From assembly GCA_900095095.1 (NCBI GenBank), contig FMBT01000432.1, positions 48,046 through 112,045 of the forward strand: a DNA stretch of 64,000 bases, read 5' to 3'. The position numbers and the translations under genes are program-made. The DNA comes from Fragilariopsis cylindrus CCMP1102 (taxonomy: Eukaryota > Bacillariophyta > Bacillariophyceae > Bacillariales > Bacillariaceae). Positions 1 through 64,000 of the stretch are shown here, one piece after another; position 1 is the stretch's first letter; every line of letters starts with the position of its first letter. The notes beneath the pieces are model-generated. The model made no database searches, was not told where the DNA came from, and was given only the letters and a program-made list of their open reading frames with translations.

Positions 1-199
1 ATTTCCAAACCCTAGGCGGGTTCACAACATCCGTCTTGATAATTTAATACTCAAGCGCGACGGTATTCACTCTGAGTTTCAGAAGCGCGATTAATGGCGC
101 GACGGTATTGACTCTTAGCCGACGATTTAACGTTCTCACATTTTAGGCATACTTCTTCGTGTTCTCTTTTGTGCGAGACGGCTCGAATTGGTTCCGTAT

Positions 200-262
200 A
201 CGTATGACTATACAAAGACCTGTACTATATGTACAGACCCGTATACATATGTACGCACGGCA
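200..262 (+). repeat. 63-bp direct repeat, copy 1
   Basis: This 63-base block is identical to 4180-4242. It contains stacked small palindromes built on the words TATAC and GTAC. The second copy is preceded by two extra partial units (about 4141-4179), so the 5' part is itself locally tandem. Confidence 0.85.
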
Positions 263-417
263 TTCTCCTTCGATCTATATTAATTGCTAATGTTGTTGAT
301 CTTGGATATAATATTTGACTCACTCATTTATATTAAGATTGATCTCATATTTTTGCTGTGTTTATTTGCTTTGTAGGATATCCAAAGTGTATTTGTTATT
401 CTCCTGTTTGTTACCTT

Positions 418-752
418 CCCAACCACCAGAAAGGATGTTGGGGTGTAAATTTAAAAAAAAGTTTATTAGTAGTATGAAATAACCACCACTTAGGAATGTT
501 GGAAATTTACATGTTTGTTATTATAACGACCAGTAATTACTGCTGTCGTTACTTATTTATTTGTTGTTAGAACAATTACTTTAAACCAACCACCATAAAG
601 GAATGTTGGAAGTTTGTTGCTGTTGTTGTTGTTATTCAGTCATACGTCTTGACGTGACCAGTAATATTTTTTTTTTCCTAAACCAACCACCATATAGGAA
701 TGTTGGAAGTTAATATTTTCATCATAAACCAACCACCATATAGGAATGTTGG
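418..752 (+). repeat. Five-copy dispersed hairpin repeat
   Basis: Five copies of a ~28-base unit occur at about 418, 480, 586, 683 and 729. The unit starts CCAACCACC and ends GAATGTTGG, so most copies can fold with CCAAC paired to GTTGG over a 12-14 base loop. The last two copies share the central CATATAGG. Spacing is uneven, so this is not a simple tandem array. Confidence 0.75.
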
Positions 753-2057
753 AAATTGTTGTTATCTTCAGGAATGATCAGTAGTAACTGCCATCACAGA
801 TTCATGGATTTTTTATTTTTATTTTATTTTTATTTTTAATATTGTCAACAGTAACTATAAGTACAATTATAGTTTCAACTTATTGTATGTTACTGTTACT
901 GTTGTTGTTGTTCATTGATCAATTTGATCATATGCTAATTTTGTTATGTGTGTACGTATCAGTTTGTACTATACTTACTATTCTGGTTCTATCAAGAAAC
1001 AATCATATTGAAAGTCTCAAGATTAAATAATATTATTATTTGCACCATCCATAGACGGATTCATAAAGTATTATTTGTACCATCTGTAAATGGATATATA
1101 TATTATTACATGCTTTTATAGTACCGTAGTACTATTACATGCTTATTCATCTCTTATTGTACAGTAGTACATTAAGAAGGAAGTCAACGTTGTTATTGCA
1201 TGCTCTTACTGTACAGTGGTACACCGAGACATACTTAACGTATTTTCCTTTTTATTATCATAATGATTCTTGGTAAAGTTATCATTGATTTGTTAAAGTC
1301 TTTATTGCTTCATCTATACCAGTATATTGTTAACGGATTGTAAACGGTTTGATATTCATTCCATATATGATCGTATTGATTAAGTGCAGAATATTTGACG
1401 TGTATCAGTATCCATAGTACATAGTATATAAAGACCGTTATTGTTTAGACACACTAGGTGTACTATCCATAGATAGATTTCTTATCTTCATTTGATATGT
1501 ATTCGAGAATATAGTTCATTACTCCTCCATATCAAATTATAAAGATATCGTTATCTCCATGCATTATTGATTGTAATGGAAAATGTTATTACTATTCAGT
1601 TGACCGATAAATCGCGTCACTTCTGTTTTTATTCTCGGTGCCTCAATATTTTGATTGACAGCAAAGAGTAGTTAAACATATCATGCTGTTTGACAAGCTT
1701 GATAGTATTGTTTTGTTTTATCTAACTTCACTCTCGTTACTACTTCACCTGCTCAGTTTAAAATAGAAAAGCAGAGGGAGAGAGAGAGAGAGCAAAGATT
1801 TTTGTTTAGTATAATTGTCTAGAATCCATTCGATCAATATTGTTTTTCAACTTATTGATTCATTCATTCATTATATATAGCAACTTGTACTATCCGTGGA
1901 TATATTGTTGTTTTTATTTGAATTTATTGATACACGTAGTAAGATCATACACGTAGTAGTAAGATCACGTGATCTATTTGTGAATAGATTGATACCTAGA
2001 AGAGAGATTGTTTCATTAACTTCTTTTCTCCTCCATCTCTGGCGTCATTATTACAAC

Positions 2058-2123
2058 CAATTGATTCACGTTGGATCATATTGATTTTTATTACGACCAA
2101 TTGATTCACTTTGGATCAAATTG
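2058..2123 (+). repeat. Two-copy palindromic repeat
   Basis: Two near-identical 26-base units at 2058-2083 and 2098-2123 each begin CAATTGATTCAC and end GGATCA(T/A)ATTG. Each is an imperfect inverted repeat. The units sit 40 bases apart and share the leading ATTAC(A/G)AC. Confidence 0.7.
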
Positions 2124-3429
2124 GTTTGTACATATTGAAGGTTCTTATGCATGCATAATACTGCTTCTTATGTATATTTTATATATTTCACCGTCATCTT
2201 ATTGCGATATGAATTGTTATTTTGATTTGAGTTGTCATTGATAAGCATCATCTACTCGTGTGTTTCCAATGATTACTATTATTATTATTATTATTATGTT
2301 CCAATCCTTTTATTTAGATACAGACCTTATTATTATTTGGTTCTGATCGTTTTATGGTACGGTCATTCGATGATATATTATTCAACAGAATCGTTATTTC
2401 TGTTGTGTCTTCATTTTCAATTTCAATGATGGAAGACAATGATAGGTTCATTAGTATTTAAACTTATGATTATTACCTATTAGTAGTCGCTATTTTTATT
2501 TATTTTACCGTTATGTAAACACCTGTACCAATAGGTTTGATGTTGACACTGTAAATGTTTATGTTGTTAAATTTTCATCGACAACATAATGCGTTAAATT
2601 ATTTATATTAACACCTGTGTGTTGACTCTTTCTATGGTTAGTAACATTGATACTATTATATTGACCATCACAGATTATTCCAGTCAATTGAAAGGGCCAT
2701 TTTCAAAAGATGTAGATTAAAATGTGGCCATAATTAATTTGTCTATTCAGAATGGCTAGTTCCGAAAAGACAACCATATGGTCTTTTTCATCATCAGGTT
2801 CGATGAGATCATTGCAGATCATTTATTCGATTGCCGTATTAGAATCCAGCTAAGGATCCAATTTTCGTTTTAAGTTAGCATTCGCTTCATTCGTTGTTGA
2901 ATTTGATTAGGAATTTACTTAGGGATTAAACATCCACTTTGCTTCGAATTCATTTAAGAATACGATTAATTATTTCGATTAGAATCCATTTGAGGATTTT
3001 GCACGATAAGAATCCATCTAAGGATCCATTTATTACTATATTTAGAATTCGTTTCGATTCGTACAGTATTACTGTTCTTTTTACTATTTGAGTTAATGAA
3101 CAGTAACTTCGGTTGTATCGTACTGTATTGAAAATACGATTGAAATACGATTAAGTATTTACTTAACATACTTCAATTTACCATACCAATCATTAGTGAC
3201 TTAATCAGTCACAGTTTCTTATCTCATTTTTGTTTGAAATATTTAAGATGTCCGTTTAGTCTTGGTTCGCTGTTTGCATCCTAAGACAACTTTCACATTC
3301 TTTATGACTTTAGAGATGATTCTTTTCACGATTAGTTGATACAGTAACTTTTCACTTTCTTTTTGATACAGTACTTAAAAGTAGTTAATTTCGAGTACCG
3401 TAAATAAGTGAAGGAATTATGTTCTTTTC

Positions 3430-3680
3430 TTTTCGATCGACTCTTTCTGAATCGAACGAACTTTATCGTTGTCTCTTTTTGAAACGTTATCGTCGTCTCT
3501 TTCTGAATCGAACGAACGTTATCGCCGTCTCTTTTTGAAACGTTATCGTCGTCTCTTTCTGAATCGAACAAACGTTATCGTCGTCTCTTTTTGAATCGAA
3601 CGAACGTTCTTTTTCTTATCGATCGACTCTTTTTGAATCGAACGAACGTTCTTTTTCTCTATGAAACGAACGTTCTTTGT
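3430..3680 (+). repeat. Irregular tandem repeat
   Basis: Alternating 24- and 32-base units are built from CTTTTTGAAACG or CTTTCTGAATCGAACGAACG followed by TTATCGTCGTCT. At least five units are visible and they decay toward the 3' end. The reverse strand is open as a low-complexity frame, which I do not regard as a gene. Confidence 0.7.
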
Positions 3681-4140
3681 TGTTGTCGTTTGATCTTTGA
3701 TCTATGATCTATGATCTTTGATTGACAATATTATTCTTATTCAAAGAAAGAGAGTTTCACTCCTCCATGAATCTTGTTTAAACGTCTTGGTTAGAGGTTT
3801 TATTCTCCACCATGACCGTCTATTTTTATGTATTTTTATTTCTTTTTCTTTTGATTATACAATCGACTTGTCGTTGTTTAATCTATTTTATTTGCCATGA
3901 ACCTAGATAAGAGAGGTGAGGTGGACCTCATTAGAGTGAACGTCTCTTGCTTACCATAACTGGTCCTTATAACAAGATTTTAAAATCATGCCATGCTCTA
4001 AACTAGTATTCTAGAGGTAAGGCGTTCATGTTTGATAATATGATAATTATGAGCTTTATTAGTCTATTGATATGCAGACAGCATTCTATTGATGTTGTAT
4101 GCATTTACTAAGTTTAAGTTCAAGTGATACAGTGACATAT

Positions 4141-4242
4141 GTATGACTATACACAGACCCGTATGACTATACACAGACCCGTATGACTATACAAAGACCT
4201 GTACTATATGTACAGACCCGTATACATATGTACGCACGGCAT
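4141..4242 (+). repeat. 63-bp direct repeat, copy 2 with extra partial units
   Basis: Positions 4180-4242 repeat 200-262 exactly. Two further ~20-base partial units (GTATGACTATACACAGACCC type) stand immediately before it. The two full copies lie about 4 kb apart in the same orientation. Confidence 0.85.
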
Positions 4243-4900
4243 AGCACTCGGTCTCCGATATCGGCGACTTGTGCATTTATTCGAGGGAATTTACCAGGAT
4301 GTGGTTGCGTGAATTCATCGCGCTTCAATTTATCATGTATGGCATAATTCATTCGAGCCCTTGATTTGACCACGTACAGTATTATGATGTAATGTCGTGA
4401 ATTATTTGACAATTTTTTATATTATTTTAATAATAAAGAACAAAGAACTTTGTTCTCTCCAAAAGTTCCGGAATCAAATAAAAAATGTCAGCGCATTGCT
4501 TCATTCATCCGCTCAAAACAAAAAAAAAGTCATGCACACTTTACTAGAAATAAGAACGTGATGTGTATTTAAGTGACCCTTCCCACTGAAGACATTCTTA
4601 CCGTACCCACTAAGCTTCATTTTAATTTAATTTTATAACTTAAAAACAACATAGTTGTTTTATTGTGGCATCATAAAATCTGTTTTCCATGGAATGAGAG
4701 CGAAATAAGGTTCATTGCAAACAACTTCCATATGGTATGGAAGCGCGAAATCGATCATCATTGAAAACACACGAAATGAATGAATCCATCGAATGAAATT
4801 ACCAATACCGTATACATGCTCATACTTTTTTTCTACATTCATTTTGATATCATCTACCTTATACCATATCACTATCTCCCTCTCTCGAAACTACTGTACC

Positions 4901-7314
4901 ATGAAAGTCTATTCTGCCATTCATCTTTTCTCTCACACAACCGTGTTGGCAACCATCGTCACTGGTGGTGCGATTAACGTCTCTCTCACTCACGCAGTTA
5001 ATGAGAATGTCAAGATTTCTCAATCCCAAGAATCCGTAAATAAACGGAAGTTGAACAACAACAAGAACAAAAATGACGAGGATGATTCATTGTTTTATCC
5101 ATACGAACGAGGATATCTTGTTGTTGTTAATGAAGATAATTCAGTTTTAGTCGGAGCTAATGGAGGGGATTTGTTTCCTGCTTCTATTACTAGGCGCAGA
5201 CAACTAGCAGAACCATTACCAAGAACACCAACATTTGCTGGTTCATCTGTATTTCAAAGTGGACTTGTATATGATCCAACTGAACTTAAAATTCGTAACA
5301 AACCTGACGGTGTTACTGAAGAAGATGCACCAATGGTGATGCAGAATGCACTTGGTAGAAAGTTTGCTGGTGGTAGACAACCAGTATTGCCACTCCCACC
5401 AGGTGATAAAAGTTATTTCTTTCATGGTGGTACGTAGTACGAACGCAATCGTGTGAACGTTCTACTTTTAATTTTTGCCTATCAATATCGTATCAATCAA
5501 TATGTTTTTGCTTACACACCATTTTGTCTCCTCTTTTCATAATAGAATGCGTTGCAACTTCTGTTATTGAAGATAAGAAGGAAACATCACCTATCGGACC
5601 AATCGGTGACACACTTTTTATCACCACAAGTCATACATGCACATTAAATCTATGTTTAGGTGGTGGAGGATATGATTGTATCGCTATTTATGCAGGCGGT
5701 GGGTATGTATTTGATTTAAGTCCTAGAGGACCTGATGATGCACCTGAAATTGCACCACCCTTCCGTGGTACTATTATTGGAGGTACCGGTTCATTTGAAG
5801 GTATTGAGGGTACTGTTGATGTTGTTACTATCACAGGTACAACAGGTCCAATTGCTCTAATTGATACTGGTAGACGTCTTAATACTGGTCTCAATGCACA
5901 ATTGTTCGAAGGTTGGTATAAGGCCGTCGACAATAAAGTACGTTTGGCAGCAGGCAAACGTTGCACATGGATCGAACCTGCAGAATATGCCTTGAAGGGA
6001 TTCGAAAAGAACGCTAGAGAGACCATCCTCGATTATTCTGTTTCGAACATTGGTCTAATCGATGTTAATGAATGTTGGGTTTTCAAGACGGACGATCAAC
6101 TTTGGATTAACTTCAATAAAAATATGGTTGCACAAATGCTCGGCTACAATATGATCAAAGTTGCACAGAGGGATCTCGATGTCACGTTCAAAATTGGCAA
6201 ATTGGTAGTGACCGACATTGATAAACATATATGGGTGAAGACCGGTGGCGATTTGGTTTTTGGTGCAAATACTGAGTGCTTACCGTTACAACAGTCTGCT
6301 TTACCTGCACTACAGATCGTTACCAATGGATCGATATTGATGCACTTCGATAGTAAACTAGCTGCAGAGCTACCTTTACATGGATGTTTTTCTGCCGAAA
6401 TTGATGGACAGACCTGGATGAAGTTCGATGAAGATTTGGTTGCACTAAAGTATGACGCTGATTCTCATTTAGTTGCACGAGAGTGGGAAGAATACAAAAT
6501 TTCCAGAACTGATGGATGGTGGAAGGTAGACGACTCCATCAAAGTGGACGTACTCGAATTGAATTGCGCTCGAATCACTCTTCGAGCACTCGATGACCCA
6601 CAGATCACAGGCAAACTACAGCCGGACACGAGCGAACTAAAGCAGGCCATGAGTTACCTATGGGATTCTGAATATTCGATCGATAACTATGGATGTGCAA
6701 CTGTACAGATCGATGATCATTTTTTGATGACCTACAATTTAGATCTGGTTGAACTAGAGACCGATGGTAGGGCTCTAGTCTTCAATGATATGACACTTGC
6801 ACAGAGATTTTACAGTGAAACGTTCAAAACTGGGAACAATGTAGTAGTTCTCGAAACTGATGGACATGTATGGTTGAAGGTCGGTAACGAATTGTTCTCC
6901 AAGAAAGCTGTCGTCGGTTGCGAGAAACTGTCCCCATCTGATAATCGTTCGGAAAATTTCAAATCCACTGAACATCAGACGTTGATGTACTTCGATTCTC
7001 TAGCAGTTGAACATCTCAATTATGCTGGTTGTTTACATGCCGAAATCGATGGAACAACCTGGATGAAGTACGATGATCAGATGGCTAAAATAAGTTTAAC
7101 TGCAGATCTACATCGTTTACAGGCACGAACGAATTTTTCGTACAAAGAAATTTCGGAACTACCCGTGATTTATAAGCTTCTTGATTCAGAAGATTTATTC
7201 GACCCAGTACAAGACGCCGACGCAGGACCATTACTTCGTGGTTTCATTTCTTTTGGTAAGACTACATTAAAGATCAACGTTAAGTCAAACATTCCACTTC
7301 CTGTAGGTCCCTAA
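4901..7314 (+). CDS. Secreted repeat protein with dirigent-like segment (two exons)
   Basis: Spliced length is about 765 residues. Exon 1 is 4901-5429 and exon 2 is 5546-7314; the intron runs from GTACGT to AATAG and splits a Glu codon. The start at 4901 was chosen over an upstream in-frame ATG because it begins a clear signal peptide (residues 1 to about 28). Residues 177-285 contain IIGGTGSFEGIEGT, which resembles the motif of dirigent/allene-oxide-cyclase-like beta-barrels; this is a resemblance only. From about residue 350 onward, divergent repeats recur, with motifs such as AEIDGQTWMKFDEDL (about 460) and AEIDGTTWMKYDDQM (about 675), and shorter versions around 350, 400, 560 and 615. Conserved Asp-Gly, Trp-Met-Lys and a preceding Gly-Cys mark the unit. 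The protein is probably extracellular or cell-wall associated. I do not recognise the family. No frame break is seen. Confidence 0.8.
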
Positions 7315-7746
7315 AACTCGATATAAATTGAAAAAAAGATAATCAGCAATGAACTAAGAACACACATACACACACACACGCTCAGGCAAAGAAAAGAAGC
7401 AGATGAGAGAAAAAGTAAGAACCCTATAAAGAACAACATCACTTTTTACGTTTAAAGAACACACAGAAAAAAAAACATCATATAATAATTCAATACTATT
7501 ACTATTTTATATAAAGCGTATGTATATATTTGTATCCAGCACAATGTATACCACCAGATTGTTCTAGATTTGTTGTTGTTTCGTTGTTGATAACATACGT
7601 ATATTTTTTCAAGAAATTTGTTGGTATGCGGAACTGCTCTTGCTCTCTACTGTTCTTTTCTTCTTCTATTATCGATTAATTATGAATGGTAGAATTAGAA
7701 CAACAGAGTGGACGAAGATGATAGTTTACTTCATTTGTTGTTGTTG
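7315..7746. other. Convergent 3' flanks
   Basis: This lies between the 3' ends of the secreted repeat protein and the minus-strand glycine-zipper gene. It holds a short (CA)n run near 7365-7380 and A-rich stretches. No gene is seen. Confidence 0.6.
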
Positions 7747-10707
7747 TTATTGTGACGATACATCGTTGCCATCACCAATGCTGCTATTATTATGACTGGT
7801 ACGGGTACTGGTATTGGTATTTGCATTATCACTATTACCATTACTATTACCATCCGCTGTCGTCGTCGACGTTGTGGCAGTAGTAGTGAAGAGACCACGG
7901 GAAAAGTCCCCGAATCGGTACGATGATCTACTACCGTTATTAGTACAATTATTATTTTCTCGTGTCACACCAGCAGCAACTTCTTTTCCTTTTGCAATTA
8001 AACCACGTGAAAAGTTATTAAATCGGTATGTGTCGGGATTATTATTATCAGTGGCGGCTGCGGCGGCGATGGTATTATTATTATTATTATTATTGGAATC
8101 ATTCTCACACACATTATCATTGTTCTCACACAGTACTTCATTATTGTTTTGTTCTTGTCCGACTGCTTGTCCGACTACTACTACTTCTTCTTCTTCTCCT
8201 CCTCCTGCTTTAGTAGCACTACGTGTCGACTGAATTAATCCACGTGAAAAATCACCTATTCGGAATGAAGATGATGAATCACGGCCTGTTATTTCCTTCC
8301 CACGTGCAACAGTCTTACGTATATTATCACCAATTCTAAATGAATTATTTCTATCATTATTATTATCACCGCCAACACTCTTTTGTTGTTGTTGCTGTTC
8401 ATGTTTTTGTACAGCAACTTGACCACTCATTGAACCAACAATTGATCCTGCTAATGCACCGACCGGACCAGCAATGATCATACCTGCAGCTGCACCAGCA
8501 CTTGCACCAGCAACACCAGCAAATCGACCTTTATTTTCTGTTAAGTAATTCTTCGAATTCGAATTCGAATTCGAATTAGAGTTTGATACTGTTGAACTTG
8601 AATTTGATACTGAATCTGATGTTGATGATGATCCAATGGTAGAAGCTGTTCGTGTTGTTGAATCATCATCACCATTACCATAATCATTATCATTACTACT
8701 ACTCATACGTGAAGATTGTCGCTTTTCACGGATCGATCCAATCAAACCACGTGCAACATCACCGAACTTATATCCTCCATTGTCATGATCATTATTATTA
8801 TTTTGTGCTGCAGTAATACTAACATGATTGGATGGAATACTACCACCAGTAGAAGATGATGTTGATTCTTTTCCCCTTGCTGTATTACCACCATTTTCGA
8901 CATTTAAACTAATACGATTAGTTAAACTATCACCCCCATCGACTACTGCTGCTGCTGCTGCTGCTGGTGTTACCTCCTCTCTATTTCTATTACTATTACT
9001 GTTACTACTGTTACTTTCTTGTTGTTGATGTTGGTGTTGTTGTTGTTGCTGTAATATACGAACTTCTTTTCCTTTACGTGCAGCAGCTGATACACCATCT
9101 TTTGCTGCTAATGCTGCAATTGAAACAACTGCACCAATTGGTGATACAAATGATGAACCGGTTGCTACTAATGCACCAAAAGTTGTTATGGAATCACCCA
9201 TAGTCGATATAAATCGAGTTTTACTTGCATTTGCATTATTTGATTGACGAGTACTAGTAGTAGTACATGCAGATTTTTTACTACTATCCCTATTAGTACC
9301 ATTACCATTACTAGCACAATATGTTCGTAAGTAGTATTTAATCACATCACCTAATGTAGTATCATCATTGGATACAAATAACGATTGGGGGCAACTATCA
9401 TCACTATTGTTATCATTATTATTATCGTCTTCCCCACCACTCGTATGCTGCTGCTGGTCCTCGCCACCACTAATGCTATTATCCGATGATGATGATGATG
9501 GATCTGAATCTGGTATATTATTATGAATAGTAAGATTTAAATTAGGTACAGAAACATAGTCAAGAAGTTTCACGAATGAACGAAGTGCTGCACCAACACG
9601 AATCTTTTCATCATCACCAACAATACCACCATTGGCAAAAGATTTTATGAAACCAATATCTAAAACAGAATTAGGATTCATATTGAAATAATAACGTTGA
9701 CGTCGAAGACGACGATGGTTTGTTGTTGCGTCTACTTCTAATTTTCCTTCCTTTGATGACAGTCCAATTCCACCAATTAATGATATATTAGTCCCTTCTA
9801 ATAAATCTTCTTCGGTTAGTATGGCATCATTTTTTACATAATCATTGTTGTCATCGTCATCATCGTTTCTAGTATTGGAAGAAGAAGAAGATCCAGCAGT
9901 AGTACCAAAACCGGAAGCAGTCCATGATAGATTTGCTTTATCAATTTTCCAAAAACTTTGTATATTATTATTACTATTGTTATCTTTAGTATCTGTAGTA
10001 GACGATGACGATGACGACAATAATGTATTTCCTTCTAATGTCCATTGAAATTTAGATATATCACATACAGCAATGACTTGTTGTTGGTGTTGTTGCTGAG
10101 AAGGAAAAGAAGAAGAAGTTGAAGACGAAAGGAATTCAATCTTAATTCCATCTGAACATAAAAAACTTAGATTGCATGTTGAATATGATGTTGACGACGA
10201 ACATGAACCTCCTCCTTCTTCCACAGCAGCAGCATGTTTCTCCCAAATCCAATGTATAGAAGGATTCTTATTATTTGTGTTCCATATTGTTCGAACATTT
10301 GATGATGGTGACGATGATGGTGACGATGATGAGGAGGTATTATTGTCATCATTGAGATCAAGACGTAGTATTGTTGATCCTGAAGTAGAAGCAGAAGAAG
10401 TATCATCATCTTCGTCTTTTTCTTTAAGAATTTCTTGAATGATTTCTTCTTTTCTGTTTCGTAAACCTTCATGTACATGTTCATGTTGTTGTAAATCTGT
10501 TTGTAAAGTATCAAATAATATAGTAATTAAATTTTCAACAAGTGTACGTTTCCGTCTTTTTTCACGTTCATTGGATGTTGCAATTGCTACTAATGAAGCA
10601 AATGCACAAAAAGTAGTAGTTGATGAAGAAAAAGGTGATGACGATGCGGTACTATTATCATTATCATTATCATCATTGTCGTAATCGTCGAGGGTATAAT
10701 CTTCCAT
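7747..10707 (-). CDS. Low-complexity protein with FGDFxRGL repeats and a glycine zipper
   Basis: Single-exon frame of 986 residues, starting at an ATG followed by an acidic stretch. Ordered parts sit between Ser/Asn/Asp tracts: a basic helical segment at about 50-95, two hydrophobic Ala/Gly-rich segments (about 505-545, and a classic glycine zipper with AGASAGAAAGM near 720-745), and at least five copies of a short motif. These read YKFGDVARGLIG (about 640), FRIGDNIRKTVARGKE (about 790), FRIGDFSRGLIQ (about 815), YRFNNFSRGLIAKGKE (about 893) and YRFGDFSRGLF (about 930). A basic KGKE tail often follows the motif. Similar repeats occur, as far as I recall, in uncharacterised diatom proteins. 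Glycine zippers suggest membrane insertion or oligomerisation; that role is inference. Unlike its neighbours, the frame is intact. Confidence 0.75.
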   Translation of the reverse strand: MEDYTLDDYDNDDNDNDNSTASSSPFSSSTTTFCAFASLVAIATSNEREKRRKRTLVENLITILFDTLQTDLQQHEHVHEGLRNRKEEIIQEILKEKDEDDDTSSASTSGSTILRLDLNDDNNTSSSSSPSSSPSSNVRTIWNTNNKNPSIHWIWEKHAAAVEEGGGSCSSSTSYSTCNLSFLCSDGIKIEFLSSSTSSSFPSQQQHQQQVIAVCDISKFQWTLEGNTLLSSSSSSTTDTKDNNSNNNIQSFWKIDKANLSWTASGFGTTAGSSSSSNTRNDDDDDNNDYVKNDAILTEEDLLEGTNISLIGGIGLSSKEGKLEVDATTNHRRLRRQRYYFNMNPNSVLDIGFIKSFANGGIVGDDEKIRVGAALRSFVKLLDYVSVPNLNLTIHNNIPDSDPSSSSSDNSISGGEDQQQHTSGGEDDNNNDNNSDDSCPQSLFVSNDDTTLGDVIKYYLRTYCASNGNGTNRDSSKKSACTTTSTRQSNNANASKTRFISTMGDSITTFGALVATGSSFVSPIGAVVSIAALAAKDGVSAAARKGKEVRILQQQQQHQHQQQESNSSNSNSNRNREEVTPAAAAAAVVDGGDSLTNRISLNVENGGNTARGKESTSSSTGGSIPSNHVSITAAQNNNNDHDNGGYKFGDVARGLIGSIREKRQSSRMSSSNDNDYGNGDDDSTTRTASTIGSSSTSDSVSNSSSTVSNSNSNSNSNSKNYLTENKGRFAGVAGASAGAAAGMIIAGPVGALAGSIVGSMSGQVAVQKHEQQQQQKSVGGDNNNDRNNSFRIGDNIRKTVARGKEITGRDSSSSFRIGDFSRGLIQSTRSATKAGGGEEEEVVVVGQAVGQEQNNNEVLCENNDNVCENDSNNNNNNNTIAAAAATDNNNPDTYRFNNFSRGLIAKGKEVAAGVTRENNNCTNNGSRSSYRFGDFSRGLFTTTATTSTTTADGNSNGNSDNANTNTSTRTSHNNSSIGDGNDVSSQ

Positions 10708-11265
10708 GGTGTGGGCTATTTTTCTTCTTCTTCTTCTTCTTCTTCTTCTTCTTCTGTTGCTTTGCTTTGTGGTTTCTCTTTATTTATTCTGTTCAAATTT
10801 GTTGATTTTGTGTCCGTTATAGTTCTTGTATGGTACTGTACACGGTATGCTTTGTTTTTTAAATTTTGGTTGTTGATGTTGATCGATGCTTGAGTTCGCT
10901 CATTTCTGTTTGTTTTCTCCTGTTGTTCAATTGAAGTCGAGAATATATATATAAGCCCTTCTCAGTCACGCGTGATTATACGGTCGTCGAACGGACCTTA
11001 ACTACACAAAGACAAACAAATCTTATCTGAAGCGACAACTGTTATGATACAAAATCATATTATTATGTTGAAAAGCAGAGAGGAGAACAAAAAAGCTTCA
11101 CCCAGCCATCATCCCTCCAGCATCTCAACAGCAAAAAAAAGACGCTATCGTAAATTTGTGATGTGTTGTGCACACACATACATACAAATCGACTAAATTC
11201 TACTTTATTAATTACTATTACTTATTTATTTATTAACCACAACTATTAACTATTAACCACCGCTA
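10708..11265. other. Promoter region of the glycine-zipper gene and 3' flank of the methyltransferase
   Basis: A (TTC)n run at about 10722-10755 lies just upstream of the minus-strand start at 10707, where it reads as GAA repeats. A TATA-like TATATATATA occurs near 10943. A 49-base block at 10955-11003 recurs inverted at 12574-12623. No gene is seen. Confidence 0.5.
10955..11003 (-). repeat. ~50-bp inverted repeat, copy 1
   Basis: The reverse complement of this block matches 12574-12623 with about seven mismatches and one gap. Both contain AGTTAAGGTCCG, CGACCGT, ATCACGCG and AAGGGC. The pair brackets the UbiE/COQ5-type gene, and each copy lies upstream of a minus-strand start codon. Confidence 0.75.
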
Positions 11266-12417
11266 CTACATACTCCCAATCGGAGGAAGTTTCGGATCAT
11301 CTTTTTGTAATTTAGATTTTGATTTTGTATTTTCTTTTATTGGTTTCATTGCAGTACGACCAATATATAATTGTACCGAACCAAAATTCATATTTTTTAC
11401 TGGTTGCATATTATAATATCCAACATAATCATTATCATTGTTATCATTGTCATTGGTATCATCAGTACCTTCACGATTATTATTATTAAGTAATGAACAT
11501 TCTAAATTTTGTAATTGATTATTAAATTGTTCTGGTGATGGAAATTCTTTAATGGAATTTTGTAAATGAATATATTCTTGTCGTGCACCACCACTCAGTA
11601 TACCACCAATAAATGGTACCACGTGTTGGATGAACACACCAGCAGCTGCACCTAATATACCATTGGAGTCATAGGAGGGTTGTGAAAATTCTAGTATGGC
11701 TAATACACCATTTGGTTTAATTAATTTATATATTTCACATAATGCTAAATCACGATTTGGTACCACATTACGTATACCAAATGCTATTGTGGCTGCATCA
11801 AATAATTGAGACTGGGAATTGTTGTTTGTATAATAGTGACTTAAATCACGTGCATCTGCACGTTCTAATACAATTTGTTTCTCTAAGCCACGTTTACTAA
11901 TTTTTCTTCGTCCAACTGATAACATATTTTCAGATGGATCTAATCCTAATACAGTAACATCATAATCCTGTGTATTTGTTGACGTTGATGTTGATGACGT
12001 TGATAAATCATCAATAAGTTGTAATGCAACATCAGCTGTACCTGTTGCAATATCTAATATTTTCCAACCACCTTGGTCACCTTCATCATCTTCTTCACTA
12101 TTACTACTACTACTACTTCCTTCTTGTTCCTCATCTTTTTTATTTGTACTAATATATTTTTAATATCATTTGTCATCACAGACCGCCATCCAATATCCAT
12201 ACGTAATGCTAATACACGATTAATTGTATCATATCTATCAGCTATTGAATCAAACATTGATCACTGTACCAAAATCTAATCCTGGTAGTTGTGTAGTAGT
12301 ACTATCCTGTGATGCATCTTTGTTGTGTTGTGTTGTCGTATTTAATCCTTGATCTAATACTATTGCAACAATTACAACAATAATTGTTGCTAGAATAGAT
12401 TTCAAACCCCAATTCAT
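11266..12417 (-). CDS. UbiE/COQ5/MenG-family C-methyltransferase (two frame breaks)
   Basis: SAM-dependent C-methyltransferase of the UbiE/COQ5 family, which acts on quinone precursors (ubiquinone or plastoquinone/menaquinone type). The start at 12417 opens with MNWGLK and a hydrophobic segment (residues 8-24) that may act as a targeting or anchor sequence. Next come FDSIADRYDTINR and MDIGWR (family N-terminal signature), ILDIATGTADVAL (SAM motif I), and FDAATIAFGIRNV, ILEFSQP and the C-terminal SVQLYIGRT region. The N-terminus and the catalytic core lie in the same frame. A segment of about 100 bases (roughly 12258 to 12150) carrying the FDSIADRYD block is in another frame, so two opposite single-base breaks are needed. 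The second falls near ATA AAA AAG. A Ser/Glu/Asp-rich insert precedes motif I. Whether it works in plastid or mitochondrion cannot be told. Confidence 0.8.
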
Positions 12418-12871
12418 TATTAACGACAATCTATATTATTAGGTCGTTGTTGTTGTCCTATGTCGTCGTTTGCAGTTATACCTCTACTACAATGATTTCT
12501 AATATATTTCCTTTTTTTTTCTGTCTTTGATCTTTTTCGACATCGTCATCAACATGGAAAATTTGTTTTGTAAAGTTAAGGTCCGCTCGCCGACCGTTTG
12601 ATCACGCGGGACTAAGCAAGGGCATGTAGAAAATGGTGAAAACTAAAAAAACATACCTTATCCGCCATGGGTTCTTAATTCGTTCACTCAATCATGCTTA
12701 CATACAAGTTTTGTAGTCGCAGTCCCACATCATGCATTATTCCGATAAATTTCATAACGTATGGTCTTCTCACTTCACATAAAAAAAATCGAAGACAAAA
12801 CAGAAAACGATCAACAATCAAACAACACAACGACGACTACGACAATCTAATCAATAATACATACGTACGCA
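12418..12871. other. Divergent intergenic region
   Basis: This lies upstream of both the methyltransferase (minus) and the decayed gene (plus). It contains one copy of the ~50-bp inverted repeat at 12574-12623. Nothing else was recognised. Confidence 0.5.
12574..12623 (+). repeat. ~50-bp inverted repeat, copy 2
   Basis: This is the partner of 10955-11003 in opposite orientation. It lies about 160-210 bases upstream of the methyltransferase start and about 250 bases upstream of the decayed plus-strand gene. It is more GC-rich than its surroundings. Confidence 0.75.
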
Positions 12872-13575
12872 ATGAACACTAAATTTCGAGCTTTCTAGTA
12901 GTAGTAGTAGCAGCTGCTATCGCATTGGCGTCTACGACCTCATCTGGTGTAGATGCAGCTGCTTATTCATCTGGTACGGTAGAATGCCTACCAGAATCAT
13001 CCACTGATATTTGTGTGGAGAAGCATCCTTCACTTCACCTAGTCCAGCAGTGGCGTGTAATGATCCTACGATCCATAATTGTACCACTTTATACCTTGGT
13101 GGATATACTGGAAATATGAGTTTGTTCAAGGGTTAGAGAATGGAACGGATATATATGATTTAGATCCAGATGTGCGGCGAAAGCCAAAACTGGTTTAGTA
13201 GTAACAGTAACAATCGATGACGATAGCGCTTGTAGTATTGATGTGGGCAATAATGAGACATGCAATGCTGTTCCGATGCTAATTGTGGTGGAAATGCTAC
13301 GGCAATTTCATTTGATTGTACCAATTACCAAAGGTAGAGCCTCACCAGTTGTGAACCATTAGAAAAAATATTTTATCCTCTTCTGCTGGATGATACAACT
13401 GACAGTATGTTAAAAGAGGACAGTGATGAGACTAGTGTATAGATGAATTGATGTTGGCGCCAACACATTATCATCTACGTCGTCATCTTCGTCATCTTCG
13501 TTATTCTCATCATCGTGGCGATGAGTGTTGTTGGATTTGGAACCTTTTTACTTCTTCTTGAAGTAGTCAACTTTT
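12872..13575 (+). pseudogene. Decayed secreted/type I membrane protein gene
   Basis: Starting from ATG at 12872, the three plus frames together spell a signal peptide (MNTKFRAF, then VVVVAAAIALAS), a Cys-containing ectodomain and a C-terminal hydrophobic segment near 13485-13570. Ectodomain pieces include GTVECLPESSTDICVEKH, NCTTLYLGGYTGNMSLF, GLENGTDIYDLDPDV, VVTVTIDDDSACSIDVG and SFDCTNYQ. At least six frame changes and several stops are needed within about 650 bases. That is denser than in the conserved genes here, so I call it a pseudogene. Uncorrected sequence error remains possible. The family is not recognised; NCT and NGT N-glycosylation sites suggest an extracellular domain. Confidence 0.55.
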
Positions 13576-13965
13576 TCTTGTAGATACAAACTCAAAAAAA
13601 TATAAATTCTTAGATATAAATAATAAAGTCTACTAGAAGAACTAGCAATAGGAATTTAATAAATAAAATAAACAACAACATCCAAATATGAACTATAAAC
13701 GAGGATCTTTCTAGCTAGCAATATGGTTGCGGTTAAGTTCGATCTCGCCTCTCCATCTCTTGACTGAAAAAAAACAAGAACAAAAATAAGAAAATAATAC
13801 AAAAGGTCTATATCTCTAGCTATATGATATATTATAAGTTGATTATGCGTGTAGTAGTATTCATTTTTTGTCTGTTTGGTTTTTTTTTTGCGTCGTTGTA
13901 GTACGTTGTCTACATAGTTCTTATTAAGTCCATCATTAATTTCCATCATCGTCATATCATCTTTA
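13576..13965. other. Intergenic, AT-rich
   Basis: This is the 3' flank of the TruB gene (minus) and of the decayed gene (plus). I see no gene or clear element. Confidence 0.5.
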
Positions 13966-15596
13966 TCATCCTTCAAGTCCATCATCATCATCAGCTAATA
14001 ATGATAATCGTTCACGACTTGAACGAATCGCATCTATAATAGTTTCAATTGTCCAATTGCAATCTTTTCTTTTATCAATTCTACTTTTAGTATATTTATT
14101 AGTACTAGTAGTTTTTTTATCCTCAGTACTTGTGGTGGTAGTAGCATTGGAGTTGTCTTGTTTTTCATCATCATCATCTGTTTCTTTAACAGTTTCAAAT
14201 TTAGCATCATTATTAGTTTCAACTTTATCATCATCACCATTATTATCAACATTAACATCATTTATATAATCATCAATATTACCATCATTATTTGAATCAT
14301 TTATTTGATATTGAATACAATGATTATCTTTTTCATTCAGTAAAAAATGACCTTGTTTTGTTCTTTCTAATTTTGTCATTGTTGCACAAGTACCTAATTC
14401 AGTACCAATATCTCGAACTAATGAACGTATATATGTTCCACCACCACATTCCACATTGATACTAAATTTTTCTATTGGTTGTGACGACGACTGTTTGTTT
14501 TCTGATTCTGATTCTAAATCTAATAATTCTGAATTCGATAATTCTAATTTATATATCATAACTTGTCTTGATTCAATTTGTATATCATCTGCTGTTAATC
14601 CATCTTCTCTTGCTAATTGATATAATTTTTTACCATCACGTTTTAAGGCGGAAAAGATTGGTGGAATTTGTTGTATTTTACCTAAAAATTTATTTGTAGT
14701 AGATCATTAATTTGTTGATAGGATGTTACATGATCATATGATTTACGTAATACTACACTACCGGATTCTTCACTATCTAATGTTGTTGTTTGATACCCTA
14801 ATGTAATTTCTGCTTGATAACCTTTAGAACCAACTAAATATTTTTGTAATAACTTTGTACCTTTCCCAACACCAATCACTAATGTACCTGTTGCTAATGG
14901 ATCTAGTGTACCACCATGACCAACCTTCATCCATGGTTTACGTTTTTTTTTACGTACATCGATACAATTACGTGATTTTGCATCCTGTTCTAATATATTA
15001 CGTATCTTACCAACAACATCTTGACTAGTCCATCCTAATGGTTTATTAACAGCAAATAAACCTTCTTCTAAATATAATATTGGTTCGGGTAGTTTTGGTG
15101 TTGGTACTGGTGGTATTTCTACTACTGCAGGTTCTTCCTTATTTGGTTGTTGTTGTTGTTGTTGTTGTTCTTCTTCTTCAGCAGATTCAGTAGGTTCTTG
15201 AAGAGACGACTTGGATGTAACATCATTTTCTTGTGCTGCTGCTGCTGAGTCCGATGCTGTTGCTGACAATGAAGTGAAGGATCTTTTCTTTGTGTTCATC
15301 ATGATCGTATCTGATAAAATGGGTGACGACAACGACGACATGTTGTTGTTTTCACGACACCACCAAAGATTATTGGATGAAAAAGAAAGACTCCTGCTAC
15401 TGCGACAACTTGTCAGCGAGAATGGTGTAGCCGTTGAGTAGTACGACGAAGACGACGATGACGATCTTAATGCAGAAACCGTTAAAGTAGTGATCAATTT
15501 GTTACTACTGATATTGTTGCTTGAATGAAGGAAAGCAGATGCTATCATGAGAATTGTTCGTATAAGATTATTGTGTCGTCGAAGTATTACTATCAT
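13966..15596 (-). CDS. truB: TruB/PUS4-type tRNA pseudouridine synthase (one frame break)
   Basis: Pseudouridine synthase of the TruB family, which isomerises U55 in the T-loop of tRNA. The N-terminus (about 110 residues of Ser/Ile/Leu-rich sequence) looks like an organellar leader. The core begins with LYLEEGLFAVNKPLGWTSQD and includes GHGGTLDPLATG with the catalytic Asp, then GVGKGTKLLQKYL and AEITLGYQT. After a single missing base near 14690 the homology continues in the next frame: GKIQQIPPIFSALKRDGKK, then ECGGGTYIRSLVRDIG and TMTKLERTKQG. The C-terminal part holds an Asp/Asn/Thr-rich insert not typical of the family. The first ATG at 15596 was kept; an alternative at 15548 would still leave a leader. 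Organellar location is inference. Confidence 0.85.
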
Positions 15597-17024
15597 TGTA
15601 CGGTTGGCTTCTTATTGTCGGTTTGGTGCATGATGGTTTCTTGCCTTAATAATTATTATGTATTATTTTGTTTTCTGTGTATTTGACAGTTGTTCAATTT
15701 GATGAATGAATGATTGATTACGGCCAGGTAAGCTTTATACGATTTTTAACCACGTACCAGGCAAGACGTTACGGTTTAGGGACAGTCTAATTACAAAGGT
15801 AAACAATAAAAAAGAATTCAAATCCCCTCCAAAACAATCAATCCATCCCATCCCTTCAGGAATTATATTAAAGGACGAATTACAATCAACTACTGTAGCT
15901 TCAGCGACTAGCATACAGTACTTGTATGTAGTCGCGGATGATTTGATTCCCCTTCATTCGTTCATTTTCGATAAGATGCGACAACATTCTTTTTTTGTTG
16001 TTCAGCAAACACTTACTTATGGTATACATAATGTAAATTATTATTGATGTACCGCAAGCGCCTAGAAACCGTTTTCCTCTGATATTTCTTTTTGAAGCAA
16101 GATTGTTTTGAGACTTACTGCGCTCACCAAAATATATGGATTGATTGATGAATATCGCATCGATTAGCTGGATCGATTAACATCAATCAGTCGCTTCCTT
16201 CGCTTTCGCAACATCAATCAGTCGATTCGCTTCCGCGACTAGTACCATTGCTTGTTGTAAGTGGCGGACTCCTTGTTCGATATCAGACATCTCATTGCAT
16301 AAATTGATTGTAGTGCGACTTTACTTCCTCCGTGTCAACGGATGGTGTCCGCCACGGGGATAAGCTTATTTTTCAGTACACGCTACCAATCAATGCCATG
16401 CATTGCAAGTGGACAGTGGATCCCCACGCACCTAGAAACAGTTTTCCTCTGATATTTATTACTAGCTAGCTACTGTAGTACTGTAGGCAGTACTTTTTGA
16501 AGCAATCGCATCGATTAGCCGGATCGATTGTACAGTAGACCTATGTGAAGATTAAACTAGTTTTACCGAGTATACTGTTAATGTAGAGTCGTACTGTAGA
16601 CAAGAATACCATAAAGTACAGTAACGATAATGCTAGAAGAAAATGTTATAGATATATCAAAAAATACAATTATTTATACCATCGATCGGTCACGTACGGT
16701 ACGTATCAAGCCATGAACATAATAATGGAAACATTACTATGGAATAACATAGATTAAAAAATATAAACAACATCAATATGAAAAGAACGTATGTATGTAT
16801 TATAGAATGGAATGGAAAGCCGATCCGGCCGACGTCTGTATCTGCCCTACTCTTCCTCCTCATCCAAGAATGAAATACAAATAGATAAAACAATGGGATC
16901 ATGAATTCCATAGTTCCTTCTATAATATATACCATAGAAAAGTTATTCAACATATGTCTTCATCAATTCCGGTACAAATACCTATGACAATACCTATGCC
17001 ACCACTAAGGCTGATGTTGCTATT
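15597..17024. other. Long intergenic region with a duplicated block
   Basis: Upstream flank of the TruB gene and 3' flank of the bZIP gene. It contains the duplicated block listed separately, many TACTGTA-type palindromes (16460-16620) and repeated ATCAATCAGTCG words near 16190-16230. A minus frame at 16690-16953 is Phe/Ile-rich without motifs and is not believed. Confidence 0.5.
16058..16530 (+). repeat. Duplicated ~120-bp block (two copies)
   Basis: Copy 1 starts at 16058 and copy 2 at about 16428. Both begin (G/A)CGC(G/A)CCTAGAAAC, then TTTTCCTCTGATATTT, and later share TTTTTGAAGCAA and GCATCGATTAGC(T/C)GGATCGATT. Insertions of differing length separate the shared parts. Coding potential is absent. 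Confidence 0.65.
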
Positions 17025-18096
17025 TTAGGGAGTCCCTAATGATGATACCAATGATGTCAAAGCTCCAGTCGGCAACTGCTGCATTTCCATTTTTACATTT
17101 TGTTGCTGTTGTTGTTGTGAATAGGACGACCTTGATAGTGGTACGATTGGTGGCGGTGGTGGCAGCATCCTAATATCTAACGGCTGAATCGTAGTTTTCG
17201 TTGACGTTGCCGCGGACTTAGTATTATGTGCCAATAGCTGTTCCGTCGTCTTAAGTGCCGTAGTTATTGGTAACCCCGCTGCTGTTGTTGTATCTCCAAC
17301 AACAAAATTGTACATACGCTGTTGATTCGTACATTGTTGATAATCTTGTTGTTGTTGTGAAGCTGGTGTTGCTGTGACGGGCTGCTGCTGCTGCTGCTCT
17401 CTCTGTTGAAAAGACTTCCCAAAAGTGCAGCGTTCGCGTTTGAATTGTTGTTATTACTGCCGACCCACCCATAAGTTGTTGTTTTAATAACTCCCGCTGT
17501 CCATGCTGCTGTTGTTCTCTGTGCATCTTTAATTTCAATCGTTGTATCTGTTGTAAACAAGCATTGGGTGTTAGTAAGTCTGGCGACCCTTGCAACAGTG
17601 CTTGTGCTTGTGCCTGCGCTCTTGCTACATGTTGAGAATTCTGTTGCTGGTGACGTGCTTGCTGTTGCAATACTAAGGCATGCTTGAGATGTGCATTACT
17701 TTTCATCAATTCAACATTACGCCCCTGGGATTGAGTCAATTTTTCACGAAGTTCAGATACTTCATTTGTCAAATTCTCTACTAACCACTTTTGATTACTT
17801 CGTCGTGCCTTTGCTGAAGCGCGATTCATTTCTAATCGTCTACAACGCATTGCCTCACTCTGATAAGGCTTACTGATATCGGTGATGGTAGACTCATCAG
17901 CATTGTCGTCGGTAGTAGCAGTAATATCAGTCATTAATGTTCCGTTTGAATCCTGCTTATCGATGGACCTCAACGGTGACGAATAAGCTGTAGCAGACGA
18001 TGTAGCATGAAGCTTCTCGTCATTCATTACGGATGTACCAGAAGCATGCTGGTTATCATCCATTTTATTAGAGTTAGAAAAATCAATCGATTCCAT
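17025..18096 (-). CDS. bZIP transcription factor (frame-broken C-terminus)
   Basis: Putative DNA-binding regulator of about 355 residues. Residues about 80-140 form a bZIP domain. The basic region reads RRLEMNRASAKARR, with the invariant Asn and the Arg eight residues later (N-R-x-S-A pattern). It is followed by heptad leucines through LVENLTNEVSELREKL and onward. A Gln/Ala-rich segment and a PPPPPIVPL segment follow. The N-terminal part up to QQLMGG is in one frame. SNNNNSNANAALLGSLFNRE continues in a second frame, and QQQQQPVTATPAS up to the stop at 17025 continues in a third. Two single-base breaks (near 17470 and 17403, the latter in a GA/CAG repeat) are therefore needed. The bZIP domain itself is intact, so the factor could function even if the tail changed. 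Confidence 0.85.
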
Positions 18097-19018
18097 GATT
18101 ACCTTACCTCTCTGTTTTTACTTGTACAGTAAATAACATGAATAACTATTATAGGCTTCGTATTTTTGCACCTGTGCGTACTATTGTATGATGAGAATAA
18201 ACATACTAATTCACTATTCTTATTTTTGTGCGTACGGTACAAACAATTGTAGAAAGGAATTTAAAAAATCTAGAAAACGGTATTTTGTGAAGATCAATAA
18301 TACGATTGGGAGTGATGATGATGCGAACGATGCGAACTCCTTCAATGCACAATGTGTCAAAATCAATTTTAATTGGAGGATGTGCCGGAGTCTTGATTTA
18401 ACGATTGTGACGATTGTGACAGATGGATTGTAATGCTATTGAATTCCCCATACGCGATGGATCTCACTATCAAAAAAGGTAGAATAAAGTACGTACTTGG
18501 CATATGAAAAATGATGAGTTCAATTGTTCTTTTAAGTTTTTCGTAGTGCCATGGGGCGATTGATAAATATTTTGATGTGTTGTCGCATGGCTCTCTCATT
18601 AAATCCTGTCGCACTTCAAAACACGCAATTACAAATGCGACTAAATTCTCTCTTCTATTAAGTTTAGAGCCATAAGCAATTAATTGTTCTCGCGGCTCTT
18701 TCTTAAATCCTATCGCACTTCAAGACACGCAATTACAAATGCGACTAAAGTGTACTACAACGTATATGTATGTAGTCATTAGTAATAGCAGGATTTGAAG
18801 ACGAGCTAATTGTGTACTGGTGTCTACGACAAATGCAACACTATCGCGAACCCCATTTAGGGGCGAACAAATTACGGAGAAAATAAAAGAAATACATGTC
18901 CCCTACCTCCTTACCCGTCTCTAAAAAGTAATAGCGTTAACAAATACAGGTAGTGCACACCGGTTTGGTGTACAGTATTTGATAGAGACGTACTGTATTT
19001 GTTATGATTCCACGTGTG
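18097..19018. other. Intergenic flank of the bZIP gene
   Basis: Upstream flank of the bZIP gene, ending at the left terminal repeat of the first mobile element. It contains a ~65-base direct duplication at about 18583-18750 and several TACTGTA/GTACAGTA words. No gene is seen. Confidence 0.5.
18583..18750 (+). repeat. Two-copy direct repeat
   Basis: Copies at about 18583-18645 and 18689-18748 share CGC(A/G)TGGCTCT, TTAAATCCT, TCGCACTTCAA and ACACGCAATTACAAATGCGACTAAA. A short unrelated spacer separates them. No coding potential. Confidence 0.65.
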
Positions 19019-21040
19019 AATATAAAAACTAAATCATGCCCAAATTTTACCAGTATTTGTTAGTCTAATATATAATAACAACTTTAGCATCAAGTATATA
19101 CACCGAAGAAGTCATTTTTTTAGAAAAAAAAACCATGAGGTTTACAATTGATCTATTGGATGGAGAACTGTCATATCCCTTAGTCTCCTACGCCTACTGG
19201 TATCTCATAATGTAGGCTCACACACAGGACACATCAAATAACCCCCAAAAATGGCCCATTTGCAGTGTTTTGTGGACATACAGTATGCTCAAAAAGGTGA
19301 ATCATCACAAAATATGTGGGTGGGGTGCACCATATAAACCAAAGGGAACTGATCCCTGGTGCTGTGTGTTGATGATCCAGCTTAGGTGTGAGCAAAAGTG
19401 GAAAAACCTGTTTTGGGCCCATTTTTTGGTTATTGCGGCCCTATACCTTCATTACCTCCATAGGAACCTAAGCATTATGTGAACCTTGTAGGTATAGATG
19501 TAATGGATGCTAGTACACCCAACCCATCTGGTGTTGTCCTCTGCAACCCTTTCAAATGAGATATTCTATGTTCATTTCTGTTAGAAAATCTTATTGTTAT
19601 TATTTTTGTGTGTGCAACAACAGCAAACCGGATTTCATTCCGCAACCATAGATATAGAAAAGTTGTGGTAGTCGAACACAATGTTGTATTACTCTATGTG
19701 GATGCTAATGCATCTGATCCATCTGGCGTTGTCCTATGGAACCCTTTCAAATGAGATATTTTGTGTTCATTTCTGATCAAAAATCATGTACTGTTGTTTT
19801 TGTGCCTTCCACTGAACCACAGAAAGAGAAAAGTTGTAGGAGGCAAGCACAATGTTTGATTACTCTATGTGGATGCTAATGCACCTGATCCATCTGGTGT
19901 TGTCCTATGGAACCCTTTCACATGAGATATTTTGTGTTCATTTCTGATCAAAAATCATGTACTGTTGTTTTTGTGCCTTCCACAGCAGTGAAATGAATTT
20001 CATTCTGCAACCACAGAAAGAGAAAAGTTGTAGGAGGCAAGCACAATGTTTAACTACTTTATGTGGATGCTGCTGTGTTGTCCTCTGCATTCCCTTCATA
20101 TGAGATATTTTGCTGTTCATTCCTGATCAAAATCTTGCACAACAGCGAAATGAAATCCAAAACATACCCCATATCTGCCGGTAGATTAGAACACAGTATT
20201 GATCCACTGTCCTCACTAGGACATATTACTTGTGAATGAAAAGCATCATCATCCCAACCCACCATTATATTGGATGCAATTGCAGTTTACCCCTGTTTTC
20301 AAAAATATCTCATAAAAATAGTCACTGTTGGTTGGAAAATTTTCCCGCACCAATTTGGTCAGGAGCATCCACACAAACCATAAGATAAACTAACCCATCT
20401 AAAGTCTCCATTGATAGGACATCTGGTCCACATGGTACACCTCATGCAAGATCAAGCATATTTTGTGTTCGTTTCTGATCTAAAGTCATGTTTTTGTGCC
20501 TACCACATTAGCAAAGCAAAATTTATTCTGCAACCACGTGATAAAAAAAGTTGTAGGAGGCAAACACAATGTTCTAGTACACTATGTATAAGTTTGTGCA
20601 CCTGACCCATCTGGTGTTGTCCTATGGAACCCTTACAAATGAGATATTTGGTGGTCAATTTGGATAAAAAATCTTGCTATTTGTGTGCCTACCACATTAG
20701 CAAAGCAAATTTTATTCTGCAACCACGTGATCAAAAAAGTTGTAGGAGGCAAACACAATATTCTAGTACACTATGTGACTGTTTGTGCACCTGACCCATC
20801 TGGTGTTTTCCTCTGCAACCCTTACAAATGAGATATTTGGTGGTTAATTTGGATCAAAAATCTTGTTATTTGTGTGCCTACCACATTAGCAAAGCAAATT
20901 TTATTCTGCAACCACATGATCAAAAAAGTTGTAGGAGGCAAACACAATATTAGAGGTGTATATATTTGATGCTAAAGTTGTTATTATATACTAGACTAAC
21001 AAATACTGGTAAAATTTGGGCATGATTTAGTTTTTATATT
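19019..21040. mobile_element. Non-autonomous TIR element containing satellite-like repeats
   Basis: Positions 19019-19104 and 20955-21040 form 86-base terminal inverted repeats with about two mismatches. Between them lie a unique part (about 19105-19470) and at least six divergent copies of a ~190-base unit (starting near 19504, 19700, 19870, 20064, 20588 and 20777). The unit contains CACCTGACCCATCTGGTGTT, a GAGATATTT(T/G) segment and GTTGTAGGAGGCAAACACAAT. No transposase-like frame is present, so a helper would have to act in trans. I could not define a target-site duplication. The class (MITE-like or other) is unresolved. Confidence 0.7.
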
Positions 21041-21179
21041 GAGAATTCGCAAGTACATACTTGCGTGTTTACTAGCTATTTACTAGCTAGCTAGTACACT
21101 TGCATGCCATTCCATTCTTGTAAAATTCAGCTGTTTGACGGTATACCATCAGACGGGTTCGTTCAAGACACATGGCACA

Positions 21180-22320
21180 TACACAGATAGGAAGTAAATA
21201 CAGTGTGTGATGTTGTGTGTGATGTTGTGTGCACACATTCAATTTGTCTAGTACTGTTGAACCATTGTGTTCCAGACCAACTGACTGTTATCACCTACAA
21301 CTGGATCTCTTGTCCACCTAGTCCTATTTATTTTTGTGACAATATTGTTATTTGTGTGCAAACCACAGCAGCAAAATCAAGTTTATTCTTCAACCACAGG
21401 AACAAAAAATGGATAGAAGGGTTGTGTGTGATGTTGTGTGCACACATTCAATTTGTCTAGTACTATTGAATCATTGTGTTCCAGACCAACTGACTGTTAT
21501 CACCTAAACCTGGATCTCTTGTTCACCTATTTATTTTTGTGACAATATTATTGTTATTTGTGTGCATACCACAGCAGCAAAATCAAGTTTATTCTTCAAC
21601 CACAGGAACAAAGAATGGATAGGAGGGTAAGGCAAGGTTCTCATATACTATGTTAAGGCTGTTGCACCCAAAGAAAAGAAAGTTCTCCGTTGGAACCATT
21701 CCGAATAAGTATTTCCCTGATGAATTTTGTTTCAAAATAGCACTATTTGTGTGCATACCACAGCAGCAAAATCAAGTTTATTCTTCAACCACAGGAACAA
21801 AAAATGGATAGGAGGGTAAGGCAAGGTTCTCATATACTATGTTAAGGCTGTTGCACCCAAAGAAAAGAAAGTTCTCTGTTGGAATCATTCGGAATAAGTA
21901 TTTCCCTGATGAATTTTGCTCAAAAATAGCACTATTTGCGTGCAAACCACAGCAGCAAAATCAAGTTTATTCTTCAACCACAGGAACAAAAAATGGATAG
22001 GAGGATAAGGCAAGGTTCTCATACATTGTTTTGGAGGCTAGTGCACCTGACCCATCCGGTGTTGTCCTCTGAAACTCTTTCAAATGAGATATTTTGTTGA
22101 GTGTACACATACATTTTAGATCCCTAAAATGTGTGCTTTGTGTGAGTCTACATTTGAGATACCAGTAGGCTTACAAGACTTAGGAATATAATATTTCTCC
22201 AACCAATAGGTCAATTGTAAACTTTGTAGTTTGATTCTCCAAAAAAAATTACTTTTAGGTGTATATACTTGATGCTAAAGTTGTTATTATATATAACACT
22301 AACAAATACTAGTAAAGTTT
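21180..22320. mobile_element. Second, truncated copy of the TIR/satellite element
   Basis: This adjoins the complete element. It contains about four copies of a related ~190-base unit marked by CAGCAGCAAAATCAAGTTTA and GAACAAAAAATGGATAGGA (near 21364, 21569, 21757 and 21948), and one of the CACCTGACCCATC type (22030). It ends with a diverged right terminal repeat at 22258-22320. Positions 22135-22257 are an inverted match to 19105-19225 in the first copy, so the family has a longer sub-terminal inverted repeat. The left end is missing or merged with the first element. Confidence 0.6.
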
Positions 22321-22567
22321 TTTGTCGGGGGGGTACGAATTTTATGACCCCTAAATGTATTTTTTATTTTGGGCCCCCTCTATGCTAATTCTGGGGGACA
22401 GTTAATTATAAACTATTCGACTTCTAGGATTTGAAAGTTAGTTAATTAAAAACACACCACACCTTCTAAGGAATTGCCCCAGGATTGAAGTTGACCTGTG
22501 TTGCCTGTAATGAAGAATAATGTTTTTAATGAATTTTTTACTTTCATACGTCTTTAAGATAAATGAA
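22321..22567. other. 3' flank of the subtilisin gene
   Basis: Contains a G-run (GGGGGGG near 22326) and C-runs. No gene is seen. Confidence 0.4.
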
Positions 22568-24363
22568 TTAAAAGAGACAAGAAAGAATTGAAATGACAAC
22601 CATAATACTAACCAGTAAAATGCCATCAGCAGTGGCACTTTGTTGTCCAGAAGATTTAAGTTGTGCACCAGGACAAACATTACGATATGTACCATTCCCG
22701 GTAGCGACGTAATCAGGATTTTGTTCACATCCACCTATTGCTGCATTCTTTGCAGGATTATCTACATACGGACCACCAGCACCAGCACATCCTTCTGATG
22801 ATAATAGATCATATGCAGCCTTACCTTGTACTAAACCACTACCATAACCATTATTGCAATAACCAGGATATTCACCAATATTCGAATCTGCACTACGGAC
22901 CATTGCGGTACGAATTTGATAATTAGTACATTCAGGAAAGAATGACATAAGTTGTGCCGCGATACCAGCAACATGCGGACCGGCCATTGATGTTCCACTT
23001 AATGTTGCATATGTATTAGGTGGAAATGTTGACATGATATCAACACCGGGTGCAACGATTTCTACTTGATTATTACATTGTGAAAAATCTGGGCGTATAC
23101 CATTCTGATCAACCGCTGATACTGATATAACAGATGGATAGATCCAGGAAATAATGGACCACTATTGCCACTATTCCCAGCAGCAGCAACGACACTTAAT
23201 GATAAAATTTATTATTGTAGGATAGACAAAAAGAATCAAATATTAGAAAAATAGATATGTTTGTACGATGGAAATACCAACGAAAGTTAGCAACAATGTA
23301 TATAACAAAGCAAGATGCAACTTACAGTATCCTTGATTTATATATCATCATAAAATGCACGTTCAATAGATGAATTTTTATAACCACCTAAAGATAAGGA
23401 TAAACTTTTGCACCATCATCAACACAACCTTGTACTGCGACATAATATTTGATGAAACCCTGAACCATCATCTGCTAATCCTTTACCTGCATGGAAAACA
23501 TTTAATGTTGGTTTTTCACGTATACCAACAACACCAATATCATTGTTACCAACAGCACCAATTATACCAGAACAATGTGTACCATGTCCATGTCCATCAT
23601 TAAACCATACGCCTGCACCGGTATTTGTACCACCGACTGTTTGGCCAATACAGTTGGTAAATCTTCATGTCCAGCATTATACCCAGTATCAACAACACAT
23701 ACTTCAATAGAACGATTATTTTGTTCTAATGACCATAATTCGGTACCTTGTACCATTTCTATACCGTATGGTATACGTTCACCTTTATCATTACCAAACA
23801 GCTTTAATTTCTTCTGGTAACGTCTTCTTCTTCGTCTTCGTCTTCTTTTGTTGTTGTTTGTGTTTCGCGCAACGTTGATATTCTATTGATATAATTCAAT
23901 TCATCCTCATTATTACAGACCAGATTTCTATTTAAATTACATACCGCAATGATTCCGAATAACTTGCGTTGTCAATATTTGATCCCTTTCAACACGATTA
24001 ACATATGGATTTTGTAATATACGATTGATCATAATATCGTCTGTACTATTCACAACAATTGATAATACATTATTATGGTATTATTGCTATACTCAATTTC
24101 AAGTACAGATGATAGATTACGTACTGGATTAAGATAATCACGTTGAATAAATTCACGTATCTGTCCATCCACTGCGTATTCGGATGCAATACGTATAAAT
24201 TTATGGTCATTATATTCAATTATTAAACGTGCATTGTTTGGATCTTTATCATTTGCTAACAATGAAGCACCATCGACTACCACTATAACGGCGATGCAAC
24301 TATAAGAGCAATAAAACTAAGATTGATGCAATAGGTGAAAGGGTAATACGAACAAAAAACCAT
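22568..24363 (-). pseudogene. Subtilisin-like serine protease (peptidase S8), frames broken
   Basis: Secreted or membrane-anchored subtilase. From the 5' end there is a hydrophobic leader (24363 to about 24280), a propeptide-like part with IINRIL/QNPYVNRVERDQ-type sequence, then the catalytic domain. Asp is in VCVVDTGYNAGHEDLP (about 23700), His in DGHGHGTHCSGIIGAVG (about 23570), the oxyanion Asn in VVAAAGNSGNSG (about 23180) and Ser in LSGTSMAGPHVAG (about 22980). A Cys-rich tail and a C-terminal hydrophobic segment (SIMVVISILSCLF) follow. Two introns are likely: one starting at 23944 (GTATGT) and one about 23325 to 23195 (GTAAGT). All catalytic residues survive, yet at least five single-base breaks interrupt the frame. 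It may therefore be a functional gene with assembly errors rather than a true pseudogene. Confidence 0.7.
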
Positions 24364-25131
24364 TCTTTCTAATTGTTGTCGTTTGTTGTTGTCGTCGTCG
24401 TCATACTATTGTTGTTTTACGGTGTTGTTTTCATGGGGTTAAAAACGTTTGCGAGCAATTCTTTGTGCTACTTATTGTTCAGAGGTTGCAGAGGAGCAAG
24501 ATACTTTTTTACTTCGTAGTGATTTATCTCTCTTCATCTAAACAGCGTACAGTAGCTTCAGGACAAGAGATAGCAAGTCGAATAAGATGGGGACGGTGGG
24601 GCACAGTCAGTCATTCATATGAAGGATACGCAATCAGAGCGGTAGGTAAAAATCCATCTAACGTAAAACTGTATTCAAAAAAAGAGATACTATTGTGCGT
24701 TTATGTTGTTGTTTTAGGTGTCGTCGGGGAAAATAGAGGCTTATCAAAACCATAATTATAGCGTAGTACGGTAGTTTCTACAGCATCTTTTGGATCGATA
24801 TCCTCGCGTGTTTCAGTGAATTAAATTTCCGAGTACGGTAATTGTATGGCAGAGATGATAAAAGTTAACCGTTAGCTACAGTACCTTACATTACAACGTC
24901 GTTTACAATCGGAGATGGATACATTTTTGTCGAATTTTGTTGGCATTGCTTTTATTTACCATTCAAGGCAGAAAGAGAGAGAGAGAGAGGCAGAGGTAGT
25001 TCATCGTAGTGATGTACAATTGCTTTTGATAATACTATAGGAGAGAACAAGAAGAACAATAACTTTTGAAAGAGAAAAATAAAAATCACATAATATTGAA
25101 ACTACAAGTACTTCAATAAGTACACACCACT
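24364..25131. other. Divergent promoter region
   Basis: Lies between the subtilisin gene (minus) and the 25132 gene (plus). It contains several TACAGTA/TACGGTA words (24545-24885), a (GA)n run near 24970-24990 and an A-rich leader before 25132. A frame at 24465-24755 has no motif and is not accepted. Confidence 0.5.
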
Positions 25132-26520
25132 ATGACGTTGTTTGCTCCTCAAGATCGTGCATGGGGTGACAGCGAGAACAGTAGCAGTAACAACATCGGA
25201 GGGCAACGACACGAACAGAAGAAGAACGACTGCTTTGATACTTCATTCTCTTCCTCGTCGATCGTGGAACCATCACAAAGACGTAATGATGACGAATGCT
25301 GCTATAATGATGACAACAGCAGTGGTGGTGGTGATGGTGATGGTGGCTGTGATGATGTTATTGGAAAGGCACATACAGCCACTCATACTACTCAAGGAGA
25401 ATTTACTGCAACTATTATTCCGTCAGAAATTCAATGTAAAGTATTATCATCGTCCTCAGGGGGTGGCGGCAGCAACAGCGCAGCAGCAGCAGCAGCAAGT
25501 AGTGTCAATAGTGTTTGTGGTTTTGGTAGTGAAAATGGATTTTCAAATTTATCTTCGTTGTATACAGATGGACAACACCAACAAGAACAAGAACAATTAA
25601 GCTTACAACAACAACGTATTGTAAATAAAAATATATGTACTAAATTATTAAGAAGTGGTTGGTATGATGATAATTGTTTAGGTATTGAACGTTTAATGGC
25701 AATATCAAATTATGAACTAGTTAATACACAATTCGATGAAAATTCTATTGCATATGCCTTCACATCCAGGACCAAGGATAAGAACAACAACAAAAGGAGC
25801 AACGATGATGACGACGATGACAAGTTTTCGAAATGGCTTCGTAATCTATTCTTATCCTTCTTTTGTGACCAGCAACAACATCACCATCAGCGTTCGAATA
25901 GAACAAAGACAACTAACAAGAGTGACAAAAAAGAAGTGGACGTCTATGGATTTTCAGACTCTACAGAAGCTCATCATCACCCTCAACAAAACCGTACTAG
26001 ACTTCTTTCTTTGAAAGTTCCTGCTCTTCGAATTCTTATTTCATCTTTAGAATTGATTTCAAGGACGCAGCAGCAGCAGAAGACGAAGACGAAATCATCC
26101 ACATCATCCACATCATCATCATCGTCGTCATCTATTGATATATTGGATAAATTTTGGAAAGCAATGCTAGCTTATATGACAGAATGTTTACAAGATTTAG
26201 TGTTACACGATGACGAACAACAACCAGGAACTACTGAAACAAAAAGTACCAGTAATACTAGTACAAGTGCAAGTGCAAGTACAATAAGTAATGATTTTAT
26301 TGAGGCAGCACTTGTTGTGAAAGGTATACGATTATTACAAAGAATTGAACCAACTATGATGCGCCCATATGTACGATATTCTTTATTACCATATATATCA
26401 AATGCAAAAGAGATATTTGATGGACAACAAACTACACTTACATCTACAACATGTTGTTTGGGAGATAAGATATTAGTTCGAGAATGTGAACGTTTGCTAA
26501 AAGAAGCAACTACGTTTTGA
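25132..26520 (+). CDS. Hypothetical protein with helical C-terminal region
   Basis: Single exon, 462 residues, starting at an ATG preceded by an A-rich leader. The first ~160 residues are Ser/Gly/Asp/Gln-rich. Ordered helical segments then appear: KLLRSGWYDDNCLGIERLM (about 170), FSKWLRNLFLSFFCDQ (about 235), KVPALRILISSLELISR (about 300), DILDKFWKAMLAYMTECLQ (about 335) and FIEAALVVKGIRLLQRIEP (about 390), separated by Ser, Thr or Gln tracts. The pattern could reflect an alpha-solenoid, but no family is recognised. No frame break is apparent. Confidence 0.6.
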   Translation: MTLFAPQDRAWGDSENSSSNNIGGQRHEQKKNDCFDTSFSSSSIVEPSQRRNDDECCYNDDNSSGGGDGDGGCDDVIGKAHTATHTTQGEFTATIIPSEIQCKVLSSSSGGGGSNSAAAAAASSVNSVCGFGSENGFSNLSSLYTDGQHQQEQEQLSLQQQRIVNKNICTKLLRSGWYDDNCLGIERLMAISNYELVNTQFDENSIAYAFTSRTKDKNNNKRSNDDDDDDKFSKWLRNLFLSFFCDQQQHHHQRSNRTKTTNKSDKKEVDVYGFSDSTEAHHHPQQNRTRLLSLKVPALRILISSLELISRTQQQQKTKTKSSTSSTSSSSSSSIDILDKFWKAMLAYMTECLQDLVLHDDEQQPGTTETKSTSNTSTSASASTISNDFIEAALVVKGIRLLQRIEPTMMRPYVRYSLLPYISNAKEIFDGQQTTLTSTTCCLGDKILVRECERLLKEATTF

Positions 26521-26765
26521 AAGCATTTACAAACAAACACATTGCAATGCAGTACAGAGCAGTGCATGCCTACCTACAATACAACGTATATACTAATAAA
26601 ATAGTGTAATGAAATGAATAAATTAGCAAATCAAAACACTTTTGTAGTAGGATAGTTCGTTTATTTATCTATTGGGTATTGTATGTCTCTTTTTTGTGGT
26701 TTTATCAGGACGTAATTTAGCAAGTTTTCCGATCTTTTTGTCTCTTCATTCTATCACTCAATAGA

Positions 26766-27602
26766 TTATTCGTTAGTTATTGTTGATAACGACGACGCCG
26801 GTGATGTTGTTGAAGTACACGATGATAATGAGTAGAACATTTTTTTATCAATTCCTATTAAAGGTTGAGCTAAAAGTCTTGGTGGTGCTGATAAACATTT
26901 CTGATGATGCATTCTCTTAATATGAGAACTAGGTCTATAGGATTGCTGTTGTTGAAATAATTTCTCATGCCGGTAATTGATTATCGGATTATTGGTGACG
27001 GAAGATGAAGAAGATGAAGAAGATGAAGAAGAAGAGACTAAGCTTACTGATTTCTTCAATGCTGATCGGATTTTATGCATTGTATAACTACAACCTTGTC
27101 GACGTTGAATTTCTAAGATAACAATTTGTTCTTCTTCTGCTGCATCAGTAATACTAATTGCAGCAGCAGCAGCAGCAGCAGCAGCAGCTTGGTCATCATT
27201 ATAATATTTTCTTCTTGTTGTCCTCCAAAATTGTACAACGAATGAAACATTCTGATTTGAACAAAAAAATCGTCCACGTTGTTTATCATAAAAGAATCGT
27301 ATATCATTACTTTGAAGAAAATCACACAGTCTTTGTCCTATCAAATCAACAACATTATTACCATTACTACTAGCAGTGTCGTTGAAAATTAATGGATTTG
27401 ATATTCTTGGATAGATTTCTGGTAGATTCGGAACGTCATTGTCATCAATGAACCATTGATGGCACAGCTGGCCGCATTCATTATCGCTATTATTCTCTGA
27501 GTTAGATGACAAAAGTGGAGCATCAACTTGAATAGCGATACTGTGTCTTCTATTTTCGTCGTTACGGTTATTGTTATTGCTGCTGCTGCTGCTGTAATTC
27601 AT
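26766..27602 (-). CDS. Hypothetical protein, Ser/Ala tracts with one conserved-looking domain
   Basis: The 278-residue form starts at 27602 (MNYSSSSS); an in-frame codon extends the frame to 27707 but adds only a likely leader. After a Ser/Asn-rich start, residues about 80-215 look folded: DLIGQRLCDFLQSNDIRFFY, SFVVQFWRTTRRKYY and EEEQIVILEIQRRQGCSYTMHKIRSALKK, interrupted by an 11-Ala tract. The QRRQGCSYTMHKIR stretch resembles a motif I recall from other uncharacterised diatom proteins. A further Ser tract and a basic tail follow. Function is unknown. Confidence 0.55.
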   Translation of the reverse strand: MNYSSSSSNNNNRNDENRRHSIAIQVDAPLLSSNSENNSDNECGQLCHQWFIDDNDVPNLPEIYPRISNPLIFNDTASSNGNNVVDLIGQRLCDFLQSNDIRFFYDKQRGRFFCSNQNVSFVVQFWRTTRRKYYNDDQAAAAAAAAAAISITDAAEEEQIVILEIQRRQGCSYTMHKIRSALKKSVSLVSSSSSSSSSSSSVTNNPIINYRHEKLFQQQQSYRPSSHIKRMHHQKCLSAPPRLLAQPLIGIDKKMFYSLSSCTSTTSPASSLSTITNE

Positions 27603-28402
27603 GGTGTTCGTTGAGTAGTGTTGTGGACTGCAGTACTGTAATGATTTTATGAGTACTCGACTTGGCGTCTCGTCTCTTGCTAAAAGTAGTGTACATCGTC
27701 TACACATCTACACGTACTTGTCACTCATTTGCCACAATCGCATAGATAAAAATAAAGCGCTTACCACAAAAAGAGAACAACTTTATGCTTGGATTATTAT
27801 TACTATTCATTCGATTCTGTTCATTGGAAGCAGTAATTGGAGAAAATAAATGAAAATACAGTAATTCATTTAACGTAATGAAAGAAATTTTGCGAATTTT
27901 TCTTTTTTTAAATGTTCTACGAAGTTCCTCGCTGTCGTGTTAAATTCTGATCGTGCGTTCTAGCTAGCACTACTTTTAACATAGGACTGTACAACAATTA
28001 TAGCGAATGATATCATTTTTAAGTACGATTAAAAATAAATATTATATGCCCCGACTGTATATTGCTCAAAATCTGCGTCATCAAAATCATTGTTGTGACT
28101 TTCCAAACATACGGGGCGAAGAATGAAAACAAACCATGTTGGGAAAATAGTGATATAAGATATAAGGTATTGCTGTTAGGACTCAAATATAAGACATTAG
28201 CATGCAGCAGATAAATACAAGGAATTTGGAGAAATTAGTTTGGTATAAATTGGATTGAGTGGTACTTGACATACTATTAACAGGCACAACATTTTCGAAT
28301 CTCGCGAGTGGTACGCAGCACAGTTTATACGTACTGAATGATACAAAAGTCTATATATACAACTAGTATTCAATATTTCTATTATCTATAGAGTTTATAG
28401 TA
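27603..28402. other. Intergenic region
   Basis: Upstream flank of the 26766-27602 gene and 3' flank of the next minus-strand gene. AT-rich; no gene or clear repeat is seen. Confidence 0.5.
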
Positions 28403-30907
28403 CTACTTCTTGTACAAAATTCGTTTCCTTCGTTTGTTGTTCGCATCCTTGTCGTCGTCGTCGTCATCGTCATCATCATCATCATCATCGTCTGTGTTCA
28501 ACAGTTCTCTATCCAGTTCTTCATTGAACTTATACGATTGAGACAGTCTTCCCATGCCCGGTGTGAATATCTTTCTGCCTCCTTTTACTATCACCAAATC
28601 ACTTTTTTTCTTTTTTGTTTTAGTTCTTTGGCGATAATCATCATCGTCAGAATCTTGAGTGAAGTCATAGTCATAATGAGTGTTCTTGATATTTGCTTCT
28701 TTTTGGTGTCAACGACGCCGATGAATTTGACTTCATCATCATCTTCATCGTTGTCATTAACACTTTCCTTATAGTTGATGGGCGTAACTTTCTTTCTTTC
28801 CGAATATTAGCATTTTGTTGTTTGTTACGATCGTAATTCGCATGAGCACTAATACCAGTATCAGCAGAAGCAGGCAAGGTTCCGATTGCTGCAATTTTGC
28901 ATCTTTTTCTTCATCATCGCTACTATCGTCAATAATTATGACATCCCGTGTCGCCATTGTTCCCTTTTCTATTACATCTGCGGATTGTTCGTGCGCGTGC
29001 AACGTGTTAGCCTTAGAGGAACGTGCAGCGGCAGACGTCATAGTTATGACTTCTTTATCGCCTTTATTTCCTTTTCTATTACATTTGTCACCAATATTAT
29101 TGCAGTCTGATTTTTTAGAAAGATTACGCTTGACCATAGGTGTTTTACCGGATGGTGCTATATCGCCATTTTCGATACTTGTGTTATGTTTAGTGCTATT
29201 CTTTTCTTTATTGGCAACAGACGTTTCCGGCAACGGTAACACCTCCAAATCAGAAATTCCTACTTGCTTAGACAGGACATTCGCAAAGACTTCTCCCATC
29301 GACTGACGCATACTGTACACCCAATCAAGCAAAAGTTCATCTGTTGGATGGACCAACCCATCTTCAGCATAATCATCGATTAAATCATTATTGCGCATAT
29401 TTTCCTTCTTTGGAATAGTTTGTTGTACTTCAGTATACATTGCCTGCCATAAAATCTCTATCACGTCTTGATCAGCTAGTATCAATTGTCCGTGTCGACG
29501 AGTACCATGACGACCACCACGAACGATCACTAATGATGCGTCATTTCTACATTCTTCCATACTGTTAGGAATAGCAACAATCGTATGCATCAATTTCAAA
29601 ATCTTTGCCATTTGCCTCGACAATTCATCGACAACATCGGTACATTCTATCCACAAGTCATATCGACAACTTTCAAGGATTTCATTCGTACATAAATTTT
29701 CGTCGTCATCTTCGTCATTGTTATTACGATATCCAAGATAGTGACGTTGATACACCCATAAACAAGCAAAAGCCTGCGCGACGACAATCAAAGCTTCTTT
29801 AGCACCAAATGCACGAATATCCTGTAGTAAAATCAAGCATGACGTTGACGATGACGATGGTTGCGTGCGATTTGTCTTACTTTCATCTTCTTCATCACTA
29901 TCACTGTCATTTTCAGATTCTTCATCTTTCTCCACGTGTGCCACTTTCTCTTTTTTGTCGTTCAAGGTACTATGCTGTCGATCAAGTATTATTTTTTTCT
30001 CAAACGCTATATTCGATTCAAGTAGGTATATGAATGCTTCAAGACGAAATGATCGCATTCGCAAGAGTCCAATCGCTTCTTCACGGACTGAACTAGTAAA
30101 GCCTTCACCTTCGCCATTCTCATCTTCATCGCCGTCATCAGCACTTGCAGCAGCGGCGGCAGCAGCAGCAGCAGCAGTACTAATGTATTTACTAAAATCC
30201 ATTGATTCTTCTTCCTTATCCCTCATACTATTAAAATTCAGTATGATCTTCCACCAGGACGGTCCATCAGGTGCACCTTCAATCATTCTTGGTAGTAATA
30301 CTTCTGGATATAACCGTACTGCTTTTTTCCATACCGTCATTGTATGATTAAGACGTGGTCCATCCCAAAAGAATTTTGATTTTGATTTCGATTTCGTTGT
30401 TGTTGACGTTTGAGAAGACGCACTATCTGGCAGTACCGATGTCGATATAGTTGATGATGGTATTGCTGTTGATGCTGATGTTTCTAATAATGATGAAGAT
30501 GATGATCTCCTTCTACTGCTATCATTATTGTTATTATTATTATTATTACTATTATTGGGGATTACAGTACCATTTGATGTTTGTGGTCCCCATGTTAATA
30601 ATTTCATCAATTCAATACAAATTGATTTAGATGGGACGGTATTATCATCAATGATTGTATTTAAATACCATGCACCCTCTCTTGATTGGGACGAATTTAA
30701 TGCCTTCCAATATAAATCAGCTAATGAAATTGACATATCACGTGGTGGAGGTTTAATAATTGTCGGTGGTGGTTGTGAATGATGTTCTAGTTTTTCTTGC
30801 TGAGTTAGCTCGTCATTATTCTGTTCAGTTGTTGATGACGTTGATGTCAATATTGCTAGTACAGAGCTTGTCGTAGTAGTATTAGGAGCATCATCAGTAG
30901 TAGTCAT
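28403..30907 (-). CDS. Nuclear-type acidic/basic protein, C-terminal part of a probable larger gene
   Basis: The first ~680 residues run from the ATG at 30907 in one frame. Folded-looking segments include ISLADLYWKALNSSQSREG (about 55), FFWDGPRLNHTMTVWKKAVR (about 185), EGAPDGPSWWKIILNFNSM (about 210), IRAFGAKEALIVVAQAFACL (about 365) and EILWQAMYTEVQQTI (about 485). Between them are acidic and Ser tracts. Near 28880 the frame breaks. Homologous-looking sequence continues in other frames through PASADTGISAHANYDRNK, FIGVVDTKKK and VIVKGGRKIFTPGMGRL, ending with a poly-Asp tract and basic KRRKRILYKK at 28403. The basic tail suggests a nuclear protein. Upstream of 30907 the frame stays open toward 31010 and reads sensibly (LPRPSFLSFWDDSSR). 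This suggests continuity with the 30916-32616 frame through a single-base break in an ACA repeat. Confidence 0.6.
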
Positions 30908-30915
30908 ATTATTCA

Positions 30916-32616
30916 CTATAATCGTAGCACCTGCACTTGTACTTGTGGACCTGGACGAATCATCCCAAAAAGATAAAAATGATGGTCGTGGTAATGTACA
31001 TATTTTTGCGTTGTTGTTGTTGTTGTTTTTGTCTTGGAGATGGCAATTATTTCAGATATATTATGATCTGATACAAGTGTTTTTGTTAAGGTGTCAGGAA
31101 AAGATTCATCTTTATCTTTATCTTCTTCTGCTACTATATCATTTTGATTTCTTTGATCATCTTTCTTTTCGAGTTCATCGTCGTCGTGCTTATTAGATCG
31201 TTCCATATTAATCTTATTCGTTTCTTTCGTTGATTGTACACACAGTGTTGGTGTTGGTGGTGGTTTCTTCCTCAGACGCTGCTGTTGCTGTTGCTGTTTG
31301 AATACTATTCCTGTTGTGGTACTTTGAAGATCAGCAACGTCCAACGACGACGACGTAGGATCATTATTGTTTCTATTTTGATTTTCATTTTCATTACTGT
31401 TGCGGTTGTTATTACTATTACTGTCAATCGTATTATTGAAGTATGATAGTAGTAATTTATTACGAGATGTCGTGTTACGTGTATTACTACTACTACAACT
31501 ACCTTGCGGAGAAGGATGATGATGATCCACAACATCCATAATCTTGGCTTTCTTTTTTTTATGTTCGTCGTCATCGTCGTCGTCGTCGGCGGCGGCGGCA
31601 TTATTGCTTCCATCATCGTCATCATCTTCATCACAATAAGGTCGTCGTCTTCTTGCTTTTCTCACTTGCTGTTGCTCCTGCTGTTGTTGTAGCTGATGTT
31701 GTTGTTGCAATTGTTGTTGTTTTTCCTCCTCCTCTTGTTGTTGTTGTTGTTGTTGTTGTTTTTGTAAAGATAATAAAGCTACTTTACAATTTGAAATCTC
31801 ATGATGTTGTTGTTGAGCTTGATGTAATGCTGTATAAAGTTGTTTATTTATTATTGATATAATACTATTTGATTCATCTACCACTTTTGCGGTTGTTATC
31901 GTCGTCGTCGTCGCATCTGCTTCTACTACTGCTGGTAGTGCTGATACCTTTGTTAAAACCGTTTTGAGTTTTTCATTATTACAGATAATTTCTTTTAATA
32001 GTATTGGAAGATTATTGATGTTATTTTTATTGCTGACAGTGGCTGGTATTACTTCTTGTTCTTCTTCTTCTTCTTCCTCAAGAATATTGTTATTTTTATT
32101 ATTGTTGTTGTTCTTAATATTGCTGCTGTCTGGTGAGCTGTCTAGTGATGACGTCAAAACCGCCGCCGAAGAGGTACGAATCGATGACACAATATTTTTA
32201 CCTTCCTCTTTTTTTTGGTAATCCTTTTTGATAATATTAGCAGCAGCAGTATTACATGCCCCTGTTTCTTCTTCTTCTACTACTACTACTACTATTAGTT
32301 CTTCATTATGATCATTAGATGTTGACGATGATGAGACGTTGGTCTCATTCTCGTTCTCATTATTGTTCTTGTTCTCATTCTTGTTCTCACAAACAGTAAT
32401 ACTGGCGTTAGTTGCATTCTTTAGTTTGCATTCATTATCATTATCATCATCATCATCGTTGTCACCATCATCACTGTTGCTCCCACTGCTACGATCATGC
32501 TGTTGTTGTTGTTGCTCTACTACTACATCATGATGTACTGCTACTGATTTTTGGATATCCGGATGACGACTACTACTATTACGTGTAGTAAATAACCGTT
32601 GAATTATTGCGTCCAT
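30916..32616 (-). CDS. Low-complexity Gln/Asp/Asn protein, probable N-terminal part of the downstream gene
   Basis: Begins at ATG 32616 (MDAIIQRLF); 17 upstream in-frame residues were dropped as leader. It is mostly Gln, Asn, Asp, Ser, Glu and Thr tracts. One ordered stretch around residues 210-300 contains LPILLKEIICNNEKLKTVL and SIISIINKQLYTALHQAQQ, probably coiled coil leading into a Gln-rich helix. A basic RKARRRRPYCDED patch and a KKKKAK patch are possible nuclear localisation signals. The frame ends at 30916, nine bases before the ATG at 30907, in a short tail that looks out of frame. I infer one gene with the 28403-30907 frame. No domain is recognised. Confidence 0.5.
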   Translation of the reverse strand: MDAIIQRLFTTRNSSSRHPDIQKSVAVHHDVVVEQQQQQHDRSSGSNSDDGDNDDDDDNDNECKLKNATNASITVCENKNENKNNNENENETNVSSSSTSNDHNEELIVVVVVEEEETGACNTAAANIIKKDYQKKEEGKNIVSSIRTSSAAVLTSSLDSSPDSSNIKNNNNNKNNNILEEEEEEEQEVIPATVSNKNNINNLPILLKEIICNNEKLKTVLTKVSALPAVVEADATTTTITTAKVVDESNSIISIINKQLYTALHQAQQQHHEISNCKVALLSLQKQQQQQQQQEEEEKQQQLQQQHQLQQQQEQQQVRKARRRRPYCDEDDDDDGSNNAAAADDDDDDDEHKKKKAKIMDVVDHHHPSPQGSCSSSNTRNTTSRNKLLLSYFNNTIDSNSNNNRNSNENENQNRNNNDPTSSSLDVADLQSTTTGIVFKQQQQQQRLRKKPPPTPTLCVQSTKETNKINMERSNKHDDDELEKKDDQRNQNDIVAEEDKDKDESFPDTLTKTLVSDHNISEIIAISKTKTTTTTTQKYVHYHDHHFYLFGMIRPGPQVQVQVLRL

Positions 32617-32929
32617 TATAATTGCGAAGTAGTATATATAGGAATAATGGTTACAGTATCTCAGCACGACACAAACGAAAAGTCAAGTTATGATAATTAG
32701 AATCAGAATGAATGACGATTTTTTTATGTGTATCGGCATTGTGATGTGTTCTTCTGCTGTGTGCTTGTTTGTTTCAACCAAGAACAAGACCAATAAGAGA
32801 AATTAACGACGCTACAAGGATACAGTAAACACAGGACCAAGTTCACCCTAACTTAATAGAAGTAATACTGACATAAAAAGAAAACTAATTATTCAATATG
32901 TCATCTACGCAGCGCGCATTTTGTCGGAC
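32617..32929. other. Promoter region of the low-complexity gene
   Basis: AT-rich flank between the 32616 start (minus) and the second mobile element. Nothing specific is seen beyond one TACAGTA word near 32821. Confidence 0.4.
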
Positions 32930-35667
32930 AACTGTTATTCCTTAGTCTTGGAAGCCTACTGGTATCTCACAATGCGCACACATTTTAGGGATTTAAAATG
33001 TATGTGTACACACAACAAAATATCTCATTTGAAAGGGTTCCATAGGACAACACCAGATGAGTCAGGTGCACTAACATCCACATAGTGTATTAGAATATTG
33101 TGTTTGCCTCCTACAACTTTTCTTTTCATGTGGTTGAGGAATAGAATTCATTTTACTGTTGTTGCACACACAAAAATAACTAGATTTTTGATCATACATG
33201 AACCACAAATATCATTTGAAAGGGTTCCATAGGACAACACCAGATGAGTCAGGTGCACTAACATCCACAGAGTGTATTAGAATATTGTGTTTGCCTCCTA
33301 CAACTTTTCTTTTCATTTGGTTGAGGAATAGAATTCATTTTACTGTTGTTGGACGCACAAAAATAACTAGATTTTTGATCATACATGAACCACAAAATAT
33401 CATTTGAAAGGGTTCCATAGGACAACGCCAGATGATTCAGGTGCACTAACATCCACAGAGTGTATTAGAATATTGTGTTTGCCTCCTACAACTTTTCTTT
33501 TCATTTGGTTGAGGAATAGAATTCATTTTACTGTTGTTGGACGCACAAAAATAACTAGATTTTTGATCATACATGAACCACAAAATATCATTTGAAAGGG
33601 TTCCATAGGACAACGCCAGATAAGTCAGGTGCACTAACATCCACAGAGTGTAATAGAATATTGTATTTGCCTCCTACAACTTTTTGTTTATGTGGTTGCA
33701 GAATAAAATTCATTTTGCTAATGAGGTAGGCACAAAAACAACAAGATTTTATATCAGAAGTGAACCACAAAGTATCGAAGATAAAAACGGTTCCAGAGGA
33801 CAACACCAGATGAGTATGGTGCACAAACATCTTCATAGTGTAATAGAATATTGTGTTTTCCTCCTATAACTTTTCTGTCCATGTGGTTGTGGAATAAAAT
33901 TCCTTTTGCTAACGTGGTAGGCACACAAAATTAAAATAACAAGAATTTTATATCAGAAATGAACCACAAAATATCATTTGAAAGGGTTCCATAAGACAAC
34001 ACCAGATGAGTCAGGTGCACTAACATCCACATAGTGTATTAGAATATTGTGTTTGCCTCCTACAACTTTCCTTTTCATGTGGTTGAGGAATAGAATTCAT
34101 TTTACTGTTGTTGCACGCACAAAAATAACTAGATTTTTGATCATACATGAACCACAAAATATCATTTGAAAGGGTTCCATAGGACAACACCAGATGAGTC
34201 AGGTGCACTAACATCCACAGAGTGTATTAGAATATTGTGTTTGCCTCCTACAACTTTTTTGTTTATGTGGTTGCAGAATAAAATTCATTTTGCCAATGTG
34301 GTAGGCACAAAAACAACTAGGTGAACAAGAGATTTAGGTGTAGGTTGGTATGAAACACAATGGTTTAACAGTACTAGATAGATTGAATGTGTTTCCCTCC
34401 TACCATCCCTGGTGGTTCATCATCAATTGACTAAATTTATTCTGATTTGTATCATTTTTATCTCACAAATTCTCCAGTGGAGTTTGGTTACTGGAATATT
34501 AAACAACTTTGAATAAGAAGAAGATGATGAATAACTTCTCCTTAGGTAAATAATAAGATGAATAACTTCTCCTTAGGTTCTAGAACCAGCATGGTGCATC
34601 AAAATACCACCCAGTCATCAATCCCATACCCGGGGATGAACCAAGAGTCATGCTCCCTCATACATACCTTATTCTTGCCTCCAGAACACAAACATTGCAT
34701 TTCAGCAAACATGTCATATTTCCATGCCCAAAAGTGCCATTCAGAAAAAGGCTGCCACAACATCAAAAAAATGGATTGGACCATGGTTTCAACACCCAGA
34801 TACCTTCTATATATACATATGGTCAAAATACACCAACAATGCTTGGAACATTTGCCATATTGGTGGTGTAGTGGGGCAGGAAGAATAGAATAGACATAAA
34901 ATGGCCCAAAATGCACACATTGCAAAAATATTTGAGATGCTACCGCGCCCATACCAGGTATGCTGAGTCCCAAATAAAATAGCTAGGCATCAACCTAATT
35001 CATAAAGGTTTTGGATTATATCATTACTATAAGTAATCATACATATATTTGGTGTGCCACGGGTCAAAACCAACCGCTATTAAAACACACAATTTCTCTA
35101 AGTGCCAAGTGCGCATGCGCGTGTAATCAAGGCCGTGATGCACCATCAATACAGACCTAATAACCTTGAAAGATTATATGGAGCTCATCATTATACCTAT
35201 GGGTACAAGGTCCAACTATTGCTTAGGGCTCTAGGGAGGTTAGGAAGGTGTCAGAGTGTACTAAGCCCCAAAAAGGGTCATTTAGGCCCCAAAACAGGTT
35301 TTCTCCCTTTACCGCCCACATCAGCATGGTCCTGCCCATAGCTCGTTAAGTTTATATTCCCTTTGGTGTACATGGTCAACCCCATGTGCTTACTTTGGGA
35401 CAATTCATCCCTTCGAGTGTGTACTAGGTCACATACTCCCCCAAATGGGCCATTTCCCCATGTCCTAGGCTCCATCACACCCTTTACTACCTTCCAGTGT
35501 GAAAAACACATACCTAGCGCCCCAAAGTCCGGTCCAGGTATCCACCCTATGCACATTAAGCTCAGATTATACCATCTGATTGGGACTTTATACATGCTAG
35601 GATGGGTTAGAATGCCAGCAAGTAGTGGTACAGGTAGCAAGTACCAGAGGACATGATTTAGTTTTCC
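32930..35667. mobile_element. Second TIR/satellite element, opposite orientation of the array
   Basis: Starts with CCTTAGTCT...GCCTACTGGTATCTCA, the same sub-terminal sequence as 19178-19211. It then has about seven copies of the ~187-base unit in reverse orientation to the first array (33024 to about 34300; GAAAGGGTTCCAT(A)GGACAACACCAG begins each near 33024, 33207, 33395, 33583, 33966 and 34155). The copies from 33207 to 33583 are nearly identical. Positions 34310-34400 match the reverse complement of about 21430-21530. From 35230 to 35460 there are inverted matches to 19234-19450, and CATGATTTAGTTTT near 35654 matches the terminal sequence of the first element. The ends are less clear than in the first copy. 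No transposase frame. Confidence 0.6.
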
Positions 35668-35952
35668 CGCGTTATTGAAAATAAAGCTAATATAGGTCTG
35701 TCCTTTGACGAGTTAAAGTACTTAACGCGCACCGAATCAATCATTCCAAAATGATCCAACGGTTATTTGTTTTATCGATCTTGCATCATGATTTGGTGTA
35801 CCACCCATCTCTACCTGTACTGTGGTACTGTTTTATTGTTAAAACTTGAACACTACCAATAAAATAAAATAATGTAACTGATGTAGGAACAAGTACCTCC
35901 ACTACCGTACAGTACATCGCAACCAACACACGACATAAATGAATAAATAAAT
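35668..35952. other. Promoter region of the PDZ-like gene
   Basis: Contains GTACTGTGGTACTGT (about 35817) and CCGTACAGTACAT (about 35904), both of the intergenic TACNGTA type. No gene is seen. Confidence 0.4.
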
Positions 35953-36673
35953 ATGGCTACAACTAATAAATCAATAAGCAGGAGGTCGTTGTCATCATCC
36001 TCATCATCCTCATCATCATCATCATCATCCTCATCCTCAGCATCAACATTTCTATTATTACCACAGGCTGGTAGAATTAGTGTAACAGTAATTCATGATT
36101 CATCGAAATCATATGGATTACGATTGACTGCTGCTGCTGCTGTTAGTAATACAGAGAGGACCAATACTGCTACTTGTGCTGTATCTGTATTATCCAGTAT
36201 TAGCAGCACTGAAGAAAAAAACCAATCATCCTCATCATCATCGTCATCATCCTTGTCATCGTATAGAATTGATATGGTAGCAAATCATAACAATAATAGT
36301 AAATCATTGTTGAAAGGATCACCACTTCAAGAAGGAGATATAATAGAAACAATTAATAATAGTCGTAATATACTAGACTTTTTAGGTACAACAACTACTA
36401 CTGGTGGTGATTATTATTTGAAAAGTTCGGCATTCCAAAATGGACAATCAGTAACGTTCGTAGTAGAACGTAATAGTAGTAGTAGTAGTGTACAACAACA
36501 ACAAGAACAACAACAAGAGAATGAAGTGGAAGAAGAAGAAGAAGAAGGAGAAGGAGAAGAAAATGAAGAAGGCGACGTCGACAAGAATGATAACGGTGAA
36601 CGTAATAATATTGATGACTGTTCTGCAATAGTTCGTGCATTTTGTCATAAATCAACAACAAATGCTACTGCTG

Positions 36674-36708
<35 letters not shown>

Positions 36709-37920
36709 ATTGGATTTCATCGTGTAGTGGTTATAGACGATGATCAAATAACTGAACATAGCAAAAGCGACGATGACGATGATGGTGGTGATGATGATGA
36801 TAATGATGATATATCAACTTCGTCGTCATCAACAGCAGCAGCAACATCAACATCAAAATCAACAACAAAATCAACATCATTTTTACAAATTGATAAAATA
36901 AATCCCAATGGTATATTTGCACATAGTGTTTTAAATCAAGGTGATATTGTTTTATCAATCAATGGTATCTCAACTGTTTGTGACTTTGATGACACTACTT
37001 CAATATCTGTAGAAGAAGCAAATAAATTATTATTGTTAGGTAGCGATGATAATGATAGTACGGTAGTAGATATAATTGCATTAAATCCAAGAAAGTTAAA
37101 ACAACAACAACAACAACAACAGCAGTATAATAGAAATAAAGATCAAAATCATAAATTGTGGAGGAGGACGATGAAAACAAAAAAACAACTATTAAAACGT
37201 ACCGGTGTGGCAATTGGTGGGAGTGTGATGATTGGTGCAGGTCTTGTGATACATCCATTTGGTAGTATATTAATGATTAGTGGTGTCTCTATTTTAGGCA
37301 AAGAATTTGAGACACCCAATCGTATTATTACAGATGTCAGAAATTCAGTAGAACGTTGGACTAATACTACTACTAGTAGTAGTAATGAGAATAACAACTC
37401 TCCCATTACTACTAGTGACGACGACGAAGATGATGTTGATGATGATGCTTTGAAACACGACGATGACGACGATGACGACCTAGTACATGAGAAACATGTA
37501 GAGAGTAGTAGTCAATGTGATGATGGTGCTTTTAATAAAGACATCGATGACGATATACTAACAACAACAACGACATCCGAATCATTAATGACAAATCGTA
37601 TGAAAAGATTTAGTTTACGATATGTTGTTCCTTTTCTTGATAAAATGGCAGGTGATCGTCGAAATACTAATGATAACAACCGTAATAATAACAACAGTAA
37701 TAATAATAATGAAGTTGTTTTTGGCGGCGATATAGAAGCAGTAAGAATGGTCAATAATACGCCCAAAACAATTGCGCCAACAACAGTAGCAGCAGCATCC
37801 TTTATAGATCAACAACAACAACAACAACGAGATGACAACAATAACGTATATGAAAAAGAAGTACAACAACAGAAACATGATTTGGATGAATATTCGTCAA
37901 CGACAACAAAGCGTGTATAG
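35953..37920 (+). CDS. PDZ-like, PGPGW-type membrane-associated protein
   Basis: Single exon, 655 residues. An N-terminal Ser tract is followed by two PDZ-like segments. The first is around 25-165, with SKSYGLRL, SPLQEGDIIETIN and SVTFVVER; it is split by a poly-Ser insert. The second is around 240-380, with FLQIDKINPNGIFAHSVL, GDIVLSINGIS and a closing VVDIIALNPRKL. Residues about 410-455 form a hydrophobic Gly-rich hairpin (VAIGGSVMIGAGLVIHPFG, LMISGVSILGKEFETP). It resembles PGPGW-type putative transmembrane domains; this is resemblance, not certainty. The rest is Asp, Thr, Asn and Gln tracts. Likely a scaffold on an internal membrane. The frame is intact. Confidence 0.65.
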
Positions 37921-39651
37921 ATAGATAAAACTTAAGTTTTTCTTCTCATAAAATTAGATTAAATTGAATTGGATTGAATTCTATAGGTGAATTCTATAAG
38001 TAGTTAGTCAAATACTATACAACCACTCAATTGAAATCCTTTCTATCATCTGTCATATAATGATTGATAGTGTAGGTTTAAAATTGTAGATATACAGCAA
38101 TGTACTGTGGAACAAACACACAACACAAGGTATGTGTATGTCAGGATGATGATGGGACTATAATTACTACAATATGGTACCAGAACACCCCCCCCCCCCC
38201 CCCCTCTTTTTTCCTTCCTTCCTATTCTCACTCTTCTATCAACAATGTGTGATCAGGTCACACTTACACTGCTACACTAGTCTAGTTCTTTTTCCACACA
38301 AACCATCCTGGAATCCAAGCTAGCAGTGAATGACCAACCATTCTACTAGTATTTACTACAGTTGCGGTTTGACCAATAACACACAAAAGAATATTAGAGC
38401 ATATATCAAGTAAGTTATATTTAAGTATAATATAGATTTGTCTTGCTGCTGCTTGTAATTAAAAGCAAGCAAGCAAGCCATACATTATTATGTTGTTACA
38501 TCTGTCAATTCAACCTATTTAATCATATATCATAGTACCAAATAATTTGTATCAACTTTTTGGTCTGCATCTATTATAATAGTGGCACACCTAAATTTTG
38601 CAATGTTTCAGCATCATTGAATCAAAATATGGGAGTCACCCACATCAATTGTGTACACACAAGCATTAGTGCTGGGTTCATGATATCAACACATAAGTTT
38701 CATTACATCTTGATTTGCATACCAGCACCTAATACATATAAGAATGCGCACAAAAAAGCAAAACATGGAGAGGTAGGTGTGACTCTGAATTTTTCAACTA
38801 TATATTTATATTGTTGTTGTTGCCGAATACCAGTAGGTGGTTTATATATTATGTTAGAGGCCTGAACTTGAATCCAGCTCTAGAATGAATGCTGAGGTAC
38901 ATGTACGCACGCTGGTTGGGTGGCTGGATAGAGTACTATACACATCCATCATCACATTTAACATTGCTGAATTCTGATGTAATGTAAAAAAACAGTCTTT
39001 GCATTGTTCTGGTTTGGTAGTTACAAGATAAATACTTGTCTGGTTGAGCAATTATTGTTTGTCACACTTCTTTGTGCAATTCAGTTCAGTTCAGTTCAGT
39101 ACAGTTCATATACATGATATTATGGTACTAGCTACTAGCTACTACAGTAGTACCTATTCCTCCTACATAGCTTGATGACACAGCCTGTACAATTGAAGCA
39201 CAGAAATCAATGCCTACTGTACGACTGTCCGTACATGCATCCTATATTTTGAATGGCTGTGCGTGCGTGAAACATTATAACTTGTGATGTACAGTACTGT
39301 AACTTTACTAATACGCATGGTACAGTAGGGACGAAGGAAGTATCGCAGGATCTGCGTCCATCCTTCACCCGCTTGCTTCCACAGCAGCATGATCACGAAC
39401 TGACAACGTACAATACAAGGCGACACGCATGATAGACAAAGGGAGCAAAACACAGTAGCGTTAGTACCGTACTAAATAAAATTTCCATTGTCATTCTTTT
39501 TTGACTGGTACTCTTTCTTTTAAGAATACAGTAGATACGACGATAACGATAACGACGATAACAACGTTATAACAACGACGATAAACATAAGAACAACTAA
39601 TCTACTAATTTACTAAATTTTAAACGCAAAAAAACGCAAGAATATAATATA
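37921..39651. other. Long intergenic region
   Basis: Holds a run of 17 C at 38188-38204 followed by T/C-rich sequence, AAGC repeats near 38465-38478, an AGTTC repeat near 39080-39100, and many TACAGTA/TACTGTA words (39100-39330). Frames such as 38560-38865 have no motif. No gene is accepted. Confidence 0.5.
38188..38204 (+). repeat. Poly-C homopolymer
   Basis: Seventeen consecutive C in an otherwise AT-rich intergenic region. It could form a G-rich structure on the minus strand and is a likely site of length error. Confidence 0.9.
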
Positions 39652-42600
39652 ATGTCATCATCATGGGCGCAAAAAAAAGCTAAGGCAGCCGATTTTGCCT
39701 TTGAAAAAGAATTACAAACACGTGAAGATTCTGAAATTGATTCCTCGAAACTGACCAGTTTAGGTGCCATGGGTGGTGGTGATGATGAAATATATGAAAA
39801 GAAATTATCCAAAGACGAAAAGAAAGCGGTAGCCAAAGCAAAACGTGATGCCAAGAAGGCTGCTAAGAAAAAAGCTAAAGGTGGTGGTGATGACGATGAA
39901 GACGAAGATGAAGATATTAATGCTAAAATGGATGTTTTGAATGTTGATGGGGACCAAACATCCGGTATGAATAAAAAAGATGATGGTATTGATCATGAAG
40001 CCACGGAATTATTAGCAGCCGAAGGTACAGTGGTGACCTATGCATTAAATAGAAAAGGTGTTGATGCACGTGCACGTGATATTAATGTAGAAAATGTCAC
40101 ATTGCAACATTTTGGTGGTATCCTACTCGATGAAACCAATGTGGTCTTAAATCATGGTAATCGGTATGGTTTGATTGGTTTAAATGGTAGTGGTAAATCG
40201 ACATTTTTAAAAGCATTAGGGAGTCGGGCATTACCAATACCAAATAGTATTGATATTTTCTTTTTAAAAGAAGAAATTGAAACCATCGGATACAGTCACA
40301 GCATTAGAAGCGGTAATGTCGGGTCGATGATGAACGATTAAAATTAGAAGCCAGAGCGGGAAGAATTAAATGATTTAATGTCCGATGTATTAGATAATCC
40401 TGATAAATATACACAAGATGATACTGCGGAGGGAGGTGAGGCTGCGGAAGACTGTAGAAGAAATACAAGAAGATATTATTGAAGCTTTGAATAGTGTCTA
40501 TGAAACGATTAGATGATTTAGATGCTGATACCGCTGAAATGCGTGCCCGATCGATATTACAAGGATTAGGATTTTCACATGAAATGCAATCGAAAGTAAC
40601 AAAAGATTTTTCCGGTGGATGGCGAATGCGTGTTTCTTTAGCAAGAGCATTATTTATACAACCTGTTTGGTACGTACATAGTTGTTTCGTTTTTCGTTTT
40701 GTTTTTGTTCGTTGCTTTTTCGTCATTATTTCTCACTCACTCACTCACTCACTCACTCACTCTTTCAAACACACACACACAACGACCCCTTCCGAAAAAA
40801 TTTCTACACACAGTTTATTATTAGATGAACCCACAAATCATTTAGATATGGAAGCGGTGATTTGGTTAGAAAATTATTTAAGTAAATGGGAACGTATTTT
40901 ACTGTTAGTGAGTCATTCACAAGATTTTTTAAATAATGTTTGTTCTCATATGATACATTTAGATTCGACGAAAAAAAAATTAGAATATTATAATGGTAAT
41001 TATGATACCTTCGTAAAAACGAAAGAGGATGATATGATTAATCAATTGAAAAAATATAAATGGGAACAAGAACAAATTAAAAGTATGAAAGAATATGTAA
41101 GTTATAAGTTATAAGTTTACATTGGTATTGTATTGCATCTTTATTTTGGACACGTACATACACACGCACTAATTCTTTTCCTTCTTCTTATTCGATTTAC
41201 TACCCTCTCACTACACTCCTTCTCTTAACATTCACAACAACATTCACAACGAAATAAAATAAAATATATCTATAGATTGCTATTAATCAATCTAAAAATT
41301 CAAAAAAGCTGAATCGAAACGAAAAGTATTACAAAAAATGGAACGTTCTGGATTAACACAAAAACCAGACTGAAAAAGGTTTAAATTTTAAATTTGAAGA
41401 TCCTGGTCATTTACCACCACCAGTATTAGCATTTCATGATGTATCGTTTGGTTATCCAGGATGTGAACCATTATATGATAATGTTAATTTTGGTGTCGAC
41501 TTAGATAGTAGAATTGCATTAGTCGGTCCTAATGGTGCAGGAAAGACGACATTAGTTAAGGTACGTATACGTACATATACATTACGTATATACGTAGAAG
41601 GAATGGAACCTGAAAAAAAAATCGTCTGTTGTTATTCGTGCTCTGCTTCCGCTACTGCTGCTTCTTCTTCTTCTTATGTGGCGGTATACCATACCATATT
41701 ATAGTAGTAGTAGAAGCAGCAGCAGCGGTATAGAGTGGTGAACTCTTTTATTGTACGATTAAAAATTAAAAATTAGTATTCTCACGCTTTTTTGATTGCT
41801 TAACTACTACCCCAACCAAATGTTTGCATTGAACAGCTCATGGCGAGTGAACTCATTGCAACTTCTGGGGATATTCGACCTCACGGTCATCTCAAGTTGG
41901 GTAGATTTACACAACATTTTGTAAGTATAACATTCTACTCAATACTGTGTGAGATACGAAATGCATTGGATATGATAAGATATGATTTGATGTTTCCGTA
42001 CCCACTCTCATATTTTCTTTGTTTCCAACCGACCCCATTCAATTTTTATGTGCCGTCGTTCTAACTATCACTACTACTACCACTATACTGTTCTTACCAC
42101 ACTTATTATGACGCAGGTGGATGTATTAAATCTAGAACAAACTCCACTCGAGTTCTTTGAAACTTTATACCCAACTGATCCACTTATTGAACAACGCAAG
42201 TACCTTGGACGATTTGGTATCAGTGGTAAAATGCAGGTTCGTAGAATGAGTGAGCTTTCAGATGGACAGAAGAGTCGCGTTGTGTTAGCTAAGCTTGGTA
42301 GAGACGTGCCACACATTCTTTTACTAGATGAACCAACGAATCATTTAGGTGAGTTGAAAAAATTGGTATACATTTTGAAGGTCTATAACAAAAGTGTCAT
42401 TCAAGTTTTGTATCGCAGTAATTTTTATGTATTGTTGTTTGCTTACACAAATTACAACCTTCTAATGTTCTTCTTCTTCTTCTTCTTCTTCTTCTTCTTC
42501 TTCTTTAGATATGGAATCGATTGATGCTTTAGCAAAAGCTGTTAATGAATATAGTGGAGGGCTTGTTCTAGTATCACACGACATGAGATTGATCTCACAG

Positions 42601-43220
42601 GTCGCTAACGAAATTTGGATTTGTGATAAAAAGAAAATCACGAAGTATAAGGGTGATATTGTAAGTATCTCTCTTATCTGCACATGTTCTTCCTTCTATT
42701 TCTTCCTCATGAGTATCGCTAATCACATTTTTGCCTCATTGTTCTTCTGTTACAGATGAATTTCAAAATGGACCTCAGAAAAGCGCAGGGTATCGGTAAT
42801 GAGAATATTAAGCTACAAGGAGACGCATCGGTGAAGGCCACCGATAAGGCTAAGAAACTTAAGGTGAAGAAGCCCGAACCCAAATTGGAAGTCATTCAAC
42901 CAAAGGCTGTTTCAGCACCAGCTATTACGACTATTAGTGAAGAAATTGAAGAGAAACCAAAGGTTACGGTGCCATCGTCCACGCCACCGCTGTCTTCTAT
43001 TTTGAAGCCTTTAGCCTCGGACGATGCCACCGTTGCGACTATGGAGACATCAGGATCTTCTTCGACTGCTGGTAATAGTACAGGAATTGCTAGTACCATC
43101 ACCACCAGCGAACCTTCAACAGCTGCAGCTCCTGCAAAGAAAAAATACATTCCAATTCATTTGCGTAGAAAAATGGCTGCAGAGGCAGCGGCTGCGGAAG
43201 AAGCAGCAAAATCAAAATAA
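39652..43220 (+). CDS. ABCF2: ABCF2/ARB1-type ribosome-associated ABC ATPase (seven exons)
   Basis: Soluble ABC-F protein with two nucleotide-binding domains and no membrane segment; yeast Arb1 and human ABCF2 act in ribosome biogenesis and translation. Likely introns are 40670-40813, 41097-41275, 41561-41836, 41921-42116, 42349-42508 and 42661-42755, all GT-AG. NBD1 has Walker [10 protein letters not shown] (about 40190), signature [15 protein letters not shown] and Walker [15 protein letters not shown]2 has [23 protein letters not shown] and [11 protein letters not shown]. Linker motifs [12 protein letters not shown] and [10 protein letters not shown] match ABCF2. The N-terminus is Lys/Ala/Asp-rich; the C-terminus is extended and Ala/Lys-rich ([13 protein letters not shown]). 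Between about 40285 and 40505 at least four single-base breaks interrupt exon 1, and two more occur near 41310 and 41372. Homology continues throughout, so I treat the gene as real. Confidence 0.9.
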
Positions 43221-44729
43221 AAACATCACTCTTACATTTTAGTGTGCTGTAGTGAACGTGAACTAGCTATTGATAGTAGTTTGTTGTGGAATTCAAAAAA
43301 AATATAGTTACAAATTAAGAGTAAACACGAATACCATATTACACATTTCTACTCAGTTTTGCATGAGTTTCTTTGTTAATACGAACCAAATAGCTGCGAT
43401 TGACATACTGGAATACTGTAGGAGATAATTGCGTAGAAGTAAGACTGTTTATACTGTTGCCACTGGACATCCCAAGTAGTAACTAGTACTAGTAACTACT
43501 AGTCCGCTCTTGAATGTCGCTCTCACTCATCGTTTCGATCATCTATTCGATGTTGGATTCGAGTGATGCATTTGCTTACTATGACCAGTTGCAATGGTAT
43601 TTGCTTTCGCTCTGAAGCTTTCAATTCCGTTTTTTTTATGTCGCTCCAACATATCGTACCAATCATTTCTGTTATATGTTGGGAACGAGTGATGCGTTTC
43701 CGTTCTCATTGATCAAGAGACAAAACAATAAATTTTGGTCTGAACACTTTTTGTGTTTGCCTCTCTAACCGATCGTATCAATCATCTTTGATATGATTGA
43801 TGTTTGTGCATTATCTAATTAGTTTTGCTTTAGCGTACTGGTGTTTGTATTTGTGTCCGCTCAGAAGCTTTTAATGGAATGTATGATGGACAAGTGGTGA
43901 ATGTGTGCAACCTAACTGCAGCAGATCAGCACCAACATTTTTGATGATGTAGGTGTATAGCGAGACCAGGTAGAATTGATGGCGTCGGTGCAGGTTGTGT
44001 AGGAGTGGCAACGCCCGGTATAGACAAGGAGTTGGTGTTGGTGCAGCTTCTTCGAGACAGCGTACAGCAGCTATGAAGTAGAAGAAGAATATGTGTTGAA
44101 GCAAGCAACAAAAATAGTGATGATAGCTATACTAAAATTCATAATTGTTGGATTGATGGATTTTAGGTGGTTTGAGATTAATGAGATTGTTATTACTAGT
44201 CTTCTCCTCGATCTCGACTTGTAGACGACAATAAAATGGCACTTGTCTATGCCTTATCATCGGCTGGTCTCAACGCCTTTCTTTGGCGTGACGTGAGACT
44301 CTGGGGAAGATTAGCGGACAATAAATATTTAAAAATAACGCAATGATGTGGACTTCGCGGGCACTCCATAAAATCTTTTCCCGCGTGATTGGAGATGATT
44401 GATTGATTCTACCATTTCTTTCTTTTTCTTTCGTTGTGCTTCGAGAATGCGAAATAATCATTAGCACATCAACAATGACAACTTTTATTATTACGATACA
44501 ATCATTCAAATGAATCTAAGATTATCATACCTTCCGTTCCATTGCATCCACTCATTAAACCTAAGGTACAGCACCTAGTCTTAATTTATCAGAACTTCTA
44601 CCAGTTACCTAGCTGATACGTTCAATAGCTAGCATTTATTTTGACGCACAATCATCACATTACTATTACACGACGATAATAAGGAATTGTCATTGCAATA
44701 TTTTGCCAACGAAGCAGTTACCAAATAGA
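43221..44729. other. Long intergenic region
   Basis: Lies between the ABCF gene and the MYB-HSF gene. It contains a TAACTAGTACTAGTAACTACTAG palindromic cluster near 43480-43503 and repeated TCTGAAGCTTT/CAGAAGCTTT words (43610, 43863). Short frames at 43870-44110 lack motifs. No gene is accepted. Confidence 0.5.
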
Positions 44730-44963
44730 ATGGAAAAAGTAACACGTTGGATTACAGGATTATTGCCAAGAAATAATGCAGGAAAATTAGAGACAACTTT
44801 GAATATTTCTAGTAGCAGTAATATCTCTAGTCGTAATAGAACAATCGGAAATAATAATAATTATGCTATTAACAATTGTATTAACGAGGGATCATCATCA
44901 TCATCATCATCATCACCATCATCACCATCATCACCATCATCACCATCATCACCATCATCACCC

Positions 44964-45001
<38 letters not shown>

Positions 45002-48000
45002 TTCTTCTTCTGATCAGGTCAAGGTAAAAAGAAGTGATGGTGATTCATCAAATAGAAATATCGAAGGTCGAGAAATCGACACAAGCATGATAACTACAAA
45101 AGAAATTATCTTGGAACAAATATGCAGTTTAGGGACAGCAGGTCAAAACGAAAATTTGACTACTACGTCTATGTCAGATTCATCTTCAGAGCATACTGAA
45201 AACAAAAGTATGGTAATTGACGAACACGATAGGAAACCAGCAGCAAGCAATCGGCTAGGACGCACACAACAAGAAGAAGAACTTACTACTACTAAAGAAA
45301 TTAATTTGGAACGTAGTACTTCAGGTATTGGTCAAGACGCAAATTGACTACTAGATCGAATTTTTCGTCAGAAGCAAGTGAGGATACTGAAGACAAAAAC
45401 ATCATCGAAAAAGAAAAACTGCCATCATCAAACGATCGCCGTGGGTGCAAAGAAGAAGAACTGTCGGAATCAATACAATTGTGCTACAACATCAACAACA
45501 ACAACAACAACAACAACAGCAGCAGCAACAACAAACGTCAAAAAATAACGTACGCGATTGTACAGGAGGAGCATCAGAATAAATTAGCAGAGCATCAAAA
45601 ACGTAAGGATGATGTGAATAAGTTCAGCTCCGTTCGAGAGGTTGAAGTAGGAGTCGAATCGTGCATGCGATGTGGATTTATTCTTCCTAGTGTCCAAACG
45701 GGAAGCGATATATGCACTAAAACGGGTTGGTGTCAGAGTTGCGCTCGCATACCGCCTCACGTTAGTGGGAATATGCTAAGAGAATTTCAGGACTTATTAG
45801 AGAAACCAACAGTACGGAATCGCCAACAATATGAAGAAGAAGAAGAATTGTTGGAAACAAATACAAGCATCAGCAACACAAACAAACGTCAAAAAATATC
45901 TTCGGTGATTGTACATCGTTGGCAAAAGGTCTTGAAGCCATCCTTGGTAAAGGGTCCATGGACAGCTGAGGAAGATCGCAAGGTGGTTGAGCTTGTGAAG
46001 AAGCATGGAGCAAAATGGTCCTTGATTGCAACTAATCTTCCGGGAAGAATCGGAAAGCAATGTCGTGAACGCTGGCATAATCATCTAAACCCGGACATTT
46101 CAAAAGAGGCATGGAAAGAAGATGAGGACAGAACAATATTGGAATCCCATATAACACTTGGTAATCGATGGACTGAGATTGCAAAGATGTTGCCAGGACG
46201 GTACGTAAAAACTCTCCTGTCTCTTTAATTTAATTGTGTTTTCCTATAATTCTCCAAAATCAATCATAATCCAAAACTCGTCACTTACTAAAACTCTTTT
46301 GACCATGATATATATTTGGATACAACAGAACGGATAACGCCATAAAAAATCATTGGAATTCATCTATGCGAAGAAAGATTGAAAAGTTTCTAGCCAGGAA
46401 ACAAGGTGTAGATGAGACCAATATCCATTACACTGAAGACGGACGATTCGATTTCATGGGTGATTTGGAAGGTGTCCTTAATGCAGTTCGGGGGAGAGAT
46501 AGTACTGGGAAAAAAATGAGTAAAGCTGATCGTAGTACGGCAAAGAAGGGTAGTACCGCCAAGAAAAACCAACAAGAACAGAAGCACGAAAAAATAGCAC
46601 TAGATTTCGAAGATAAAGCTACTGATACGTGCACCACCAACATTTTACTACCAAAGTTATTGAGACAAATCTATACGGATGAATTCGATTTGACGATGAA
46701 TCAAGTTGAAGACAAGGAAATTGAACTGAATGAGCAACAAGTCGTTATGATTAGAAAAGTAGTCAAAGATGCATTTTCGAATATGAGAGTAGAGACCTTA
46801 GAGAAGATCAGTGGCTTGACGGACGAGAAAATTTCAAGTTTCATTCTTCGTAAGTAAACTTACACTAGCTCTTTCATCGATTTGCATCTTCCCTTACTAA
46901 TTCTAATCCTTTTTTGTTTCCTTTGAATAATTGTTCTACTGTTTCTTTAATTATGATTTGTACCAATAGAGACCTATAACATGGTGGACACATGTGATCC
47001 AACTATTTGCTGTTGGTCTGAAGACGGAACACATTTTATTGTGAAGGACACTAAGAAATTCGAAACTGAAATAATTCCTCAATATTTCAGAACCTTTAAA
47101 ATACAATCGTTTCTGAAGTATGAACGACAACTACAATCGTTTTTTTTAACATCTACAGAATCACTCCCGAAATCAACCACCTATAGATTCCGTAGATTTT
47201 ACCATCCAAACTTTCAAAGTGGGAGATTGGATCTATTAAAGGAAATCAAGCCACGAAAGAGAGACGCTAGATTTTCTGATGAAAACATCAGCGCAAGTAC
47301 AGATAAAAAAAAAGTTAATAAGACCGGAATATGCACTTCTACGATGTGCAAAGATAGCATCGATGTCGACCAAAAATCTAAATTGTCCGTTTCCACTAGT
47401 AGTGAAAAGTCTCGGATTGGTAAATCAGCATCAAAAATTAGTAGCAGCAATGATATCAAAAGTAAAACGACAAGCTCAGAAATCTGTGCCAACACATCCT
47501 TCTTGGCCGACGCGGAAATTCCAATTTTTATTCGAAGTAAGTAGATTTGATCATTTTTTTTAATGCTGAATTTCACATACTCTCTCTAATATGAATCTTG
47601 TTTTCTTTGGATGATTGAATTTTATGGTATTCTTTCTTTCGTTACCTGAAATAAACATATCGACGACTTTGATTTTTTACAATAATAATCCCAATAAAGA
47701 GACGTATCACATGATCAATACATGTGATGATCCATGTGTTTGTTCTTGGTCTATTAACGGAACTTATTTTGCCGTAATGAACGAGTCGAAATTCGAAGAA
47801 GAAATTATTCCCCAATTTTTCAAAGGTAACAAGTTTGCATCATTTGTACGTCAATTGAATTATTATGGATTCCATAAGAAAAGGAATAGTGAAATTAGTA
47901 TTCGGATCGATGCTGCAACTGCTAATTACTGTGAATTTTATCATCCAAAATTCAAGCAGGGACGAACGGATTTATTAAAGGATGTAAAGCGTCTTAATCA

Positions 48001-48598
48001 ACGACTAAATGCTTCAAGCAGCGATATAGATACAGATACAGATACGATGACCTACATCGAGGAGCCCAATGAGAATGATATTCTTCTAGGTAGAGGAGGA
48101 AAGAACAACCAATGGACTGGTAACGACAGGCTTCGAACTATGGCACAGCGTCGTTGTATCGAGTATGGAACAGCACAAAAGAGGGCAAAGTCCGGTAATA
48201 TCACGAGAATTAGTTCAAGGTGTACAGAATCTGGATCCTCCAGGACGATTTTACGTGAATGTTCGAACACAAAGGGATCGGTACGATGGGAGGTTGCAAC
48301 GGACAAGGTTGCAAGAGAGAAGACATCGCAAGTACTTCGAGATGCAAATGAAGTTACCAAGAGTACTTTGGTCGATGATGAAGACAAATACAATGATGAT
48401 CAAGTACAAAACAACATTATCAGTACTACTGTTACACCGATCAACCGTCATCCTCCTTCTCCTTCTCATATTTTACAAAGCAACATTGAATGTAGAATTC
48501 TTGACAACGATTCCTGTGATAATAAAGCAGGAGTTTCCGGGGAGTATTATGATAGTGACTGTAACAGTACCGACAGTGACAGTGATTTAGTCTTTTGA
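44730..48598 (+). CDS. R2R3-MYB / HSF / HSF / LGRGG-domain fusion transcription factor
   Basis: Four exons: 44730-46200, 46329-46849, 46970-47536 and 47700-48598; about 1,152 residues. The start is the first ATG, as the open frame upstream begins with TTG. A Ser/Pro tract and two diverged internal repeats (LTT..S....SE.TE..K) come first. One missing base near 45340 is needed between those repeats. A Cys cluster (CMRCG, CTKTGWCQSC) lies around 312-345. R2R3-MYB spans about 408-515: KGPWTAEEDR, GRIGKQCRERW, SKEAWKEDED, then GRTDNAIKNHW across intron 1. HSF domain 1 begins at exon 3 (QTYNMVDT, FYHPNFQSGRLDLLKEI) and HSF domain 2 at exon 4 (FIRKTYHMINT, FASFVRQLNYYGFHKK, FYHPKFKQGRTDLLKDV). The tail has NDILLGRGGKNN and KVAREKTSQVLRDA, a stramenopile domain I believe is DUF6824. 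Splice sites are canonical and rebuild both HSF starts exactly. Likely a nuclear regulator. Confidence 0.85.
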
Positions 48599-49106
48599 GA
48601 AAAAAATTGGGAAACGATCGTTGTATGTGGGGTGGGGGGGGGCAACAATATTCTTTCTTCAAATTGTAGTAGTGGTGATAATGCATATATCGGGAGGGGG
48701 TGGGGTGGAGGGTCGGATGACTGTAATACTACGCCAAAACCACAAGAGAATACTAATAATATAGGAATTTCGCTGGTTCAATAATGTATCATGAATATGT
48801 TATATATATAATACCCTTCGATAAATGAAATAGTCTTACAAAATATATACACAGTGATACAATACACCGAAAACCAAATTGTATAGAATGATGCATCAAT
48901 GGTTTACTATACTATATATTCGTTTTTCTTTTTTCGTATAGCAACATTCATTTTAATAAATGTTCCTTTTACTGTAATTGTTTTCTACTATATTGCATTT
49001 TATTATTCTTGTTATTTGTTCAATTACTCCTATTCCTACTTCGAAGTTTTCTTTTGTTTCATAACAGGGAGTTTTCAAATTATACTGAATCCTCCTGTTC
49101 ATTCAT
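48599..49106. other. 3' flank of the fusion gene with G-rich runs
   Basis: Contains GGGGTGGGGGGGG at about 48629-48641 and a perfect four-run quadruplex motif (GGGAGGGGGTGGGGTGGAGG plus G) at 48692-48712, both on the coding strand just after the stop. The remainder is AT-rich. No gene is seen. Confidence 0.6.
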
Positions 49107-49635
49107 TCATTCTGAATTGTATCGTAATTTAATACGTTCATAGGTTGAACCAAAGGATACACCAATACCAGTTGCAACCGATGCTGCTCTACGTCCATTA
49201 CCACTCCGTAAAAATATCACACCAAACAATCCACCAGCAACAGCACCAACTGCAGTTTTAATTAATGCTGTTGTTTTGTTTTTGTCGTTACATTTGTGTC
49301 AGAAAAGAACAAGATGAAAGGAGATTATTTAGTCATAATTAGAAGAATGAATTCAAAAAAAATCAAATTATTTAAATCAATCATGTTTCATTTAAATTAC
49401 AATAAATTTATTACTACATACCTTGTTCAATATCATCTTCAATTCCATTTGGTAAAGTCCAGGATGACGACGACGTGGACGACAATGTCGTAGTATTAGT
49501 CGGCGACGATGGCGACGGTGTCGTATTAATAGTGGTTGTTGTGGCGACGGCAGGAACAGATGTTGTTGTTGACGATTCACTACTATTATTATTGTGTTCT
49601 TGTTCTTGTGATGACGATGACGATGACGATGACAT
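49107..49635 (-). CDS. MIC10: Mic10-like subunit of the MICOS complex (two exons)
   Basis: Small inner-mitochondrial-membrane protein that shapes crista junctions. Exon 1 is 49635-49422 and exon 2 is 49267-49107; the intron starts GTATGT and ends CAACAG, rebuilding an Ala codon. The 124-residue product has a long Ser/Thr-rich N-terminus, then IKTAVGAVAGGLFGVIFLR and ASVATGIGVSFGSTYERIK. These are two hydrophobic segments with Gly-repeat motifs joined by a short basic loop (RSGNGRR). This is the hairpin layout of Mic10, whose Gly motifs drive oligomerisation. The N-terminus is longer than usual. An in-frame upstream ATG at 49671 would add 12 residues. The exon 2 frame is too short to be found by simple ORF calling. 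Confidence 0.75.
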
Positions 49636-50804
49636 GCTTTTTCGTTTCGTTATTTTTATAAATGAAATCAAGCAAGGTTCGTTTCAGAAGGAAGCAATAG
49701 AGAGAAAGGAAAGTCAAGGGAAATAATAGAGAGATGAAGATAAGAAGATCGTTTCTATGATGTGATTGTTGAGTCGTCTAGCTATGGCTAAGAAGCTGTG
49801 TGTGTGTTGTGTGTTTTGTTTGTATTGATTCTCTGTTGTCAATGAATAAAAACTTAAACTCTATTGTAATGAAAGATATTCTTTGGTACGTCCAAAAACA
49901 GCTAATTTAGTCCCAAATCCCTAAAAAGTCCCCTCCCCCAAATTGAATACTTGAAGTTAATCAAGATTTATTTCGAAAAAGGACCTAACGACATCAACGC
50001 GTTTAAAACTTATCGTGGTGACTGCCTTACGTTTTATTTAAAATAAAATTTCAAAAAAAAAATGCAGTTTCATGTACAGTAAAAGGATGGCTTGACTTGC
50101 TCGTAAAATCAATCAATCATCATAATTGACGAATGAATCATTTTTTAATGCATCAGCATGCTCCGAACAAATAAATTTTCTTGTGTGTTTATCTTCTTTC
50201 ACATCAACCCCATCAATCACGCACCATCCCTGTAATGTCTCACCTCACATCTTCTACCGTACCGTACAAGCAAGCACATCAGGGAAACCGCCTCGAGTTA
50301 GCTACAGTATTACTATAATCAAGTACAGCACCCTCCATTAATAGCTAGTTAGGAGACTCGACTCGATAGCTACTTGGCTCGACACTTCTCGATTCATTTC
50401 ATCAAATCATATCAAATCAAAACGTCGGTATTCGTCTTCGCGTCTTCATCCTTCACTTTTGATTAAGAATCACAGCACACAAACTAAACACTCTCCCCCT
50501 ACAGTGCAGTATCTTCTGTTGACCACAAATCACACCCAACCCACCCACCCATCCCTCGTACTGTACTTCACATTCCGTTTGAATTCAAAGCCAAATTCAA
50601 ATTCAATTTAATTTACATTACGATTCAAATCAATTGCTTCCTTACTTCTTGACTTGACTTTGACTTCAGGCGGGGGTTGCAAAGAACTATCATCGACGGG
50701 ACGGGACGACGACAGGACGAAGGTAGAAGGTACACTACAGGTACCGTATTCTACAATTTATCTCACAAAAACAAAAAAGAAGGACGAGTTAAAAAATCAA
50801 ATTA
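49636..50804. other. Divergent promoter region
   Basis: Lies between the Mic10-like gene (minus) and the kinase gene (plus). It contains CTACCGTACCGTACAAG (about 50253), ATGTACAGTAAAA (about 50074), CTACAGTATTAC (about 50302) and CGTACTGTACTTC (about 50557). No gene is seen. Confidence 0.5.
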
Positions 50805-53565
50805 ATGATGATGGCAGATCATCTTTATTCGAAAAGAAGAAAACGAATCTGTTGTGATGATGGACAACAACGACAATCTCGACGACGACAACGGACGCAT
50901 CATCATTATCCGTTGATGGGATCATCATCCCCCTTCGTACTGTTGCTGATACTAATACTGACACTACTAATATCAATGACATACAATAGCAGCAGCAGCA
51001 CCATAGAAGCCTTGATCGGTGGTCGACATCATCTTCCGACAACAAATAGAAAATTACCTCAACAGCAACAGCCGCCTAAACCATCAGTCGGTATATCATC
51101 ATCATCATCATCGTCATTATTTAAATTGTATGCTAATACTCCACGACGGACACGTAGAATTGATGAAATATTATTTGGTGATGATGATGATGATGATAAT
51201 AATAATAATAATGATCCAAATGTTGATGATGATGAATGTGATGTATCATCTTATAATGATTTAACAATGTCCGTCAATTCATTACAATCGACATTAGCTG
51301 CCGAACAACAAAAAGCCTCGACATTAGCAGTGAAATTAGCAAATGCGGAATCTGTGATTGCCGAACAAAAGAAACGATTAGAAACGAAGAAAAAATCATT
51401 AGCGATCAAAGATCAAAAATTAAAAGAATTGGAACAAAAATTTAATGCTTCCTTTAATACGAATAATAGTAAAAATCAACCAATACGACCACCCCGGCCA
51501 CCCTCTTTGCCTGTCAACAAGAATACAGTAACAGCAGCAACAACAACAAAGAAAACAACCACAATTTTTCCACCTGTACCATGGCAATATCCACCATTAA
51601 CATCCAAAGAAAGACAATATCCATTAATATCCTATTGGTCAATTAATACAAATTCCGATGAAATTACTGGTACTGTGACATGTCATCCATCTATACCAGA
51701 TGGTACCACTATTGTAACATCATCGTTAAAATGGGGTCTTACTGATACAAATCCTGATGATACAAAAAGTAAAATTTTGAATGAAAATTATAATGTTATA
51801 TATAAACAAGAAGGTGCACCAGCAACTGTTGTAACAACACAATCCGGATCCAAATATCAATTAGGTGAAAAAAAGATACAACAGCAGTCACAACAGCCAC
51901 AGTCACAGTTTGGACAGCAGTCACAGTCACAGCCATCTTCTCAACAACAACAACAACAACAACCACCACCACCACAACCACAACCAGTACATCCATCCAA
52001 TAAATTATATCCAAATTTAGAATATAAATTAACTGGACAATCCATATCCAATGGATTTGGGACCAAATATTTATTAGCGGGTATACCAAAACGGAAACCA
52101 TCTGGACGATGTGAAATTATTATGGCCTATAAAGCGGATGAACAATCACGTCCCATTCTGAATACTGGAAGTAATAGTAACGGTAGTGGTGATGTATATA
52201 TTGTAAAATTAAGTAAACTTAAGGAAAAACTAGAGAGAGAATATAATAATTATTGTCGTGTACAAGAAAATAATCAACAACCATCACAACAAACTAACAA
52301 TGATGTAACAAACAACAACAGCAATGATTGGATGGGTGGTATGACAAACATGTTATTTGGTGACAACAACAATAACGGCAGTAGTAATTCAAATTCAAAT
52401 AGTTCTCCATTTGTAAAATGTTACGATTTTTTACCAGTATGTGAAGGATCAATTATATATGCACAACATTCGGCATTAATATTAGAAAAAGGATATGAAG
52501 ATTTACGTGATTATGAATATAAATTACAAACACAAACTCAAAATCAAAATGGACAGGATCAAAATCAAAATGACCTAACAAATGCAAATGCAAAGATGCA
52601 GCTAGATGGTATAATGAATCCAATATTAGTACAAGCATCATTATTAAGTGCCGCAAAGTGTTTAGATATATTACATAATAAAGCACGTCTTGTCTATACT
52701 GATTTAAAAGCTGAAAATTTAATTTTTATGTCATCCAATGATCAACAACTTAGTAATGCTAATATTAATATTAAAGGTATTGATTTAGAAAGTTGTATAT
52801 CAGTAAAAGGTCATCCATTAGATTATACACCGGAAGCATGTCCACCAGAATTTGCTATTAAACATTTAAATGGACAAGCATATGATTTTACATTAGAGTA
52901 TAGTTATGATATATGGGTAAGTAAATAGTTTTGGTTTTAGTTTCAGTTGTTCTTTTCTAGCAATGTGAATCAAAACTTGACTAACAGTGAATCTCTCTCT
53001 TCTCCTCCGTGTCCCTATCTTTCTCTCTTTCTCTTTCTCTCTTATTCATCGATCGATCTATCGATCGTCGTATCTACCTATCATTTTTATTGGTATCTAT
53101 CATACCACACCACACCACTCACTATCACCTTCACCAATACAGTCTTTTGGTATGTTAGCATATGAATTAGCAACTGGACGTGCATACTTTAAAGGTAAAA
53201 CACCACCACAAATAATGAAAATATTAGGACGTTCATCAACAGAAGGTGGATTTCAACCACCATTATCAGCTATGACAAATATTAATGCTGGTAATGGTAA
53301 TTATAATAATGACAATGAAGCAATAATAATACAAGATAAACATTTAATCGATCTGATACGTTCATGTCTTCAAGTTGATCCAAGATATCGTATTAATGTA
53401 AATCAAATATTACGTCATTCCTATTTTAAACAACAATTACGTTTGAGTCAAAATCAAGGTCAACAACGTCCAATTCAACAACAACAACAACAACCATTAC
53501 AATCACCACCACAATCACCACAGCAGCAACAACAACCAGGTGGTGATGGTGGTACATTCTGGTAG
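50805..53565 (+). CDS. Membrane-anchored divergent protein kinase (two exons)
   Basis: Exon 1 is 50805-52916 and exon 2 is 53143-53565; the intron is GTAAGT to ACAG; 844 residues. Three consecutive ATGs open the frame; the first is used. A basic N-terminus and a hydrophobic segment (about 42-62) suggest a signal anchor or a cleaved targeting peptide. A coiled coil lies at about 160-215. The C-terminal third has a kinase fold: KCLDILHNKARLVYTDLKAEN (catalytic loop, with Tyr-Thr-Asp in place of His-Arg-Asp), KGIDLESC (position of Asp-Phe-Gly; Asp kept), YTPEACPPEF (APE-like) and YDIWSFGMLAYELATGR spanning the intron. A clear Gly-rich loop and VAIK Lys were not found. Activity is therefore uncertain. 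Long Gln/Asn/Pro inserts break up the domain, and a Gln/Pro tail ends it. Confidence 0.75.
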
Positions 53566-54644
53566 CGAAATCATTTTTGCGTATAGTATAACGTCGTCAT
53601 CGTCATCTTCAGTCGGCGAGAACATTATGATAGGATATTAATAGGATAGAAAGAAAAACGGAAAATGGAGAATCGATGCTAACGATACTACTGTACTCCT
53701 ACTACTAGAAGTGGCTACTCTACATGTTTTGCATATACCGTATTATGGCAACACACCAAAGCAAGGCCAATCATACTGTACACCAATATCAAAAGAAGCA
53801 AAGAAAACCACCACAGTATTAGACGCAGTTCGTATTTTACTATAATGTATATAAATCACACAAGCTATTATATTACATTATCTTATATTATATTATATTA
53901 TATTATATTATATTATATTATATTATACACATACAATTGTATCTCTTGCCGTCGTTATGATTATTCCCGTTAATTTTTCTGGATAAACAGTAATTAAACG
54001 AGTACAGTACTTTATTCAATATTATCTACTGTACTCTACCGTACTGTGGGATTGTAGTCGTACTGTACTACAATTATCTTCGTCGCGCAAGTTCGCGTTT
54101 ATTTATCAAAAAATTGATATTAAAGTAAACTCATTGGTGGTACGTTCGTATGTGTACTGGAAGTACTAGGACCTATTAGTAAGGTATGTTTGTAGTTTAC
54201 TTCTTCCTTTAAGAAGAATTTACTTTTCATCTCATCTTGGTCTTCCGCTACCAAAAGAATGAGAAGACAACGAAGAAGCGCCACCACAAGTTGGACCTGC
54301 TGATGGAGCTGGGGGTGTGCTCGTACCAAATACGAACATCGATGCGCCACTACTAGTACCAAAAGTAGGAGAAGAAGATGAAGCACTACTGTAGTACCAA
54401 CAGGTGGACCTGTCGCGACGATGATGATTGGTGTTACTAGTACAACCAAAAGTAGAAGATCATTATCTCTATGCATTACAGTACTGAATGTCATGTTCAC
54501 TACACTATCACAAACTCTGCACTATCCCAAACTGATATAACAACACCATCATATATTATAATCATCATCGCAAGCAAACAAAAGCAAACCAAGCAAAACT
54601 TTAGTAGGAACTACTGTACTGTACTGTATAGCTTCTTTATAACG
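53566..54644. other. Intergenic region with a pentanucleotide microsatellite
   Basis: Contains an (ATATT)n tract at about 53882-53927 and a dense group of TACTGTA/TACCGTA words at 54003-54066 and 54611-54630. A possible gene fragment at 54120-54480 (minus) is listed separately. Confidence 0.5.
54120..54480 (-). pseudogene. Possible FG-rich protein fragment
   Basis: Reading the minus strand across two frames gives TFGTSSGASMFVFGTS, APSAGPTCGGASSLS and SHSFGSGRP, the kind of FG-and-Ser/Thr sequence found in FG nucleoporins. An upstream STFGCTSNTN follows the same pattern. There is no long open frame and no flanking exon. It could be a relic, or chance low-complexity sequence. Confidence 0.25.
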
Positions 54645-55924
54645 ATGGCGAAAATTCGAAAATCATCAACACGGCAAACACCGCGACGATTGTATAGTAA
54701 GTGTCTAGGCGGCGGTGGGGGCGGGATCATCAGCTTACTGGGACTCGGGTCTCTGTTATTAGTCTTTCTTGTTTCTGCTACCATACTTTATTTGCATGTC
54801 AACTTCTATTATACCAATCGTGATGATTATAATTATTTGTCATCTAGTACTAATATCAATAATAATGAGGAGAATAGTATCATTCCAAAAATAACAAACG
54901 TTGGTGATGGTGGACCTTCTTCTTCTGCTGCTTCTGCTGCTTCTTCTTCTTTTTCCATGTCGGCAGCAGCATACAAACAATCCTTTGGTTTGTTTGATGA
55001 TATATCGGAACCCATGTGGAATCGGATGCGTGATACAGCAAGACGAACAGGATGGTATACAAATCCAACAAATCCACTGTACAAAGTAAAGGATGAATCA
55101 TTTTGGCTGGGCAATAACTTGTATCCAAATTTTCATTGTCCACATATTGAACGTGTCGGTGGAGGGGAGGGAACAAAATTCTTATGTTATCCACATCGAT
55201 TAGTGGATCGTCCTGAAGAGAAGAAACAGAAAAAGAAAGAATGTCTTATCTATTCTGTTGGTTGTGCTGGAGATTTTAACTTTGAGGATGCAATGTCTCT
55301 GAAGTATAACAAAGAATGTGAAATACATGTTTTTGATCCAGCAGATTGGACCAGAAAAAATGATATCGAGAATAAGAATATACATTACCATCCATGGGGA
55401 CTTGTTAGTACCTACGATAAGAATCATAAGAGTGTCGTTTGGCCGAAAGGTCGTGGTGGTGGTTTTAAAACCTTTCAAGAATCGTTAGATATACTGGGAC
55501 ATCAAAATCGTACAGTTGATATATTCAAAATCGACTGTGAGGGTTGTGAATGGTCCACGCATAAGGATTGGATTGGTTTCGGTAAGATGACTTACTTATT
55601 TATTTATTTATCTCGTTGCCGTTTTATTTTATATTATTTTATTTTGTTTTATTTCATTCCTATACGGTCTAAATTCTAATAATGCCTTTACCCTTAATTT
55701 CTTCCTCTTTATATTATATAGGATTCCGTCAAATTTTAGTAGAAACCCACGGCGTACCGCAACCAACGGGAGGAAAGGGTCGATGGTATCAAGATCCGAT
55801 GAACGTAACAGATTATTTTCAAGATTTTAAAGATAATGGATATGTTCTTTTTAATAGAGATCCAAATGGGCAATTAGGAATGGAATTGGCATTTTTGAAA
55901 CTTGATAAAGATTTTTATGGATGA
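54645..55924 (+). CDS. Type II membrane methyltransferase-like protein (Methyltransf_22/METTL24-like)
   Basis: Exon 1 is 54645-55581 and exon 2 is 55722-55924; the intron is GTAAGA to TATATAG; 379 residues. The start at 54645 (MAKIRKSS) was chosen because it gives a basic cytosolic tail followed by a membrane anchor (about 29-50), a Golgi/ER type II layout. The lumenal part has a Ser tract, then WNRMRDTARRTGWY, CLIYSVGCAGDFNFEDAM (motif I-like), EIHVFDPADWTR (acidic loop and FDP), VDIFKIDCEGCEW and ILVETHG. These match METTL24-like proteins. Substrate unknown; glycan or protein modification in the secretory pathway is inference. The frame is intact. Confidence 0.8.
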
Positions 55925-56435
55925 TATATATATATATATAAACAAAATGAAAACAGATTACTGATGGCTTTTTAAATGATAGCTAAATGAGAGTTCGGTG
56001 TATTCTAAATTGGAGGAGAAGACGAAGAGGAATATGCAATTTGCGAGTGCAAAACGCAATGAATAGTAGATGTGAAGATAATCCTCATCATCGTTATCCT
56101 CCATCGATACTAGTAAGGTCTAGGCTACAACAACTACTCTACACTACTGTACATAAATTCATTTCTTTAATCATCGTATATTTATTATTATTTATTATTA
56201 AGAGCTTCGTCTTCGTTCGTTCCCGATGTTGTTTACTTTTTAGTATTTTCGTCTTATCTTGTCTTTTCCGTATCATTATAGTTTAAATAGAAAGTTTTGA
56301 TGCATTGCTGTGATGATGATTTGGTGATATGTCTATGTATCGTGCTTCATCTTAAGTAGTACGTGCTAACATTACATTACATTACTTGTCCGTCGCGTCG
56401 CGTCGCGTCGCGTATTGCGGTATTGCGTTACTCTT
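55925..56435. other. Convergent 3' flanks
   Basis: Holds a (TA)n run at about 55923-55940 and a CGTCG tandem at about 56393-56412. No gene is seen. Confidence 0.5.
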
Positions 56436-58482
56436 TTATTTGAAAATGCAATTTCCTTCACAGATAGGTGGATTCAAATTACATGGCCACCATTTTTTGT
56501 TATTGGGTGGTTTACATTTATTACAATTGCTATTAGTAGTTTTCCATGATCCACTCGGTAATCTATTTTGTGGAATTGCCGTGCATTTACTGGGAGCAGA
56601 AGATGCCGATGCCGTTGTCGGAGATTTCGTTGGAGATTTCGTTGGAGATTTCGTTGGAGATTTCGTTGGAGAAACCAACGGTTTGACTGAGGACTCAGTC
56701 AAAGCTTGTGTCGACTCGTATTTCGTTGGAGCTTCCAACGCTTTGACTGAGGACTCAGTCAAAGCTTGTGTCGACTCGTCGACACAAGCAGGATTTGGTA
56801 ATGATGTTGGTGGATTGAATTCATACGAATGGAATTCACTACCTGAATCACTATCATGAATAATATCACCTAATACCATAGTACGACCTGATTGACCTGA
56901 CGTAGAAAGTGTCATATCACCAGTTATCAAAACAGAACCATGAAATTCGGATGTTCTACCATTACCAATATCAACAGAATCAGCATCTGGGAAATTCCAT
57001 AGCATAGATGATGTGATACAGGTTGGAAATCCACCAGGTCCGAATCCCATCTTTCCTTCATAAAGCATTGCAGCTGCATCAATGTTACGATTACCATCAC
57101 CATGAACATTAATAAGAATTGTTTTATCTAAACAAGATTTACTAAAATAAATAGTATGTACACCTTCAATTTTTTCACGTTCATTTGGTAAAATGTTAAA
57201 TACTTGAACATCCTCAGAACCACACTCGTATGTTGTTTGTCCTGTTGGATTACCCCAACTTTCATAGATCACCTGACCGGTAGATGGCAATGTCGACCAA
57301 TACTTTGATTTTTCAGCTAATACAGTCTTCATTTTTTCATATTCACTTAGATCTAAATCAGGATCACGTCGTACACTACCATTTGTTTTCCATCGATTTT
57401 TGTTGGTAGCAGATCCCTTATAAACAATATCACAATACATTGATTGGACTTGATTGAAGACTTGGATATCACGTGCAGCACTAATCGATCCACCTACTTT
57501 GATACATTCTCCACCACTTGTAGGCAGGACGTGTGTACCAACACCGACAGAAACGAAATTACCAGGACCTAAACAAAGAAAAGTAAGAAAGAGAGTGTAA
57601 GTTGGTGTATCATATCGTGATATCGGTAGAGTGAGAAAGATGATCGTTCACGAACGACATGAGCAAAGAATAAAGGAAGCAATACTATATAAAGCAGGTA
57701 TACGTACCATTTGAATCAACAGATAGATCACCCAACACAACCATGTTACCTTCAACTTCCGCTGCGCGACGACCATAATATGATCCACCAACAAAAACTG
57801 CAACTGAATCATCAATTCCTGCTAAATTATTTGCATCAAGTTGTACGATAGGAGGATAACATTGTTCTGATGAATACCCCCCAACACCAGTCGCGGCAGA
57901 GAATCCATCACCTAAATTTTCCTGTTGATCGTCACAGACTGGTTTGCAAGTCGGTGATGTCGTAGGCGTAACCGATGGTTTGTCTGTCGGTGAATTTGTA
58001 GGAGAAGCTGTTGGAGATTTCGTTGGAGAAACCGATGGTTTGTCTGTCGGTGATTTCGTAGGTGTGACCGTTGGAGAAACCGATGGTTTGTTTGTCGGTG
58101 ATTTCGTAGGTGTAACCGATGGTGTATCTGTCGGTGGTTTCGTAGGATTCTTTGATGGGCGATCCGTTGGCGATTTCGTTGGAGAAATCGATGGTTTATC
58201 TGTCGGTTCATTAATAGGATTTTGTGTTCCAGCTTCAGCTTCAGCTTCACAAATCGAAAGACATTCTCCATTCAAACGACGTGAATTAAATAAAACAAAA
58301 CGACGTTCCTCTCTAATAATTTTTTTCAATGTTCGAGTGGAGACGGTTGCCTTGTTGATGCTTGCTGATAGGTCAATTTCATCGGCCATTGCCTTAGAAG
58401 AATTCCATCCATATGCACTGATACCAGTAATAGGTGCCAATAGGATAAGGACAAATAAAGAAATGGTAGAAGAAATCTTCAT
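56436..58482 (-). CDS. Secreted choice-of-anchor A-type protein with SPT repeats (two exons)
   Basis: Exon 1 is 58482-57708 and exon 2 is 57568-56436; the intron starts GTACGT and ends TTTAG; 635 residues. The start at 58482 gives a clean signal peptide (MKISSTISLFVLILLAP), so 33 upstream in-frame residues were dropped. Residues about 85-175 hold ten or more SPT/PSxSPTKSPTDKPS repeats. Residues about 195-500 match the choice-of-anchor A layout: GDGFSAATGVGGYSS, AVFVGGSYYGRRAAEVEGN, VVLGDLSV, GGSISAARDIQVFNQ and a late GSVLITGDMTLS. The C-terminal linker duplicates ESTQALTESSVKxL and then has four SPTK units and a Cys/Asn/Pro tail. The protein is probably a cell-surface or extracellular-matrix component; ligand unknown. 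Confidence 0.8.
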
Positions 58483-60076
58483 GCTGGTCAAAAAGCTGAT
58501 TGTTTTCTTCTTGTTTGTTTTGTTTGTCTTTATTTGTATGTATCTTTGTGGAGAAAGCAATTCTATTTTTTTATGAGGCATTACAATTGTACGGAATGTA
58601 CCAGTAATTTAGATTGTTAGATTGCAACACAAAAGATAACCGTTTTTCACCGTTACAATGTATGCTTTTTTACAGACAGAACAAGCTTAAAACCCTGTTT
58701 CTCTCATGTTACGGAGATTTATTGTGTTACACGAAACTGGTAATGTCTAATCAAGGAACTGACATCACATCAATGACTCCCCATCGGACTTTCAAACGAT
58801 CTTTCGAACGGAAGATGAATGCGCTCTCCCCATCGAGCTTTCAAACGATCCTTAAAAATAACAAAAAAATTGAAAAATATATTTTACGAACCGCTTTTTA
58901 ATAACTATAAGTCATTATGGATATATTTCCTTGTCTTGGCAAGATAACTTTTCTGATACGGCTATAAAATATCTTATATTATGGTAAATTAGGCCCAAAT
59001 AAAATAGCAATACGGTACTGAAAAACCTTGAAATAAAGTTTTTATTGGTCATCATTAAGCATAAATAATTTTGCCGCGCGAGAAGTGCGGTTCCGGTGAT
59101 TTTATTATTCTCAGACATTTTTTTAACTTGCCGAGCGGAAGATGGTCCTGACAACTGGCTTTTGATTCTTCTTAGGGTAATGCTAGGCTGCTTTGCAAAA
59201 ACTGTTGGATTACAAGAATGAGTAAACAATTTGACCTCATCTCACATCAATTGCCAACTATCAACCGTTTATGTAGTTCACAATAGTAAAATTGAGTTAA
59301 AACTCATTGGATGTACCGGTATTGCAAATGGCATGGTAGTACAGGAGTACAAGAGTAGTGTTATTTTTATTTTTGTATTTCGGTTCGTTAACAAAGTTAC
59401 GTTACATGTCGGCGAGTAGATTGGCATAAAGCATAAAGGACAAAGGGTTTTTTGTTAATTTTTTGGCGCGCTCAGAGCGCTCTTTCATAAATTGGGCCCT
59501 ATTTTACTTAAGAAATAATAGAAGTCTGGCTCTATCAAACGACGTAAAAAGACGTTGCAGAGCTCAGATCCAGTTAAGCAACTTCGAAAAATAAAAATTA
59601 ATTACACTCGTCAAAATCCGAGTAAAACCATCCTTCCGTTAAGTGATTTTTTTATACACGTGATTCGATTCAAACTCACTAAGTACAGCTAGGCTACACA
59701 ATTACCACAAAAAATAATCATCTAAATGAAAATAATTTGTAAACACACAGAAAAAATCAGAGGAGTACAATAGCAGATGGCATACACATGGCGGCTTGAA
59801 CGACGGATGTCGTACAACATTGCATTGCGTCGTAAAGGGTTAGGGTAGAAGGAACATAATGGCACACGGCATTCAAATGTTACAATAATATTAGAGCACG
59901 TGTCCTACACATAGAAGATATGCGGCAACACCGCGAGACTGCCTTATTCTCTCATTATTTTTACATTCAGTACATTAACTTTAGTAAAGGCATAGCTACA
60001 ATAAACCTGCCCCCGGTCTATCTCTCACTCAGTACAATACTATAACACTATAGTACGGTACTGGCTCACTACTGTA
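58483..60076. other. Long intergenic region
   Basis: Contains a ~40-base imperfect tandem near 58779-58852 (CCCCATCG.(G/A)CTTTCAAACGATC twice), a GC-richer palindrome GGCGCGCTCAGAGCGCTC at about 59464-59481, and a GTACGGTACTGG just before 60077. Frames at 58614-59419 carry no motif. No gene is accepted. Confidence 0.5.
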
Positions 60077-61262
60077 ATGTCGTCGTTGCCCTTAAAAGGG
60101 AATAATTCAGAACAACGTCGTCATGTCAATGTAGTACCAGCAGTAGATGAAACAGGAGGTGGATGTGGAGCAGTAGTGGGATTTGATTGTTATCCAATTG
60201 CATTAACAGACGGTGTAGCTGCCTGTAAGCCTGTTGATTATGTCGATAATCATTCTCATTCCCTACACGTCAACGATGACGATGATGATGATGACGATGA
60301 CGATGACGATGACGATGATGATGATGATGATAGTAATTCCCTAGTCGCTATGAAAGAACATCCACTACATCCACCACCTATAGTAGTCGTATCATCGCTG
60401 ATGTCGTCGATAATAGAAGGAGGAGTAGAACAACAACAAGGAATAGAACTACAAGCTGATACTATTCCTTGTCCTCCTCAAGGAAAAATAGGGACGAAGA
60501 AAGACGACGAAAACGAAAACGAGAATATCAATGATGATCTCTTGTTAAATGAAAATGGAAACAATCATTACGATGACGATGACGATGACGATGACGCAAA
60601 TGATGTCGAGTCTCCTTTATTTTTAAACGAAAATGATATAGTTACGTATCAAGAATGGTTACCAGAAAGAAGAAATGCTCGTGCTCGGCGTCGACGAGGT
60701 GCAGCAGTAGCAGGTTGTTTCGGATTGTCAGTTGAAACAATTGCAACAAAAATTGGACGATCACCGATTATTGTTTCATTTGGTACAACGACAACATCCA
60801 AGTCTTTGTCTTCGTCGTCTTCATCTTCGCCTGCCTCTGTGTGTCAACAGCAGCAGGAAGAGCAACCGCAGCCACAACTACAACATCGTGGTGATTTGTG
60901 TATTGCTGCTGATACTCATACTGAAGATATTGACCATAATAATCACCAGATGAAACAACGAATATCAACTGGGTACATTAATTCCAACAGCACAACAATT
61001 AAGAAAAAATATTTTTGATTTTAATGATGAATCAGAGTTCACACGAGACAGCAGAAGTAGTAGCAACAGTAACAACAATAACAAGCCACTATCATCATCA
61101 TCGTCATCGTCGTCATCATCACCGACTAGTACAATCTATCATCCTCCTCCTCTTTCTCCTCCCAAAACCAACCATGGTAGTGGCGGTTGTTTTGATTTTC
61201 AGATGGATAGTATACTTAGTTCAATTGAATGTTACTCTATTGCACAAAGTAATGTGTACTGA
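60077..61262 (+). CDS. Hypothetical acidic protein with a basic motif (one frame break)
   Basis: Runs from ATG 60077 with poly-Asp tracts (about residues 67-87 and 160-175) to a short ordered part: VTYQEWLPERRNARARRRRG followed by FGLSVETIATKIGRSPIIV (about 193-235). The frame stops at 61018 in an A/T-rich stretch. The next frame continues with a sensible ending: IFDFNDESEFTRDS, a Ser tract, STIYHPPPLSPPKTNHGSG and FQMDSILSSIECYSIAQ, stopping at 61262. One missing base near 61005-61012 would join them, giving about 395 residues. The Arg-rich segment could be a nuclear localisation signal. Family unknown. Confidence 0.5.
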
Positions 61263-61704
61263 TGAGGAAGAGGAAAAATAAAGAAGAAAATAGAGACATA
61301 TCAACTATCTATGATGGCGTATAATGTGTGTTATAGATGGAATGAAATATGACCGCTACGATACTACGAGCTACTAGCATGTGCTGCTATAATACAACAT
61401 AATATAACATAATATATAGAATCTATCACTCTATTTTCACTATCTTAGACCCGAGGCTATGGATATAGTTTTCAGTCTCAAGAAGATGTATCGAAGCGAA
61501 GGAAGTAAACTCCAACCATAGCCTGCCGTTCGGACGTGCAATGCTGGCGAGAAAGTATGTATGAAGGTCAAGCTGGCGGACGGCTTCTATGAAGTGGTGC
61601 TGATTGATCGTAGTGTTGTATTGTATCTATTATTCTACAGCATTTTATTCTTACTAATGCCGGAATTTCAAATGGTATCTTCCAATTAATTATCTTTAAT
61701 TATC
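61263..61704. other. Convergent 3' flanks
   Basis: Includes a GC-richer piece at about 61446-61605 whose plus strand reads KKMYRSEG and KVCMKVKLADGFYEVVL in different frames. This could be a relic of coding sequence, but I cannot assign it. Nothing else is seen. Confidence 0.3.
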
Positions 61705-62400
61705 TTATACGGAATCGAGAATCTGACCTCGCTTCGTTTCAAATTCTCCTGTGGTCAAGCTGTATTTCATTTTGTCTAACTCTGCCAGCCGTTCCGCAGG
61801 CGAAGAAGCGTGAGCAGTGGAATCAGCAACACAAATTGCATCTGCCTGTGCCATGGGAATTTCTGTATTGTGATTATTATTGCCGGTGTTGTTGTTGTTG
61901 TTGTTGTTGGGCACATTGTTGCCAGTATTGTTAATGGACACCGCGATGTATTGGGTTGTGTAGGAATTATTGCGCCCACCACGGTATCGTTCAAAACGGA
62001 CATGGAAGCTCAACTGAGGGTGACAGTGGGAAATGCTCTGGCAAATCTGTTGCATTTTCGCCTTGACTGCACACATCACACAAAAATAGCAAGCAAAGGA
62101 TATGAATACCACCACCATCATTACAGCTGGCAGGACAAAAATTGGAGTGTCCTCTAGGCCCATGGATAAAAAGCCAGAGAGCATGACACCAAGAAATATG
62201 ATTAAGGTAACACCAAAAATACCAATGGAAATAGTCTTGGCAGTGTTTGCTGGCTCAAGTGCCGCGTCTATCTTGCTGCAAAACTTCTCCCATTCACGGT
62301 CCTGCAAGTAAGGCTGTAGGATGGCTGGTTTTGTTTGGTCAATACTACCAGCGCTGCCACAACATATGCCACTTGTTAACTCTATTCTTGCGGATGACAT
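61705..62400 (-). CDS. Two-pass membrane protein with SHOCT-like C-terminus
   Basis: Single exon, 231 residues. Residues 1-50 are soluble (LQDREWEKFCSKIDAALEP). Two hydrophobic segments follow at about 55-78 (ISIGIFGVTLIIFLGVMLSG) and 85-110 (VLPAVMMVVVFISFACYFC). A soluble part has LSFHVRFERYRGG, a poly-Asn tract and an end reading AERLAELDKMKYSLTTGEFE then TKRGQILD, which fits the short SHOCT helical motif found at many protein termini. Gene context gives no further clue; the neighbour at 62898 is divergent. Function unknown; the frame is intact. Confidence 0.7.
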   Translation of the reverse strand: MSSARIELTSGICCGSAGSIDQTKPAILQPYLQDREWEKFCSKIDAALEPANTAKTISIGIFGVTLIIFLGVMLSGFLSMGLEDTPIFVLPAVMMVVVFISFACYFCVMCAVKAKMQQICQSISHCHPQLSFHVRFERYRGGRNNSYTTQYIAVSINNTGNNVPNNNNNNNTGNNNHNTEIPMAQADAICVADSTAHASSPAERLAELDKMKYSLTTGEFETKRGQILDSV

Positions 62401-62897
62401 GTTTGTCTAGTTGCTTTGGGTGTCTTTTGTTCTTGTGTTGTGTTGTGTTGTGTTCGTTGTCTTTTGTTTTTGTCTGCCACGTTTTAGTAGAAAATTAAAA
62501 ATTTCGTTTTTTAATGGCCTTATATATATCAACAAAGAAATTGGCAAAAATGGCCTTTTTTAATTAGGGAGAGGCCAATACGAATATTTTACGATGAATA
62601 AATCAATTGAGTAGGAAAAATGCAAATCAAATAATAATGAACTACAGTGCCGTAGGTATGTACGTAGTAGCATAGTGCTGTCCCTTTATCTTTTACTTTT
62701 ATTTCTTTTCATTTGGCCTATTTTACTGTAAATAACCCACACGTCGTACCGGTAACATCATTAATTTTGAACATTATTCTATACAGTGTTATAGCCTTAC
62801 TACAGCATTAACAGCACTTACAAATTATATAGTGATACAGTATTGTATTGGAGTATAAATATAAGAATAAAACAGAAAGCAAAAGCAAAAAGAAAGG
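62401..62897. promoter_or_regulatory. Divergent promoter region with TATA-like box
   Basis: Lies between two divergent genes. GAGTATAAATATAAG at about 62851-62865 is a TATA-like sequence 33-47 bases before the ATG at 62898, followed by a purine-rich AAAGCAAAAGCAAAAAGAAAGG leader. TACAGTATTG (62838) and TTACTGTAAATAAC (62723) are further TACNGTA words. A (TGTGT)n run lies at about 62436-62450. Confidence 0.45.
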
Positions 62898-63728
62898 ATG
62901 AAATCTTCTATCGCTGATATTATCGCCAGAGTAGCATTGTTGTTACTGTTATCACTATCATCATCTTCTACTGCGATCGTCGTCGTTGATGGCGCTAATA
63001 CTGATGATGGTAGTGGTAAAACATGTGCTTGTGAAGCACAACGACTAAGTTTTAATATTGATTGTTCAAATCAAGATGCCATGTTAGCAGCAGTTGGTGT
63101 ATTAGAAATCAATGATTGTTCATCGCCATCATCATCATCATCATCTTCTTCTTCTTCAGTATGCAATTCTAATCCAGATTGTGTAAAGAATTTTCTAATT
63201 ATTCAATCTCATCATGATTTTTGTTATCATGAAGAAGTACCAGAAACAATTGAACGTGTTATACATATTTATGAGGAATCATGTACAAATCATTGTTTAA
63301 TTAATCCAAAATTTGATTTGGATGCAAGGAAATGTCCACCCGTTGATTGTACAATGGATGTGGTGGTGTTGATGATGCGTATCAAACAATTGTAAATGAT
63401 TCAAATTGTTTATCAGATTGTTCAAGCACAGATTGTGCTAGTAGTTTTCGTCGTATTAAAGCAGTGCATGATAAATGTCCAAAAGATACATTAAGTTGGA
63501 CTATTGAGGTTGCATATCATGATTATGATGAAATTTGTGATGAATTCGGTTGTAATATTGCTGAATCAGGTGAAGCTGCTGATGAACTTATTTGTAATGA
63601 GCCAATTACGAATACAGCTGCTAATGGTATTCATCATCGTCCGTCTTCGTCGTTGTTGTCAACTACTTTCTATACAGCCTCTTTTTGTGGGCGTGACCGC
63701 CGCTATGTTATTATCTCTGGTTTACTAG
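62898..63728 (+). CDS. Secreted Cys-rich protein with repeated HHD-type domain (frame-broken)
   Basis: Signal peptide at residues 1-33 (IADIIARVALLLLLSLSSSS). Repeat 1 contains KTCACEAQRLSFNIDC, DCVKNFLIIQSHHDFC, VPETIERVIHIYEESC and RKCPPVDC. After a single-base break near 63345 the next frame gives a second, related repeat: NGCGGVDDAYQTI, CLSDCSSTDC, FRRIKAVHDKC and HDYDEIC. Paired Cys and His-His-Asp/His-Asp residues recur at matching places. That suggests disulfide-bonded domains and possibly metal binding (inference). Near 63680 a run of five T may hide another break; the alternative frame ends in a hydrophobic segment (VGVTAAMLLSLVY) and stop at 63728, otherwise the frame runs to 63772. 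I recall similar domains in diatom surface proteins but cannot name the family. Confidence 0.6.
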
Positions 63729-64000
63729 TGGGTAATAGCGTGTATAGAAAGCTGCAAGTATTTATACGTTAAAATAAACAGTAGTAGTGTGGTTCGATCT
63801 CAGGAAACTGAAAAAAGCTCGACATCAATTTACAGTATTTTTATTGAAGTCAAAATGCTAGTTTATTTTATTATTTGTGAGATTTAGCCATTTTTGTGTT
63901 ATAAAAGCTACGGTAGTACTTACTCGTACAATAAGTATGGTAGGTCCGAAGCAAAAATGTAACTTGGTCCATGGTACTTGTACGTTACGGTCACGACGAA
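63729..64000. other. 3' flank to window end
   Basis: AT-rich with TACGGTAGTAC (about 63911) and TACTTGTACGTTACGG near the end. No gene is seen in this part. Confidence 0.4.

Follow-up and report, generated by a model that had tools for sequence, protein, structure and literature searches.

The locus described here lies in a 64,000-nucleotide stretch of the Fragilariopsis cylindrus genome (the window, whose own positions are used unless a contig is named), which is carried by contig C513 of a 67.9 Mb assembly of 818 contigs. A gene on the + strand runs from an ATG at 44730 to a TGA at 48596-48598. Its parts are given below, together with their state in a second copy of the region on contig C343 and in the MYB gene that probably served as donor of the middle segment.

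44730 to 45344 (+): N-terminal reading frame from the ATG at 44730, Ser/Pro-rich, 205 aa up to a TGA at 45345-45347
45325 to 45371 (+): candidate 47-nt GT-AG stretch whose splicing would restore the frame; unproved, and open in C343
45343 to 45344 (+): frame break, with one base fewer than the C343 copy, which stays open
45517 to 45564 (+): first copy of a 48-nt direct repeat, whose partner (45868-45915) ends at the insertion point
45623 to 45788 (+): Cys-rich motif segment, present in the window and C343 copies
45916 to 46570 (+): MYB segment, a probable insertion, absent from C343, with TACA microhomology at 45912-45915
45950 to 46087 (+): MYB repeat R2, which has one residue fewer than its donor counterpart
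46103 to 46200 (+): first part of MYB repeat R3, which resumes at 46329
46201 to 46328 (+): intron (GTACGT..CAG), apparently brought in from the donor
46329 to 46849 (+): exon with the end of R3, a putatively donor-derived linker to 46570 and then host sequence to the FIL/Q splice
46850 to 46969 (+): intron, identical in C343
46970 to 47536 (+): exon with the first HSF domain (HSF-1, match 46969-47253), divergent and without a canonical recognition helix
47537 to 47699 (+): intron, common to the window and C343
47700 to 48598 (+): exon with the second HSF domain (HSF-2, match 47699-47992; SFVRQLNYYGF present), DUF6824 and a tail
48013 to 48347 (+): DUF6824 segment, frame-shifted between 48192 and 48248, 95% identical to C451 149450-149784

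A small gene on the - strand, possibly Mic10-like by its motif, lies near the locus at 49100-49640. Rfam gave no matches in the window.

The spliced product was compared with Pfam. Myb_DNA-binding was matched in two stretches (116.7 bits), which corresponds to an R2R3 unit, HSF_DNA-bind was matched in two stretches (147.1 bits against a cut-off of 22), and DUF6824 was matched with 51.3 bits against a cut-off of 27, its middle being out of frame between 48192 and 48248. The MYB unit has the conserved W residues and the HNHLNP and TDNAIKNHW motifs of R2R3 proteins, with R2 one residue short and an A to T change in R3. Unlike 3R-MYB genes, the fusion gene contains only the end of R1 (HRWQKVLKP). 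The four linked domains proposed in an earlier note on this DNA were therefore all found by Pfam, but the reading frame that links them is discontinuous, and the Cys-rich segment at 45623-45788, which precedes the MYB repeats, was missing from that note's list of parts.

The three phase-matched GT-AG introns that had been proposed (46201-46328, 46850-46969 and 47537-47699) do join the frames. Likewise, the claim that the FIRKTY motif is completed only after splicing was confirmed and holds for all three splices, each of which completes a domain motif (LPGR/TDNAIKNHW, FIL/QTYNMV and FIR/KTYHMI, the slash marking the splice). Stand-alone MYB and HSF genes were ruled out, given that these motifs are complete only across the introns and that the same HSF exon borders occur in C343. 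Because the splice phases fit, the motifs run across the introns and C343 has the same introns and the same HSF-HSF-DUF6824 order, the predicted structure supports reading the MYB-HSF-HSF-DUF6824 locus as one gene, with the reservation that the upstream frame is broken in the window.

The pairing of MYB with HSF had been called unusual, and this was borne out both in the assembly and among the protein matches listed. Genome totals were 128 HSF and 114 MYB matches, and the window is the sole place in the assembly where a MYB and an HSF match share a strand and are separated by less than 4 kb; on C158 and C679 the distances between same-strand matches of the two kinds are 4.2 kb and 4.9-5.1 kb. 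Protein searches covered proteins of 0.55-1.75 times the query length, so that MYB-HSF proteins of other lengths could escape. Within this range the MYB family was absent from all 19 protein matches to the HSF part (proteins of similar length), and PF00447 was absent among the best 120 of 6082 protein matches to the MYB part. The nearest protein matches that were named came largely from diatoms. The MYB+HSF combination is not named in the titles and abstract openings of literature on diatom HSF and MYB domain combinations, and no mention of DUF6824 was found in the literature searched. Excerpts of PMC4222949 name no MYB+HSF pair, and the combinations of diatom transcription factor domains given in excerpts of PMC4827209 are bHLH-PAS, bZIP-LOV, HSF-PAS and homeobox-PAS.

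HSF and DUF6824 matches of equal open-frame length, apparently within a single open frame, occur close together on C155, C648, C300 and C337, and two to four HSF domains lie close together at C311, C701, C55, C509 and C265, so that these two combinations are ordinary in this genome. For DUF6824 itself at least 150 matches were counted, from a scoring of 150 of the 319 candidates.

Synteny between the window and the fetched stretches of C343 extends, with gaps, from 27,237 to 64,000, single blocks being 81.5-98.5% identical. Genome DNA searches with several window stretches gave no third copy of the region. C343 is probably the other haplotype, and divergent haplotypes offer the simplest reading of the pair; alternatively, C513 and C343 may be paralogous segments (a segmental duplicate) and not haplotypes. 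The block at 61695-64000 is 98.5% identical to C343 in the contig's last 2.3 kb, as against 81.5-95% in the other blocks. A tail of ~215 nt flanks DUF6824 on both sides in C343 (L009, reverse strand, 7268-7482 and ~7805-8020); it occurs once in the window, in a form that has 97% identity with the first of the two in C343.

The C343 gene is without exactly the MYB piece and has kept the empty site. The window exceeds C343 by a net 647 nt, made up of 519 coding and 128 intron nucleotides, so that both gene forms are in frame. When the MYB stretch was searched as DNA against its own genome, three matches were returned, namely itself, C215 (28442-29103) and C299 (60249-60912), the latter two being 98% identical to it over 659 nt with the intron included. 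These two donor copies are 99.5% identical to each other over 7 kb. The donor gene has three Pfam MYB repeats, and its R1 is common to the 11 MYB proteins aligned with it. Donor-like proteins are found in several diatoms among the matches listed (best 120 of 6082).

At the left of the aligned junctions host and donor have TACA (4 nt) in common and at the right a single C (1 nt), 7-8 nt of the host target were lost, and there is neither a target duplication nor poly(A). In the window the host direct repeat stops where the insertion starts, whereas in C343 its likeness continues for ~12 nt through the empty site, a short continuation. Changes private to the insert comprise five substitutions (three silent, one replacement and one in the intron) and two deletions, one of 3 nt in frame and one of 2 nt in the intron; the replacement alters a nearly invariant Ala of R3. 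An alignment of 664 columns shows 5 and 9 mismatches between the insert and the two donor copies, whereas the host gene differs by 5.3-5.4% between the window and C343, so that the insertion probably postdates the separation of the window and C343 copies.

An HSF-type gene copy thus very probably received a ~655-nt genomic MYB piece recently and in frame, presumably by templated insertion. The piece begins in the end of R1 and carries R2, R3, the intron of R3 and part of the downstream linker; it would have arisen as a patch at a double-strand break, and the donor intron would still be spliced. The origin of the MYB piece appears well supported. A retrotransposed MYB was ruled out, as the insert contains the donor intron and shows neither poly(A) nor a target duplication. 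The earlier note had read the locus as a single gene joining these domains; the predicted structure supports this, but the MYB part seems to have entered one of the two copies recently.

The direction from donor to HSF gene follows from the host repeat that continues in C343 and from the truncated R1. The 647-nt difference by itself lacks direction, and the fusion could in principle be ancestral, with C343 having lost the MYB part by deletion and the three-repeat MYB gene being the receiver. We hold this to be highly improbable, given that the segment starts inside R1 while the donor and the aligned MYB proteins of other organisms have all three repeats, and that the C343 site has 7-8 bases continuing the host repeat, which a deletion would not restore. 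The insertion is known from one assembled contig (C513), and that contig has probable consensus errors, both of which would fit an assembly chimera in which a donor segment was misjoined into the HSF contig. Such an artefact would, however, need two in-frame false joins with microhomology and target loss, and it would leave the differences of the insert from both donors (the five private substitutions and the 3-nt in-frame and 2-nt intron deletions) to be accounted for; it is very unlikely.

Besides the probable MYB insertion, the gene contains two segments with close copies elsewhere in the genome, both of which are also in C343. The Cys-rich segment (45623-45788) has 90% DNA identity to the 3' part of a 2R-MYB ORF on C803 and 91% to C60, and its motif is in frame with MYB on C803 and without a single open frame on C60. 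Weak matches to the Cys motif also adjoin MYB repeats on C287 and C139, which suggests, short of proof, that the motif came from a MYB gene. In the C60 MYB gene (L043, reverse strand, 3200-3500) the Cys-motif part is spread over two frames, in contrast to the open reading of its near-identical counterpart on C803. The DUF6824 segment (48013-48347) is 95% identical to a C451 ORF that is open through the domain and 83% identical to C324 over a shorter part. Given that both older segments have close copies elsewhere, the gene was seemingly enlarged step by step, each time taking in a fragment of another regulator gene, a direction of transfer that for the Cys motif and DUF6824 we infer.

Three control stretches, a small number, yielded no captured coding segment of this kind. 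Control 51000-53000 matched C343 and gave 40 matches of at most ~100 nt, which were not viewed singly, and control 39600-43300 matched C343 and gave one 71% match of 185 nt. In the third (C278:169999-173999) a 588-aa HSF ORF matched only other HSF domains (69-72%), and two stretches 5' of this ORF had relatives elsewhere (71-87%). A dispersed repeat with more than 20 matches (70-87% identity) is located on the 5' side of the same ORF at C278:~173,200-173,640. A general capture of coding segments genome-wide was set aside, as it was unseen in the three controls.

The two HSF domains differ in condition. HSF-2 matches, over its own length, the HSF2 DNA-binding domains of solved structures (E 1.2e-21), and the SFVRQLN-YGF motif is present in its recognition helix. 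HSF-1 matches solved HSF structures weakly (E 3.1e-9); its recognition helix has a three-residue insertion and has lost Asn and Gly, aligning as SFL+KYE+RQLQSFF, and its predicted fold is of low confidence (mean pLDDT 60.1). Judged by this alignment, HSF-1 is degenerate and lacks the canonical SFVRQLN-YGF recognition helix. A trimerisation coiled coil after the DNA-binding domain is a feature of HSFs. None was seen after the HSF domains here by eye, whereas 14 aligned HSF relatives (of 19) give the consensus LKSEV..LKERI in the coiled-coil region.

Ratios of dN/dS between the window and C343 were calculated by NG86 from small counts, and the point estimates were 0.45 for the N-terminus, 0.50 for the Cys stretch, 0.41 for the linker, 0.25 for the HSF-1 domain, 0.71 for the HSF linker, 1.37 for HSF-2, 0.26 for the first half of the DUF and 0.80 for its second half together with the tail. 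Constraint on the gene is, by these estimates, mild and uneven along its length.

The frame from the ATG at 44730 meets its TGA (45345-45347) upstream of the MYB domain, whose ORF lies in another frame (45317-46200). The C343 copy has one extra base at the 45343-45344 site, and its frame, which starts at the same ATG, stays open across the Cys motif. Since C343 has one more base and reads through, the frame break amounts to a 1-nt difference, unless the 47-nt stretch at 45325-45371 is spliced as an intron. This stretch has GT-AG ends and a T-rich 3' end, and after its excision 1136 aa could be read without a stop; in C343, however, the stretch is open as it stands, and it sits in a coding repeat (NENLTTTS / DANLTTRS, by-eye reading), and the other introns of the gene measure 120-163 nt. 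Restoration of the frame through splicing is therefore unlikely, and the 1-nt difference at 45343 may be either genuine or an error of the consensus. An 840-aa reading with MYB, HSF-1, HSF-2 and an altered DUF6824 starts at an internal ATG (45665), and this product would remain possible if the upstream break were real.

Further downstream, DUF6824 has two indels relative to C343 (+1 at 48192 and -1 at 48248) that garble ~20 residues, and the domain scores 51.3 bits in the window, 82.4 in C343 and 79.1 in the C451 ORF. The window contig has probable indel errors near the insertion, and the indels in the fusion gene may be consensus errors or real decay. In the neighbouring ABCF-type gene, five single-base gains occur within 224 nt (40280-40503, +), and the C343 copy is open; these breaks may be local consensus errors or marks of a decaying copy.

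Should the indels at 45343, 48192 and 48248 be real, they may mark the window copy as an allele that is dead or dying, with the MYB insertion as neutral debris, a possibility that concerns function and is compatible with an origin by templated insertion. It is favoured by three single-base indels at places where C343 stays open, by the adjoining ABCF gene on the same contig being broken five times, by the HSF-2 dN/dS of 1.37 between copies, and by the state of the inserted MYB, in which the lone replacement hits the nearly invariant Ala of R3 and R2 is missing one residue. On the other hand, all five ABCF breaks are single-base gains that resemble consensus errors, the two indels in DUF6824 (+1/-1) offset each other, the coding frame of the inserted MYB has stayed intact through three silent changes, one replacement, one intron change and a 3-nt deletion, and dN/dS in the HSF-1 domain is 0.25. 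We regard decay of the window copy as a serious possibility that falls somewhat short of probable.

If translated, the product would combine an R2R3 unit that likely binds MYB-type sites with one canonical and one degenerate HSF domain, and a working dual-specificity factor could possibly result from the fusion. The earlier note inferred that such a factor could read composite promoters; against an established factor of that kind stand a MYB part that is recent in one copy, a broken frame, and damage to HSF-1 and DUF6824. The motifs of R2, R3 and HSF-2 remain canonical, the splice sites and phases fit, and of the four coding substitutions that the insert has acquired three are silent (binomial ~0.05 on the assumption of 75% replacements among changes), all of which would suit a working MYB-HSF factor of double specificity. 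Such a factor is nevertheless doubtful, as the gene is young and present in one of two copies with its upstream frame broken, HSF-1 is degenerate, the HSF-2 dN/dS is 1.37, and no coiled coil like that of the aligned diatom HSFs is visible. The fusion looks young and is at most a candidate double-action regulator.

On the donor and junction evidence the locus is read as a young chimeric gene formed by domain capture. Most domain fusions are known by inference from cases that are old and blurred. At this locus the donor, the empty site, the junctions and the direction are visible in one genome, and the gain of a second DNA-binding domain by a regulator becomes directly testable, that is, whether the gene is spliced, translated, DNA-binding and selected. 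The locus may also bear on the mixing of the large HSF and DUF6824 families in such algae. In the most far-reaching form, which we offer as a rather unlikely conjecture, the HSF gene would be a domain-capture hotspot that took up the Cys motif, DUF6824 and R2R3-MYB successively and in frame through short templated insertions, the newest and haplotype-polymorphic of these yielding the first MYB-HSF transcription factor of double specificity to be expressed and maintained.

The gene can be compared with several known systems. According to excerpts of PMC4827209, the HSF family is expanded in diatoms and makes up 34.2% of the transcription factors of P. tricornutum. The present gene resembles that family in its HSF DNA-binding domain, and multi-HSF loci and HSF+DUF6824 frames occur elsewhere in the same genome; it differs in its MYB segment, in one degenerate HSF domain and in a coiled coil that was not seen by eye. 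With the three-repeat (c-Myb-like) donor gene it shares R2, R3, the intron and a stretch of the linker at 98% identity, whereas the fusion has none of the donor's N-terminus, only the end of its R1 and little of its C-terminal region. In the antibodies that contain LAIR1 or LILRB1 (PMC11200687), a domain of one gene is likewise inserted in another to give a chimeric protein; these are described as arising in B cell clones, whereas the present case is found in an assembled algal genome. The insertion also resembles the class 2 templated sequence insertion polymorphisms of the human genome, which excerpts of PMC5110952 describe as patches from a distant locus with an intact donor, microhomology and microdeletion and without target duplication or poly(A). 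The microhomology (TACA and C), the loss of 7-8 nt, the donor still being present and the lack of duplication and poly(A) place the diatom junctions alongside that class, as far as those excerpts characterise it. Reverse-transcribed RNA is favoured there as the source of the patches, and for the diatom patch DNA and unspliced RNA are both possible. The class 2 insertions so described are polymorphic in the population, while two copies in one assembly are compared here, and the diatom patch is unlike them in carrying a DNA-binding domain and an intron, in frame, inside another regulator gene.
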